Source: Shinisaurus crocodilurus
Taxonomy: Eukaryota > Chordata > Lepidosauria > Squamata > Shinisauridae
DNA length: 64,000 nt
Assembly (NCBI GenBank): GCA_021292165.1
Contig: JAHFWL010000295.1
Span: 25,717-89,716, forward strand
Direction of reading: 5' to 3'
In this document: positions 1 to 64,000 of the stretch, piece after piece
How the letters are laid out: each line of letters starts with the position of its first letter
How positions within the stretch are numbered: position 1 is the first letter of the stretch
Notes under the pieces: generated by a model
Databases searched by the model: none
The model's input: only the letters and a program-made list of their open reading frames with translations
What the model was told of the DNA's origin: nothing
Translations under genes and position numbers: made by a program

Positions 1-3000
1 AAAAGAAAGGGCCATAAAGTCAAGTTTTTAGTAGACACAGGAGCTACTAGATCTGTTCTTACACAACCATTGGCGTCTTGCTCCGGCGAGACTATTAAAA
101 TACAGGGAGCTACCGGAACCCCAAGTAACCGGCCATTGCTCAAGCCCCTGGAATGTGATTTGGCCCACAAAACTGTGACCCATCAGTTTGTGCACATACC
201 AGAATGCCCTGTTCCACTGTTAAGAAGAGATCTCCTGTGCAAAATGCAAGCCCACATCTACTTTGACCAGAACCAAAACATGAAGCTGCATGTGCCCCAA
301 GCAACAGCAGTAAATGTTACAGCTCCAATGAATGAAATGTGGAGGATAATGTTGGCATCTATTCCACTCGAAGCAGACTCACAGGCTACAGCCAAGTGGA
401 AAGAGTTTGATGTCCCCGGCATCTGGGCAGAAGACAACCCACCAGGTTATGCCAAACACCTGCCACCTTTAATAATTGAAGTAAAGCCCCAGGCACAGCC
501 CAGAAGAATAAGGCAAAGGCCTTACCCACGCCCCATCATGCAAGCCATCCAATCATACATCGATTCCTACTTAAAACATGGCATTATAAAACCCATTGTG
601 TCATTCTGGAACACCCCGATCCTACCAATTCCCAAGCCAAATGGAAAGTACAGACCAGTTCAAGATTTAAAAATTGTAAATGAAGCTGTAGTGACTATTC
701 ACCCAGTAGTCCCAAACCCATATGTTCTTTTAAGTCTGTTGCCGGCCAGCGCCAAATGGTTCACGGTAATAGACTTAAAAGATGCATTTTTCTGCATACC
801 CATCCACAGGCAGAGTCAAGGACTGTTTGCCTTTGAGTGGGAAAACCCCAAAACCAGAAGAAAAACTCAGTACACGTAGACACAGCTCCCACAAGGGTTC
901 AAGAACTCACCGACCCTCTTTGGGACCGCTCTAGGAGGAGACCTAGAAGAATATAAACCATGCCACGAAAATAAAGTCTTGTTGCAGTATGTTGACGACC
1001 TCCTAGTGACAAGAAACACGCAAGATACCTGTTAGAAAAACACCAAGCAACTCCTTGAACTGTTAGATGAAAAAAGATACCGCGCCTCGCGAGAAAAGGC
1101 CCAACTAGTGCAGCTGCAAGTGAGATATCTGGGATACAACATCGAACAAGGGCAGAGGACTTTGGGACCTGAACAGAAGCAAGCGGTTTGCCAGCTGCCA
1201 ACGCCCATCTCGCGTCGAGACTTGAGAGGCTTTCTAGGAGCGGCAGGGTTTTGCCGAATATAGATACCAAACTTCAGTCTAATCGCCAAGCCCCTGTATG
1301 AAGCTACCAGGGGGCAAGAGACTGAAGAATTTCAATGGACCAAAGTTCAGAGCCAAGCCTTTAACCAGCTGAAAGAGGCTTTGCTAAAGGCCCCGAGTTT
1401 AGGCCTTCCAGATCTAGACAAACCTTTCAACTTATACGTGGACACCAAGAAAAATGTGGCGGTCGGAGTTCTTACCCAGCGGCTAAGATCTTGGCAAAGA
1501 CCAGTGGCCTACCTATCAAAGCAATTAGACTCAGTGGCCCAGAGATGGCCAAATTGTCTGAAAGCGCTAGCAGGGACAGCTCTGTTAGTCCAAGAGTCCA
1601 GCAAACTGACTTTTGGACAGCCACTGACTGTACTAACTCCACATGCATTAAAGGCCGTTCTAGAAGCCAAAAGACACCTGTGGCTAACAAACCCGTGTAT
1701 GTTAAAATACCAGAGCATGATTACGCACAATCCATTAGTGGAACTCCAACAGTCAACAGCCCTCAACCCCGCCACTTTGTTGCCAGAGCCACAAGCAGGA
1801 GAGATGAATCATGACTGCGTAAAAGTCATTGACCAGACTCATGCGTCGCGCCCAGATCTCAAAGACACTCCCCTGCCAAATGCTGATTTAGAAGTCTTCA
1901 CAGATGGCTCACGTTTCGTAGAAAATAGACTCAGAAAAGCAGGCTATGCAGTAGTGTCTTGTGACCAGGTGCTAGAAAGTGGACCCTTAGCCCCAGGTAC
2001 AAGTGCACAGTTGGCTAAATTGCATGCAGTGATAAGAGCTCTACACCTGGGAGCAGGCAGACGCATGACCATTTGGACAGATTCCAAATACGCATTCCTT
2101 ACAGCTCATGCACATAGAGCCTTGTATAAAGAAAGAGGACTGATAAACTCAGTAAGAAAAGCTATAAAACACGGAGAACAAATCCAAGCTCTCCTAAATG
2201 GAGTGTGGAAGCCAACCAAACTGGCCATTGTCCATTGCCGAGGGCATCAGTGAGGAAATGACAAAGTAGCAAAAGGAAATCGAAAAGCAGACCAAGAAGC
2301 AAAAAGGGCAGCTCACGAGCCCTAGAAAGAATTTGAAACCAACGGAGGACAGCATGACACGCAAGCCCGATGCCTACTTCTGTAGAACCCAGAATCTCAG
2401 ATACAACCAGTGTATACCCAGAAAGAAGTGGCTAAAGCCGAAAGAGAATTACAAGCCACCCTGAAGAATGGATGGTACGTACTGCCTGACAAACGAGTGT
2501 GGATTCCTGAGGCCCTTGGGTGGGAAGTAGTCAAGACTGCTCACCAACAAACACACATGGAGAAAACTGCACTCGCTCAGGCCCTGAACAGAGAAGTACT
2601 CATAGACAAAATCCACATGTTAACCAATTACGCTACACAGAAATGCCTAACATGCGCCCGCAACAATCCTCGTCAAGGGCCCCTGCTTCCACCAGGCAGG
2701 CAACCAGAGGGAGACTTGCCGTTTGACTCAGTCACCATCGATTTCACCGACATGCCACGGGCAAGAAGACTGAATGCACTCCTAGTGGTCGTTTGTAATT
2801 ATACAAGATGGCCTGAATGTTTCCCTACCAAGACAAAAAAAGCCAGAGAAGTGTCACGGGCCCTACTGAGAGACATTATCCCGAGGTACAGAATTCCCTC
2901 GAGATTGTCATCTGACAATGGACCAGAATTCACCCAAAAAGTAGTGCAAGATGTGGCAAAAACTTTAAAAATTGAGTAGAAATTGCACTGCAGCTACCAC

Positions 3001-3627
3001 CCTCAGTCAAGCGGACGCGTAGAACGCATGAACCAGACTTTAAAAACAAAACTGTCAAAAATATGTCAAGAAACGCACCTAAAATGGCCAGACGCTTTGC
3101 CCCTGGCTCTGTTGGCGGTCAGGTGCACTCCTCAGAAAAAACTCAATTTGTCTCCTTTTGAGCTTATGTACAGAAGGCCTCCACAATTAGTCAGGCCCCG
3201 GTGGGTAGATGAAAGAGAATTAGGAGTCACGCAAACTCTGCAAACCATACAGGGCCTAAGCCAAGTTGTGGAGGACATACAAGAGTATGTAATAAGCCAA
3301 AAAAAAACCCTGCTCACTATAAAAGTGCACAGATTCCACCCAAGAGATTCAGTGTGAGTGAAAGACTGGAAAATTGAGCCTTTAAAAGCCCGCTGGAAAG
3401 GACCGTATACTGTTGTCATGTGTTCTCCCCTTGCTGTTAAGGTAGCAGAAATCAAACCCTGGCTCCACTGGACGCGTGTGAAACCCGCTTCTCAATCAAA
3501 ACCAGTGTGGAAAGTCCAGCCAGTCCCAGAAAGTGAAATAGCCTTGAAGCTGAAACTCCGCCAAAAGCCTGAACCTAAAGCCCCAGCCAGAGTTGGCCTG
3601 TACATAGACAAAGAATTGTACGGTTAA
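1..3627 (+). pseudogene. pol: Class I ERV pol (protease-RT-RNase H-integrase), nonsense-riddled
   Basis: Retroviral polyprotein for reverse transcription and integration; its 5' part lies outside the window. One reading frame runs from base 1 to the terminal TAA at 3625-3627 without a frameshift. It is interrupted by in-frame stops ending at 879, 1035, 1263, 2253, 2325, 2385, 2982 and 3357. Domains in order: protease active site DTGA (34-45); RT with the YVDD catalytic box (988-999); RNase H with FTDGS (about 1896-1910); integrase zinc finger with CxxC (2644-2655); integrase core with IDFTD, SSDNGPEF and a GRVER glutamate; and a C-terminal GPYTV segment near 3400. Gene order and motifs match gamma-like retroviruses. 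Several stops fall where the family has tryptophan. The copy cannot encode a working enzyme as it stands. Confidence 0.93.
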
Positions 3628-5100
3628 AAAACCGCGAGGCCATAATAACGCCTCCAGCAATTCAGGGTACAAGTGCTAGTAACCTCTCCCCTGAAAACAA
3701 AAAGTCGCGTACCAAACGACTAGCCCTAGCAGGCGTCACACCCGGAAGCTGACGTCCATCGCTCGGGAGAAGCCTGAGGATGTCAACGCCAAACGCTTTA
3801 AAATAAGTTGCTTTATATAGTATAGTAGCAATAAGATGGGCATGTACCAATGACTGTACCAGTTGTCAAAAGCAAGTGCTAAAAAGACAGACCCTAACTA
3901 CCACCTTAGTGTACCACACCCATTACAGGTGCAAAACAGGGCCAGCGAAAAGGTGTTGTTACAAAGATGTATAGTACACGGTGTGTGTTCAAACTGGACA
4001 CTGCTTTGACCCCAAGGTAGATCCGGCCCAAACATGGTTAATAGCACGGGCACGAAGTTCCGCCCAAAGTCACATAGTAGCTCAAACACAATTCCTTACA
4101 ACATAACACAGATGCCCCGACATGAGCGAGAAAAGACCACTTGGGTTCTGCGCCAAGCAATAATAGCTGACTGGTGTCTGAGCCGCCCCTGGGCAGCAGG
4201 TCGAGTAATAGTAAGTAATACCTCCTGCCTAAGCTCACAAACATAGAATAAATCCTCAAAACAGTGAGATTTCTGGCCCAACTCCACACAACACTGGAAA
4301 AACTTTTCCTTAGAAAAATACACAAAAGCAACAAGGGCCCCACCGAGAGTCTACTGGATTTGTGGAAGGCTAGCCCTAACTGCTCTCCCCACCAACTGGA
4401 CTGGGAGCTGCACCCTGAGCCACATAAATCCAGCATTCTTCATGTTGCCACTTGAGACCCCCTCAAAAACACGGCAAAAACGTGAAATAAAAATTAGAAA
4501 CTAAAAAGACAATAAATGGCCCCCAGAGCGTATCATACAGTATTATGATCCTGCATCTTGGGCACAAGATGAAACTTATAAGTATCGCACTCCCATTTAT
4601 ATGCTGAATCGCTTAATCAGGTTACAGGCTGTAGTAGAATTAATATCTAATGAAACTTCGCAAGCGCTTAAAATATTAGCAAAGCAACAGACAAAGTTTC
4701 GAGATGCAATTTATCAAAACCGCTTAGCTTTAGATTACTTGTTAGCAGCTGAAAGAGGTGTCTGTAGAAAATTCAATTTAAGTAATTGTTGTTTGCAAAT
4801 TGATGACCAAAGAGAAATAATCAAAAGCATCACAAAACGCATTGAAACGTTGGCCCATGTTCCAGTGCAGACCTGAGATGGGTTCAACTTCGGAAAAGCT
4901 TTCGCTAGGTGGTTTCCCAAGCTGCCAGGCTTACAGGCCATAGTCGCCCTGATTGGCCTAGTGGCCGTAAGATGCATAATCCTGCCATGCATCCTTCCAA
5001 TGCTCATGCGCTTCCTCCAAAACAGCTTCAGCTTAATAGCCGAAAGAAAAGCTGCTGCGCAAGTCCTGGCAATGTGAAAATACCGTCCCATCCCGATGAG
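3628..5100 (+). pseudogene. env: Class I ERV env remnant, transmembrane subunit recognisable
   Basis: The surface-subunit part (about 3630-4500) is broken by many stops and only inferred from position. The transmembrane subunit is clear in the frame 4601-4876: a heptad-rich helix, then [11 protein letters not shown], then a C-x7-CC cysteine motif ([10 protein letters not shown]), the layout of gamma-type fusion subunits. A TGA at 4874-4876 interrupts it. The same frame then continues with a hydrophobic anchor (around 4935-5010) and a short basic tail ending at TGA near 5077. It uses a different frame from pol, as expected. Not functional. Confidence 0.8.
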
Positions 5101-5144
5101 TGAAACTCAATGTGAAGAGTAAGATAGAGTTTCAAAGGAGGGAA

Positions 5145-5548
5145 TGAAGTGGGAAAAAGATGGAAAGAAAACTGAGGCAGAAAAAGATTCCCCCCCCTCC
5201 TGAGAACAGACTGCCTGAAGATAGACCCCCCCCTTCCTCTGCAGACTGCTTACATGGCAATAAATTATAGTCCCGCTGTATTTAGGGAAGTCAGTTAAGA
5301 CAGCCTGCGCAGCAGAATGTAAGAATAACCAAGGTACAGGAAACAGACAGCGAATATGCTAAAGAGTAAGTGACAAGTAATTGATGACGTATACTTTGAT
5401 ATAAGACTCTGATCACTTCTGTAAAAAATCGTTCAGTATGGCGATACAATCCCCTGAACCTGTTGCTAGCAATAAATAAACTGTTTTCCAAGCCTGAGGT
5501 GGTCCGAGTCCTTCCTATTCTCTGGAGAAGGGTGATTTTTCTGCAACA
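5145..5548 (+). repeat. 3' LTR of the class I ERV
   Basis: It begins TGAAGTGGG directly after a polypurine tract (TTTCAAAGGAGGGAA, ending 5144) and ends CTGCAACA, giving TG...CA ends of about 404 bp. An AATAAA polyadenylation signal sits at 5471-5476. The matching 5' LTR would be left of the window, so divergence between the LTRs cannot be judged. The right boundary is inferred from the CA end; I could not confirm a target duplication. Confidence 0.7.
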
Positions 5549-7757
5549 GCATGATGGCAGGGAAAAAGAAAGGGGTGTTTCCATGAGCACTTGGCTGTGG
5601 CTCTATGGTTTAACTCTGGCTTGCGTACCGGGGGTCCTGGGAACAGGTTCCCGGCATCTCATTGGGGCCTCCTGCCTGGAACCCAGATGGCTATTGCTCC
5701 TCAATGTCGGGGGTAAAGGACTGGATGGCCCAATGGTCTGATTCAGTTTATCCAGTCAGTGGTGTTGGCGTGTTAATGATAGGGACTTCATGTTCACCCT
5801 ATTAATTTTCGTATGATCTTAATTATTTTAATGTGGGACATACGCCCACACAAATTTTGCTTCACTTAAGGTTTTTATAGCGATTGTGGCATTGCTCACT
5901 TTTCTTAATCCGTGTTGTCCTGGCATTGCCAACCAAGTCATGTTCTGGGCTTGCAAGAGCAATTTTATCATGCCAAGTCGTGCTGTTAGTTCGTGTGGCG
6001 TTTTTATTTGCAGTTCAGCGGGCATTGATACATACGCCCTGCTAGTACCTGACACCCACGTGCAGCCCCGTTCTGTTTCCCGTTGCCTCAACCGCTTGGG
6101 TATTATGATGTCTTTGTTCATTTCATGGTTTTGTCCCCTGCCATGCCATCCCTTGATATTAATACTGTATGTTTTCTTTTGCTGTTTTCCCCGGTGCTCT
6201 TAAGCCGTGTGTTCTCCATGAGGCAATTCCTGGATCTGCAGTAGCGTACCTGTTAGTCCTTTGAGGAGATGTTTTCATCATTTATTTCTTCACCCAGCGC
6301 ATAATCGTGAGTCCCAATGCTCTTAAGCCATGTGCTTTCTCTGGTGGCTTGAACTTCTTTCATCACTTCATGACAATTTCAAGCAGGTAACTCTGAAAGG
6401 GTTACTTCCATTCCCAGAGTTATGGGATTCGTTTGGCCCATGTAGTTCCTGGACCTGATAATGACTTGCCTTCATCCTCAATGTTATTTATTTTGGTTCC
6501 CCTGTTTTGCTTGAGTTAGGGGTAGTAGGCAGTGTGATTGGCTGTCGTTGGGCAGTACTCAGGTGGACTTTGCTTCAGGCATCCTCTCTTGGCTACATGC
6601 CTCCTACAGGTGGGGATGGGTTCCCAATTTTGGGTTACTTCATGCTTTCAATAGAGTGATCCATGTCCTAGTATAATTGGTTTTTCCCTCTGATCTTCTG
6701 GCATGGACTGCCATGGGGTGCCAGCTATAGCTGGGCGGGCTCATATTCTCATTAATGTGGGAAGGGCCCAATTTCATTTTTGCCTTCCCGGGAGACTGCT
6801 TGGGGTATCAGCAGGTGGGTATCCCTAAGATATGGGCAGCAATCCTTTGCCTCTACAGCATCAATTGGGGGCTCAGTTGCCATAAGCGCATTTCCTCTTC
6901 GAGGCCTCCTTTTAGGTGGCTCTAGGCAGTTCCATACCCCTTTTATTTCCTCTAAGGAAGTAGGGGTTTTCTGTCAGAGGCTTCAACCGTTTTGGCAGTG
7001 CAAGGATGGTATGCAACAGAATAAGGCTCGTCCAACCTATGTGCTTCCATGCACTATGTTTGGCCCAGATTGCTGATTGCGTCTGTGACAGTTTTTCATG
7101 AAGTGTATAGTTATAGCCGGGCGTGCTTTATGCACCCTCGGTTGTCAAGGTGCGGCACATGCTAATTCCTGTCTGCCGGCCGTGAAATACAAGCCACCTG
7201 TTTGGTTCCCTTTATAGCCCCTGCCTAGCCTACGGGGCTTCTCTTCCTACTGGAGCAGTAGGCAGCTGCCATGAGTGTCCATAGATACGGCAATGGCCCA
7301 GGCAGGGAGTGCAATGTATTGCCTACCCTGTAGTTGCAATCGCACATGAAAGCAACATCCTGTTCTTCGAACGCACTGGAATGGCTGTATTGCAGAAGCA
7401 TAATATTACCCAAGTGCTGCCTGCATTTGCGATTATTCTGATCAACAATATTGAGTATGTGGCCTTTGCAGACTTGATAGTCAAGGCCGAGCTTTTGCTT
7501 CTCCGCACTTTTGAGAGGTGTGGTGTTGGTTTAAGACACTCCTGTCAGTCACTGGTACAGTACATGCCAGGTGCTTAGAGCATTCTACAGTCATCAGTTG
7601 TTGGTTTGTTTGTTTGTTTGTTTTGGACGGTCGCTGCTCTGAATTTTCCACCGGCTGAAATACAGGCTGTGGGCCGGTGGTGCTCAGCTGACTATCATTC
7701 TTATATTAGAAAGTTACCGTGAGTGGTGCTGCTGCTGTGCCTTTCTTCTTGTTGCAG
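5549..7757. other. Unassigned stretch, probably decayed retroelement
   Basis: No open frame here has a recognisable product. Two short motifs recur: CTTAAGCC followed by GTGTG or ATGTG (about 6199 and 6322), and TATAGC(T/C)GGGCG (about 6727 and 7110). A (TTTG)n run lies at about 7603-7622. A pyrimidine-rich AG (TTCTTCTTGTTGCAG) ends at 7757 just before the SGNH frame, so part of this stretch may be an intron or upstream part of that element. That link is inference. Confidence 0.4.
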
Positions 7758-8345
7758 GTCACTGGAATGGATCGAGGCCAATTCGTGTGCTCGTGTTCGG
7801 ACACAGCATGGTGTACTGGGCTGCCCAGAGAGCCGCACGGTCGCGTGTTGGACCCCAGCTGGGGATCAGCCAGATCGCTGACGGGCAATGGCTGGGTCGG
7901 CGTGGAATGCAGTGGAGCGGCCTCCTTCCGACTTTGCTCCGGTCAGGCCATGTGGCCATCCTCCCAGACGTGCTGGTGGTGCACCTCAGTGGGAATGATC
8001 TTGGATTGCTCGAGGGCAAGTCCTTGATCGAGCAAGCGTTTACGGACCTTGCTGTTGTGTGGCAGTGCTGGCCTGGGGTCCGGATTCTCTGGTCCCACAT
8101 GTTGCCTCGTTTCTGTGGCGGGGTGGTGCAGCCCCAACGCCTTAAACAGAGTGGGAAGAAGGCTGAATTGTCAGCTTTGTAGGGGCCTCGGAGGGGTAGG
8201 TTTTGCGATTCCTCACCCTGTGATCTCCTTGGCCCGGGGGGAGCTGTATCGGGCAGATGGCGTTCATCTCATCCGACGGGGGTAACGATATTTTCTTGGA
8301 GGATCTGCGAAGGGCCCTGCTCGAATTTATTCAGCGCAGGTGGGG
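7758..8345 (+). pseudogene. SGNH-hydrolase domain of a Ngaro/DIRS-like tyrosine-recombinase retroelement (frameshifted)
   Basis: The frame reads in after an acceptor-like AG with no true ATG. It contains the SGNH blocks: block I with the nucleophile serine (VFGHSMVYWA, Ser codon 7805-7807); a conserved G-x-R-G-M-x-W stretch; the Asn block SGND (GND at 7991-7999); then, after a frameshift between about 8130 and 8180, the Asp/His block RADGVHL (8256-8270). A further frame change leads to a helix reading LEDLRRALLEF. Vertebrate Ngaro-type elements carry such a hydrolase domain after their RT and RNase H. The RT and recombinase parts are not visible here. The identity of the parent element is inferred; the SGNH fold is well supported. 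Confidence 0.62.
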
Positions 8346-8786
8346 GAGAGGGGAGTTGGCTTAGCCAGTCCCTCTCTGTGGCGGTAAGTGCGGGTTTTAG
8401 GCAGTGGGGTGAGGTTCGGTGATCATCCCACGGCACCTTTCAGGTGACTGGCGATACCTTAGCCTCACCTGAGCCCGGTTTCACGGCACGGCCAGGGAGA
8501 TAGGGTCCGCCTTTGAGGCCAATTCCTCTCACCCGCATGGCGTTTCATGGCCCCGTGCGGTGACATGGAGGAGGCCTTCCGACACCGCATGGTGTAAAAT
8601 TGGGGAGTGGCGAGTTACAGCGCCACACCTCCGATTGGGATGCTTCGCCCATTGAAGGGTATACTGGCTGAGAGCCGGTTTAGCTAGCACCCGCACTCGT
8701 CCCTTCCCAGATCCTCGAATCAATAAATGTGGCCCATAATTTCACCATCATTCTGTGTCTCGACTCTTATTTCCTCTTTTGCGCGC
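8346..8786 (+). mobile_element. 3' non-coding end of the SGNH retroelement
   Basis: GC-rich non-coding sequence follows the hydrolase frame and ends near an AATAAA signal (about 8722-8727), just before a CR1 fragment starts. It holds the partly repeated motifs TCTCACCCGCATGG and GACACCGCATGG. I see no second copy in the window with which to fix the boundary. Confidence 0.4.
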
Positions 8787-9403
8787 GCAAATGCAATTTT
8801 GGGCTGCATTAATAGAAGTATAGCTTCCAAATCACGGGAAGTGATAATTCCCCTTTACTCGGCACTGGTTAGGCCTCATCTTGAGTACTGTGTCCAGTTT
8901 TGGGCATCACACTTTAAGAAGGATGTAGACAAACTGGAGAGGGTTCAGAGGAGGGCAACAAGGATGATCAAGGGACTGGAAACAAGGCCCTATGAGGAGA
9001 GACTGAAAGAACTGGGCATATTTAGCCTTCAGAAGAGGAGACTGAGGGGAGATATGATCGCACACTTCCAGTACTTGAAGGGATGTCACACAGAGGAGGG
9101 CCAGGATCTCTTCTCGATCATCCCAGTTTGCAGGACACAGAATAATGGGCTCAAGTTACAGGAACCCAGATTCCACCTAAACATCAGAAAAAATTTCCTG
9201 ACTGTCAGAGCAATAAGACAATGGAACCAGCTACCTAGGGAGGTGGTGGGCTCTCCAGATCTGGAGGCATTCAAGGTGCAGCTGGACGGCCATCTGTCAG
9301 GGATGCTTTGACCTGGATTCCTGCATTGAGCAGGGGGTTGGACTCGATGGCCTTGTAGGCCCCTTCCAACTCTACTTTTCCATGATTCTATGATGCTATG
9401 ATT
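8787..9403 (+). mobile_element. CR1 LINE, 5'-truncated 3' end
   Basis: This encodes the C-terminal region of the CR1 RT protein in one open frame (to about 9311): [14 protein letters not shown] '[16 protein letters not shown]', '[19 protein letters not shown]' and '[11 protein letters not shown]'. The typical CR1 3' end follows (GGCCCCTTCCAACTCTA, then ATTCTATGA-type repeats). It is nearly the same as the CR1 copy at about 58460-58995, so both come from one fairly recent subfamily. Confidence 0.9.
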
Positions 9404-9549
9404 GTTTTAACCACTCTAAAGAATTCGGTGTCATAAATTAGGGATGTGTGAGGATTTCATTTGGGGGGTGGAAGTCGGGCGAACTTGCTGGGCTCAGCCC
9501 CCCGAACTCCGTCCCTCCTACCTGCTTCCCCGGCTCGATTTGTGTTCTC

Positions 9550-9760
9550 CCCAGCCGAGCCGGGGAAGCGACTTTCGGGTTCAGGGTGGAACGCTCTTTA
9601 CATAGAAAATGGCCTAAGATACGTTAAAAGTGGCTGCAATTTGTGCAAGTTACGCGAATTGTGCCCACCTTTATTGTATTGTATGCCATTTTCTACATAA
9701 AAAACGCTCCGCCCTGAGCCCCAAAGTCTGCTGAGTGGCTTGGCTGGTGCTCGCTCTTTG
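9550..9760. repeat. Palindromic MITE-like element
   Basis: Two arms of about 90-100 bases are inverted copies of each other around a centre near 9650. The arms share ACATAGAAAATGGC (left) against ATGTAGAAAATGGC (reverse of right), the flanking TTCAGGG / CTCAGGG, and CCAGCCGAGCC / CCAGCCAAGCC. A related half-element lies at about 48500-48625. It has no coding capacity. Confidence 0.6.
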
Positions 9761-9814
9761 CGGCTTGTGGGGGGGGGCATGTCAGCAGCGTTTCGCCCAC
9801 CACTATGACATCAA

Positions 9815-10950
9815 TAGACTTGGCCACTTCACTGCTCACGCCTAATTCCAGACCATTTATGAGCAAGTTGAAAAGCATTGTCCCAATACAGATCCTTGTG
9901 GAACCCCATTGTACATCCCTCCACTGGGAGAATTTGCCATGTATTCCTACTCTTTCCTTTCTCTTCTTTAACTAGTTACTGATCCATAAGAGGACCTCTC
10001 CTCTTATTCCATGACTGCTAAGTTTGCTCAGGAGTCTTTGGCAAGGAACAGTGTCAAAACAAAAGTCTTTTGGAAGTCCAAGTAAACAATGTCAACTGGA
10101 TCACCCCTGTCCACTCTCAAAGAACTCTGAAAGGTTAGTGACATAGGACTTCGTTTTGTGGAAGCTCTGTTGATTTTTTCTCAACAGGGCTTGTTCTTCT
10201 CCACACTTATTAATTTTATCTTTAATAATGCTTTCAACCAGCTTACCCAGGACAGATGTTAAGCTAACCAAACTTCATTTCCCTGATCCCCCCTGTACCT
10301 CTTTTTAAAAATTGGTGTCATCATATTGGCCATTCTCCAGTCCTCAGATCATCAGTACAGAGGCTGATCTTTGGGACATGTTACATATTTTGTACGGTGG
10401 TCTGCAACTTCATTCATATTTGAGTTCTTTAAGAACTCTAAGATGGATGTCATCTGGGCCTGGTGATTTATTAACTTCCAATTTGTCAGTAAGGCTGAGA
10501 ACTTCATCTTTTGTCACCATTATTTGCCTCAGTTCCTTAGATTCCCTTCCTGAAAACATGAGTTCAGGCACAGGTCTCTGTCTATCCTATATCTTCTGCA
10601 CTGAAGACAGATGAAAAGAATTCATTCAGCTTCTCTGCAAACTCCTTATCCTCCTTTAGTACTTCTTTAACTCCATTATCATCCAGTGGTCTAACTGCCT
10701 CCATAGCTGGTTTCCCCCCTTCTGATATATTTAAGAAATTCTTGTTGGCCTTGATGTTGTTAGTGATATGGCTCTCAAAATGCTTTTTTTGCATCTCTTA
10801 TTGTCTGCTTGCGTCTTCGTTGTGCAAGCTTGTGCTCCCCATTTACTCCCTTTATTTGGGCAAGACTTTCATTTTCTGAAGGCAGCCTTCTTTTCTTTAA
10901 TAGCTTCCTTGACCCTGCTTATTCACCATGCTGGTGACCTCAGTACTTGA
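9815..10950 (-). mobile_element. CR1-type LINE fragment (RT region), old
   Basis: On the minus strand, short open pieces carry CR1 RT features: an EDKEFAEKLNEFFSSVFSAED segment (10582-10794), 'GVPQGSVLG' followed by 'LFNLLINGLELG' (about 9840-9930), and an RLRDFK-like spacer. The frame is broken many times, so this is older than the CR1 copies at 8.8 and 58 kb and probably another subfamily. Confidence 0.75.
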
Positions 10951-11065
10951 GCGTGTTGGAATGCAGAGGAGAACAGGTCTTTGGGAGAGGAAGAACTGTG
11001 GTATTGCAGAATACTGCAATTACACTAGTGGGGACTTGCGCTTTGTTATGAGATGAAAAAAAATA

Positions 11066-12250
11066 CTGCATTTTCTTTCTTTCCTTTTTTTTTAAAAAAA
11101 AATATTTATATTTTTAAATGAACACACATACAAAAAAATAATAATACATAAACCTACAAATCCTAAACTCCAAGTGCACCCATCACCCCGGGGCCAAAAC
11201 CAATTCTATCCACATAATCCATTATTAATCTATATTCCAAAAATACATCATATCATGACATGGCTTACTCCATTTCCCCTTTACTAAAATATAATCTAAA
11301 AATGGCCCCCATATATCCTTAAAATTATTTTTCTTTAATTGTCCCCTTTTACATTTAATACTACATGTTAGTTTATCATTTAAAGCAATATCCCAAACCT
11401 CTTTATACCAATCTATTATTAAGTACTGGTATTGAACTTTCCAATCCCTTGCTATCAGTAATCTCCCTGCCACTAATAAACTTACAATTAGTTCCTTTTT
11501 CTCTTGTGAGCACAGAAGTTTCTCTGTTATTGATAACAATGCTAATTTTGGACAGACCTCCAAATTAATGCCAATAATTTCTGAAATTTCTACAAAAAAT
11601 TTATTCCAAAACTCCAATACGCTTTTACAACTCCACCACATATGACCATAAGTACCAAGTTCCTGACATCCTCTCCAACACAATGGAGCACAATTACTAT
11701 CTATTTTGTTTAATCTTACTGGAGTCAGATACCATCTCAAAACAGTTTTTTAAAAATTCTTTATATCCTTACTGACATATTTCTTAATATACGTCTGCCC
11801 CAAATATTTCTCCACCCCGCATTCGATATCTCCTCCTCAAATTCCATTTCCCACATCATCTTAAGGTTATCTTTTTTCGCTTCAATCCTCTGAAACATTT
11901 TATATATCTCCTTCGTTAACCCTCTAGAAGAAACATTCCCTTCTATAAGTTCTCTAGACAACACTTTCTTTTCAAATCCAGTAAACTCCCTCTCATGCTC
12001 ATTTCTCTTCTTCCATTTCTTAGTCCACTGATCTAATTGCATTAAATTTAACCACACAATTCTATCTGGCCCAATCATTTCCAATATTTGTTGTCTAGTC
12101 TCAATTTTTCCCATCCAATCCATTAATTTGATAACCTTATTTTCCCTAAATATTGCTTCCCAATGCTGTGCATTTTCTGGAAAGCCCTCCATTGCTACCA
12201 CTGGAGTTAACGGGGATATCCCTGGAAAATGAAGATATTACCAAAGATAA
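11066..12250 (-). mobile_element. L1-clade LINE, 3' end (ORF2 C-terminus)
   Basis: The minus-strand frames 12201-11761 and 11740-11225 together carry the L1 ORF2 C-terminal region. It includes 'WYLTPVRL', a cysteine/histidine motif (CWRGCQELGT...HMWW.C) and the following conserved helix with 'CPKLALLSI'. A frameshift or stop splits the two parts near 11750. The A-rich tail appears as a T-rich run on the plus strand at about 11078-11100. It lies head to head with a second L1 fragment that starts at about 12251. Confidence 0.85.
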
Positions 12251-12973
12251 TTTTTATTTAGAATGATACCAAGTTGTTTATCAGAGAAGGAATTTAGGGA
12301 ATGGCAAGCAATAATTAATAATTTTTGTAATTTAATTCAATTAGTACAATGGGGTAAGAAATGGAAGAGGAGAAATGAGCATGAAAGGGATTTCACCGCA
12401 TTTGAGCAGTTGGTTATGTCCAGAGAACTCGTAGAAGGAAATGCATCAGCTAGGGGTCTTACAAAGATGTTATATAAAATGTTGCAGAAATCAGAAGAGC
12501 AAGCAGAAAATCTTAAAATAGTTTGGGATACAGAGTTTGAAGAGGAAATATCAAAGGATGAGTGGAACAAGATTTGGGATAGGCAAATATTGAAAAATAT
12601 GTCTATAAGAATTAAAGAGAATTTTTATAAGCTAATTTGGCGATGGTATTTGACTCCAGTCAGATTAAATAGAATAGATAATAAATGTTCTCCAATGTGT
12701 TGGCGAGGGTGTCAGGAGTTGGGTACATATGCTCATATGTGGTGGAGTTGTAAAAATGTAATGGATTTTTGGAAAATGATTTTTGAGGAAATATCAGAAA
12801 CTGTTGGAGCTGATTTAGAGGTTTGTCCTAAACTAGCTTTGCTATCAATAACGGAAAAGGTGATCGGTCCTCAAAATGTTAAAGAATTAATTATAAACTT
12901 TTTAACGGCAGGTAGACTAATGATAGCAAGGAAATGGAAAATTCAGCAAGTTTTCACTATTACTGATTGGTAT
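12251..12973 (+). mobile_element. L1-clade LINE 3' end, first half (split by an ERV)
   Basis: This is an open frame for the same L1 ORF2 C-terminal domain as the preceding minus-strand copy ('RWYLTPVRLNRID', 'CWRGCQELGTYAHMWW', 'CPKLALLSITEK'). It stops at 12973 inside 'TDWY', where an LTR begins. The rest of the same L1 resumes at 19702 with 'KEVWDMALND', so the two pieces were once one element. Confidence 0.9.
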
Positions 12974-13483
12974 TGTTGTGGAAAAATTGATCTACTGCGT
13001 TGTGTTTTTAAGAGGTTCTTAGAGAGGAAAGTTTATTAGTGAATTCACGGATGGCATCTGAGCACAGTCAGGAATGCCAACAAGAACACAAGGGAGACAC
13101 TTCCATTTATACTGAATAATATCATGTAGAGGTCAGGTGACAATTGAGTCAGTACAGGAAACAGAGAGACAATTCAAAAGGAGACATTTAAACAAAACAA
13201 AAGAACAGGTATTGCCCATCTTCCAGCCATTATGCTAATCAGTAGTCTTTCCCAAGGTGATAATCCCAAAGTGATACTGGCTCACAGTACTTTTAGCATA
13301 AGCAGGAAAGAGGGTTAGGCAAATCAATAGATGGGTGATTTGCCCCCAGGGTTGTTCTACAGAAGGTCAAGGAAACGGTCTGACTCTTGACATGTCAGGA
13401 CATGTTTCTGTAAGGTAGAAGGAAAGCTCTGACTTCCAGGCCTTTCTGTTTAAACTAAAGCCTGGACAAATTTTACTTCTACA
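12974..13483 (-). repeat. 3' LTR of the minus-strand ERV
   Basis: On the plus strand it runs TGTTGTGG...TTCTACA, 510 bp. The purine tract on the minus strand (AAAATGGGGGAA, 13484-13495) adjoins it, which marks this as the 3' LTR. It is identical to 19192-19701 except at two sites (AGGAAACGG/AGGAAAGGG and GGAAAGCTC/GGAAAGGTC). Confidence 0.95.
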
Positions 13484-13582
13484 TTCCCCCATTTTGTGCT
13501 TTTATAGCACAACTAACACTTGTAACTGTTACATTCAGCATCTAAAGCTTCTTTTACCTTTTCTCTCTCTTGATCAATCCTT

Positions 13583-13861
13583 TCAAGCATCAATTTTTTT
13601 CTGAGTCAATACAGAGCTTTTGCTTCTGCTGCATGTAGTAAAACAACACTTACTTAACAACAATAATATATAAAACCCAACAAATACAAGCAATAGGGTT
13701 ATTAATCCATGAACTATTGCTCTACTCCAGCTTCCTAGGTTTGGTATCCAGCTTGTTAGCCAAGACCATATTTCCAGGCTTTTGTCAGGGGCAACAAAAG
13801 CAATTTCACACAGTTTATCATTAAAACTCTTCCAGGTACTACATTTAAGAGAATTGCCCAT
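13583..13861 (-). pseudogene. env: ERV env fragment, transmembrane anchor and tail
   Basis: A 92-residue open frame on the minus strand ends in a strong hydrophobic anchor (VHGLITLLLVFVGFYILLLL), then a cysteine-containing cytoplasmic tail. Upstream of it an amphipathic WLTSW...LGSW stretch resembles the pre-anchor region of retroviral fusion subunits. Between this and the integrase end there is only about 0.8 kb, so most of env is missing. Confidence 0.65.
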
Positions 13862-14308
13862 AGTTTGATTACTTCGGGAGAACTAATTTCCATAATTGGT
13901 GCAGAATATGGGTTTGGCAGTATGGTTATTTCTCCAATCTCCGTGAGGGGTGAAATAATGCTTACATTGACTTTGTCCTACAAATGTGGAGGGGTGATTT
14001 TGTGTCTTGTTGCATGTAAAACACCATTCCCCCAATGTAGGAACAACTTGCAACAACTGGACCCTTTAGAGTACAAGGGTCTGTTGGTGAAGGTCAAGTT
14101 TACTAGTGTAATGGGCACTGGCCACATGGGAACTACTCCCTGGGAATGTACTGGCATGTGGCTACATACCCCTAGCAGTTGGTAGCATTAAATCTTTGTG
14201 CAAACTTTAAAGAAAGCTGAATGTAAGTATTTTCCTGGAAGGCAGATTGGATGAGGACTATGAGCTCTAAGAATATAACCATACTCCATTTGGCCATATT
14301 GTTTCAAA

Positions 14309-14349
<41 letters not shown>

Positions 14350-14639
14350 ATTAAGGCAAAAGAACCACCAGTCACTAACAAGAGCACAACTACAGGTGTT
14401 TCTTCTTGTTCTAACTTTGATGTACTAAAGGGCTGATAAGTAAGGCTCCTGGCTCAGGCTGAGGTGGTGTTCTTCTAAAATGATGACATCTCGTCCGATC
14501 CTCTGGGTGTTGTCTTTGATGGTCATCCCGTCCGAGGTCTGAGATGATATTGATGTCCTGGCACAAATTCTTCTGTTTCAGGGGAAGAGGTTACTAGCAC
14601 ATTTCACCCTGAATTGGTGGAGGCGTTATTGTGTCCTCA

Positions 14640-15711
14640 TTCTAATCGCGGGTAGAGATGTTGGGAGGCTTGGATCCACATCTGGAGTCCTTGGCACTTC
14701 ACAGCTTTAAAGTACCTGGTATGGTGCTTTTCCACTTTGGATCCAGCAGATGATCTTCTTTGATGTATCTTAATACGAATCCAGTCACTTGGTTCAATAG
14801 TGTCCTTCAGTGCTGGGCTGGTGCTGAGCCACCTCTATCTGTGAATGAAAAGTCTTCACACATCTCATTAGGGCCTTGTAGTAATTTTGAATTGTATCAT
14901 CAAGCAGGTGTATATGTCTGGCTAGGCCTAGATTGCTGTCTCATTAATATCTCATGAGGGGTCAAGTCCTGTTACTTGATTTGCTGTGGATCTCATACTC
15001 ATGAAGGCTATGGGCAGTGCATCTAGCCATTTTAGTCTTGTCTCTGCACATATTCTAGCCAGTTTGCTTTTCAGTATTCTATTATGTCTTTCTATAGCTC
15101 CTGCAGATTGTGGATGATACAGGCAATGGAAATGTTGCTGGACTTGTAATGTCCTGCACACTTCTGTTACCACCTGTCCAGTAAAATGTGATCTCCTGTC
15201 ACTGTTTATGGAGCAAGGTATTCTGAATCTGGGGATCAATTATTTTAGCATTTTTTTTTTTGCTTACTGTTGTGGTGTCAGCCTTCACGCAAGGGTATGC
15301 GTCAGCCCATTTAGAATACATACAAATAACTACAAGAACATATTGATAGGAACAACACTTGGGCATTTCAATAAAATCAATTTGTATATTTACAAAAGGT
15401 CCTCAGGGTGTGGGGTGCATGCTCATTTTGGTTTATTTTTTTTTTATTTTTTTTATTTTTTTTACAGGCTTACCACTGTTATGAGCCTGGCATACCGCAC
15501 ATTGGGCACAGGACTGAGTTGCTGCAGATGTAAAATTTAATCCAAACCAATCTTTGTTAAACAATTCAATGATCCCCCCTTTGCTCACATGCGACGACAA
15601 GTCTATGGAGCATGTGAGTAATTTAGGGAAAAGAACTCTGGGCATCACTAGGCGGCCGTCCGAATGATGCCATAGAGTCTTTAGAGAGAAAGCAATTTGC
15701 CAAATTTCCAT
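14640..15711 (-). pseudogene. ERV integrase remnant
   Basis: On the minus strand, 15711-15433 carries a zinc-binding HHCC region (SSHVSKGG...CAQCAVC). 15239-14952 carries the integrase core end (INSDRRSHFTG, YHPQSAGAIERHN). The downstream C-terminal region near 14640-14760 shows the weak DPKWKS / PWI-type pattern. The catalytic-core segment is broken by a T-rich run (plus strand, about 15429-15465). It belongs to the 12974-19701 ERV. Confidence 0.75.
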
Positions 15712-17029
15712 GTCCCTCCCCCCCCCCCATTTTCTGGGGTCAAATTCTGGATAGCAGCAAGATTTTGCAATTCAGGTGTATTAGCAGGTTCTTGTGACAT
15801 TGCTATAAATAAATGCAGGAAAAATTTACCTTTTGAACTTAGGCTTGCCTGTCTTTTGCCAAGAAGTCGGGAGGGGTTAACAATAAAAATCTTTAGCAAG
15901 GTAAACCAAGCTTTAGAAAACTAACCAAATGCTACCTTTTAAAACACAACAAATCCAAAAAATAAGGCACTTATGCAACCAAAGGTTTAAAAATACTGGG
16001 ATGCCAAAACTATTAGCAATTAGAAGCTGCAATTTTAAAATGCAGTGGCAACTGTGATGGGATTCATAAATAGAGTTGGAAGGGGCCTACAAGGCCATCG
16101 AGTCCAACCCCCCCATGCTTAGACAAGCTGAGCCAGCATGAGCCACAAAGGGAGCACTTGTGTAATTTAAACTAGAACACTTTTCTTGAAAACCAGCCTA
16201 ATAACAATAAAGTGAAACAGGAATTGCAATTCTTTTAGTATCTTGGTGCTACTGTGCTATGTTGCACCCAAATACTATTTAACAAAAGTTTTCTGCTAGC
16301 TTGCCATAAAGCTACTAGCCAAGCATAAATTCTGAAATTAAACTGCCCAAATTAACCAACTATGCCTTGTTGGTTTGCCTTTGGCAAAAACCCAACTAAG
16401 CATGGATTGTGTTAAAGAGGGGAGGGGTAAAATTCAGGGAAGCCCACTCTAACAAAACTGGGCACTAGAACTTAAAGGCAAAACTTGAATGCAGCCACAC
16501 TCATGAGTGTTGCTGCCATTTTTAAAAATATTTTGTTTGATTTTTTTCTAGCAGCTATAACAAATATTTTTTTTCTTCTCATTTTGGGACTTCTCGCCTC
16601 TAGTTCAGATCTGAGGAAGTGTGTGCTTTGGTTAGGAGCGAGCACACTCTCTCTCTTCACTAAACACAGGACTGGTGGAGACTCCAAAAGGCACCAAAAC
16701 TTTGCTTATGCTCAGGAACTCTTTGCACAAAAAGCTCACAAATGTTTTTGTTATTGTTGTTGTTTTTCTTTAACACAACACAGGGTTCTTTGAGTACTTC
16801 TTGGCATTCTTTGATCTTGTGTTTGGCTTCTAATCTATTAGGAATGTGATTAGCTAGTTTGTGTTTTTCTTTTCTAGGCAACTGGGCGAGCAGGCAGAGG
16901 TTTTACTTTAAAGGGACAGCTGCACTTACTGACTTTTTTCTTCTTCTTCTGCCTCTCTTTAGATCTAGTTGTTGGATTTGCAAATGCATCATTTTACATT
17001 CTTCTTTTTTTTCCTTCTTATTTAGGATG

Positions 17030-17165
17030 TCCATGCAGTGGTTGGCATAATTGGTTAAATCTGCCAGGTTTGCAGTTTGTCATCCTACACATACTGTCTT
17101 CAGCTGCTCTCCTACTTTAGGTAACAGTCCTGCAACAAATGCTTTCTTGATAGTATGAGGGGCAT
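17030..17165 (-). pseudogene. gag: ERV gag capsid C-terminal remnant
   Basis: The minus-strand reading gives KKAFVAGLLPKVGEQLKTV followed by a stop, then a TANLADLTNYANHC-type stretch. This resembles the capsid C-terminal region of gamma-like gag. The rest of the gag region up to 19170 is too decayed for me to place. Confidence 0.55.
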
Positions 17166-19170
17166 TCTTTCTTGGCATCTCTTATTCTCAAAAAATCTCA
17201 AAAATACTTTTTTTTTTTACAGGTATTAATCTTGATCTAGTCAGTTTTAGGTTTCACTACTGTAGTAAGGGCATCTCTAGAATATTTCATTGCTGAAGCC
17301 TTCAATTTGTAGAACATTTAACTTCTTTGCTTTGACTCTGATTTCTCATAGAAGCGCATCAAGTAATTTCATTTGCATCTCTATCAATTTAACAGGATCA
17401 TTAAACTTTGGATCAGTTACTGGCCATTTCTTTTCTTTTTTTTCTTTCTTAAGACTACTGTTGGCAGAACAAGTCTTAAGTAATTGATTTAAGTCTATCC
17501 AGCTAGGGTTATAAATAATTACAGTCTCAAATCAAATTCTTCCTTGAATTTGACTGGTTCTTCTCACATGTTAGGAAATTATTTTACTATATTCCTTAAA
17601 TCTCTTTGTGTCTATGGGTCATGGACAGCCACTAGAGTCTTATCTCTTGCAGGTACCTCTTACTTAGTGGAGCCAGGGTGACTGACCCATAATTTGGGGT
17701 GACTAACAGTCTTTGAGAAGGAACAGAGCCAGGCAAGGTGGTTGCTTCTGGGTTCTTAATTTTTCTGGGTATCTAGTTCCTTCTGTTAACTGCTCTTTCT
17801 GGCTAGGCAGAGGTGGGTTAGGGTGAAGGAGTGGCCACTGGGGTAGTTTCAGCATCATCATGCGAAAACCTTCTACTTTCATCCTCATTTTGGGGTCTTC
17901 TCATGTAGGGGTGGGTAAGGATAATTGTTTACAGGATCTTGCTTTTTCTTCCAAAAAAATCATTTTTCTTCGCTAGCAATGGATATAAAGGAGCCAATGG
18001 TGGTGGTTGGCTGCAGGCCTGCTTAAATTTTAGTTGATCTTTTAATATATATATTTGAATCTTTCAAGCTTTTAAGCTTGGATTCATGCATGCATTTTGA
18101 AGCTTCTTCATACCAATTAAAATACACTTCCCATTGAGTCTGAGGTACCTTACTTCCTCATGACTCGAGCGCTCCCCTTAAGTGCACTATCCTGTCCAAG
18201 TCAAACTTTCCTCCCAGTGAGAACTGTTTACTAGGATCATCCTTTGTCATGACATTCCATTTCTCGAGAAATTTACACACCTACCTATGGCCATAAGGTG
18301 TGTACCTATAACATGCTAGCATTCCCTTGGGGGGGATCTCCTTTGATCTTGCACCCCCTATTCCTCACACTCATACAGGACACTCATCCAGGGCAAACTT
18401 ATTGAGGGATGTTCCTCATTTGAGTCTCAGACAGCGGCTCAACACCTTGATCGGCTCACTCAGTCTTTCAACTGCGGCACAATCCCTTTTTGTCGGCTCA
18501 GTCAGTCTTATGACTTCAAATGGGACTCATGAGTCTTGGAAACAGGGAAGGGATTTAGTTGCTCCACTGGGACACAGGGTTCCACCACACACTGGTTTAG
18601 TATGTGGTTTAAGTCCTGGTCCTGATCAGCAGATTCATGAACAGTCACACATCACTGGGTCATGAGGTTCCACTGAGCCCACTTGCTTTTGAAACACTGC
18701 CGATCATTGGGTTTCCCCTCACGAACAGGTTCAGGGCGTCTTGACTCAGCTTAAGTCTCAGACCTGGTCAGCAACTTATACACACTCATCCGTGAGATTT
18801 TTAGGAAGATGTGCCTTTTCCACACAGTAAAACCATGGGTACTGGGCAAATTGGGAAAAGGGAAAAGGGTCTGTCTGTTGGGGCACGAGGTTCAGCTTTC
18901 GCCTAGTCCCAGCCCTGGTCAACAGCTCATAAATCTAGCAATCATACTTTCACAGACATGCATACAATCCTATAGGAAATATCTTTCGTCTCTAAAACCT
19001 CATGGACTCAAAGTTCAGATCGCGTTGGGGGGAAAGGATAGTCTGCTAGAAACAGAAGGACACACACCAAAAACCCAAAAGAGATTTCAAAAGGTCTCTT
19101 ACCTGGGTTTTGGCGCCTGGGAGTTTAGTGGTGTTTCCCTGTTTCAGGCAGGTCCAGTCCCTTGAAGCGA

Positions 19171-19187
19171 TCCGAGTCACGGCACCA
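19171..19187 (-). other. Primer binding site, histidine tRNA type
   Basis: On the minus strand, four bases after the 5' LTR, the sequence TGGTGCCGTGACTCGGA matches the complement of the 3' end of tRNA-His, as used by HERV-H-type retroviruses. It fixes the element's orientation. Confidence 0.85.
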
Positions 19188-19191
19188 AGAT

Positions 19192-19701
19192 TGTTGTGGA
19201 AAAATTGATCTACTGCGTTGTGTTTTTAAGAGGTTCTTAGAGAGGAAAGTTTATTAGTGAATTCACGGATGGCATCTGAGCACAGTCAGGAATGCCAACA
19301 AGAACACAAGGGAGACACTTCCATTTATACTGAATAATATCATGTAGAGGTCAGGTGACAATTGAGTCAGTACAGGAAACAGAGAGACAATTCAAAAGGA
19401 GACATTTAAACAAAACAAAAGAACAGGTATTGCCCATCTTCCAGCCATTATGCTAATCAGTAGTCTTTCCCAAGGTGATAATCCCAAAGTGATACTGGCT
19501 CACAGTACTTTTAGCATAAGCAGGAAAGAGGGTTAGGCAAATCAATAGATGGGTGATTTGCCCCCAGGGTTGTTCTACAGAAGGTCAAGGAAAGGGTCTG
19601 ACTCTTGACATGTCAGGACATGTTTCTGTAAGGTAGAAGGAAAGGTCTGACTTCCAGGCCTTTCTGTTTAAACTAAAGCCTGGACAAATTTTACTTCTAC
19701 A
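19192..19701 (-). repeat. 5' LTR of the minus-strand ERV
   Basis: Direct copy of 12974-13483, 510 bp, adjoining the histidine-type primer site. It is followed on the plus strand by the GTAT target duplication and then the L1 remainder. Confidence 0.95.
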
Positions 19702-20010
19702 GTATAAAGAAGTATGGGATATGGCTTTGAATGATATGTTGACTTGTAATATTAAATGCAAAAGGGGTCAATTAAAGAAAAATATTTTCAAGGATATCTG
19801 GGGTTTATTTTTGGAATATGTGTTTAAAAAGGGGAAAGGGAGTTTACCCTGTCAAGATATGTTGTATTTTTGGAATAATGAACAATTATAGAGTTATTGG
19901 ATTATTTGGTCCCATGGTGATGGGAGCACAATATTAGTTATATGTGTGTGTTATTTTCTTTGTATTGTTTAAAAATTTAAATAAAATTAAAAAAAAATTT
20001 TTTTTTTTGT
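19702..20010 (+). mobile_element. L1-clade LINE 3' end, second half
   Basis: This continues the L1 frame interrupted at 12973 (YKEVWDMALND, FKDIWGLFLEY, MLYFWNNEQL and a stop). A short 3' UTR with a TTTGTATTGTTTAAAAATTT stretch and an A-rich tail (about 19976-19997) follow. Confidence 0.88.
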
Positions 20011-20024
20011 AATGGGGGGGAAAA

Positions 20025-20300
20025 GGCGAGGATTACTAAGAGTAAATGGTATAAATCCCAAAAAGAAGGTGGGCTTGGCCTTCCTAATATCAAGTGGTAT
20101 TATATAGCTAATCAGTTAAGGTTTATTATGGATATTTTAGTTAGGAAGAATATTTTGTGGTTAGAAATAGAAACGCAGGAAATAGAAATTGGGATGGAAA
20201 TTTTTTTATTTTTAAAAAAAAACTATTAGAGGGGTAAAAAGAATAGAAAATCCCTTCTTGAAAAATATGGTAGGGATTTGGAATAGTAATTGACAGATTT
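20025..20300 (+). mobile_element. L1-clade LINE fragment (internal ORF2)
   Basis: The translation gives SKWYKSQKEGGLGLPNIKWY followed by NQLRF, the conserved segment after the L1 RT domain. The fragment is short and both ends are truncated. Confidence 0.7.
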
Positions 20301-20359
20301 TTAATACTGCATTTTCTCCATCTTATTATATGCTGCTGCTGCTGCTCTCCTCTCCTACA

Positions 20360-21010
20360 CGCAAGTGGGCTTGCGCAGGCTTCTGAGTGCTTTGGGTGAA
20401 TATTGCAAAAAAGAATTCCTTGAAGTTAACTACTCAAAGACCAAAATTATGGTTTTTGGAAAGAGAAGGCATAAATACCACTGGTATTTAATAACCTGCA
20501 ACTGGAGCAAGTCAGTCATTATAAATATCTGGGGGTGACACTTAATAACTCTGGCAACTGGTCTTCCCACTTGAAAGCCACTGCAACATCAGCTAACACA
20601 ACAGCCAACGCTATTCTCCGGTTTGCGGCAGCCTCTGATGGTAGATCTGTGTCAACTTTACTTGAGCTCTATAAGATCAAACTATTGCCCCAATTGCTGT
20701 ACGGAGCTGCGATCTGGGTTCATTCAAATATGACAGTATTGGACTCAGTTCAACATAAATTCTTAACAAGAGCCCTGGGTGTCCCTAAATCTTCCCCCAG
20801 GGCAGTCGTTCGCATGGAGTCTGCGTGTTGTTCAGTTAAAACCCGGGTACAGAAATCAGCTATTTGGTATTGGCTCAAGATAATTTTCCAGAAGGTCTCC
20901 CCTCTAGTTCTAAAAGCGTACGAGGAAATGGGCCCAGAATCATGGGCAGAAAAAATTTGTCACCCACCAATGAGGCTAAAGGAGAGCGGGGCACCAGAGT
21001 CGATATTAGG
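20360..21010 (+). mobile_element. APE-type LINE fragment (post-RT region)
   Basis: The frame opening near 20535 carries 'NNSGNWSSHL', 'YKIKLLPQLLYGAAIW' and 'RALGVPKSSPRAVVRMESACCSVKTRV'. This matches the post-RT region of the LINE at 24.7-28.2 kb position by position, so it is the same clade. Similarity ends near 21010. A (CTG)n run precedes it (about 20332-20346). Confidence 0.75.
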
Positions 21011-21960
21011 TCTGGCTGCCCCACCCTCGGCCTCTTTCTTTTGTGGTTGCGGAGAAAGAGGGACGGAGAGGAAGAACGGTAGATGCTTGTTCTTGACCTT
21101 TTTTTCTACATGTGACCTGTGGTTTGGGAAGACACTGTTGAGGAAAAAATCCCAATTGCAATCCTTGGATGCAGAAAGAGAGAAAACACCTTCACGGTTC
21201 CTCCCCTTTGTACTTCTAGTACAGTTCTCAACTATGGCTCTGCTCATGGGCCCTTCAGATCACGAGAAGAGTCTGCCTCGATGTCTAGGAAACAGGCTCC
21301 ATTTCTACTGCGATTAGGTTTAAAACCTGCTTTTTGATTTCTCTTTGCCTTACAGCTGCTTGGAATAACATAAGTCTCATAGGTGTGTCGCTGACCACTT
21401 CTGTTTTAACACATAATGCAATTCATTTGGCAACCAAGAATAGCCATTAAACCAGAACAATTATGATAATCATGTAAAACAGTCCTTTCAAAATCCGCAT
21501 ACCTAAGGCACCTATAGATCTCATGGCCCATGCCCAGGGGTGATCCCAATCTGCTGTGGTATGTGCCCTGTGAACAGCGTTTCCTATTTTATGGGCTCTC
21601 CATTCTGTTTCGAATGAGGTCTCATTTATGAATGTGCAGCATTCTTTTCCCTCCAGGGCACTTCTCCCTCCAGGGCACGCTTACCCCTTTGCAGCTAAAA
21701 GGAAATCTAAGGCCCTTCTGTTCTGTAGGGAGAGTCATTTGATTTGCCCAATTTCTTCGCTTAGGGCTATCAGAGCCTTTGAAGTTTCATTTCTAATTTC
21801 TTCCAAAGCTGATGACACTATGCATATTTCATTAAAGGCTATAGATACCCCATATCTAGGCATTCAAACTCCCAAACATTGGCCTTGTCATCTACCTCAA
21901 TAGTTTCTAACTTATGTCCCGGGAGATGGGTATAAACAGTTCTTTCCATTATTCTCCATG
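21011..21960. other. No gene recognised
   Basis: I see only decayed sequence. On the minus strand the part from about 21330 upward may be the truncated continuation of the env remnant next to it, but I cannot identify specific motifs. Confidence 0.4.
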
Positions 21961-22860
21961 CTAGGCTGCAGGTGCTAGTCTAAGTGTAAGGTCAGACCTT
22001 ATGCACATTTTCACTACAGATCCAGAAAGTCCCATTGACCCCAATTGCTGCAAAAGAAGATGGATGGCTAGTATTGTTACAGGGCCATATCCTGCCTTGA
22101 AGCATTGACAGAGTACTTCTAGTTCTGAATAAACCACTGCAGCTGGACCCATGGCCCGGCTCCAGATAGTACAGTTTGGATTTCCTGCACTGTCTTGGCA
22201 CAAAAACATACCCATTGCAGTGAGATATTGTTTTGTTCCATTGTGTTGTACAGTGTATACATCTGTGCCCCAATTATAGCCCAGGGTTTTACACCCTGAA
22301 TCGTTGTCTGTTTTTCAAGCAGCAGGACCTACTGTGTAGTAGCAACACATACCTGTTGTTACCATTCCTATTGCATTCTAGCCATACTCAGAGCCCTGTT
22401 CTGTCCAGTCTAACGTGACATTGTACCTCATTCGCTGTCCTCTTACATATTGGTGACCAAATGTTTTGTTTACCCCTAAACAAATCCCATATCTTTTTGG
22501 GGGGGCCATGGGGGTAGGCCTGCATTGCCGATGGGGTTGGATATGAAGGGTAAAAATGGCTTGGGTCCCAATAATAGACTTGAATGATTTGGTTGCTGGG
22601 AGTATATGGAATTGTGTCACACCTTCCCCATATTTCAGGGTCTGGATAGGTGTAAACAGGGATACCATTTTCAGCAATTTTTGGACCATGAGCACATATC
22701 TAACAATTTGTTCTATTGGTGGCTTTGGAAACCTTTTCTTCTGAGTCTTCTCTCAGGTTGATGGCAGGTCTTCTATTCCTAGCACTCTGAGCACAGGGTG
22801 TACAGCTTACATTAAAGTTAACAAAACTGCTAGCAGGTTGACACTTTTTGTACATTCAGT
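21961..22860 (-). pseudogene. env: ERV env surface-subunit remnant
   Basis: Minus-strand frames 22695-22378 and 22273-21992 read as a retroviral surface glycoprotein: N-glycosylation sites (NKT, NVT, NNTS, NGT), scattered cysteines, 'WSRAMGPA' and a 'NGTFWIC' motif typical of gamma-like surface subunits. There are many stops and frame changes. It forms a remnant with the integrase piece at 23.0-23.2 kb. Confidence 0.62.
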
Positions 22861-22989
22861 TGCCTGGTTGCAGGTTCTGAGAACATTGGGAGGTTCTGGG
22901 AGAGTGCTGGCAACCTGTGAAAAATATCTCCTCATCGTGGTAAAAAACGTTTTACAAAAATTGAACATCGTATCATCCTTAAGATGGAG

Positions 22990-23215
22990 ATTGTCAGTTT
23001 AATAGTAGGCGAAGACATGATTGTGTCTTTCCGCTTTTCTTGCTGATGTGGATGATAGGCAGAGAATAAATATATTTGTACATGCAAGACAGACAATACA
23101 ATTTTGAGAATAATGTTGATTAAATGTGCTAAAAGATGGGGCAAACCCATCCCCCTCTTTGCTTGCATGGGCCTGGCCATGTGCCAAACGAGCAAGGTAG
23201 GGTAGCAAAGATGCT
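22990..23215 (-). pseudogene. ERV integrase zinc-finger remnant
   Basis: The minus-strand translation shows an H-x3-H pair (LAHGQAHASK) followed by C-x2-C (NCIVCLAC), the HHCC zinc-binding domain of retroviral integrase. The layout is like the copy at 15.4-15.7 kb. The catalytic core is missing before the env remnant starts. Confidence 0.55.
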
Positions 23216-23224
23216 CCAGATCTT

Positions 23225-23400
23225 TTTCATAGATTTCATGGTTCATAGAGTTGGAAGGAGCCTACAAGGCTATCGAGTCCAACCCCCTGCTCTATGCAGG
23301 AAACTAGAGGAGGGGTCTCCCATTCAAGTAATAAGCAGGCTTGACCCTGCTTAGCTTTCCACACTCAGACGAGCTGAGCCAGCATAAGCCACAGGCCTGT
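23225..23400. repeat. CR1-tail-derived repeat
   Basis: It has the form CATAGAGTTGGAAGGAGCC...GAGTCCAACCCCCTGCTC, then CTTAGCTTTCCACACTCAGAC. The same unit recurs at about 36008-36175, and shorter versions lie at about 16066-16150 and 49360-49440. Confidence 0.75.
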
Positions 23401-24560
23401 ATTCAGGATCTGGAGTACAATCTTGCAATATGGCCAATTGCCTTAAGGAAGAAGGGGCATCTTGCCGGCAGGTGAACCTGAGGGGAGGAAAGGGCCCCCT
23501 CTGTGGTGGTATCATATTGGTGCATCAGGGCAGTCAGCCAACAGCAGCATCTTCCTGGGACACTTTTAACTGATTTTGCAAATGTTCAATTGGTAAAACA
23601 CATCTGGACTAATTAAGGAAAAATCCAACACAACATGGTTAGTTAAAGTTGGGGCTTTACATTGGACGGGGTGTCAGTGCTTTTACGTCTGGAAGCTTAA
23701 TACAATATCTATAGGGATTTGAACACATTCTTCATACAGATTCATGAGAAAACAACAATTTTCCTATGATGCTACAACCATTTGCTCCTTCTTTCTCTTC
23801 GTTTCCGAGGCTGTTAGTTAACCACAAACTAACCCCCTTCTTGAGAGGCAAGGATGGTAGGCAAAGTTGCTTTGGTTGGTTCTCACAGAGAAAGCAGCCC
23901 TGATCTAAGTACCGTAACATTATTGAGAGAACAGCTTTAAGGAAATTGCCTCTGGTGCTCTTTTTAAGAAAGCTGAAGGCTCTAAGGCTTTGGCATAGCT
24001 CCCAGAAACTATCCTGGCTTTTGGGCAATGGGAAAGTTCACTCCCTACCTGTTGAACCTTAATAACCTCTTCGCCATTCTTCTGGTAGAGCCCATTCAAT
24101 ACACATGCCATTTGGGGTCTTCATGGCTACAACACTTTGGAGTACCTTCAGTCATCTACACATCTTTTTAGGTGAGGAATCCAAAATATATCCTTTGCTA
24201 TATTCTTCCGGCTGCTCCGGCACGCTGGACTCCCACGCTATGTTTTTGGCGGGCTTAGTTGATCAGGGTGGGCTTATAGGGTTGGAGATAAGAAACACAC
24301 CAAGTTTTAGGGACTTTATGGAATAACTGAAACCTAAAACAGAGCTTAAAGAAAACAACGATGTTTGTTTCTCATGTTACTACTCCAAAGACACATCATA
24401 GTTCTTTCTCACAGAGCCACGAGGCATGGCTTACAGATGGGGAGGTAGCAGGAATTTGTATAAACAGTAACAACAGGGCTATTTCAAGCTGACAACATGT
24501 GAAAGGACAACACACTCAGGTACTTGAGCTGAAGTGACATCAGGCAAAGTGTAGCTTCAA
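23401..24560. other. No gene recognised
   Basis: Short frames only. Part may be decayed pol of the neighbouring minus-strand ERV, but no motif supports this. Confidence 0.35.
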
Positions 24561-24715
24561 TTATAGAGTGAGATGTAGTAGTAACGTTTATTTGTGTAAC
24601 CAAAACCATTACAAAAATGATAAAATCAGATAAAATACTTTAAACAGATAAAAGAAACATTTGACCAACATTCCAGCAATAAAACTATTCATCTAAAATA
24701 TTTGGTTTATCGTCA

Positions 24716-27700
24716 CTACCAATTTTCCTTCTTAATTGACGCTCTAAAAGCAAAACAGGCCACCTTTTCAGAGACAGGAGAACTATCCCCTAATAAAAAA
24801 TTAATCAAATACCTAACAGGTCTATTAGATGAAAGATCTAGGTCTATAAACAGGGCTGCTCTTAAGGTCTCGTAAATTGGGCAATCAAGTAGATAGTGAG
24901 GCAGGTCTTCAAGCACATTAGATCCACATGGGCAGACTCTCTCTTCTAGAGGGATCCAACCATAACGTCCTTCAAGTATGGCAGAGTTCATTGCCTGACA
25001 TCTTAAGGCTGTAAATGCCCTCCTCCATTTAAAGTTTGTAATATTAGATACATAATGTGGAAGAGAAGTTTGAATAGGCAATTTAGCATACCAAGGGGCA
25101 CATTTCGACAGGCAGGCAGAAGCACGGTTATCTCGAAAATCATGTTTTAAAATATGAGATTTCAGGTAACGTGCTGCCATTTCAAAACTTAAGGAGTTCA
25201 AGAGATCCAAAGAAAGTCCATACATATCAATCCTTTGTAGGATTTCTTGATTCCAAGATGGAGCCATTCTGTTATTAAAGTTCAACATTTCTCTAGAAGC
25301 AGATAATACTAAGGAAGATCCCCTCCCTTTTTGCAATTTCACCCAATATCTGATGGCAGAAATATGTACCCTGGACTTCACTGTACAAAGACCGGTTTCC
25401 AAGCGGAGAATGGAAGTCTCAGTTGACTTAGGGAGGTCGAGAATAGCTCGCAAAAATTTATTCTGGGGTGTTTCCAAGATCATTTTCTGAGTGCATCCCC
25501 ATATTTGCGCACCATAGCAAATTTGTGCTATTGCTTTAGCCTCATAGATTTTAATAGCTGGAAAAGTCTGTCTACCTCCTCTACCCCAGTAAAACCTTAG
25601 TAAGGAATTCACAGTATTAGTAGCCAGGTTTTTAACATTTTCGAGATGGTTATTCCAATTTCCGGTTGAGGAGAAACATAAACCTAAATATTTAAAGGAT
25701 TTCACCTGCTCTATAGGATGTCCATCAATTTGCCATCTGTGTTTTTTAAATCTATGAGCAAAAACCAATACTTTTGTCTTTTCGTAGTTAATTTTCAATT
25801 TTTCTTGCATTGCTAATTGATTAAAGGTTTTCAATAATCTCCTCAACCCTTGCTGTGTTTGAGACAACAAGATGGTATCATCAGCGTACATAAGTACTGT
25901 AACCTTCCTATTTTCCAATTTGGTGGCACATAATTATCCTTATTACTTAAATCAGTTATTAGAGAGTTAACATAAAAATTAAACAATAATGGAGCTAATA
26001 GACATCCTTGACGGACACCTTGCGTAGTTTGGATCAGGTCTGTGAGTGAACCTGAGCGGTCCATCCTAACTTGGATCTTAGTATTTGAATGGAGCTGCCG
26101 CATCAGCATCAATAATCTTTTATCGATAGATGTTTTGTTTAGTTTATCCCAAAGACGATCACGATTAATTGAATCCAAAGCTGCTGCAAAATCAATAAAT
26201 GCTACAAATAAACGTCTACGTTTCACCTTTACATACTTGTGAATCAAATGAGATAAAACAAAACAGTGATCTGTTGTTGAACGATCACGCTGAAAACCTG
26301 CCTGTTCTTCTGCAATTATCTCACTGGAATCAAGCCAATAAATAAGTTTCTTTGACAAGTATTTGGTGTATATTTTTGATGAAATGTCCAGCAAACTAAT
26401 GGGGCGATAGCTGGCTGGTTTACCTGGGTCACCTTTTTTAAATATAGGAACCACAATGCTGATATTCCATTGGGGAGGGAAATGGCCACTATTATTAATT
26501 TCTGTAAATAAAGCTGCAAGTATAGAGGCCCACCAGTTTGGGGCTGCTTTATAGACTTCCCCAACAACTCCGTCTTCCCCTGGTGCCTTCCCGTTCTTTA
26601 GGGTAGCAATTATTTCACAGATTTCATCAGGAGATACAGGGTCCCAAACTGGTAAATCTTCTCCAGCCACAATAGTATGTATATTATCCTTGTAAGGTTT
26701 CAGAAAGTGATCTTTGGAGGTTGATTCATTAAACAAGTCTCGAAAATGGGACTCCCATATGCATGAGGCGATATTTAGTTCAATCAATGAGTGGCCATTA
26801 AAGCTCAACTTATTGATGATTTTCCAAAATCTTTGTGAATCTGTACTTTGGGCTGCGATCAATAGCTCATTCCATTGTGTCTTAATATATAAGGACTTCT
26901 TGTGTCTTAGTAGCTTCTTATAGTTACTTCGTAGCTGACAATATTGAAAAATTGACCTAGGTGCTTGGGTTTTGCGAGCTATTCTTGCGGACGCTTGTAA
27001 CTTTGATTTGGCCAATTTGCATTCCCTATCATACCATCCAAAGGAAGAGGGTCTCGATAGGTGTGGGGGGTCTTTCTTAGAGAACAAAGGTTCTAATAAC
27101 AGTAGAATATCGGAAAACTGCATAATTAAATCTTTACAATCTGAATTATGGATAAAATTACTGCGTATTCGAAGTGATTTCTCATTATAAAGTATCCCTA
27201 ACATTTGGAGTTCCATCTGAGCTGTCCATCTAATTGTTTTAACGAAATTACAGTTCAAGTTGTTCTTGTTGATATCCTCCTGTAGTAGAGACAACTTGGG
27301 TGCCACAATAAGTGATAAACAGAGTGGATAATGATCACTCTCTGGATAACAGTATACTTCAAAACTATTGATATATGATATCAGATCACTGGATACTACC
27401 ATGTAATCAGTAACACTTCCTGCCCAGACAGAAAAAAAAGTGATATTACCAGGCTTATCATTAGGGTGGTTACCATTAAGGATATAGAAATTGTATTTCA
27501 TAATTATATTATAAAAAGCTTTACCGTAGGCATTAATCACACTATCCCTCGATTCCCTACCTGCATTCAAAGGGGAGGATTGGGATTGTACATTATGCAT
27601 GTTGAGCTTGCCCAAAAGGTACTCCTCATTTGGTCCAATACGCGCATTTAAATCTCCCATCAAAACAATGGATGCCCCCTGATTTATGAGCTCAAATTGT

Positions 27701-28182
27701 TCTATAAGTTCATCCAGTTCCTTCCAAGCATTACCATAGTTAGACTTAGAGTTCCTGGGTGGTATATAAATATTTATCAAATAGATGTTAATATGAATAT
27801 CTAGATTACATATGTTCACACATTGAATATTAGGGCTAGTCACATTAATCTCAACACATTTTATATTGTATTTGGTTGATACATAAATAAGCAAGCCACC
27901 GCTTGGCTGGCCATATTTTGCCAGCTTACAAGCAGGCTTCAGCCAGTGATTATAACCCTCAAGGCTAATGCTAAGGTGCTCAGAGCAGATCCAAGTTTCT
28001 TGAAGGCTAATGATAGAATAGTTCTTCAAAAATGTGGTTATCTCCTTATCAACTATTTTATTGGACAGTCCTGCTACATTCCATGAGAGTAACTTGTAGC
28101 GGAAGTCTGAGATGGTGTCCAAGTTTGATAAAGGGAGAAGCTGATAATTCCCATCTAATAATGTCCTCTCATGATGTCCCAA
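24716..28182 (-). pseudogene. LINE ORF2: AP endonuclease plus reverse transcriptase, one frameshift
   Basis: The N-terminal part (start 28182) is an AP-type endonuclease with LLSWNVAGLS, LQETW, GDLNARIG, a TDYM-type aspartate and SDHYPL. The RT follows with NGKAPGEDG, VPIFKKGD, YRPISLLD, EEQAGFQ, a FIDF-type block and TTQGVRQGCLLAPLLFNFYVN. A frameshift near 25840-25920 puts the YADD catalytic box (YADDTILLSQ) in a second frame, which runs to 24716. The C-terminus has a CPCGSN...HYLLDC zinc-knuckle-like motif. Total length would be about 1150 residues. The single visible break suggests a fairly young insertion. Confidence 0.88.
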
Positions 28183-28227
28183 TCGATTAAGAGAAACAGG
28201 AGGATTAGCTCCATTTTCCTTACTCTG

Positions 28228-29028
28228 TCATATGGGGTTATCGCCAGTTCTTAAGCTCTCAGATGTTAGGCTATTTTCTTCCAATTCCACTATATCATTC
28301 ATATCTAAACAGCATCTGGTGTTTAAATTCTGGATTGGCTGCAGGATGTTAACAGATTGCAGCTGATTTGAGGAACATATGTCCATAGGCGCAATTTCAT
28401 CAACATCTAGGTATCTCATCGCCGTCCATGAGGGGGTGGCACACTGTTGTTGGCCCGATGGATGTACAGCCAAAGGTCGGGCCATATCCAATTGCCGGGA
28501 GCCCTGCTTCTTAGCCCTCCCAGATAGATCAATTTCCACAGGGCCCTGTAAATGCGAAGATGAAGAGCTGGCCATATCGGTTTGTCGGGAACCTTGCTCA
28601 TTAGACCTCCCTAATGAATTTATTTCTACTGGGACCACTATCTGGTGGCCACTTTTTGCAGGCTGCGTGAAGGGTAGAGAATTGTGACTTAGTCCTCCCC
28701 TAACATAGTTAGGAGTGCTTGTTGTGCCGAACCCATTCTCACCCTTATCCATATTCTCCACTCGTCTTTGTTCTATCCTCCCTACCTCACTTTCTTTCTG
28801 GTTCTGCAATGAGAAGGGCTTATTTGTTGATTCTTGATCCCTTCTTTGGGTTACATTAGGCTCAGTCAAGGCTATATTCCAGTTTTCTTCACCGGGAAAA
28901 GATGGAGTAGGTTCATATGCTTTCTCCAGGTTTATAAGATCTTCATTGGCTATTTCACCAACCAAAACTGGATTACTTCCATCTACCCCTCCTAGATATG
29001 AGGATAGCAGAGGTAGGGGATGTGCCAT
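28228..29028 (-). pseudogene. LINE ORF1 region, third part
   Basis: A 266-residue open frame rich in Ser, Asn, Gln and Glu holds two near-repeats of about 32 residues, each running from a VEI(N/D)-SGR-type start through QGSRQ and DMA. I see no RNA-recognition or zinc-knuckle motif. It probably belongs to the element's ORF1, or to a linker before ORF2; it ends 46 bases before the ORF2 start. Confidence 0.5.
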
Positions 29029-29080
29029 ATTTTGAAAATATCTGAGTACTGTAATATCCAGCCCCAGTAATTCCTCTCTC

Positions 29081-29572
29081 TTACATCCTATTGGTAATAA
29101 TACTGTCCTTAAATGTCACTACTGCACGTGCATGTGTATAATTGTAAAACAAATATTCCACCTTCTGGATTTTATCCAGAACAGGTGGAACAATAGATAT
29201 GGATTGCAGTATGCTAATTAAATGTAATTTGCGTTCACTTTGGGACAACATTCCTCTTTGTTTCGGATAACCGCAAAAAACCAAAACATGGCTAATTAGT
29301 TGTAAATTCCAGTTAAAATTAGATTTGGAGGCTAGTAACTGTTGTGGAGATTGGTTGGAAATCCTAGTATTATTGCCTTTAAGAATGTCAGACCATGGAT
29401 CTTGCCCCATCATTTCTTTATATGTCCCTTTAAGGGAGGGGGTAGAGGTATGTCGTATCTCTATGGAGGCCTTTTTCCTTCTTGAGTTTTGAGGCTTCCT
29501 TTCAGGTTTAGGAGCCTTTATAATTCTATTAGGATTTCCCTCTAATTGTTTAAATAGATTATGATAATTCAT
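29081..29572 (-). pseudogene. LINE ORF1 region, second part
   Basis: A 163-residue frame starts with a basic linker (KPERKPQNSRRKKAS). A more ordered region follows (NWNLQLISHVLVFCGYPKQ; EYLFYNYTHARAVVTFKDS) that could be the single-strand nucleic-acid-binding domain of an ORF1p. It is shifted in frame from the first part. Confidence 0.5.
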
Positions 29573-29642
29573 CCTCCTGAATATTGATTTTTTGGCCTTA
29601 CTTGAATTCTTAATATTTTTACTTTTCTTTATCTTTGTTGAC

Positions 29643-30335
29643 TCATTCTTGCTTTTTTAAGTGGGTTCCTCTTTTTTTGTCTGCAGAGTTGTATGAATTT
29701 TTCTTTATAGAAGTGGTTTTGGTTTTCTTATTAGAAGAAGTTTTATCATCAGGGAGAACATCTTGGGAATTTGTACTTCCTATCACTGCTTGTTCGTTAG
29801 TATTCTTAGATAGCTTAACTAACTTGATTAATGTGGTTAGCAGCTCATGAGATTCATAGAGGAATAATTTTATCAGCTTCATTTCCTCTAAGATATCTTT
29901 AACCCATTGAAACAATGAGTTAGTATCTTTTCCCCCACCCAGCTCTGTTTTATTCAAAGAAGCCTCATTCTCTGACTGAGAGGGGCACAATGCCAACTCT
30001 TTCACCTGCCTTAACATAAGAACATCCAGTTCTTTCCCTCGCTCTACCAGTTCCAACCTACTGGTGGCAAGTGCATTTTCTGCTGATGCCATCTCCATGG
30101 CCAAATTAACAACATATTCCTCCGAATTGGTCTCTTGTAATACACATCTATGATCTATAGACCAATCTAAATTAGGGGCATGAGGAGATATGTGTTTGTG
30201 TTCGTTATCAACTGCCTTATCCTTAATGGAGAAGAAATTGGTAATTTTCTTTTGTCTCCCTTCTCTTTTATGTTGAGTATTTCCAGGTAGGGGAGAGATT
30301 CCTTGGATCTTATAGCCCTGCCTAGTAAGGACCAT
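29643..30335 (-). pseudogene. LINE ORF1 region, N-terminal part
   Basis: A 230-residue frame has an ATG at 30335, a basic start (RQKKITNFFSIKDK), a predicted helical middle (MEMASAENALATSRLELVER; WVKDILEEMKLIKLFL) that could form a coiled coil, and a lysine-rich end. This matches the general plan of LINE ORF1 proteins, but I recognise no named domain. Confidence 0.5.
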
Positions 30336-30523
30336 AGTAACAAACCAGGGAAAACCCTGGTCTAATCAAATAGATGTAATACAGGGGCAAACAATAATAG
30401 AACGTCCCTACTGTAAGAGGAATACAATTAAACAACTGAGCACAACTAAGTGCAAAAGCTTCAATTCCATAACCCAACAGAACAGTTACTCCAAAGTAAG
30501 TTACTAAATTAATCTCTTTAAAC

Positions 30524-30547
30524 TAGTGTGTGTGTGTGTGTGTGTGA
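30524..30547. repeat. (TG)n microsatellite
   Basis: About 12 TG units lie between the LINE ORF1 start and the hAT insertion. Confidence 0.9.
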
Positions 30548-30712
30548 AAATAAAAATCAACAAATTATGGAGGGATTCAGCAATTCAGCTGTTAGTCCTG
30601 CTACCAGACTAAGATTAGAAGAGTCAGGCCAAATTGTGATAGGAACTAGTGGGAGAGGTTAACAGTCTTCAAACAAACATCTAATAGGTCTTTCTCCTTT
30701 CTTCCATTAAAC

Positions 30713-31409
30713 CAGTGATGGCGAACCTTTTTGAGCCTGAGTGCCCAAACTGCAACACAAAACCAACGTATTTATTTCAAAGTGCCAACACTGCAATTAA
30801 ACCTGAATAAATATATGATAAAATAAATAATGAATATAATAAACAATAAATATAATATTAATAATGATAAAAGAGAGGATAATCCTGATGATAAAAATGA
30901 TTTGATTGATTAAAACCCCCATGTAGACGCTTTCCTTACATTTGTCCAATTTTTCAGGCTGTAGAAAGTTTATAGTTCTTATTTATGCTAAAAATGATGA
31001 GTGGTTTATAATTCATGTATAAATAATGTTCATAAAGCCCATAGATAAAATTTCCTATATACTACAGTCTGTGGAGCTCCTAAGTCCAGGACAGGGCAAA
31101 ACTATAAAAAATACACCAGAAAACAGAAGTGGGGGGAGGCATTCAAAGAAGTTAATTCAAACCTTAACAATGCAGTACAGGAGGCTGGGTAGGTACCCTC
31201 ATGAAACCTAAATTAGTGGAACAACCATCTGACCTGCGGTTTTTCCTCTTCATGTCATCCCAGCACTTCCCACAAAAATGCAACAGGAACAAGGAAAGCA
31301 GTTTAGAAAGGTTTTCTGGTAGCTAATGTGGAGGCAAAGCTCCTTGTAATCCCCCCCCCCATTATAATTTATGGAAGCAGGAGACACGGATGCTATGGCT
31401 CTCTCTCTC

Positions 31410-31443
<34 letters not shown>

Positions 31444-32275
31444 ATTTGTCTGCCTACTTCTGCCTATCTCTGTCTCGCTGCAGAGACAGATGGGAGGGAA
31501 ATGGCTCCAGCAGCAGCAAACCCAGAGAATCCCTGAGCAGGAACTAAGTTTGCACAATACTCTGCAGCTCAACTCCAAAGTCATATGTAGCATCTGCAAA
31601 GTTTTGTGCCTTGGGTTACTCTTCCCTAGGCATGATCTTTCCAGCCTGAAGAGGGAAAGGGTAAAGAAGGACTAAGGTTGGTTGTTGTTGTTTTTTATGC
31701 GTTGTTTTTAAAGAAGCACGTTTCCCTCCCTTTGATCACCCCCTGCCAAACCTGTTTGTGGGATCCCAGCTTTTCTCTGCAGCTGTTTCCAGGATGCTCC
31801 AGCACGCTCCCTTTGTCCACGGGGGCTGCTGCTGCTGCTTTGGAGATTCCCCCCCCATAAATCCCCTGTGCCAGGAAAGAAGCGGCCCTGAGCGCGCGTG
31901 CTTGGGAGTCCTCCCCACCTCAGCCTCCTTTTCCCACCTCGGCTCCAGCGTCCCCTCCCCCCCAAGCCTCTCCGTGGCCAGTCCTGAAGGCGCAGAGAGA
32001 GAGGGAGAGAGACCTTCCCTTCCTTGCTACGACAGGAGCGGTATGAAGGGAGGCTGCCGCTGTGTTCCGCTCTGCCCTGCCCTGCCCTGCCCTGCCTTAC
32101 CTGCCTTGGACACTTCCTGGTCGCAAAAATGACGCGACGGGACCCAGCGGTCCAGCGTGGCGGTGTGGTTACTTGCCGCTCCTCCTGTTGTGTGTTCCAG
32201 ACTATGGCTCACGTGCCCACAGGGAGGTCCCTACGTGCCACCTGTGGCACGCGTGCCATAGGTTCGCCATCACTG
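30713..32275. mobile_element. Non-autonomous hAT transposon, 1.56 kb, OposCharlie-like ends
   Basis: The terminal inverted repeats begin CAGTGATGGCGAACCT at both ends (16 identical bases, then a looser match). The element is flanked by a perfect 8-bp target duplication CATTAAAC (30705-30712 and 32276-32283). The left subterminal sequence (GAGTGCCCAAACTGCAAC) resembles the horizontally spread OposCharlie/hAT families of tetrapods, from memory. No transposase frame is present. The internal part from about 31690 to 32130 is GC-rich with CpGs and unlike the AT-rich left part, so it may be acquired sequence. A (CA)n run lies at about 31411-31440. Confidence 0.93.
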
Positions 32276-32283
32276 CATTAAAC

Positions 32284-32999
32284 ATTCAAGCAACAGCTGA
32301 ATCATCCTCTTAAATACAGACCTGGATTCAATGGATAAGACCCTCCTGAGGCCTAAATCAGGTTTTCCTTATAAGTTCAAGAAGAAAAAAAGTTTGGTTA
32401 TTGAATCTGAACTCCCAGTCCCAGCCACTAGATACAGTAGAGTCTCCAAGTTAAAGCGAAAGATTCCTTTCTCTCTGCTTTCTCTGTATGTTTTTTTTTC
32501 TTCCAGATATCTCTCTTTCAAGCTGCTTCTTCTTTCAGGGCTGAAAGTCTCTTTCTCCAACTGGGTTGTTGTTGCCCCTCTATCCTCTCCCATACACCAC
32601 AACCCACCATGATGATGGTGCAAACTGGCACACTGTGTTCTAAGGACGGGCAATTCCCGCCAATCACCCTGTGCCTATTTGTGTTTGCGATTGCTGCTCA
32701 CTCTGCGCGAATGGGAAAATTGTGCACATTGGACAGCGATCGAACGTGAAATTTGCGCAACTGTCCTCCATAGACTCACGTGCAACTGATTCTATCTTCA
32801 TGGGAAATTTGCGCAAATTAGGAAAATGGCTCCAAATCAAACTGGGAAAGTTGCCCAAATTGAATGCGAGCACATGTCTGGCAATTTGCGGACATTAATG
32901 GCGTATACGTGCTTGCGCTCGCTATCGTGTTCAGGTCTACGAACATGGCATGCTTGCATGTTTTGGAAGGAAAACCAACTTCTCAAACATACTTACCGT
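32284..32999. other. No gene recognised
   Basis: The first part continues the sequence in which the hAT inserted and may be the LINE 5' region. From about 32640 to 32960 the motifs GCGCAAATT, TTTGCGCAA and AATTTGCG recur, suggesting a small inverted or palindromic element; I could not fix its ends. Confidence 0.35.
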
Positions 33000-33009
33000 G
33001 TTCACCCAA

Positions 33010-33190
33010 GCCTCAAAGGCCTCTCCCTATCCACCAATTTCCCCTTGAAAATCCTCCTTCCATAATTAGGACTAAGAGGCAAGCCCAGGGTTTTTCTCGC
33101 TCTGACCTACCTGGACTAACCAAGAGTGCAAATGAGAAGACCAATTGAGATCTCCAGATCTCTTCCTCAGGCGTGATGCCAATCTTAGAC
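33010..33190 (-). pseudogene. Truncated tandem copy of a defensin first exon and its intron start
   Basis: On the minus strand CTTCTCATTTGCACTCTTG followed by GTTAGTCCAG|GTAGG repeats the second half of the signal exon at 33575 and its donor. The following intron bases are alike as well. The ATG half is missing. Copy B keeps the same fragment at about 61820-61880, where it runs into copia sequence. Confidence 0.6.
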
Positions 33191-33574
33191 CTCTGAATTT
33201 GCAGAATGAGTAACTTCACCATAAAGTCAAGGATTCCCCCGCCCCCCGTCGCCCCCTTCACCTGCTTTTTCATAAGACACACATATGGGACACTTAATTT
33301 GCAGAGCCGGCTTCCAAAACCCAATTTTTCCCAGCCACCACAAATGTGGAAATGGGAGAAATGGAGAGCCCTGCAAATGCTCCTTTCTGATCGTTTCCCC
33401 CCAGAAAGCTTTCCCACCCCCATCCCTTGGCTCAAAGTGGCCAAGGGGGCAGTTTCAGGGGAGAATAAGTGGGAGAGGGAAGGGTGAAGCACCTCTTCCT
33501 GACCACCAGTTTTCTCTCAGAAATGCTCCTTCTATTACTAGCATGATGAGGCAAACCAAGGAGTTTTCTCCTAC

Positions 33575-33632
33575 CTGGAGTAATCAAGAGTGCAAATGAG
33601 AAAACAACAAACAGAAGGAGAATCTTTGTCAT
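33575..33632 (-). CDS. Beta-defensin-like signal-peptide exon, copy A
   Basis: First coding exon of a defensin-type secreted peptide. It runs from ATG at 33632 and reads MTKILLLFVVFSFALLITP, a lysine followed by an unbroken hydrophobic signal core. It ends in phase 1 at CCAG|GTAGG. Length is exactly 58 bp, like the other three first exons in this window. I found no mature-peptide exon downstream (below 33.5 kb), where a hAT and a LINE now lie, so the gene may be incomplete or its second exon outside recognition. Upstream, where the expressed-looking paralogue has its TATA box, sits an (ATT)n microsatellite. It is nearly identical to the exon at 62303-62360. Confidence 0.75.
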
Positions 33633-33693
33633 GGTTGATGCTGGAATCTCAGGATCGCTGGACAGATGGGACCCCGAACCTGCAAGGAAGCCG

Positions 33694-33694
33694 T

Positions 33695-33734
<40 letters not shown>
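33694..33734. repeat. (AAT)n microsatellite at a defensin promoter position
   Basis: About 13 triplets, 62-102 bases upstream of the exon ATG at 33632. The counterpart in copy B lies at about 62424-62466. Confidence 0.9.
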
Positions 33735-33735
<1 letters not shown>

Positions 33736-33896
33736 CCCCATCACTGTTGCACACAGGTGGTGATTTTCATGGGAGTCATGCAGGGAGGGCCATCTTTCGC
33801 GGCTGTGCCCCCACTCCCGCAGCACTCCTGTGTGGCAATTAGGCTTTTAAAATTGCTTCCATTGGCACCCATGGAACATTTTATATAATCCTAATT

Positions 33897-35352
33897 GTTG
33901 CATGGGAGGGGGTATTTTGGGGGGGAGAGTTAACTCTTCCTTCCCCAGCTGTGCCCCCCATCACCCCATGTGGCAATTAAAAAACTTTTAAAGGACTAAT
34001 TGCTCCGTGGGGGGTGGGGCAGGAAGGGATGTCGTGGGCCAGATGGGAAGGCCACACTGGCTGCATGTTCCCCACTTCTGCTGTAAGAGCTCCTTCGTGG
34101 TTATGTTCACTTACTCGAGATATGAATTAGGGCAGAGAGCCTAGAACAGGCCCAAGGGCAGTGCAGCTGGGTTGGGGCTGGAGAACTCCGATAGGTGCAG
34201 GGGCAGAGCCCAGCAGTGTCGAGGGGCAGAATCCTGCACAAAAGCTGTATATTTGCCTAAGTGTACAGACATCCTTGGTATTTTTTTAAAGAAACAGGAG
34301 GTGAATAAATACAGACTTGCCAGTGTCGTGGTGTAGTTAGAGTAGGACTGGAGAAACCCGGGTTCAGATCCCCACTCTGCCATGCTGCTGACCTTGGGCC
34401 AGTTGATATCTCTAAGCCTATCCCACCTCACAGGGTTGTCGTGATGATAACATGGGAAGGGAGAAGGGATGGGCCATGTACAAAACATCCAGTCCAAGCT
34501 GGCACTCAGAAGTGACATTAAAGCAGTAAACCCAACTTGTTGATGCAGGAGGAATAATAAGAGGGTTTGTTGAATATCTGCTCATTACTGCTAAAGCGGC
34601 ACATGCCCCTTCTGGCCCGGCCTGGGCTGGAGGAGAGCCTTTGCAAGTGTCGCATTCCTAATAAAGCATGCGCCATTCATTTCATTACCTTTTGCTGGAA
34701 TGAATCCCTGAGTTTTATTTCCTTGAAAGCGTCATGGCTGTCTCGCTGGAACCCTGAACAAGAGCACCCTGAGCTGAAACATTCGTTGCAGGTGACACTT
34801 GGAATTTGACAAACCTGAATGTAGTCTGCCCTTTAATCATTCTTCTTCTTTTTTCTTTCTCTAAATGAAAACACCCCCAAATGCTTTAGATTTTCCTCGT
34901 AGGGAAGGAATCGCAAAGCCCTGGAATATTTTGATGGGCCCCTTTCCGCATGTTTTCCACCCCATGTGTCCCCTTCTACACCTGTCAACTATTGGCGGGC
35001 ATGTGACAATGGCTTTTGCTCTCCCTTTCCCAGAAAGCCTCTTGTTTCACCATCCTTGTCTTGCACAGCCTGGGCCACAATCCATTGGCTAATTGGGCCG
35101 AGCTGGGAAGAAGGGTATGTGCAAAAGGACATTTCTCCAGCAATGAAGAAATCAGTTCCTGTCTGTTAAAAATGTGGGTTCTGTTTAACAGATCTGGTTC
35201 CCTGGTTTCACTTGCAAAAACGGTGTGTTGGCAGCTTCCAAAAAGGTGGTGTAGTTCCTAAGCAAAGGCTTCACTTAAACAACGGAGGCTGCTCCAGTGG
35301 TCCTGCATCACATACATAAGACGAGGCCTGACCGTGTCTTATCAATCAGATC
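33897..35352. other. Block present only in duplication copy A; contains a SINE
   Basis: I see no gene. A tRNA-headed SINE lies at about 34318-34460 (GGTGTAGTTAGAGT, GGGTTCAGATCCCC, then CCTTGGGCCAGTT and CTCACAGGGTTGTCGTGA). The remainder has only short frames. Confidence 0.55.
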
Positions 35353-36905
35353 TGCAGAATACTCTGACAGCTGCAAGCTAGGTAGGATGTAAAATTAATA
35401 AGATATGCAAAGACCCATTTCCGAAGTGATTTCCCCCTCCAAATAGGCAGAACACACCCTCCAGGTGCAGCTATGAATGGGCTGAAGAGGGGTTTTGCAA
35501 GTATCACCTTCATGAACCTCATCGACTGGACCGAGCACCCATTCACAGGAAATATTTCCCCTTTGTTTAAGGGTGGCGCAACAACACAGTCCTTTCACGT
35601 TAGGCCCAGTTGCATAAACCCTGCTCAGGCTAAGCACAAACACCTAAAAACCTGAGGGGAGGGTCGAATGAAACCCTTTCCCTACATACGAGGGGAAAGA
35701 ACAATAAAGTTGATCAAAGTTCTATTTTGAATATACGGTATTCTACTATCAAGGTGTCTGTATGTAGGCTCAACAGTAATGTAGGTTAATAACGCCAAGC
35801 GGACCACGTTGGATTAGGGTAGCAAACAAAATAAAAATCAGTTTATTTTAATTCCCAAAATCTTAGTTCCAGGAAAAAAACCTTCAAACCTGCCTACCCA
35901 ACCACCAACAGACAAGACAAGACTACAACAAGAACCAGCATAATATTAATAACTGACATCACTCAATCCCCCTTATATTCTCCTCCCCCACCCTTTCTAA
36001 GACATAATAGATTTCATAGATCATAGAGTTGGAAGGAGCCTACAAGGCTATCGAGTCCAACCCCCTGCTCAGTGCAGGAAACTAGAGGAGGGGTCTCCCA
36101 TCCAAGTAATAACCAGGCCCGACCCTGCTTAGCTTTCCACGCTCAGACAAGCTGAGCCAGCGTGAACCAACCACACCCACTCTTTCAACATTCTAGACTC
36201 ACCAAACATACTAACGCTGACATACACCAGGGAACCGAACTGTGAGGTTATGCCACAAATTGGTCTAATAAAGTACATTGCTGAAGTTCATGGTCTGTGG
36301 ACCAGAGCTACAATTCTCAGCACTTAAGATTTTTTGCGCACCTATTGTGATTTGGACAATCAGGCATGGCATCAACCCAGGTTTTCTGGATCAATGCCTG
36401 CCGTAGTTTGTAGGGCATATTCAAACAGCTTTGCCACAAGACACTTGGGCTCTTGGCGCCTCTAGGTTCCGCTGTCAGAGTTCCAGCTATTCCCTCCCAG
36501 GGAAGGTAAACCCCAGCATCCTGCTCACCCTCAACATTCCCAGAGAGAGACAACGGCTCCTGCAGAGGGTATGGACTGCTGAGTTTCTGACTGGGTTCAC
36601 ACCACACGGCAACCCACGATGGGCAGCCAGACATGGTGGGTTGTCGTATCGTTCAAATTTGGCGTGTCCTCCACAGGGAGGCTTAATTTTCCTCAAATAA
36701 GCCACCCCGAGAACCCATGGCTTGTTGCAGGGTTGTTCATACCCATGATGGGTTGTTGTGCTGTCCGAACCCGGAACAGTGATTTTAACGTGGGTTGTTA
36801 AATAAGCCACCCCAGCTGGGGCATGCTGGGAGTTGTAGGCCGAAAACACCTGGGGACCCAAAAATGGAGAACAGTGCTCTAGACCTGTCTTCCCCAACCT
36901 GGTGC

Positions 36906-37890
36906 CCTCCAGTTGTGTTGGTCTACAGCCCTATCATGCCTTGGATTGAGAGTATAATTCGCTCCGGAAACGTGCTTGTAATCCAAAACACTCTTATATC
37001 AAAACGAAATCCCCCCAAAAAATTTGTACAGAGATTTTTAATTTAAGCTGTACATACTACAGTACTTGTATTGCAAGACGTCGCTTGTATATCAAGTAAA
37101 AAATAAATAAATAAATATTTTAAAATGTGCTTGTCTTGCAAAACGCTCTCAAACCAAGTTACTTGCAATCCAAGGTAATACTGCAGCTGTATTGTTGTAC
37201 AGTTGTAGTCCAATACTTCTGGAGGGCACCAGTTGGGGGAAAGCTGACCAGTGGCGGCTGGTGCCCAGTTTGGCTGGTGAGGCAGAGGCTGGTCAGCAGA
37301 GGAGGAGCTGGGGGGTGAGCAGAGGTCATGCCATCTGCCCAGGACATCTCTGTGTTCCACAGAGTGGCCAGGGCACTGACAGAGCACCAGCCATACCAGG
37401 AGGAAAATCCCCCAGAGCCATCTGAAATCCATCAGAATCCATTCGCCTCCACGGGAGGAAATTTCAATAGATCAGCTCACCCATGCAGAGGGGAAAAGCT
37501 GCTAAAAGTCTAAACCATGACAGGAAATGATCTGACCATGGCAAGGGAATCGATTTTACACCCCCCACATTCAGATCACCATCCTCCCGCCCAGCTGAGA
37601 AAATCACACTGAGAATGTGACCCGCCACATGCGTTGGGCTGATGACGTGCTGGGGCAGCTGCATGGTTGTCATGGTAGCCACAATTAGTCATCAGCTGCC
37701 CCAGATCCAATGGCTTCAGCAGGCATGTGAAGGTCTCCCAGAAATATCATCCTGGGCTGGGAGAACATCTCTGTCAGCGCAGCCAGCGAGAATAACTGTG
37801 CATGTTGAGTCCACATTGGCATGTTTTTTAGGGTCCCCACCCCCTTTGAGTGTTTTTTTTTGTGTGTAAATATTTGTTGTGCTTCTAAAC
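36906..37890. other. No gene recognised; repeat fragments
   Basis: A squamate repeat of the form CCAACCTGGTGCCCTCCAG (about 36893-36912) appears in reverse at about 37195-37240. Between them lies an AT-rich insert with the related motifs ACGTGCTTGTAATCCAAAACACTC and GTGCTTGTCTTGCAAAACGCTC. The remainder has short frames only. Confidence 0.4.
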
Positions 37891-38060
37891 ATAAGAACAT
37901 AAGAAGAGCCATGCTGGATCAGACCCAGGGTCCATCTAGTCTAGCATTCTGTTCACAGTGGCCAACCAGCTGCTCGTGGGATCCCACAAGCGAGCCGGAC
38001 ATGAGTGCAACACCACCTTCTGAAAACTTGGGGTTCTCCCAAGCCTGCTAATACTTCCTT
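37889..38060 (-). mobile_element. CR1-related 3' end fragment
   Basis: ACATAAGAACATAAGAAGAGCC followed by ATGCTGGATCAGACCC and GGCCAACCAGCTG is the inverse of the 3' end seen at about 39520-39640. Confidence 0.7.
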
Positions 38061-38295
38061 TGTGTGCAAGAGCGGTGCCATTTTGGCTATATAATCAATG
38101 GCACGTACAGTCTAGATATCAGAAATAGAGGGAATGATGAAGTTCTGTTCCTGCTGGCTTGAAACCTGAAGTGACGGAGACCTACCTACAGAGGTATTCG
38201 GTGTGTGCGCGTGTGTACATGACCCCCCTGTGTTTAATGTCCTCACATAGAACTCTCACCAGAATCTATTTGGCTGTGTTTACTCTTGCTTCAAA

Positions 38296-38432
38296 GACAA
38301 GGGGTTGGATCCAGACTTAGCCACAAATAGAGTAGACCCATTGAAATCAGTGGAGCTTAAGTTAGTCATGAATAACTTGTCCCATTGAACTCAGTGGGTC
38401 TACTCTAAGCATGACTAAGTCCAGACTCAACC
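38296..38432. repeat. Palindromic MITE
   Basis: GGATCCAGACTTAG...AGAGTAGACCCATTGAAATC on the left is mirrored by GAACTCAGTGGGTCTACTCT...ACTAAGTCCAGACTC on the right. The pattern resembles a MITE family common in squamate genomes. Confidence 0.7.
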
Positions 38433-39254
38433 AAAGGTGTAAGAGAAAAAATCATGCTTGAAGCATCCTTGACGCATGGGCCCTTCCAGTTGGCAGTGAG
38501 TGGATTCTGGTCTTCAGCCACATCTATACAAATAGAGCCCATCCCAGGAATAGGAGACTTCACCCCTTCCATCTTCTTCTCAGCGGTTCTCATAGATCAG
38601 GGGTGCAGAATCTCGTTCAGTTTGAGGGCTGAATTTCATTTTGGAGAAGCTTTTGTGGGCCACATTCCAGGGGTGGATGTCTCTGAAGGCAAAAATGATA
38701 TTTTTTTTAGCTAAAGGATATTTTAGCTCTTGTTGCCAGTAACTAACGGTAGATCTACATGAGAGCCCCTTTCATTAATTAGGGAGCTCTCTCACAGTAT
38801 TTATGCAAAACGCATTTGCTGCTGTTGCGGCAGATGCTCATGAATACAGCATTTTGAAAATGTGATCTTGTGTCACACCCAAATGCAACTGCAAGAGAAG
38901 TTGGAGGAGTTTGAAAGGTGATGTGTGCAAGGGAAATTGCCCTTTTAAAAAAAGGTGGGGGTTTTTGGTTCATCTATGCGCGGCTGCGAAGGAACGAACC
39001 AATGGAGATTGTTTAAAAAGAAGAAGAAAAATAGACAGTATTGGGCTTTAGAAAAATTAGCCTGAGTGCTAGCCTACTCAAAAGCAGTGTAGGTTTTCCA
39101 CACTCAGCAGCAGAGTTCATCCCCAGCACAGCAGCTCTCCTTAGTCTTCCAGTAGCTCCCACTCCAGGAAACAGAAACCACTCTGTAGATTAAAACAGTT
39201 CTAATTCTAACTGTTTATTTTCTTATAACAAAGTATAACTAAAGGCTACATTGA

Positions 39255-39650
39255 AGCTGATTGGTGGGAAATTCAGGACAGATAAAAGGAAGGACTTCTT
39301 CCCACAGTGCATATTGAACTATGGAATTTGTTTCCACAAGATTAGGTGATGATGGCCACCAATTTGGAAGGCATTAAAAGGGGATTGGACAGATTCATGA
39401 AGGATACGGCTATCAATGGCTACTAGTCGTGATGGCTACATGCTTCCTCCGGTTTCAGAGGCAGTATGCCTATGTACACCAGTTGCTGGGGAACATGGGC
39501 GGGAGGGTGCTGTTGCACTCCTGTCCTGCTTGTGAGTTTCCTGTGGACAGCTGGTTGGCCACTGTGTGAACAGGATGCTGGACTAGATGGACCCTTGATC
39601 TGATCTAGGATGGCTCGTCGTATGCTCTGATGTTCTTATGATTAAAATTT
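39255..39650 (+). mobile_element. CR1-related LINE 3' end
   Basis: The translation gives the end of a CR1-type ORF2 in broken frames (RKDFFPQ..., WNLFP, FKRGLDRFMKD). The 3' end GGACTAGATGGACCCTTGATCTGAT...GTTCTTATGA follows. It sits at the left edge of the 39.6-41.0 kb duplicated block. Confidence 0.75.
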
Positions 39651-39719
39651 CAGACTGAATTGCAAGGGACCCCATTTCCCACTACAGGGAGGCAGGGAGG
39701 CGCGCGCGCACACACACAT

Positions 39720-39753
<34 letters not shown>

Positions 39754-40990
39754 CTCTAAGGCCCTCTTAAATACTGCACACAACAGTTTCACTGCAAGTT
39801 TGTTTGTATTCAAAAGCGGCGAAAGGAACAGAAAGCAAGTTTTCCAAGTAATTTTGTAAAGTTACATTTCAGCAGAAAATATTTTCTCAAGCCAGATGGA
39901 TGCTGATTCTGAAAGAAGGATGAAGCTTTTGCAGGAGGAGAGCCCAACCATTGGCCCAGTGTCCCAAATATCTCTGAGTAGGTGGGGCCATCACTTTGCA
40001 ATATTGCTGCAGAATTATAATAAAACAAAAGATAGTCACTACTTAGTCGCATAGAACTATACAGACAGTTGTACAACATACTCCAAGTGTCCAAAGTAGT
40101 ATGATTGCATTTTCATAAGTATGCAGAGTGAGCAATTGCATGGAGCCTGTGTGATGTAGTGCTTAGAGTGCCAGAGGATGGTCAATAACTAAGCCCCTGT
40201 GTTCAAATTTCCATTGGTGTGGACATCGATCATTGGCCTCAGGCCAGTCACCATCTTTGAGTCAAATGAACCTGCCAGATATGTTATCAGGATGCAAATG
40301 GGTGGTGGTGGTGTGGAAGTCCTTGTCTGAGACCTTGAGCCCCCTTGAGGGGAGGTGGGATATAAAGCTATAGCGATTTGTTTTCAACAGCCTTGTATTG
40401 CAGGTTGGTATTATCATATCCATACTTTTGGTTAGGAAAGAGAAGTGGTTTAAGATGGAGAGATACAGTGGTAAGACCTCAGTACAACCTGCAAGGGTCC
40501 CCATCTCAACGCCTTCTGCCCCCTGGCCTGCCATGCCTGCATCCCCTTTTGTTTTGCTCTCGGACTAACTACTGAGTTAGTGAATGCAATGAAACTTGAA
40601 CCTGGGACTTTCTGCCTTCTGCCTTCTACCCCCTACCATGCCACGTGTCTTCTGCAAAGATGCTGCCTTGAGATGGTTCCACTGTTAAAGGTGCCCCAGA
40701 TATAATTTTGGATAGAAAGATAGATGGATAGAAGGCATGAATATCTCCCAGTTTGCATGCATGGGCTTCAAGAGTTAGTCTTCTGAACGGTGCCTGCAGC
40801 CCCATCCCAACATTGTCCTGCCACTCCCAATTTCAATGTGTGTATTGTGGAGCTAAGGGGCACACAAATGTGCACAGCCGCTTGGCATTAATGCCCTTTT
40901 TCAGACATCAAGAGCTCAATGTACAGACCTCAGGAGGTGAGGCCAACATGGTATATGAGAGGGATAGGCAACCTGCTTCCCTCAAGATGT
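39640..40990. repeat. Segmental duplication copy C1 (pairs with 56810-57880)
   Basis: Shared with 56.8-57.9 kb in the same orientation: a CR1 3' end, (CA)n run, GCACACAACAGTTTCA, TTTGTATTCAA, GCCAGATG(G/A)ATGCTGATTC, the CCAAGTGTCCAAAGTAGT segment, then a tRNA-type SINE (about 40150-40375 here) and a GAGCTCAA/GAGCTCAAG end. In this copy the defensin mature exon at 43.1 kb follows after a hAT insertion. Confidence 0.85.
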
Positions 40991-41148
40991 GTGGGACTAC
41001 AACTACCATCAGCCCCAGCTAGCATGGCCGAAGGTGAGGGATTATGGAAGTTGCGTCTCAAGACATCTGGAGGGCAGCAGCTGTATGTTGTGAGGGGCTG
41101 GAGGGTGAACTCTGCTCTCTATGCACTGGCCCTAGTCATGATGTGAAT

Positions 41149-42493
41149 CAGGCCCAGTGCAAGGCAATTTGGTGCCCTAGGCAAGATCAGATATTTAGCG
41201 CCCCCCCCTTCCCACTTGAGCCCTCCCTCCCTCCAGCCCTATGCCCATTATGAAATAAATTTCCCTCCCTGGGAACTGCCGAGCCCCATAGAAAAACTTT
41301 GTGGACTTTGAGACTTTTCCTTTGTGTTCACGAGGAAAGCAAAGAGGCAACATCAGCCCAGCTATGCCAGGAACTCCCAAGGGCCTTCTCCTACTCCATA
41401 TATATGTAAAAGCCTGTCTCCTCCTGCAGGCAGCACAAGGGATATGAAAAAAGGATGTGAGAGAGGTGTGGTGGCGCTACCTGTGAGGAATAGAGACAAA
41501 AGGGCGTCTTGCAGCCTGTCCTACCTCGCAGGGTGGAGGTGCAGAGACACCGGTTTGACTCGTACACCTTCTGGGTTGCGGGGGGGGGGATGCATGTAGT
41601 AGAAACATAGCAAAGAGAGAGCCCGTGGATCATCTGGTTCAAATTTAGGAGGGGATTTACGAAACTTGCTGCTTCCCCTCCTCTCTCTATCACTTTGTTG
41701 CAATATTTCTTTATCAGAATAATGTATATTATCCTGTCTTTCCCTTTACCAGCCTAGTGCTCAAGGCAGACAACAATATTCAAAGTACAGTAAAGAAAAC
41801 ATCAACAGCTCAGGGCACAATCCTAAACACGTTGAGGCAGAAAAAAGCCCCACAACTCCCAGCATTCACCAGCCAGCATGGCTGGCTGTTGGAACGCTGG
41901 GAGTTGTGGGGCTTTTTTCTACCTCAACATGCATAGGATTGCGCATGGCTGGCTGGGAAATGCTGGGAGTTGTAGGATTCCCCCCCCTCCAAAGACGCAT
42001 AGGATTGCATCCTAAAACCATTTAAAACCAAAACACAGAAACAGCATGGTAAATAATTAAGACATTGGAGCCCCAGCTAGCTTACAATACCTTTCCCTCC
42101 CTCCCTGGTTGCTGGAAATAACTGCTTTCAGGGGACCTTGAGCTGAGGAACCTGAGGCTCGCGCCAGGGAGGGAAGGCGAAGGAGGTGTTTGCAGGTGCA
42201 TCCTTGAGAGGGAAGGCGAAGGAGGTGTTTGCCTCCCCTCCTCCAGTCTGTAGCCTTCTCTGCCTCTTTTGTGAGAAGGAGCCTGCCTGCTGCTGTTCCT
42301 GGTAAGGAGCTGGAGGAGAGAGAGGGAGGGGTGCACTTCTTTCGCCTTCCCTTCCCCGCCACAGGACATGATTGGTAAAACAAACTTGGTAAAATACGTG
42401 ATGTATTTTTTTTCCCCAAGGCATTTCTGGCGCCTCCTTTAGCCCGGCGCCCTAGGCAGCCGCCTAGTTGGCCTAATGGTAGCACCGGCCCTG
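41149..42493. mobile_element. Non-autonomous hAT transposon, 1.35 kb
   Basis: The ends are CAGGCCCAGTGC...GGTGCCCTAGGCAA (left) and, inverted, CAGGGCCGGTGCTACC...GCCTAGGGCGCC (right). They are flanked by a perfect 8-bp target duplication ATGTGAAT (41141-41148 and 42494-42501). It has no transposase frame. Inside, at about 41829-41932, is a hairpin with arms near 50 bases (AGCCCCACAACTCCCAGC / GCTGGGAGTTGTGGGGCT). It belongs to the same family as 52334-52909. Confidence 0.92.
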
Positions 42494-43014
42494 ATGTGAA
42501 TGAGTGAATCGGGTTATGGTTAGTTCCAAGAATGGTACATCCCCTCCCTCACCTCCACAGGGTGGAGCAGCAAGAAAAATGGTTGTACCCGCGCCCACTA
42601 CCTCCGGCAACAGATTAAAGTAGAGTCTGGGAGGGTCAATGCATGACATGATGAATTCATGTCATGGGTTAAGTGATTCTGCATGCTAGGGGAGGAGGCA
42701 GAGAATGTGAGAGACAGATGCTCTTTGCAGCCATATCTCCCATAATATTGAGTTATGGTCTCAGGTAAGAGGAGTGGGGAAGACTGTCTATTGTCTGTGG
42801 TAAATGGAAAGAGACAAGAACAAAAATCAAGGATTGTGATCCAACATTGAGAAAACTGGAATTCTCCAACCTCTTTGAAGCATGTGAATTTGCATACATT
42901 TCATTTCCCTATTTTGCATTGTGTATTCTGCTTCTGATCCTGTTGGGGAATGGGAAAGAACCCATGCAGGACACTGACCACTCTGTACAACATTTCCCTT
43001 GAGGGACTTTGGCC

Positions 43015-43148
43015 TCACCTTTTGCAGCAGGGTCTGTAAAGAGTGCAATTCTCAATGGTAGAGGTGCCCAGAGGACAAAAGAAGAAGAAGCAGAAGCCCC
43101 TTTTAGCGAAACATGTGTCGAACCCATCTGTCAATTCTTGGGTGTTCC
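43015..43148 (-). CDS. Beta-defensin mature-peptide exon (exon 2)
   Basis: Second exon of a secreted antimicrobial beta-defensin. It starts after the acceptor TTTTCTTTCCACAG in phase 1, so it joins the first exon at 47594 without a break, and ends at TGA (43015-43017). It encodes an acidic propiece (NTQELTDGFDT) and the core with all six cysteines spaced C-x6-C-x4-C-x9-C-x5-CC, including the Gly-x-Cys (GFC) of the fold. The full protein would be 63 residues, normal for the family. The core is cationic (three Arg, two Lys, one Glu). Four phenylalanines fill the x4 loop, which is unusual. The stop overlaps a good donor (AAAAG|GTGAGG), so a short third exon, as in crotamine-type genes, is possible. 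Confidence 0.88.
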
Positions 43149-43256
43149 CTGTGGAAAGAAAACAAGATGATTGAGATGTTGGTTGTGGTGCAAAGCAGGA
43201 TGACTGAGGGGTTGGGGGAACGTAGATATATTTGGGCCAGTTTAGAATCCTCCTCC

Positions 43257-43432
43257 TTACCTATGTACCTGTCTCCTTTCAGGGTCAAGGAATGCTCTCC
43301 CACCTGGTTTTGTATGTTTGCAGCACCTTGCCTTGCAGTAAGCAGGGCCTATTGGCTAGCACCTATGAGAGTGGCAATATTTCCGTATCCTTCTTTTCAT
43401 TAAATACTTTACAGTCCCCCAACTGTATTTCC
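43257..43432 (-). pseudogene. Possible decayed second defensin exon
   Basis: It lies about 110 bases upstream of the mature exon on the same strand. After a long pyrimidine tract and AG (at 43433-43434) a phase-1 frame opens with a very basic stretch (KRRIRKYC). Cysteine codons follow at 43374-43376, 43359-43361, 43335-43337 and the pair at 43320-43325, giving C-x4-C-x7-C-x3-CC. One TAG (43356-43358) lies right after the second of these. The first beta-defensin cysteine is absent and the later spacings are short. It may be a dead duplicate exon, an ovodefensin-like relic, or chance. Confidence 0.33.
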
Positions 43433-43631
43433 CTAAAAAAAAGAAAGAAAAAAAAGAAGTCCCAACCCACTAGTAGACTAGATAACAACTCTGGACTACA
43501 CTGCTTTGATGTCATGAGTTCTCTCCTTCCCATGGACTACTTTGCCATGCTGACATAACCCATAGTCAGCCCCGGTGCTCCACTCCCCATCCCACCTCAA
43601 ACATAATAACATTGGCATCACTGTTTACATC

Positions 43632-44298
43632 TATAGATAAGACAGCACATATCCCTAATGATTGGGGAGTAGCAATTATCATACCAAACTAAAAAAAGGT
43701 GATAGGAATGATCCAGCAAATTACAGACCCATTAGCCTTTTAAATATTATTGATAAACTATATGCGAGACACTTGCGTTGGAAGCCGTGTGAATGCATGG
43801 AAGAAGAGAGCTTTCTTGAGGATGAACAAGCAGGTTTTAGGGCAGGAAGATCTGCTTTAGATCACTGCCTGATTTTGCAGCACTTAGCAGAAAAATATAC
43901 CCGCAGTACCCGCAGTCTCGGCTATATGCCCGCTTTGCAGGCTTCAAAGCGGCGTTTGATTCGATCTCAAGACCTTTCTTATGGAACAAACTTAAAAAAC
44001 TCCACAATTGACAAACGCTTACTATTGCTGATGTTGAAACTGTACAATAACACAAGGCTCAGAGTGAGATGTAATCGTGATGGCCAGCTCTGTAATTCAA
44101 TTGCAGTAAACAAGGGAGTCAGGTATCTGTTTAACACATATATAAATTCCTGAATTAAACGGCTTCAAGACCTGGATACACATGCTCCAAAAATGGCAAA
44201 TAAAAGACTACCTATACTGCTTTCCGCAGATGATGCCGTGATCCTTTCCCTGACCCAAATAGGACTCAGAAGAGCCTTGAAGGCTCGAGAGTCTAGCC

Positions 44299-44334
<36 letters not shown>

Positions 44335-45935
44335 GCAATCACTCTTGACTGAGTAAGATTGTCTTCCAGGGTAAAAATTTACAAAAAGGAGATTTTAAAA
44401 GGAGGAAATTTATTTTAAAGAAAATTGTGTAGACCCTAGCGCTGGGTCCGTAAGTGACTGTGGAGGCCAATTCTAGATCCACACAGCTTCCCACAGTGAG
44501 GACACAGGTTACCAGATGGAAGATGGCCCTGTAAAGGATTCATTTGACGTGCTTTTTGCTTAGCACATTTCTCCCTTTCACCTTGCACTCGGGCTTCTTC
44601 AAAGTCCATAGAACCTTTGTGAAAGGCCAACCTCCAGTTAGATTGTTCATGGGCTAGAGCTTATTGCAAGGAAGAACGATTACAAATCAGCTACTCTAAA
44701 ACTAAGATCCTGATTTTTACTAATAGTACTATTTATTATATTATATTTATTTATTATATTTATTAATCGCCCATCTGGCCGGTCACCCGTACTAAGACCC
44801 ATAGGTGGCGCATAGATAATAATGATATAGAACAAGTCACCTGTTTTAAATATCTGGGTGTCGTTTTCCAAGCTTCTAGAAGGAAAACTGCCCAGGCTAA
44901 CTATGCTTCCACACTTGCCAAGAAAAGCACAGCAGCAATCCTGAAGTTTTTCCGGACGCGGGGAGGGAATTTTATTCCAGCTGCAATCAAATGGTTTATG
45001 GCAAAACTGAGAGCACAATTGCTTTATGGAGCACAATTAGGTCCCTTTTCAAAATTTGTTATTGACGAAATAATACAATCGGGTTTCCTAAGGTCACTAT
45101 TTCTGACACCCAGATGCCTCCCAAATGCGGCTCTGCGAATGGAGAGTGGTCTACTGAGAATCGAAGCTATTGTGTGGCTAACCACCTTATTTACTTGGCT
45201 TAGACTTAATTTGGCTCCAACTGGGTTGCTTTCCTTAATTTTACAAGACAATGACCAAACAAAATGGGGGAACACCACCATAGCTGACAAATTTCACTCA
45301 TACGATTTCTCATCTGAATATTTGCTAAATCTAGGACTGGAAAAAGCTAAAGATATTATTAAGCAGCGGATCTGGGATATAGAACTTCAGAATGATTTAA
45401 GCCAAATCCTATATATTTACCGCTCCCCCCGCGATATACAGAGCAGTGGTCCTGCGGCTCATCTAAGTTCTCTTACCTATTATAAATACAGATGGGCGTT
45501 CACTAGGGCTCGCTTTAATGCTCTCCCCTCAAAGCTTCTAGAAGGTAGATATCAAAACATACCAGTCGCTCAGAGGCTGTGTCCATGTGACTCAGGTGAG
45601 ATAGAGACAATTTCACATGTCCTTTTATATTGTTTGTTCTACTTAGATGCCCGGTCAAGCTTAATCCATCCCTTGTTACTTGATCTTCCAGGTAATTCTG
45701 ATGAATTTTACACCAAGTATCTTCTATCAGACATAGACCCCTCTATAACCTATAAAGTTGCCAAATGTTGTTTTTTGGCTACGCCTTAATCTTATAATTT
45801 CTTAGGCCTGGTTTAAAACAGCGGGAAAGGGCCAGAACCTTGGTACTGTATAGATTTAGTGTGTCTGTTGTCTGTAGACTTCTGTTTATGCTGGCCTTGG
45901 ACCGTAATAAAGATTTGATTGTTTTGATTGATAAT
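43632..45935 (+). mobile_element. APE-type LINE, 5'-truncated, inside the defensin intron
   Basis: The RT part (KKGDRNDPANYRPISLLN, EDEQAGFRAGRSALDHC, a GVR block) is frame-broken. The post-RT part is one open frame (44998-45789) with AQLLYGAQLG, ALRMESGLLRIEA, LEGRYQNIPVAQRLCPCDSGE and HVLLYC. It is the same clade as the 24.6-30.3 kb LINE. An antisense insert (about 44297-44665) interrupts the RT. The 3' end is near AATAAAGATTTGATTG. It lies in the intron of the 43.0-47.7 kb defensin, opposite to the gene. Confidence 0.85.
44297..44665 (-). mobile_element. 3' end of a LINE with (ATG)n tail and C2H2-like finger
   Basis: Antisense insert in the LINE. The minus-strand frame 44630-44436 ends with CPHCGKLCGSRIGLHSHLR, a zinc-finger-like motif that I recall from the C-termini of some vertebrate LINE proteins. 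A 3' UTR and a GATGATGATG tail (plus strand (ATC)n at about 44299-44335) follow. The parent clade is not identified. Confidence 0.6.
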
Positions 45936-46100
45936 AAGGGCATAATGGCAGACTTTATTTATATTGGCAGAGATTTCTTTTAATGACTGCAAACACAGTA
46001 AAAAAAGAAAAGAAAATGTGATTTATTTCATTAAATTTGACCAGAACTAGAAAGAACATGACTTCTTGTCTTTCCTGGTACCCATGGTTTAGGGCTGGAT

Positions 46101-46367
46101 ATTTTATTATTTATTTATTATATTTATACCCTGCCTTTTCTCCTGCAAGGAACCCAAGGTGGCTTACATAATCATCATCCTCCTCCTCCTCCTCCTTCTC
46201 CTCCTCTCCATTTTATGCTCACAACAACCCTGTGAGGTAGGTTAGGCTGAGAGTCAGTGACTGGCCCAAAGTCACCCAGTGAGTTTCATGGCTGAGTGGG
46301 GACTAGAACCCGGATCTCCCGAGTCCCAATCCAACACTCTCACCACTATGCCACACTGGCTCTCCCC
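46101..46367 (-). mobile_element. tRNA-derived SINE, full length
   Basis: The minus strand starts GGGAGAGCCAGTGTGGC with A box (CATAGTGGTGAGAGT) and B box (GGGTTCTAGTCCCC). It continues CTCACAGGGTTGTTGTGAG and ends with CACCTTGGGTTCC...GGTATAAAT and an AATAAATA tail. This is the common squamate SINE layout. A CCT-rich run interrupts it. Confidence 0.85.
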
Positions 46368-46465
46368 CAGGCACAACCACCCAGACACAACCACACCCAA
46401 ATTCAGGATTTACCAATTGTTTTCTATGGGTGGCAATCACTATTCCATGGGAGTAGACCACAAAA

Positions 46466-47045
46466 CAAGAAAAAGGAAAAGAAGGTGGGTGGGTTAGAAA
46501 TGAACCAGGAAGTCCCTGCCTCAGACAAGTATTCACTGACTGTACACTCATCTCTACGGCCAAATGTTTATCATAGCTGCGACTTCACTCATTGGCTAAA
46601 CACAATGAAGCAGGCAGGGGTCTCATTACTAGCAAAATGACTGGACAAATGCAATTGTCCATTGTGCCTAAACATTTTGCATCATATCTCAGGTTCTGTA
46701 AGGTCTAGACACTTGCTCTTTTGTATTTGAAAGCAGCAAGCAGGAAATCTGGGCTAGTGTCGGTATCACACCAATTGCAGGAAGGCTTTCTAATTTTTTT
46801 CTTAGGAAATAGCATGTTCAAGCAAAATGATTTTGATCAGACTCCTAGTGGTTGAGAGGGGGGCTTTAATCCCCCCCCCGATATAGCCATGATCCAAATT
46901 GCCCCCAAGCCTGCTATTTGTATTGGGAGGAAAACTCCCATTGGCTCTGATGGAGAGCAACTTGCCCCAAGTCATCTTCACTGACTGAGGATTCAACCTC
47001 TCCTCTTGCAATCCAGCACACTCTCTGCCACCCTATACTACACTG
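46466..47045. repeat. Duplicated block D1 (pairs with about 50960-51340)
   Basis: Both blocks share GGTGGGTGGGTT(A/C)GAAATGAACCAGG, TATCATAGCTG(C/T)GACTTCACTCATTG, GAGAGGGGGGCTTTAATCCC and GAGGATTCAACCTCTCC. D2 is shorter by a deletion in the middle. D1 lies about 600 bp from a defensin first exon. Confidence 0.85.
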
Positions 47046-47593
47046 GGACACTACTTTTACTACGGAAGGAGACAGCAAATAATTTCTATTTTTCTATAAA
47101 AACTAAAAACAGAACTCTTTGCCTCGATATATTCCTTTCAATGTGAAAGCACAGGCTGAGAAGGTTTGGTAGTAGTTTTTTGGGGGTAACAGCATAGCTA
47201 GCACCTAATTACGGAGGTTTATTGTTCTAGCAACTTCCAAATACCTCCTCTGTGGGGTGCTTGCAGAGAGAGGGCTCCTAGCATTAGCACTCAGATGGCA
47301 TTGTGCAGCTGTTCAGTCTTTTTCTCCTTAACAGATTTTCGGCATTAAGAGAAAAGATGGAAGAAGTCGTAAGAAAACATGGGACGGCCGCAACTGGACG
47401 AGGATGGCGCCTGCCCACTTGACCTGTAACTGCCTCTGAATGAGGCAGCACAATGGCACCATAAAAACATCATCTAGAAGCACCCTTTATGTCATGGAGG
47501 TGCTGATAGAGGGAGACAAGATTATCCTGCTGGCCCGGTTTGATCTTCATTATTGAGACACTCATTAATATTCCTCCCCTTTATTCCTCTTAC

Positions 47594-47651
47594 CTGGCCC
47601 AGGCTGGAGCACAAGGAGAAAAACAGCAAAGAGCAGGTAAAAGATCTTCAT
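47594..47651 (-). CDS. Beta-defensin signal-peptide exon (exon 1 of the intact gene)
   Basis: First exon of the gene completed by 43015-43148. The ATG at 47651 opens MKIFYLLFAVFLLVLQPGP, a short Lys-plus-hydrophobic signal peptide of the form usual for beta-defensins. The exon ends in phase 1 at CCAG|GTAAG. Joined to the exon at 43148 it keeps frame and gives a 63-residue prepropeptide. The intron is about 4.4 kb and holds a LINE, a SINE and other repeats, but no obstacle to splicing that I can see. The start is chosen because it is the only ATG in frame and lies 80 bp from a TATA box. Expression in mucosa or leukocytes would be typical of the family, but nothing in the sequence shows it. Confidence 0.85.
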
Positions 47652-47730
47652 CTCAGGATTCGTTCAGCACCCAATCCCAGGATTTGTTAAGCACCGAATA
47701 ATATGGCTCATGGGTTTGGCCACACGGCTC

Positions 47731-47738
47731 TATTTATA
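47731..47738 (-). promoter_or_regulatory. TATA box of the defensin gene
   Basis: The minus strand reads CCTATAAATAGAGCC. The box is 80-87 bases upstream of the ATG, so transcription should start near 47705-47710 and the leader would be about 55 bases. The aligned position upstream of the 55577 ATG reads CAAATAAGAGC, with matching flanks (GAGCC.TGTG / GAGCTTGTGT). Confidence 0.75.
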
Positions 47739-47740
47739 GG

Positions 47741-48490
47741 GCCATAAGGATTGCATCATATTGAATGAATTGCCATGTGTTACTTTTATTGGTCTTACAT
47801 CAGACGTTTTATGATTAACTATCAAAATACTTGGCAGCTTGCAAAGAGAAGAAGGGTTTCCACATTGCAAAGATGGAGGGAGGGATAAGCACCATCGCTC
47901 AGTGGTAGACCACATCCTTTGCATGCCAAAGGCCCAAGGTCCAATATCTGCCGTTTCCAGATGGGGCTAGGACACCCCCCCATCTGACTCCTTTGTGAGA
48001 TGCTGCCAGTCAGTGTAGATAACACTGAGGTAGACAGACCAATGGTCTGACTTTGTATAAGTTGAGAAGTGGCTGGGAGCATTTGCCTGGAACCTTGGGT
48101 GAGGAAGTCATGTCTGTTAGGGACCAGAGTTAAGAGTTTGTTTCCCTACCACACTCCACTTGTATTTCAAGCCTCCAGCTGTCATCCTGTAGCTCTCCCC
48201 CTGTGGGGCTTCCACATCTAACCCTTTCTCATGCTTGTATTACTACCTGTTCAGATGTTGACTTCTAGTTGCTTTCCCTTCTGCAAAGGTGGGGGACCAC
48301 CTATTAGAATAGTTCATCCCCAGAGATTAATGGATCCTAATGGATTTTAGAGGCTTTGGGGGAATTTCAAGCTGGTATGATTGGTGCTCCCGTCAATGTC
48401 CTTGTGACTCTCTGGGACCAAAAGCTGACCAGGGCAGCTGACATGATCGCACCCAAGCGTCCTCTCCCCCTTGGCAGAGCCAAACTAGCT
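47741..48490. other. Upstream flank of the defensin gene, no other gene seen
   Basis: Short frames only. Part (about 47900-48060) contains TGGTAGACCACATCCTTTGCATGCC, a tRNA-like SINE remnant in reverse or forward sense that I cannot place with certainty. Confidence 0.35.
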
Positions 48491-48625
48491 CCTTTGTATA
48501 TTTTTTTGTAAGTTATGCAAATTGCAGCCACTTTTAACGTAACTTATGCCATTTTCTCCGCCGGGAACCCAGAAGTCTGGCGAGCGCCTCGGCTGGTGTT
48601 CGCTTTCAGCCCGGCTGGGCAGGCT
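48491..48625. repeat. Half of the palindromic MITE-like family
   Basis: GTTATGCAAATTGCAGCCACTTTTAACGT, then TTATGCCATTTTCT, then CCGAGC-type GC-rich sequence match one arm of the element at 9550-9760. Confidence 0.55.
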
Positions 48626-49734
48626 CAGTGGCCGTGATCGCCCAGCGAGTCAGGTGGTGAGCAGATCGCCCACTTGGACCCCAGTGTTAGTGCAGTTCCA
48701 TTAATGGAGGTATCCAGAGCACCATCTAGTCCAGCTGCTTTGTAAGGCTTTCGGTTGGTGAATCATGAGTTTGCAGACAAGAGACTTGTGCTGGATGGAC
48801 TTCTGTGCTTGACCCTGCCCATCTTGGCTTGTTACATGTAATGAGGAGGGGACGGCCTGTTGGGTCCAGGATACAGATGGGTGAACGTATGATGTTTCAA
48901 CCCACTGAGGTTCTCCAAATTCCTCCTCCAAGCTCAGCTTCCCTTGTTTGCAGTCGTGAACGCAAACATCTTTCTTTTGTAGCTGTTCAGGAAATATGTG
49001 GATTTGAGAAGTGTGCACCCAAAATGTGCACCTCCCACATATTGGGCTAAAGTGTGAAAATGCGGAGGGGGAATTGGAAAAATGTCCTGAGAATTGTGCT
49101 CCTTCTAGCCATTGCATTCAAATATTATGTATCTATTTATTTATTTCATTTCATTTTTATACTGCCCAATAGCTGAAGCTCTCTGGGCGGTTCACGGCAA
49201 TTAAGAAGACAGTCCCTGCCCACAGGCTTACAATGTAAAAAGACATGACACACAAAGAAAAAGGAATGGGGAGGGAAGAAGGGGGAAATTGAAATTCTCA
49301 TTCATTCCTAGTCCCACGAGGGTGGGAGTAGTACCAGAGTTGCTGCCAGTAGGATTTAGAATCATAGAACAGTAGAGTTGGAAGGGGCCCATAAGGCCAT
49401 CGAGTCCAACTCCCTGTTCAATGCAGGAACCCAAGTCTGTTTCCGGGCACAATTCACAAAACACTCACAAAAGGCTTCCGCAACAGCTTAAGCAGGATTG
49501 TCATCAGCTCTTTGCCATGGTGGGTAAATAGAACTGCCCTGTTCAGAGGCTGTGTAGCCCTGAATGTCAGATGCTGGGGATAAAGAACAGGAATGGTCTA
49601 TTGCCTTTATGCTCTTCTTGGGGGCTGCAGAGGCATCTGGTCAACCTAGAATCAGTATATGCTGGAGCAGATGAGCCTCTGGTCTGATCCATCAGGGCTC
49701 TTCTTACATTCTTATCACCCAGCCAACATTATGC
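48626..49734. other. No gene recognised; repeat tails
   Basis: It contains a LINE/SINE-type tail (about 49127-49205: TATTTATTTATTTCATTTC...GCTCTCTGGGCGGTTCAC) and a CR1 tail (about 49360-49440). No cysteine-rich exon was found here on the minus strand. Confidence 0.5.
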
Positions 49735-50590
49735 TGGAGGACATGGGATTTTCTGGACCATATCAGTAACTCACTGTTGTTACTAAACCCAAGTCAGCTG
49801 AGAACATTTGGTTTCCTCATCACCTATCATACTTTATATAGGACATGGAGCTTGCTGAATACCATTGGGAGCTAACCATTGTTACTAAATCCCAAGTCAG
49901 TTGCTGCCATGTCGTTTCCTCATCCCTGGTCCCACATTACATTACAGTGGTGGACATGGGATTTTCTAGAACATTTTGGTAGCTCACTATTGTTTCTAAA
50001 CTTCAAGTCAGTTGAAGCCAAATGGTTGGCTTCCAGTGGGTTTCCTCATCACCTAGTTCCTCTTGCTTCTTCAACAACCCAAGTCTTTCCACATTGAACT
50101 TCTCCCTGTTCCAGTGGTTGCCAAAATCTCCAATTTCAAGGGAGTGCACAGCTGTCTTGAATCTCCAGTGCCTTGCAAAGCATTCTTAGGCAATGTGGGT
50201 TCTTGGATGTGTTACGTTCATAAGGATCTTTAGGAAGGCTTTGGTGGCTTCCGTGTCAACTGACAGAGTGACATAGATTATTAAACTGGAGGACATAGGG
50301 TTTACTGGAACATATCAGTAGGCAGTAGCTCACTGTTGTTACTAAATCCTGAGTCAGTTGAAGCCAAGTGGTTGACCTCCATGGGTTTCCTCATCACTTG
50401 CTTCATCTAGCTCCTTCAACGATTCAAGTCTTTCCACATTGAATTTCATTTGTTCCAGTGGCTGCCCAACTCTCCAATGCAAAGGGAATGTTCCTATGAT
50501 GACATGTCTGTTAAGCAACCCCTGTACATCTCTCATGGCTTTGCACAGAGCATTCTGGGGCAATGTATGTTCTTGACTAAATTAAGCACT
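49735..50590. repeat. Degenerate tandem repeat, about four units
   Basis: Units share GGAGGACATGGGATTTTCTGGA, CTCACTGTTGTTACTAAA, (C)AAGTCAGTTGAAGCCAA and GGTTTCCTCATCACCT. They begin near 49735, 49843, 49948 and 50288. The longer units also carry CAAGTCTTTCCACATTGAA and TTGTTCCAGTGG. No long coding frame. Confidence 0.8.
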
Positions 50591-50959
50591 TGAGGGCCTC
50601 AAGCTAGCTTTTGGAGGCTCATTGTCACCCCACATTGTGGGGAAGTGATCTAGACCATTGATCTTCAACTGGTCAGTCAGCCTTACCTATGATGGGCGGT
50701 AGCAACATCATTATCCCTATACAAATATAAGTAAAAAAATAAAATGAAATGAATGAAAAACTGGGTTCCCAGATTCACATTTGGACTAAATGTTGGCCCC
50801 AGGTATGAAAACAGAGTCAGATAGACCAATGAGTTGACTCGGGATAAAGCAGCTTGTGGTATTCCACTTCAAAAGTTGCTGTGTGAGTCAGGAAGGCTTT
50901 TAGAACAAAGGCAAAGGAGATATATATGGCTTAATAACTATGCATATTAAATTGGGAAC

Positions 50960-51340
50960 AAGCCTCCTTGAGAGAAAAAGAAAAAGGAAAAGAAGGTGGG
51001 TGGGTTCGAAATGAACCAGGAAGTGCCTTCCGCAGACAAGTATTCACTGTACACTCATCTCTCTGGCCAAATGTTTATCATAGCTGTGACTTCACTCATT
51101 GACTAAACACACTGAAGCAGGCAGGGGTCTCATTTCTAGCAAAACGGCTGGACAAATGCAATTGTCCATTGCTCAGAAAATGATTGACTCCTAGTGGTTG
51201 AGAGGGGGGCTTTAATCCCCCCCCCCCGATATAGCCCTGATGGAGAGCAACTTGCCCCAAGTCATCTTCTCTGACTGAGGATTCAACCTCTCCTCTTGCA
51301 ATCCACCACACTCTCTGCCACCCTATACTACACTGGGTCA
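50960..51340. repeat. Duplicated block D2 (pairs with 46466-47045)
   Basis: See D1 for shared motifs. The sequence beyond 51340 diverges from the first exon side of D1; I found no defensin exon within 1 kb of it. Confidence 0.85.
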
Positions 51341-52333
51341 GCCTTGCCCTTGTAAATACAGAACCCATCAAGCACCACCACCCCATAAAGGACAGCATCC
51401 TCCTCTCTTCTTCCCACCTTGTCACTTCTTCCTTTTGTGTCATGTCTTATTGGACTGTTAGACTGCAGGCAGGGACTCTCTTGTTTTTATTAGATGTATC
51501 CGATAATCTCAGGGGGGGCTCACATTTGTGAATGTGAGCAGGAGTACATTCCCCCCACCCCAAGAAATGTTTGCAAATGTCTGAATTTGTGATTGAATTT
51601 GAAAAATGCATTTGATGTTTTTTTTTAAATGCACATTTTCTGAAATGTGCATTCCCTCCAAACATATATTTTCATGCTTTAGTCAACAGGATAAACATGT
51701 GTACAGAAAGGCACACTTCAACCATTCGAAAGGCATACTTTCCCCAATTCAACGAGCTGAAGAACAAGTCAAAAAGGAAAACCGCCGCAAAATCCAAGGA
51801 GCTTCAAAGTGATTTTCTGAGAATTTAGGCAAGTTTGGAAATTGCTGTTTTTTCCATCCATAGTTTTAGAGTGTAAACTCCTTGGGGCGGGAACCTGTCT
51901 GTCCTCCTTTACTCTGTAAAGCACCAAGAAAACGGATGGTGCTGAATAGATATGATGGTGATGATGATGTCAATGCCATGGCAAACCCTTTCAAGACTTT
52001 AGAAATATTCCTGGTGAAGCCAAAAATGAAAGAAGGACAGGCTTGCTGGGCAAAGCAAACGCACAGAAGAATGAAAAATAGGGAATGGGGGGTGAAATTC
52101 ATCCCTAGCTAGATGTCAAGAATTTGGCATTTTTAACATTTAAAGTGAACAGAAGAAGGAAAGAAGGATACAATCTGTTGTTAATTAGTATATATATTTT
52201 AGGTTTATTGTTGTTCCCCTCCTCAGATCCACAATGGGAGAGGCGGGTAAGAAACAAATCATCATCATCATCATCATCATTACATCAAACTTCACAAAAA
52301 ATGCCAAAAGTGGTGATTTTGGTCCTCTATGCC
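51341..52333. other. No gene recognised
   Basis: Short frames and a (ATC)n run (about 52259-52280). The sequence carries a common repeat GTAAACTCCTTGGGGCGGGAACCTG...CTCTGTAAAGCACC (about 51870-51925), probably a LINE or SINE tail. Confidence 0.4.
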
Positions 52334-52909
52334 CAGGACTCGGTGGAGGCGAGTTTGGCGCCCCAGGCGAAAAAATTTGCGACCCCCTTTGCGCCGCCAA
52401 CCCTAACCGTGGTGCGGAGGGCGGACTGTGGCTGCTTGGGCCTCCTCCTCCTCTATGACGCGACGGGACCCCCGCGCTGTTTTTTGCCGGGGAAACCATG
52501 GCAACAGGGCTGTTTAAGCCCTTCTGCCCTGGTTCCTCCCACCAAAACAACGCGGGCGGGGCTCCGGAAGCGACGCGACGAAGGTAGGTGACGGGGGGGT
52601 GACGGGGGGTTGGGGGGGTGACGGGGGGTGGCGATGGCGGTGGGAGGCGCAGCGGCAGCGAGCGGTGGGCGGGAGGCGCGCGCGAGCGAGCGGCGCAGAG
52701 GGTGGGGAGGCGGAGGCCTGGCAGGGGCGGCGCAGCGGCGGCGGAGGCCTGGTGGGGGCGGCGCAGCGGCAGCGAAGAGGAGAGCAGCGTTTCCGCGCCC
52801 TCTTCATCCACGCGCCCTCTTCAGCCGCGCGCCCTCTTCAGCCGCGCGCCCTCTTCAGCCGTGTGCCCTAGGCAACTGCCTAGTTGGCCTAGCGGTAGCG
52901 CCGGCCCTG
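52334..52909. mobile_element. Non-autonomous hAT transposon, GC-rich, 576 bp
   Basis: The right end, inverted, is CAGGGCCGGCGCTACCGC...GCCTAGGGCAC, as in the 41149-42493 element. The left end is CAGGACTCGGTGGAGGCG. The element is flanked by the perfect 8-bp duplication TCTATGCC (52326-52333 and 52910-52917). The interior is extremely GC-rich with GGGGGGTGACGG, GGCGCAGCGGC and CGCGCCCTCTTCA repeats. The overlapping open frames there are low-complexity and not genes. Confidence 0.9.
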
Positions 52910-52975
52910 TCTATGCCTAGTTTGATTTTACATCATCAGCCGCTGCACAGTTCTGCAGGTTTACTCAGAAATTAG

Positions 52976-53889
52976 CAAGAATGGGGACTCGGACTCGAGG
53001 ACTCGACTCGTGAGTCGGACTGAGTCCCCCCTCTGACTCGACTCGGACTCGAGTCCCAATATTTTTAATGGGACTCGAGACTCGACTCGGGACTCGTGAG
53101 ACCAAGGACTCTTCAACATCCCTGGGCTGTGCCAGAAGGAGTGGAGAGGAGCGTGATTGCCGGCGAAGACCGTATGGAAGCGAGGTGTGCCGCTGCTCGG
53201 CCACTATGGACGGCTACCAGGAGTGCAGCCCCAGCAGTGTGTCAAGATTTATTTTGATTGATGTGTTGCATACTTGGGAGAGGCAGAAGAAGAACCTGAG
53301 ATTACTCTGTGTGGCTGCTCTGAGTGTGTTTCTGGTTCCAGCAAGTTCATCACCAGTGTAGCGGGTGTTCAGTGAGGGTGGAATTGTGATGAGATCTCAC
53401 CGTTCCAGAATGGGGGCCAAACATTTAGAAAAAATCATGTTCCTCAAATGCAACATGGATAAGTTTTAGGAAGTACAGCAAGTTTATTTTTTAAATCATT
53501 TCCCTAAAATGCAACCTTTCAGACATTTTGGGTTTGGCTGCCTCTGCCTACCTGCTTTGGGGTTCCCTGCCTCCTCTGCCTGCCTGGTTATTTTGGGTTT
53601 GTCTGCCTGGTCTGTTCTTTGCAAAATCAGTTGCAGAGTTATGAGATAAAAAGGCACACTTGTGCCTAGAATTTATTTAAACCACACATCTGAAGTAGCC
53701 TTATTTTGTTGGGAAACCCCCCCATTGATTTTAATAGGGACTCGTGGAGTCAGCTTTGGGAGTGACTCGTGACTTGTGACTCGTGAGTCACCATTTTGGA
53801 CCAAGGACTCGGACTCGGACTCGAGACTCGGGTCCAAAGACTCGTGACTCGACTCGTGACTCGAGACCAAGGACTCTTCAACATCCCTG
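52976..53889 (+). mobile_element. hAT transposon remnant with transposase C-terminus
   Basis: The ends CAAGAATG and, inverted, CAGGGATG are flanked by the 8-bp duplication GAAATTAG (52968-52975 and 53890-53897). Both subterminal regions are packed with GACTCG / CGAGTC repeats. Plus-strand frames around 53320-53460 give PASSSPV, a stop, VFSEGGIV and a RSRMGAKHLEKIMFLKCN stretch, the dimerisation region at the C-terminus of hAT transposases. The rest of the transposase is missing. Confidence 0.82.
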
Positions 53890-53897
53890 GAAATTAG

Positions 53898-54684
53898 TCC
53901 TCCTGTGTGGAATCACTCAGCCTTAGCTCCAGGTAAGTGTGCACAGGACTGCAACTTGAGATCTCATTCTGAAGCAGCAATGACACCCGTCACTCTGTTT
54001 CAGCTGGATTCACATCCAGTGTTCCATACCTGCCCAGAATTCACAGGTGGAAATAGGGGCACGTGTATCACGAAACTGCTCCTCTCTTTACACATTGCAG
54101 GTGGCTCTTCATTGCCTGCTGTCTATTGTATTAATTTAGCTTGCAATAGCTTGTCCTGCACTGGCTTCTGTTTTGATGCAGGCTATGCGCTAAAGATCCA
54201 ATATTACATGAGCAGGGTTCAGGTTGCACAGTGGGAGTTTCCCTCCCCCCCTTCCTGCACCCCCCCAAATCTGATCTAGATTTGGGGGTCGAGAGAGGGG
54301 CCCAGGAAGGAGGGGATAATTTGTTCTATCAGTGGTGTCTGTTCCATTGGTAAAAGGACACTGTTGGATACAATCCAATGTCACTTGCCATAAGTAAAAA
54401 TTTCAGAGCTTTCTTTTCCTTTTAAAATGAGAATGTTTTAGTATAATATTTAATCTCACAATGGTTCAGACTGTCCTTATGATAGAATAGCTGGAGGGGG
54501 ATTTAGGAAGCATCCCCACTAAACACTGGAAAAATACAGAGAAGCCTTCCATTGGGTCCAGGAAGGTTTAGGATATAAACAGATTCATTTTCCAAGTGAG
54601 AAGTGATTTGCTAGCAACCAGGCACTTTTTCTCCAACCCAGTTGAGCCATCATGCACCATCTAGTCTCAAAAACATTCCATTAC
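53898..54684. other. No gene recognised
   Basis: A 124-codon cysteine-containing plus-strand frame (53905-54279) has no family signature that I recognise. It starts in a common repeat segment (CTCCAGGTAAGTGTG). Confidence 0.4.
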
Positions 54685-55496
54685 TGTGGAGAAAGCCTGA
54701 GCACCCGCGGTTGAACCCTGACATAGTTTTCCCCTTTCGCTGACACCCCTCTTCCCCCCAACTTTCTGCATAATCCCCACCCAGGGGACAGGAGACACAG
54801 TTCTGGGCAGACCAGTTGTACGTGGTCACATCTGCATACCCTCAATAGGGCGCATATATATCTAGCCTCCAGGAAGGGCATAAACATTCCAGAGGTGGGG
54901 AGCAGTCAGTCTCAAAGAGCTGCAAAGTACCCCAAAGTATCCAGGAGATGCCAGCATCCAAGAGGTGCCACCACTCCGCAGGGCGGAACCAGCCCACCTG
55001 GTCATCAAGGGCAGGGAGGGGGCCGAGGGAGGGTAGAAAAGACCAGTCCTCAAGAACAATGGGTTGTTGGGAAGACGGTGCAGGCTCGCACAGGTCAGGT
55101 CTCTGACTCCGGTCAGGACCAAGCAACTTCCAACCCCGGGCAGGGCGCTCAGTAGATCGGCTGCATAGACCGCTACACTATTTTCGTAAGTGAAATTCTC
55201 TGATGTGAAGTTATTCTCTGTATTAAGTAAGCCTCTATCTCGTATGTGGATTGAAGCCTTCCTCTTCAGTGATTTTTATGGACTATTCTGTTTATACTGT
55301 GAAATTCCTGGTAGTCTATAAGTTCTGCTCCATTAAAGTCGTTGTAAATAAACCTATTTCTGACCTCAACACGATTCTTTGTCAATGGCTGGTCGCGGTT
55401 CTGTTTAAAGCGCACAGAAGAACAAAGGGCATTTTCTCAGTGCCGGTTAACCCCTAAGTGCCAAACTTGCGCCAAGGACCGGTTTGGTCCTCCACA
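54685..55496 (+). repeat. Solo LTR, 812 bp
   Basis: The ends TGTGGAG...CTCCACA form a 7-bp inverted repeat. They are flanked by the 5-bp target duplication ATTAC (54680-54684 and 55497-55501). A TATATATA-type box (about 54848-54856) and an AATAAA signal (about 55346-55351) suggest plus-strand orientation. There is no internal sequence, so two LTRs have recombined. The 5-bp duplication favours a Ty3- or copia-type or a class II-like element over a gamma retrovirus. Confidence 0.85.
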
Positions 55497-55519
55497 ATTA
55501 CATTGTCCATCATGCTTAC

Positions 55520-55577
55520 CTAGACCAACCAGAAGCGACAAGAAGAGAACTATGAAAAGAATGGACAAGACCCTCAT
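55520..55577 (-). CDS. Beta-defensin-like signal-peptide exon
   Basis: The ATG at 55577 opens MRVLSILFIVLFLSLLVGL, a strong short signal peptide. The exon ends in phase 1 at CTAG|GTAAG and is 58 bp long, like its three relatives. A solo LTR starts about 24 bases into the intron. I scanned the minus strand between 47.7 and 55.5 kb for the six-cysteine pattern and found none, so the second exon is either lost, too diverged, or displaced. A pyrimidine-rich AG (CGCCTCTCTTTCAG) 25 bases before the ATG could mark a separate 5' leader exon. Alternatively the CAAATAAGAGC at 55655-55663 is a weak TATA box. Confidence 0.7.
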
Positions 55578-55599
55578 GGTAGAAGTTGTGTTTTGGAGC

Positions 55600-56626
55600 A
55601 ACTGAAAGAGAGGCGATAAAAAGAGACAAGTCATAATTCCGAGTAAGACACAAGCTCTTATTTGTCATCCATTACTAACAGGAGAATTCAGTGGGAGAAT
55701 GTGTGGAGGGTAGGATTAGACCTGTCACAAGTAAAAAGCTGTAGCACCCTCTTTTGGCCACACCTGGCTGAGCTGTAGTAATTCCAAAGCATAAAACAAC
55801 AATAACAACGCAATAAAATGCAGACAAAACATGGAAGCAATGGATATTGTAGTTATCAGCCACATAAGAGATGCACCTCTTAGGATGCTAACCAAGATGT
55901 CAGAGTCAAAGATGAAATGGGAACAAGCACAGGGGTTCACATTTAATTTACAGAGAGTCCTTATTCACCTCCTGATTGTGGGTAGTGGTGAAACCCTCAA
56001 ATTTGTTGAGAATTCTTTTTCATGTGGAATTCATGTTCTTCTGTTTGATCCAGAAACCACACTGCAATAGTGTGGACTCCCAGGTAAGTGTGCTTAATTT
56101 TGGTAAGTATCAGTGGTTCCAAATTGGATTAAAATAGGGGGAAAACACTCTACAAGTGGGGATACACAAAGAATTGTGCATGAATGGAAGGACCACAAAA
56201 CGCCTCTCTATACTTTTACAACCTTATTTCCTACAGTGAAATATAACTATTTTCAACAGTGGCCCTGTAATACTCACAGTCCTCTAAGATTCCAGCATGG
56301 GACAAAGATACTCCAGCTGTTTGTAAATCAGGCGTTTCTTGCTTCAACTCACGGTGTCAGGCAGACAATGTCATGGCCACTTCTAATTCCCTTATATTCT
56401 TTACTACTGCAACGTGTTCTCCTGCCACTGGCTCCATTTTAAACTTCCAGTTTTTCCTGAACACTGCCTGCCTTGACATACTTAGCAAAGAGTTCAGCTT
56501 AAGCAAAGAGCAGCAGCGAAGACAAAAGTGAACAGAATGTATCCAAGCCAGACAGCCGAGAGAATTAAGGCCGGCTTCCAGATAGAGAACAGCACCTAGC
56601 CACACACTTGGGCATGCCAAATATAG
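55600..56626. other. No gene recognised
   Basis: Short frames only. I looked here for the second exon of the 62.3-kb gene and did not find a convincing one. Confidence 0.4.
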
Positions 56627-56810
56627 CTCTGGAGGCATTCAAGGTGCAGCTCGACGACCATCTGTCATGGATGCTTTGATTTGGATTCCTGCATTGAGCA
56701 GGTGGTTGGATTTGATGGCCTTATAGGCCCCTTCCAACTCTATTGCCGGACTAGATGGTCCCTTGGTCTGATCCAGTATGACTCCTCTTATGTTCTTATG
56801 ATTAAAACTT
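56627..56810 (+). mobile_element. Two CR1-type 3' ends joined
   Basis: The first end reads GGAGGCATTCAAGGTGCAGCT...GGCCCCTTCCAACTCTA. Then, without spacer, CCGGACTAGATGGTCCCTTGG...GTTCTTATG. The junction marks a recombination or nested truncation. Confidence 0.75.
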
Positions 56811-57880
56811 CTGAGTGAATTGAAAGAGACCCCCTTATCTGTTACTCACACAGACACACACACACACACACAGAGAGAGAGCTCTGTGGTCCTCCTACAT
56901 ACTGCACACAACAGTTTCATGGCAAGCTTGTTTGTATTCAACAAGGGACAGAAAAGAAAATTTCTAATTTTGCCAAGTTGCACCTCCGTGGAAAATATTT
57001 TCTGGAGCCAGATGAATGCTGATTCACATGTCTAGAATGAAGGATGAAGCGGTTGTAGAAAGAGAGACAAACCATTTGCCAGTTGCCCCAACATTGTTGA
57101 GTAGGTAGCCAGTGGGCCATCACTGGAGCCTGCAGAAATATAACAAAACAAAAGAAAGTCATTTCTTAGTTCTATATAACTATACAGCCAGTTGTACAAC
57201 ACATTCCAAGTGTCCAAAGTAGTTCAGTTGCATTTTCCTAAGTATCCAGAGTGAGCAATTGTGCAGTATCTGTGCGGCGTAGTGGTTAGAGTGCCGGAGT
57301 ACAGCCAATGAGTCCCAGGTTCAAATCTCTGAAGTTGCAGTGATTGATATTGGGCCAATCACCGTTGAGCCAACACAGACATGTTGTCTGGAAAAAAGTG
57401 ACGGTGGTGGGGAATACCTGGCATGGTACCCTGAGCTCCTTGGAAGGTGGACGGGATAAAAGCAACACTTTCTAATATGAGCCTGGTATGGCAGGTCAGT
57501 CAGTATTATACCCATACTGTTTGGGAATGAAAATGCATTGAGACTGAGAGATACACTCTTGCTGAAGGGTCAGTCTAGGTGAGACACCAGTCGTGCAATT
57601 AGACATTGTGTCAATGGCACTTTAAAAGTCAACGGCGCATCAGTCCTCTTCAGTGATTCTCCCCCATCTGTAGTGGAAATGCAGGGTGGAGCAGAGCTAT
57701 GTCTGCTGGTCCTATCCCAACATGGCCACCTCCAGCGCTCCCGGTTTCAGGGTGTATATTGTGGACCTTTGTAAAGAGGCCCCTAAATGTGCATGGCTGC
57801 TTGTTCATAGGTGCCCCCCGTGCAGACATTAGGAGCTCAAGGAGTTCAGACATCAGGAAGTGAGGTGTAAGATCGTGACA
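56810..57880. repeat. Segmental duplication copy C2 (pairs with 39640-40990)
   Basis: Same order of parts as C1, including (CA)n (about 56849-56872) and the tRNA-type SINE (about 57270-57465; GGCGTAGTGGTTAGAGTGC, CAGGTTCAAATCTC). The defensin mature exon that follows C1 is not seen here; a CR1 and a copia element follow instead. Confidence 0.85.
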
Positions 57881-57949
57881 GGCACGTTGGTGCCTTCCTG
57901 GTGTGCAGGAAATGCTGCCTTTCGTCTATGCCTATGGTATTGATAGCAA

Positions 57950-58999
57950 GCTATCTAAAAGTGGGCTAGATTAGCAAGCTATCTAAAAGTGGGCTAGATG
58001 GAATAACTATCAGGTGGATCCACAATTGGCTACAGAATCGGACTCAAAGAGTGCTTATCAATGGTTCCTTTTCAAACTGGGGAGAGGGGTAACGAGCGGG
58101 GTACCACAGGGCTTGGTCCTGGGCCCAGTGCTCGTCAATATTTTTATTAATGACTTGGATGAGGAGGTACAGGGAATGCTTATCAAATTTGCAGATGACA
58201 CAAAGTTGGGTGGAACAGCTAATACTCTGGAAGACAGAAACAAAATTCAAAGTGATCTCAATAGGCTGGGCCACAAACAACAGAATGACATTTAATAGGG
58301 ATAAATGCCAAGTGCTGCACCTAGGGAGAGGAAACCAAAATGCAGAGTTACAGAATGGGGGACACTTGGCTCAACAATACTACAAGTGAGAAGGATCTTG
58401 GAATGGTGGTAGATCACAAACTGAATATGAGCCAGCAATGTGATGTGGGCTGCAAAGAAGGCAAATGCAATTTTGGGCTGCATTAATAGAAGTATAGCTT
58501 CTAAATGGCGGGAAGTGATAATTCCCCTTTACTCTGCACTGGTTAGGCCTCATCTTGAGTACTGCGTCCAGTTCTGGGCACCACACTTTAAGAAGGACGT
58601 AGACAAACTGGAGAGGGTTCAGAGGAGGGGCAACAAGGATGATAAAGGGACTGGAAACAAGGCCCTATGAGGAGAGACTGAAAGAACTGGGCATGTTTAG
58701 CCTTCAGAAGAGGAGATTGAGGGGAGTTATGATCGCACTCTTCCAGTACTTGAAGGGATGTCACACAGAGGAGGGCCAGGATCTCTCTCGATCATCCCAG
58801 TTTGCAGGACACGGAACAATGGGCTCAAGTTACAGGAACCTAGATTCCACCTAAACATCAGGAAAAATTTCTGATTGTCAGAGCAATAAGACAATGGAAC
58901 CAGCTACCTAGGGAGGTGGTGGGCTCTCTCGATCTGGAGGCATTCAGGTGCAGCTGGACAGCCATCTGTCAGGGATGCTTTGACTTGGGTTCCTGCATT
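57950..58999 (+). mobile_element. CR1 LINE, RT to 3' end, frame-broken
   Basis: It starts near the RT palm (GVTSGVPQGLVLGPVL, KFADDTKLGG), continues with DKCQVLHLGRGN and the [16 protein letters not shown] segment, and ends with QLPREVV-type sequence. It runs into a (TG)n array where the usual CR1 tail should be. There are several small indels. It is the same subfamily as 8787-9403. Confidence 0.88.
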
Positions 59000-59001
59000 G
59001 A

Positions 59002-59002
<1 letters not shown>

Positions 59003-59040
<38 letters not shown>
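59003..59040. repeat. (TG)n microsatellite
   Basis: About 18 TG units between CR1 and copia sequence. Confidence 0.92.
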
Positions 59041-59045
<5 letters not shown>

Positions 59046-59048
59046 ATA

Positions 59049-61795
59049 TATGAATAATACATTCAAGAAGTTTTTGGTGGATGAGGGGATTAGGCACAAG
59101 GTGACAGCCCCCAACTCTCCTTTCCAGAATGGTGTAACAGAAAGACACAACAGAACACTCCAGGACATGATGAGGGCTGAATTGGCTGACTCCAAGTTGG
59201 GAAACCATTTCTGGGGGGAAGCACTTTCTAATGCTAACTATTTGCTGAACAGATTACCTCATTCCACAACTGGGAAAACTCCATATGAAATGTTTCATGG
59301 AAGGAAGCCAAAGATAGCACATATACGAATTTTTGGGTGCAAATGTTTTGTCATGTACAGGCTCAAAACAGAACAAAGCTGTCTCCCAGAGGCTTTGAAT
59401 GCTTTCTGCTGGGGTATGATGGACAAACAAAAGGTTACAGACTGTGGTCACCAAAACACAACAAGGTAATTCTGAGCAGAGATGTGATTTTTCATGAACA
59501 AACACATGAAAGCAACAGCTGGTGGTTTTGCCAATGCATTCAATGGCTGAGACACAGCTGGATCGTTCTGAAACAGAACATGCCACTGAGCAGATACCTG
59601 AGGAACAGGGGGGGGGGGGGAGGTGAGCCATCTCTGAGGCGTTCAACCGGAGAACGTAAAGCACGTGTTAGATATCAGGATGAATTCCAAAGTGGTAAAA
59701 CTGTTGAACATAAAGCTCTTAAAGTTGCTTTTGGACCCCCAAAGTTTTGAAGAAATCCAAAGCATGGAACCAGCAGTGAGAGATGATTGGTTTGAGCCCA
59801 TGCAGGATGAAATCAATGCCATGCATGTAACAAAACATGCAGTCTGGTATCTTTACCTGTGGGGCGAAAAGCCATCATCTGTAAATGGGTCGTACAAGGT
59901 GAAACAAAATGACAAGGGGCAGGTGGAAAGGTACAGGCAAGGTTGTGGCAATGGGGATTGCTCAAAGGCATGGAATAGATTATGATTCCGTGTTTGCACC
60001 ACCACAAGGTACTGCCATAGTGAGATTGTTGTTGAAACTTGCATCAGAAAAACAAATGATGGTATCTCATTTTGATGTGAACACTGCTTTCCTATATGGT
60101 GATTTACAGGAAGAAATCTACATGGTACAACCACAAGGTTTTGTAGAAAATCCTGAGCTTGTGTGTTGGCTTAATAAATCCATATATGGCTTGAAATAAG
60201 CAGCATGCTGCTGGAACAAAACAAAACAAACTGGACAGTGTTTTGGTTAGTTTGGGATTCAAACAAAGCAAAGCTGATCACTGTCTGTACACATGTCACA
60301 CAGAATTGGGGCATGGGTTTTCTACTGGTATTTGTAGATGTCTTATTGATCACAGAATCATCTGGTCAACAAGACAACATTGCAAAGAATTGCAAGCACA
60401 CTTTGAACTGAAAGATCTTGGTTTGGTTAAACACTATCTTGAAATGCAGCTATCCCAGGATGAGGAGGGATCTTTCTTGGTTGAGCAAGTGGGAAAATTC
60501 AGAAATTGCTAGAGAATCATGGGTTGGAGCTGTTGGGTTTTGCATAGGCAGAACGAGATTACCACCTGACATCAGGATTATCACCTGACATGGAGGATGT
60601 CTCTTGAGATGAAGTACACAAAGTCTTAGTCACGAGACCTAGTCTCAAGGTGATATGACTCAGCAGCCTTGGACAGGTTTGGAATCAACATGTTGATGAA
60701 TAGGTATACAACTGGGGTGAGTAATATCCTATGTATAGGTGCAGGGTCTGTGGTATAAATCTAACACACTTGTTGATAGCTTCACTCCTCTCTCTCCTCT
60801 CGTCTCACTCGACTTGACTTGTTCTGGACTTCACTTCATCTAGCCTTACCACTGGGGTATTGGATTTGTATCTGCAATGATGTAGTGAGTAAGAGATGCA
60901 TTGCTTGCCTTAATCCCATGTAATTGGGTTTTACAAATAAACTCTTTCTTTATTAACTGCTGTTATCTCCTCCCTTCCGCCTGCGTGACTGGGACTGAGG
61001 GTCACTGGCTAGGGAAGCTTTTGAACCCGGGTCAGTCCAGCTCTCACAGGAGGATTGTAATCCAGTTACCACTCCAATGACTCTTGAATATCAAAAACAC
61101 ACAGATAACACTGAATTTGAAGATATTGGAAAATTCAGAGTGTTATTCGATGTATTTGGCGAATGTGAGTAGGCCTGACATCAGCAATGCTGTAAACATC
61201 CTTAGCAGGAAAACACAAAATCCTTCTATGTATGATTGGCTCACTGTGAAGCGTGTTCGAGATACATAAAAGGTTCCATGAATTGCAAACTGAAATTGTC
61301 AACACACACAGAGGGAGTTTTTGTGTGTACACAGATGCTGATTGGGGCTCTGCAACAGACAGGAAATCCACAAGCGGGACTGTGTTCATGTATGATAAGT
61401 CTCATTGATTGGTATACAAGAAAACAATCCTGTGTGGCTGTGTCTAGTGCAGGATCTGAATTTATCAGTTTATTTCATGCATATAATGAGGTTATTGGTT
61501 CAAACAATACTGATTTGCAATTACCAGTAGCCAAGGCTGTTACAATTTTGGAAGACAACCAAGCTTGTATTAGCATGGCAAAAACTGCAAAGTGTAAGCC
61601 AAGAACCAACACATTGATGTACGTTACTCTCATGCAAAGAACTGTATTCAGAGAGGGTGGTGACACTCACATACTGTGCAACAGGGGACATGGTGGCAGA
61701 TCTTTTTACAAAACCATTACCTGTAGTAAGACACAGGATGCTAATGTCGGCGCTAGGCCTCATTGAGTAATGTCAAACAAATTGTACTCAGTTTG
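59049..61795 (+). pseudogene. Ty1/copia-type pol fossil (integrase, RT, RNase H)
   Basis: A copia-order polyprotein in broken frames. Integrase end: GIRHKVTAPNSPFQNGVTER and PYEMFHGRKP...FGC (59049-59350), with the Ty1/copia GYRLW...VILSRDVIF block (about 59420-59490). RT: QDEINAM, YDSVFAPP, FDVNTAFLYGDLQEEIYM, SIYGLK followed by TAA (to about 60200). Domain end and RNase H: RPDISNAVNIL, a DADWGSATDRKSTSG-type block read across frames, SSAGSEF and TILEDNQACI (61090-61770). Integrase before RT is diagnostic of copia. Neither LTR is visible. A solo LTR (60531-61048) interrupts it. Confidence 0.88.
60531..61048 (+). repeat. Solo LTR inside the copia fossil, 518 bp
   Basis: TGTTGGGTTTTGC...CTCTCACA ends, flanked by GGAGC (60526-60530) and GGAGG (61049-61053), a 5-bp duplication with one mismatch. 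It has a TATAAAT box (about 60753) and an AATAAA signal (about 60937). Removing it lets the copia reading continue from the ENHG region to the DCNPVTTP region. Confidence 0.75.
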
Positions 61796-62302
61796 TGGGG
61801 GGTTGTTGTGATGTGCAAGCCCAGGGTTTTTCACGCTTTGACCTACCTGGGCTAACCAAGATGCAAATGAGAACACCAATTGAGATCTCCAGATCTCTTC
61901 CTCAGGCGTGATGCCATCTTGGGACTCTGAATTTGCAGAATGTGTAACTTCACCATAAAGTCAAGGATTCCCCCCACCCCCGTCGCCCCCTTCCCTGCTT
62001 TTTCATAAGACACACATATGGGACACTTAATTTGCAGAGCCGGCTTCCAAAACCCAATTTTTCCCAGCCACCACAAGTGTGGAAATGGAGAAATGGAGAG
62101 CCCTGCAAATGCGCCTTCCTGATCGTTTCCCCCAAAAGCTTTCCCACCCCCATCCCTTGGCTCAAAGTGGCCAAGGGGGCAGTTTCAAGGGAGAATAAGT
62201 GGGAGAGGGAAGGGTGAAGCACCTCTTCCTGACCACCAGTTTTCTCAGAAATGCTCCTTCTATTACTAGCATGATGAGGCAAACCAAGGAGTTTTCTCCT
62301 AC

Positions 62303-62360
62303 CTGGAGTAATCAAGAGTGCAAATGAGAAAACAACAAACAGAAGGAGAATCTTCGTCAT
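62303..62360 (-). CDS. Beta-defensin-like signal-peptide exon, copy B
   Basis: Duplicate of 33575-33632: the same 19 codons (one silent difference near the start, CTTCGTCAT against CTTTGTCAT) and the same CCAG|GTAGG donor in phase 1, 58 bp. Downstream on the minus strand the duplicated intron ends in copia sequence at about 61810, and no mature exon is found before 55.6 kb. The gene is probably decapitated of its second exon. An (AAT)n run lies upstream as in copy A. Confidence 0.75.
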
Positions 62361-62420
62361 GGTTGATGCTGGAATCTCAGGATCGCTGGACAGATGGGAC
62401 CCCAACCTGCAAGGAAGCCG

Positions 62421-62423
<3 letters not shown>

Positions 62424-62466
<43 letters not shown>
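62424..62466. repeat. (AAT)n microsatellite, copy B
   Basis: About 14 triplets, 64-106 bases upstream of the exon ATG; longer by about one unit than in copy A. Confidence 0.9.
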
Positions 62467-62470
<4 letters not shown>

Positions 62471-64000
62471 CCCCATCACTGTTGCACACGGTGGTGATTT
62501 TCATGGGAGTCATGCAGGGAGGGCCACCTTTCGCGGCTGTGCCCCCCTCCCGCAGCACTCCTGTGTGGCAATTAGGCTTTTAAAATCGCTTCCATTGGCA
62601 CCCATGGAACATTATAATCAGAGCTGCAGAATACTCTGACAGCTGCAAGCTAGGCAGGATGTAAAATTAATAAGATATGCAAAGACCCATTTCCGAAGTG
62701 ATTTCCCCTCCGAATAGGCAGAACACACCTCCAGGTGCAGCTATGAATGGGCTGAAGAGGGGTTTTGCAAGTATCACCTTCATGAACCTCATCGACTGAC
62801 GAGCACCCATTCACAGGAATATTTCCCCTTTGTTTAAGGATGGCGCAACAACACAGTCCTTTCACTTTAGGCCCAGTTGCATAAACCCTTCTCAGGCTAA
62901 GCACAAACACCTAAAAACCTGAGGGGAGGGTCGAATGAAACCCTTTCCCTACATACGAGGGGAAAGAACAATAAAGTTGATCAAAGTTCTATTTTGAATA
63001 TACCGTATTCTACTGTGGGTATCAAGGTGTGTGGCTCAACAGTAATGTAGGTTAATAACGCCAAGCTGACACGTAGGATTTGGGTAGCAAACAAAATAAA
63101 AATCACTTTATTTTAATTCCCAAAATCTTAGTTCCAGGAAAAAACCCTTCAAACCTGCCTACCCAACCACCAACAGACAAGACAAGACTACAACAAGAAC
63201 CAGAATAATAAATAACTGACATCACTCAATCCCCCTTATATACTCCTCCCCCACCTTTTCTAAGACATCGCTAACCACACCACTCTTTCAACATTCTAGG
63301 CTCACCAAACATACTAATGTTGACATACACCAGGGACCTGAACTGTGAGGTTATCCACAAATTGGTCTAGTAAAGTACATTGTTGAAGTTCATGGTCTGT
63401 GGACCAGAGCTACAATTCTCAGCACTTAGATTTTTTGCGCAGCTATTGTGATTTGGATAATCAGGCATGGCATCAACCCAGGTTTTCTGGATCAATGCCT
63501 GCCGTAGTTTGTAGGCATATTCAAACAGCTTTGCCCCAAGACACTTGGGCTCTTGGCGCCTCTAGGTTCCGCTGCAGAGTTCCAGCTATTCCCTCCCAGG
63601 GAAGGTAAACCTCAGCATCCTGCTCACCCAGTCAATCCCAGAGAGAGACAACGGCTCCTGCAGAGGGTATGGACTGCTGAGTTTCTGACTGGGTTCGCAC
63701 CACACAGCAACCCACGATGGGCAGCCAGCCATGGTGGGTTGTCGTATCCTTCAAACGTGGCGTCTCCTCCAGGGTGGCTTAATTTTCCTCAAAAGCCACC
63801 CGAGAACCCATGGCTTGTTGTAGGGTTGTTCATACCCATGATGGGTTGTTGTGCTGTCCGAACCCGGAACAGTGATTTTAACGTGGGTTGTTAAATAAGC
63901 CACCCCAGTTGGGGCATGCTGGGAGTTTGTAGCCCGAAAACACCTGGGGACCCAAAATGGAGAACAGTGCTCTAGACCTGTCCTCCCCCAACCTGGTGCC

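Follow-up and report, generated by a model that had tools for sequence, protein, structure and literature searches.

The question raised by this locus is whether it holds a beta-defensin gene on its minus strand and, if so, where the coding sequence of that gene would end. Being short, split, and quick to evolve, reptile beta-defensin genes may escape automatic annotation. The original prediction placed an apparently intact beta-defensin gene of two exons within the window, that is, the whole stretch of 64,000 nucleotides of Shinisaurus crocodilurus DNA that was analyzed. The reading favored here is of a putative sauropsid-type beta-defensin gene with a TATA box in front and with its frame and splice sites whole. 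Exon 1 would encode most of the signal peptide and exon 2 the six-cysteine domain, with the two separated by a phase-1 intron of 4.4 kb that was probably enlarged by a transposon; a short phase-2 intron, with an apparent TGA stop within its donor, would then lead to a short exon 3 encoding a basic tail. The gene would give a secreted product, with the signal cleaved near GNT/Q; its cysteines would pair into three disulfides in the folded peptide, and by analogy with other beta-defensins it may act on microbial membranes. Statements on published genes below draw on excerpts of the sources cited.

Exons 1 and 2, the first intron and the putative promoter

Both exons were found where they had been predicted, at 47594–47651 and 43015–43148 of the minus strand (Table 1). 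Exon 1 consists of 58 nt encoding MKIFYLLFAVFLLVLQPGP plus one nucleotide (phase 1), the signal peptide being called solely by hydrophobicity. The exon 2 acceptor, TTTTCTTTCCACAG/, follows in the matching phase (here and below, a slash in a splice site marks the exon boundary). The good splice sites of the original prediction were borne out as well: when sites on both strands of the window were ranked with simple consensus matrices, the exon 1 donor stood 12th of 6,593 GTs and the exon 2 acceptor 13th of 8,737 AGs. From this acceptor the frame is open to a TGA at 43017–43015. Joining the two exons reproduced the predicted prepropeptide of 63 residues, MKIFYLLFAVFLLVLQPGPGNTQELTDGFDTCFAKRGFCFFFFCPLGTSTIENCTLYRPCCKR, with the cysteine spacing C-x6-C-x4-C-x9-C-x5-CC.

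A TATA box had been placed 80 bp from the ATG; a TATAAA is indeed present, and the true distance, from its first base to the A of the ATG, is 87 bp. It presumably serves as the promoter of an expressed gene. At 47650–47699, within the likely 5' untranslated region, 2.1 repeats (84%) of a 24-bp unit extend to the exon 1 ATG.

The first intron is long in comparison to that of Sistrurus miliarius, for which about 400 or 1100 bp is given in the available part of PMC9952678. Within it, a weak match to RVT_1 was seen at 43662–44153 in the opposite orientation (plus strand; E 3.1e-04, 21 bits, below the Pfam cutoff of 29.6) that is probably a LINE, while a domain search assigned no family to 44767–45786.

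Table 1. Positions within the window of the elements of the proposed gene and of the exon-1-like orphans
Feature	Position	Strand	Remarks
TATAAA	47733–47738	minus	Starts 87 bp before the A of the ATG
Exon 1, coding part	47594–47651	minus	ATG, 19 signal-peptide residues plus 1 nt, donor CAG/GTAAGA
Intron 1	43149–47593	minus	4445 bp, phase 1
Exon 2 (three-exon model)	43019–43148	minus	Remainder of the signal peptide, a short propiece, and the domain with six cysteines
TGA (two-exon stop)	43015–43017	minus	Part of donor AAG/GTGAGG, probably intronic
Proposed intron 2	42940–43018	minus	79 bp, phase 2, proposed from splice-site scores
Proposed exon 3, coding part	42909–42939	minus	Would complete Arg and add IRSRIHNAK, then TAG; from splice sites
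Alternative exon 3 start	42788–42794	minus	Acceptor rank 40 of 8,737; would complete Arg and add Gln, then TAG
Exon-1-like orphan	55520–55577	minus	MRVLSILFIVLFLSLLVGL plus 1 nt, phase-1 donor
Exon-1-like orphan	62303–62360	minus	MTKILLLFVVFSFALLITP plus 1 nt
Exon-1-like orphan	33575–33632	minus	Same peptide as 62303–62360, within a 95% identical duplicated segment

Family membership and likeness to known defensins

The predicted assignment to the beta-defensins was upheld by several lines of evidence. The Pfam family Beta defensin (Defensin_beta, PF00711) matched residues 31–62 of the precursor with 24 bits against a cutoff of 21 (E 4e-05). A Komodo dragon profile, for which 45 of the 66 peptides in Table 2 of PMC6716921 were used as excerpted, placed exon 2 first among the 2,672 stop-to-stop segments of the window (E 2.6e-06; runner-up E 0.2). 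The expectation that exon 2 would outscore shuffled sequence was also confirmed: none of 2,000 free shuffles reached the real profile score, and 8 of 2,000 shuffles that kept the cysteines did so, indicating that the cysteine pattern accounts for most of what the profile detects. In tblastn searches with the same 45 peptides, 23 matched exon 2 (best E 8.5e-08), and the alignment of one of these, VkBD48, extended beyond the TGA. The spacing 6-4-9-5-CC falls within the six-cysteine motif C-x6-C-x(3-5)-C-x(8-10)-C-x(5-7)-CC, and a signal peptide on a separate exon followed by a phase-1 intron, here after 58 nt, is a beta-defensin trait. One residue departs from the pattern, as Gly-x-Cys4 is absent, with Glu replacing Gly two residues before Cys4; this Gly is common rather than obligatory, being present in 39 and missing from 6 of the 45 peptides compared from the Komodo dragon. 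Net charge (K+R-D-E) is weakly positive in the short form of the peptide (+1) and reaches +4 in the long form, so the mature peptide is positive in both, as are 53 of the 66 Komodo peptides (PMC6716921, as excerpted).

It is exceedingly improbable that open frames resemble a defensin here by chance. The exons are short, and shuffles that keep the cysteines sometimes equal the real score (the 8 of 2,000 above). Against this, none of the 300 windows produced by first-order shuffling held the cysteine array, E-values were low with both Pfam and the reptile profile, the phases agree, and the splice sites rank high. Exon-1-like open frames of exactly 58 nt with a hydrophobic core and a phase-1 donor number four in the window, all on the minus strand, against an average of 0.03 and never more than 1 in shuffled windows, a count for which the limits on length and hydrophobicity were set after the candidates had been seen. 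Because the two exons join in phase, PF00711 is matched above its cutoff, and the Komodo profile ranks exon 2 first with the shuffle controls described, beta-defensin identity is well supported at the sequence level, and the gene appears to be a further beta-defensin of the kind usual in reptiles and birds.

Among Komodo dragon peptides in the available part of PMC6716921 Table 2, VkBD58 and VkBD60, from the scaffold 7 cluster, share the 6-4-9-5 spacing, and these two together with VkBD56 have a run of aromatic residues between Cys2 and Cys3 like that of the present peptide. VkBD56 scored best of the 45 compared, with 13 of 32 aligned residues identical (about 40%), but has an extra Cys beside Cys1 that the present peptide lacks. 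A further difference is that Glu stands here in place of the Gly before Cys4. A last loop of five residues is the commonest, occurring in 42 of the 66 Komodo genes of that table, while the consensus quoted in the same paper has x6, one residue longer than here (PMC6716921, in excerpt). Snake beta-defensins likewise have a signal exon, a phase-1 intron and six cysteines, and exist in two- or three-exon form; they show a GNA motif where the present peptide has GNT, begin the mature peptide with Gln with one exception, as is likely here, and are noted for a conserved Gly, in contrast to the present peptide with none before Cys4 (PMC9952678, sections available). The likeness to snake genes is not meant to imply a role in venom.

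Comparison with solved structures yielded less. In a PDB sequence search the matches were weak; the avian beta-defensins AvBD3, gallinacin-2, and spheniscin-2 were the best of those listed and spanned the six-cysteine domain, at E 0.11 (avian beta-defensin 3) and worse, and defensins made up 4 of the 8 matches listed. The beta-defensin fold has a three-stranded sheet with Cys1–5, Cys2–4, and Cys3–6 disulfides. An AlphaFold prediction for exon 2 alone from a single sequence gave three strands with a mean pLDDT of 60.7 and had no fold matches in the PDB; its quality was too poor for it to be used as support, and it was set aside. A lone sub-threshold NCBIfam match, to an unrelated bacterial enzyme, was discarded. 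Six short pieces of the peptide had no occurrence as exact strings in the literature text searched.

The 3' end of the gene

Of the predicted two-exon beta-defensin, the family stands, while the number of exons is the less likely of two: the TGA that would end exon 2 sits in AAG/GTGAGG, and 79 bp further along lies a strong acceptor. This donor belongs to the top six of the 6,593 GTs, tied with one plus-strand site. If it is used, exon 2 stops two bases into a codon split AG/G, giving a phase-2 intron, and the acceptor, TCTTTCCCATTCCCCAACAG/, ranks 19th of the 8,737 AGs. Splice sites thus point to a second intron and a third exon, which would give a precursor of 72 residues with a basic tail. 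Counting any frame on both strands, the 5,976 stop codons of the window include 6 that are no more than 6 nt from an equally strong donor; 2 of these also have a comparably strong acceptor 60–400 nt downstream, and the TGA at 43017–43015 is included each time. Against the second intron, 79 bp is short for an intron of a vertebrate. The last intron of viperid defensin genes is of phase 2. Among the literature matches listed, as excerpted, no statement was found on the phase of exon 3 in viperid defensin genes.

Published gene structures include both forms. According to the Komodo dragon paper, beta-defensin genes are built from two exons or from three, in which case the last is short (PMC6716921, in excerpt). 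In snakes, the genes of Boidae, Elapidae, and Colubridae are described with two exons and those of Viperidae with three, although two-exon genes have nonetheless been reported from the viperid Sistrurus miliarius (PMC9952678, available sections). The excerpted text of PMC2846878 and PMC9138766 does not mention a short final exon. Three-exon fish genes described in a paper on cod (PMC3636224, in part) were considered as support for the proposed intron 2 and rejected, as their last intron lies elsewhere, between Cys4 and Cys5.

A gene of two coding exons, in which exon 2 would run to the TGA and into a 3' untranslated region to give a 63-residue precursor ending in CCKR, finds its precedent in the boid, elapid, and colubrid genes of PMC9952678 (as excerpted) and in the Komodo peptides examined, five of 45 of which end in CCKR; in 37 of 45 the C-terminus lies no more than two residues past the last Cys, making a long tail the minority form. 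The Komodo gene structures are, however, labelled "subject to confirmation" (PMC6716921, in excerpt), and the stop of the two-exon gene would fall within one of the strongest donors of the window, which is in phase 2 and is followed after 79 bp by a strong acceptor. A two-exon structure is accordingly considered somewhat unlikely, and a reptile-type beta-defensin gene of three exons is the preferred and probable explanation of the locus as a whole. With three exons, the peptide likely has a slightly longer, basic tail than first read. Neither AATAAA nor ATTAAA occurs within 3.7 kb downstream, the first being at 39219, and this holds for both exon models.

Both ends might instead be used. The last donor would then double as a stop codon, such that retention of the 79-bp intron yields a short, near-neutral peptide ending in CCKR and its removal, with two competing acceptors, yields either the basic tail or Gln; the two orphan first exons situated upstream at 55520–55577 and 62303–62360, which likewise end in phase 1, could in addition be joined to this exon 2 in place of exon 1. 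This combination is quite unlikely; if it were true, one splicing choice would set the charge of an antimicrobial peptide. More generally, the present case suggests that where AG/GTGA gives rise to an in-frame "R-stop", a gene of this type may be misread at its 3' end; this could alter the C-termini, and with them the charge, that are predicted for other reptile defensins when annotation relies on genomic DNA alone.

Orphan first exons and neighboring elements

Beyond the proposed gene, three exon-1-like sequences lie on the same strand (Table 1), suggesting a possible defensin cluster to which the gene may belong. Their donors are in the top 1.1% of GTs in the window. Acceptor-like sites are found 24–47 bp upstream of their ATGs (55520–55601, 62303–62406, and 33575–33679), ranking 63rd (strong), 256th, and 256th (both moderate) of 8,737, and perhaps point to an additional noncoding first exon. 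A second six-cysteine exon that could serve the orphans was not found in the window by regular expression, by the Komodo profile (next best E 0.2), or by tblastn of the 45 Komodo peptides, for which the next best match, at E 0.001 over 14 residues, was taken as chance among 45 queries. A looser cysteine frame at 59458–59556 was rejected as an exon 2 for its extra cysteines and wrong layout, and a C-terminal look-alike, SLYHPCC at 58650–58630, was rejected as lying in a repeat 95% identical to 8787–9329. Two of the orphans fall in a segmental duplication (33079–36906 and 61815–64000, about 94–95% identical, the left copy interrupted), each copy of which holds the same exon-1-like frame and a degenerate remnant of a second exon 1 (33109–33144; about 61862–61879). 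The orphan first exons would fit a defensin cluster with birth-and-death turnover.

Such turnover would leave dead copies near orphan first exons, and the gene itself could be a recently dead or never expressed copy, in which the frame is open yet the promoter, the 3' end, or the intron is damaged. This would be compatible with either gene model. The three orphans in the same window are in keeping with it, as are the weak reverse-transcriptase match in intron 1, the lack of a canonical polyA signal nearby, and the loss of the conserved Gly before Cys4; the coding and splice elements, on the other hand, are whole and rank with the strongest in the window, and the gene has a TATA box, making a dead copy unlikely. 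The word intact, as applied in the original prediction, is true solely of the reading frame and splice sites.

Elsewhere, the window contains no tRNA genes and no Rfam families at gathering score. Its transposon content, like the type of defensin, points to a reptile and probably a squamate. Mobile elements are represented by long LINE frames at 24719–28227 (minus), whose endonuclease and reverse-transcriptase domains are distributed across overlapping frames, and by pieces of RNase H and integrase domains in separate frames at 1264–2979 (plus), from an LTR element or a retrovirus-like pol. An integrase fragment with a retroviral-polymerase SH3-like domain at 59002–59466 (plus) is probably of copia type. 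Two 512-bp direct copies, at 12972–13483 and 19190–19701, are 99.6% identical, which suggests a recent insertion or long terminal repeats.
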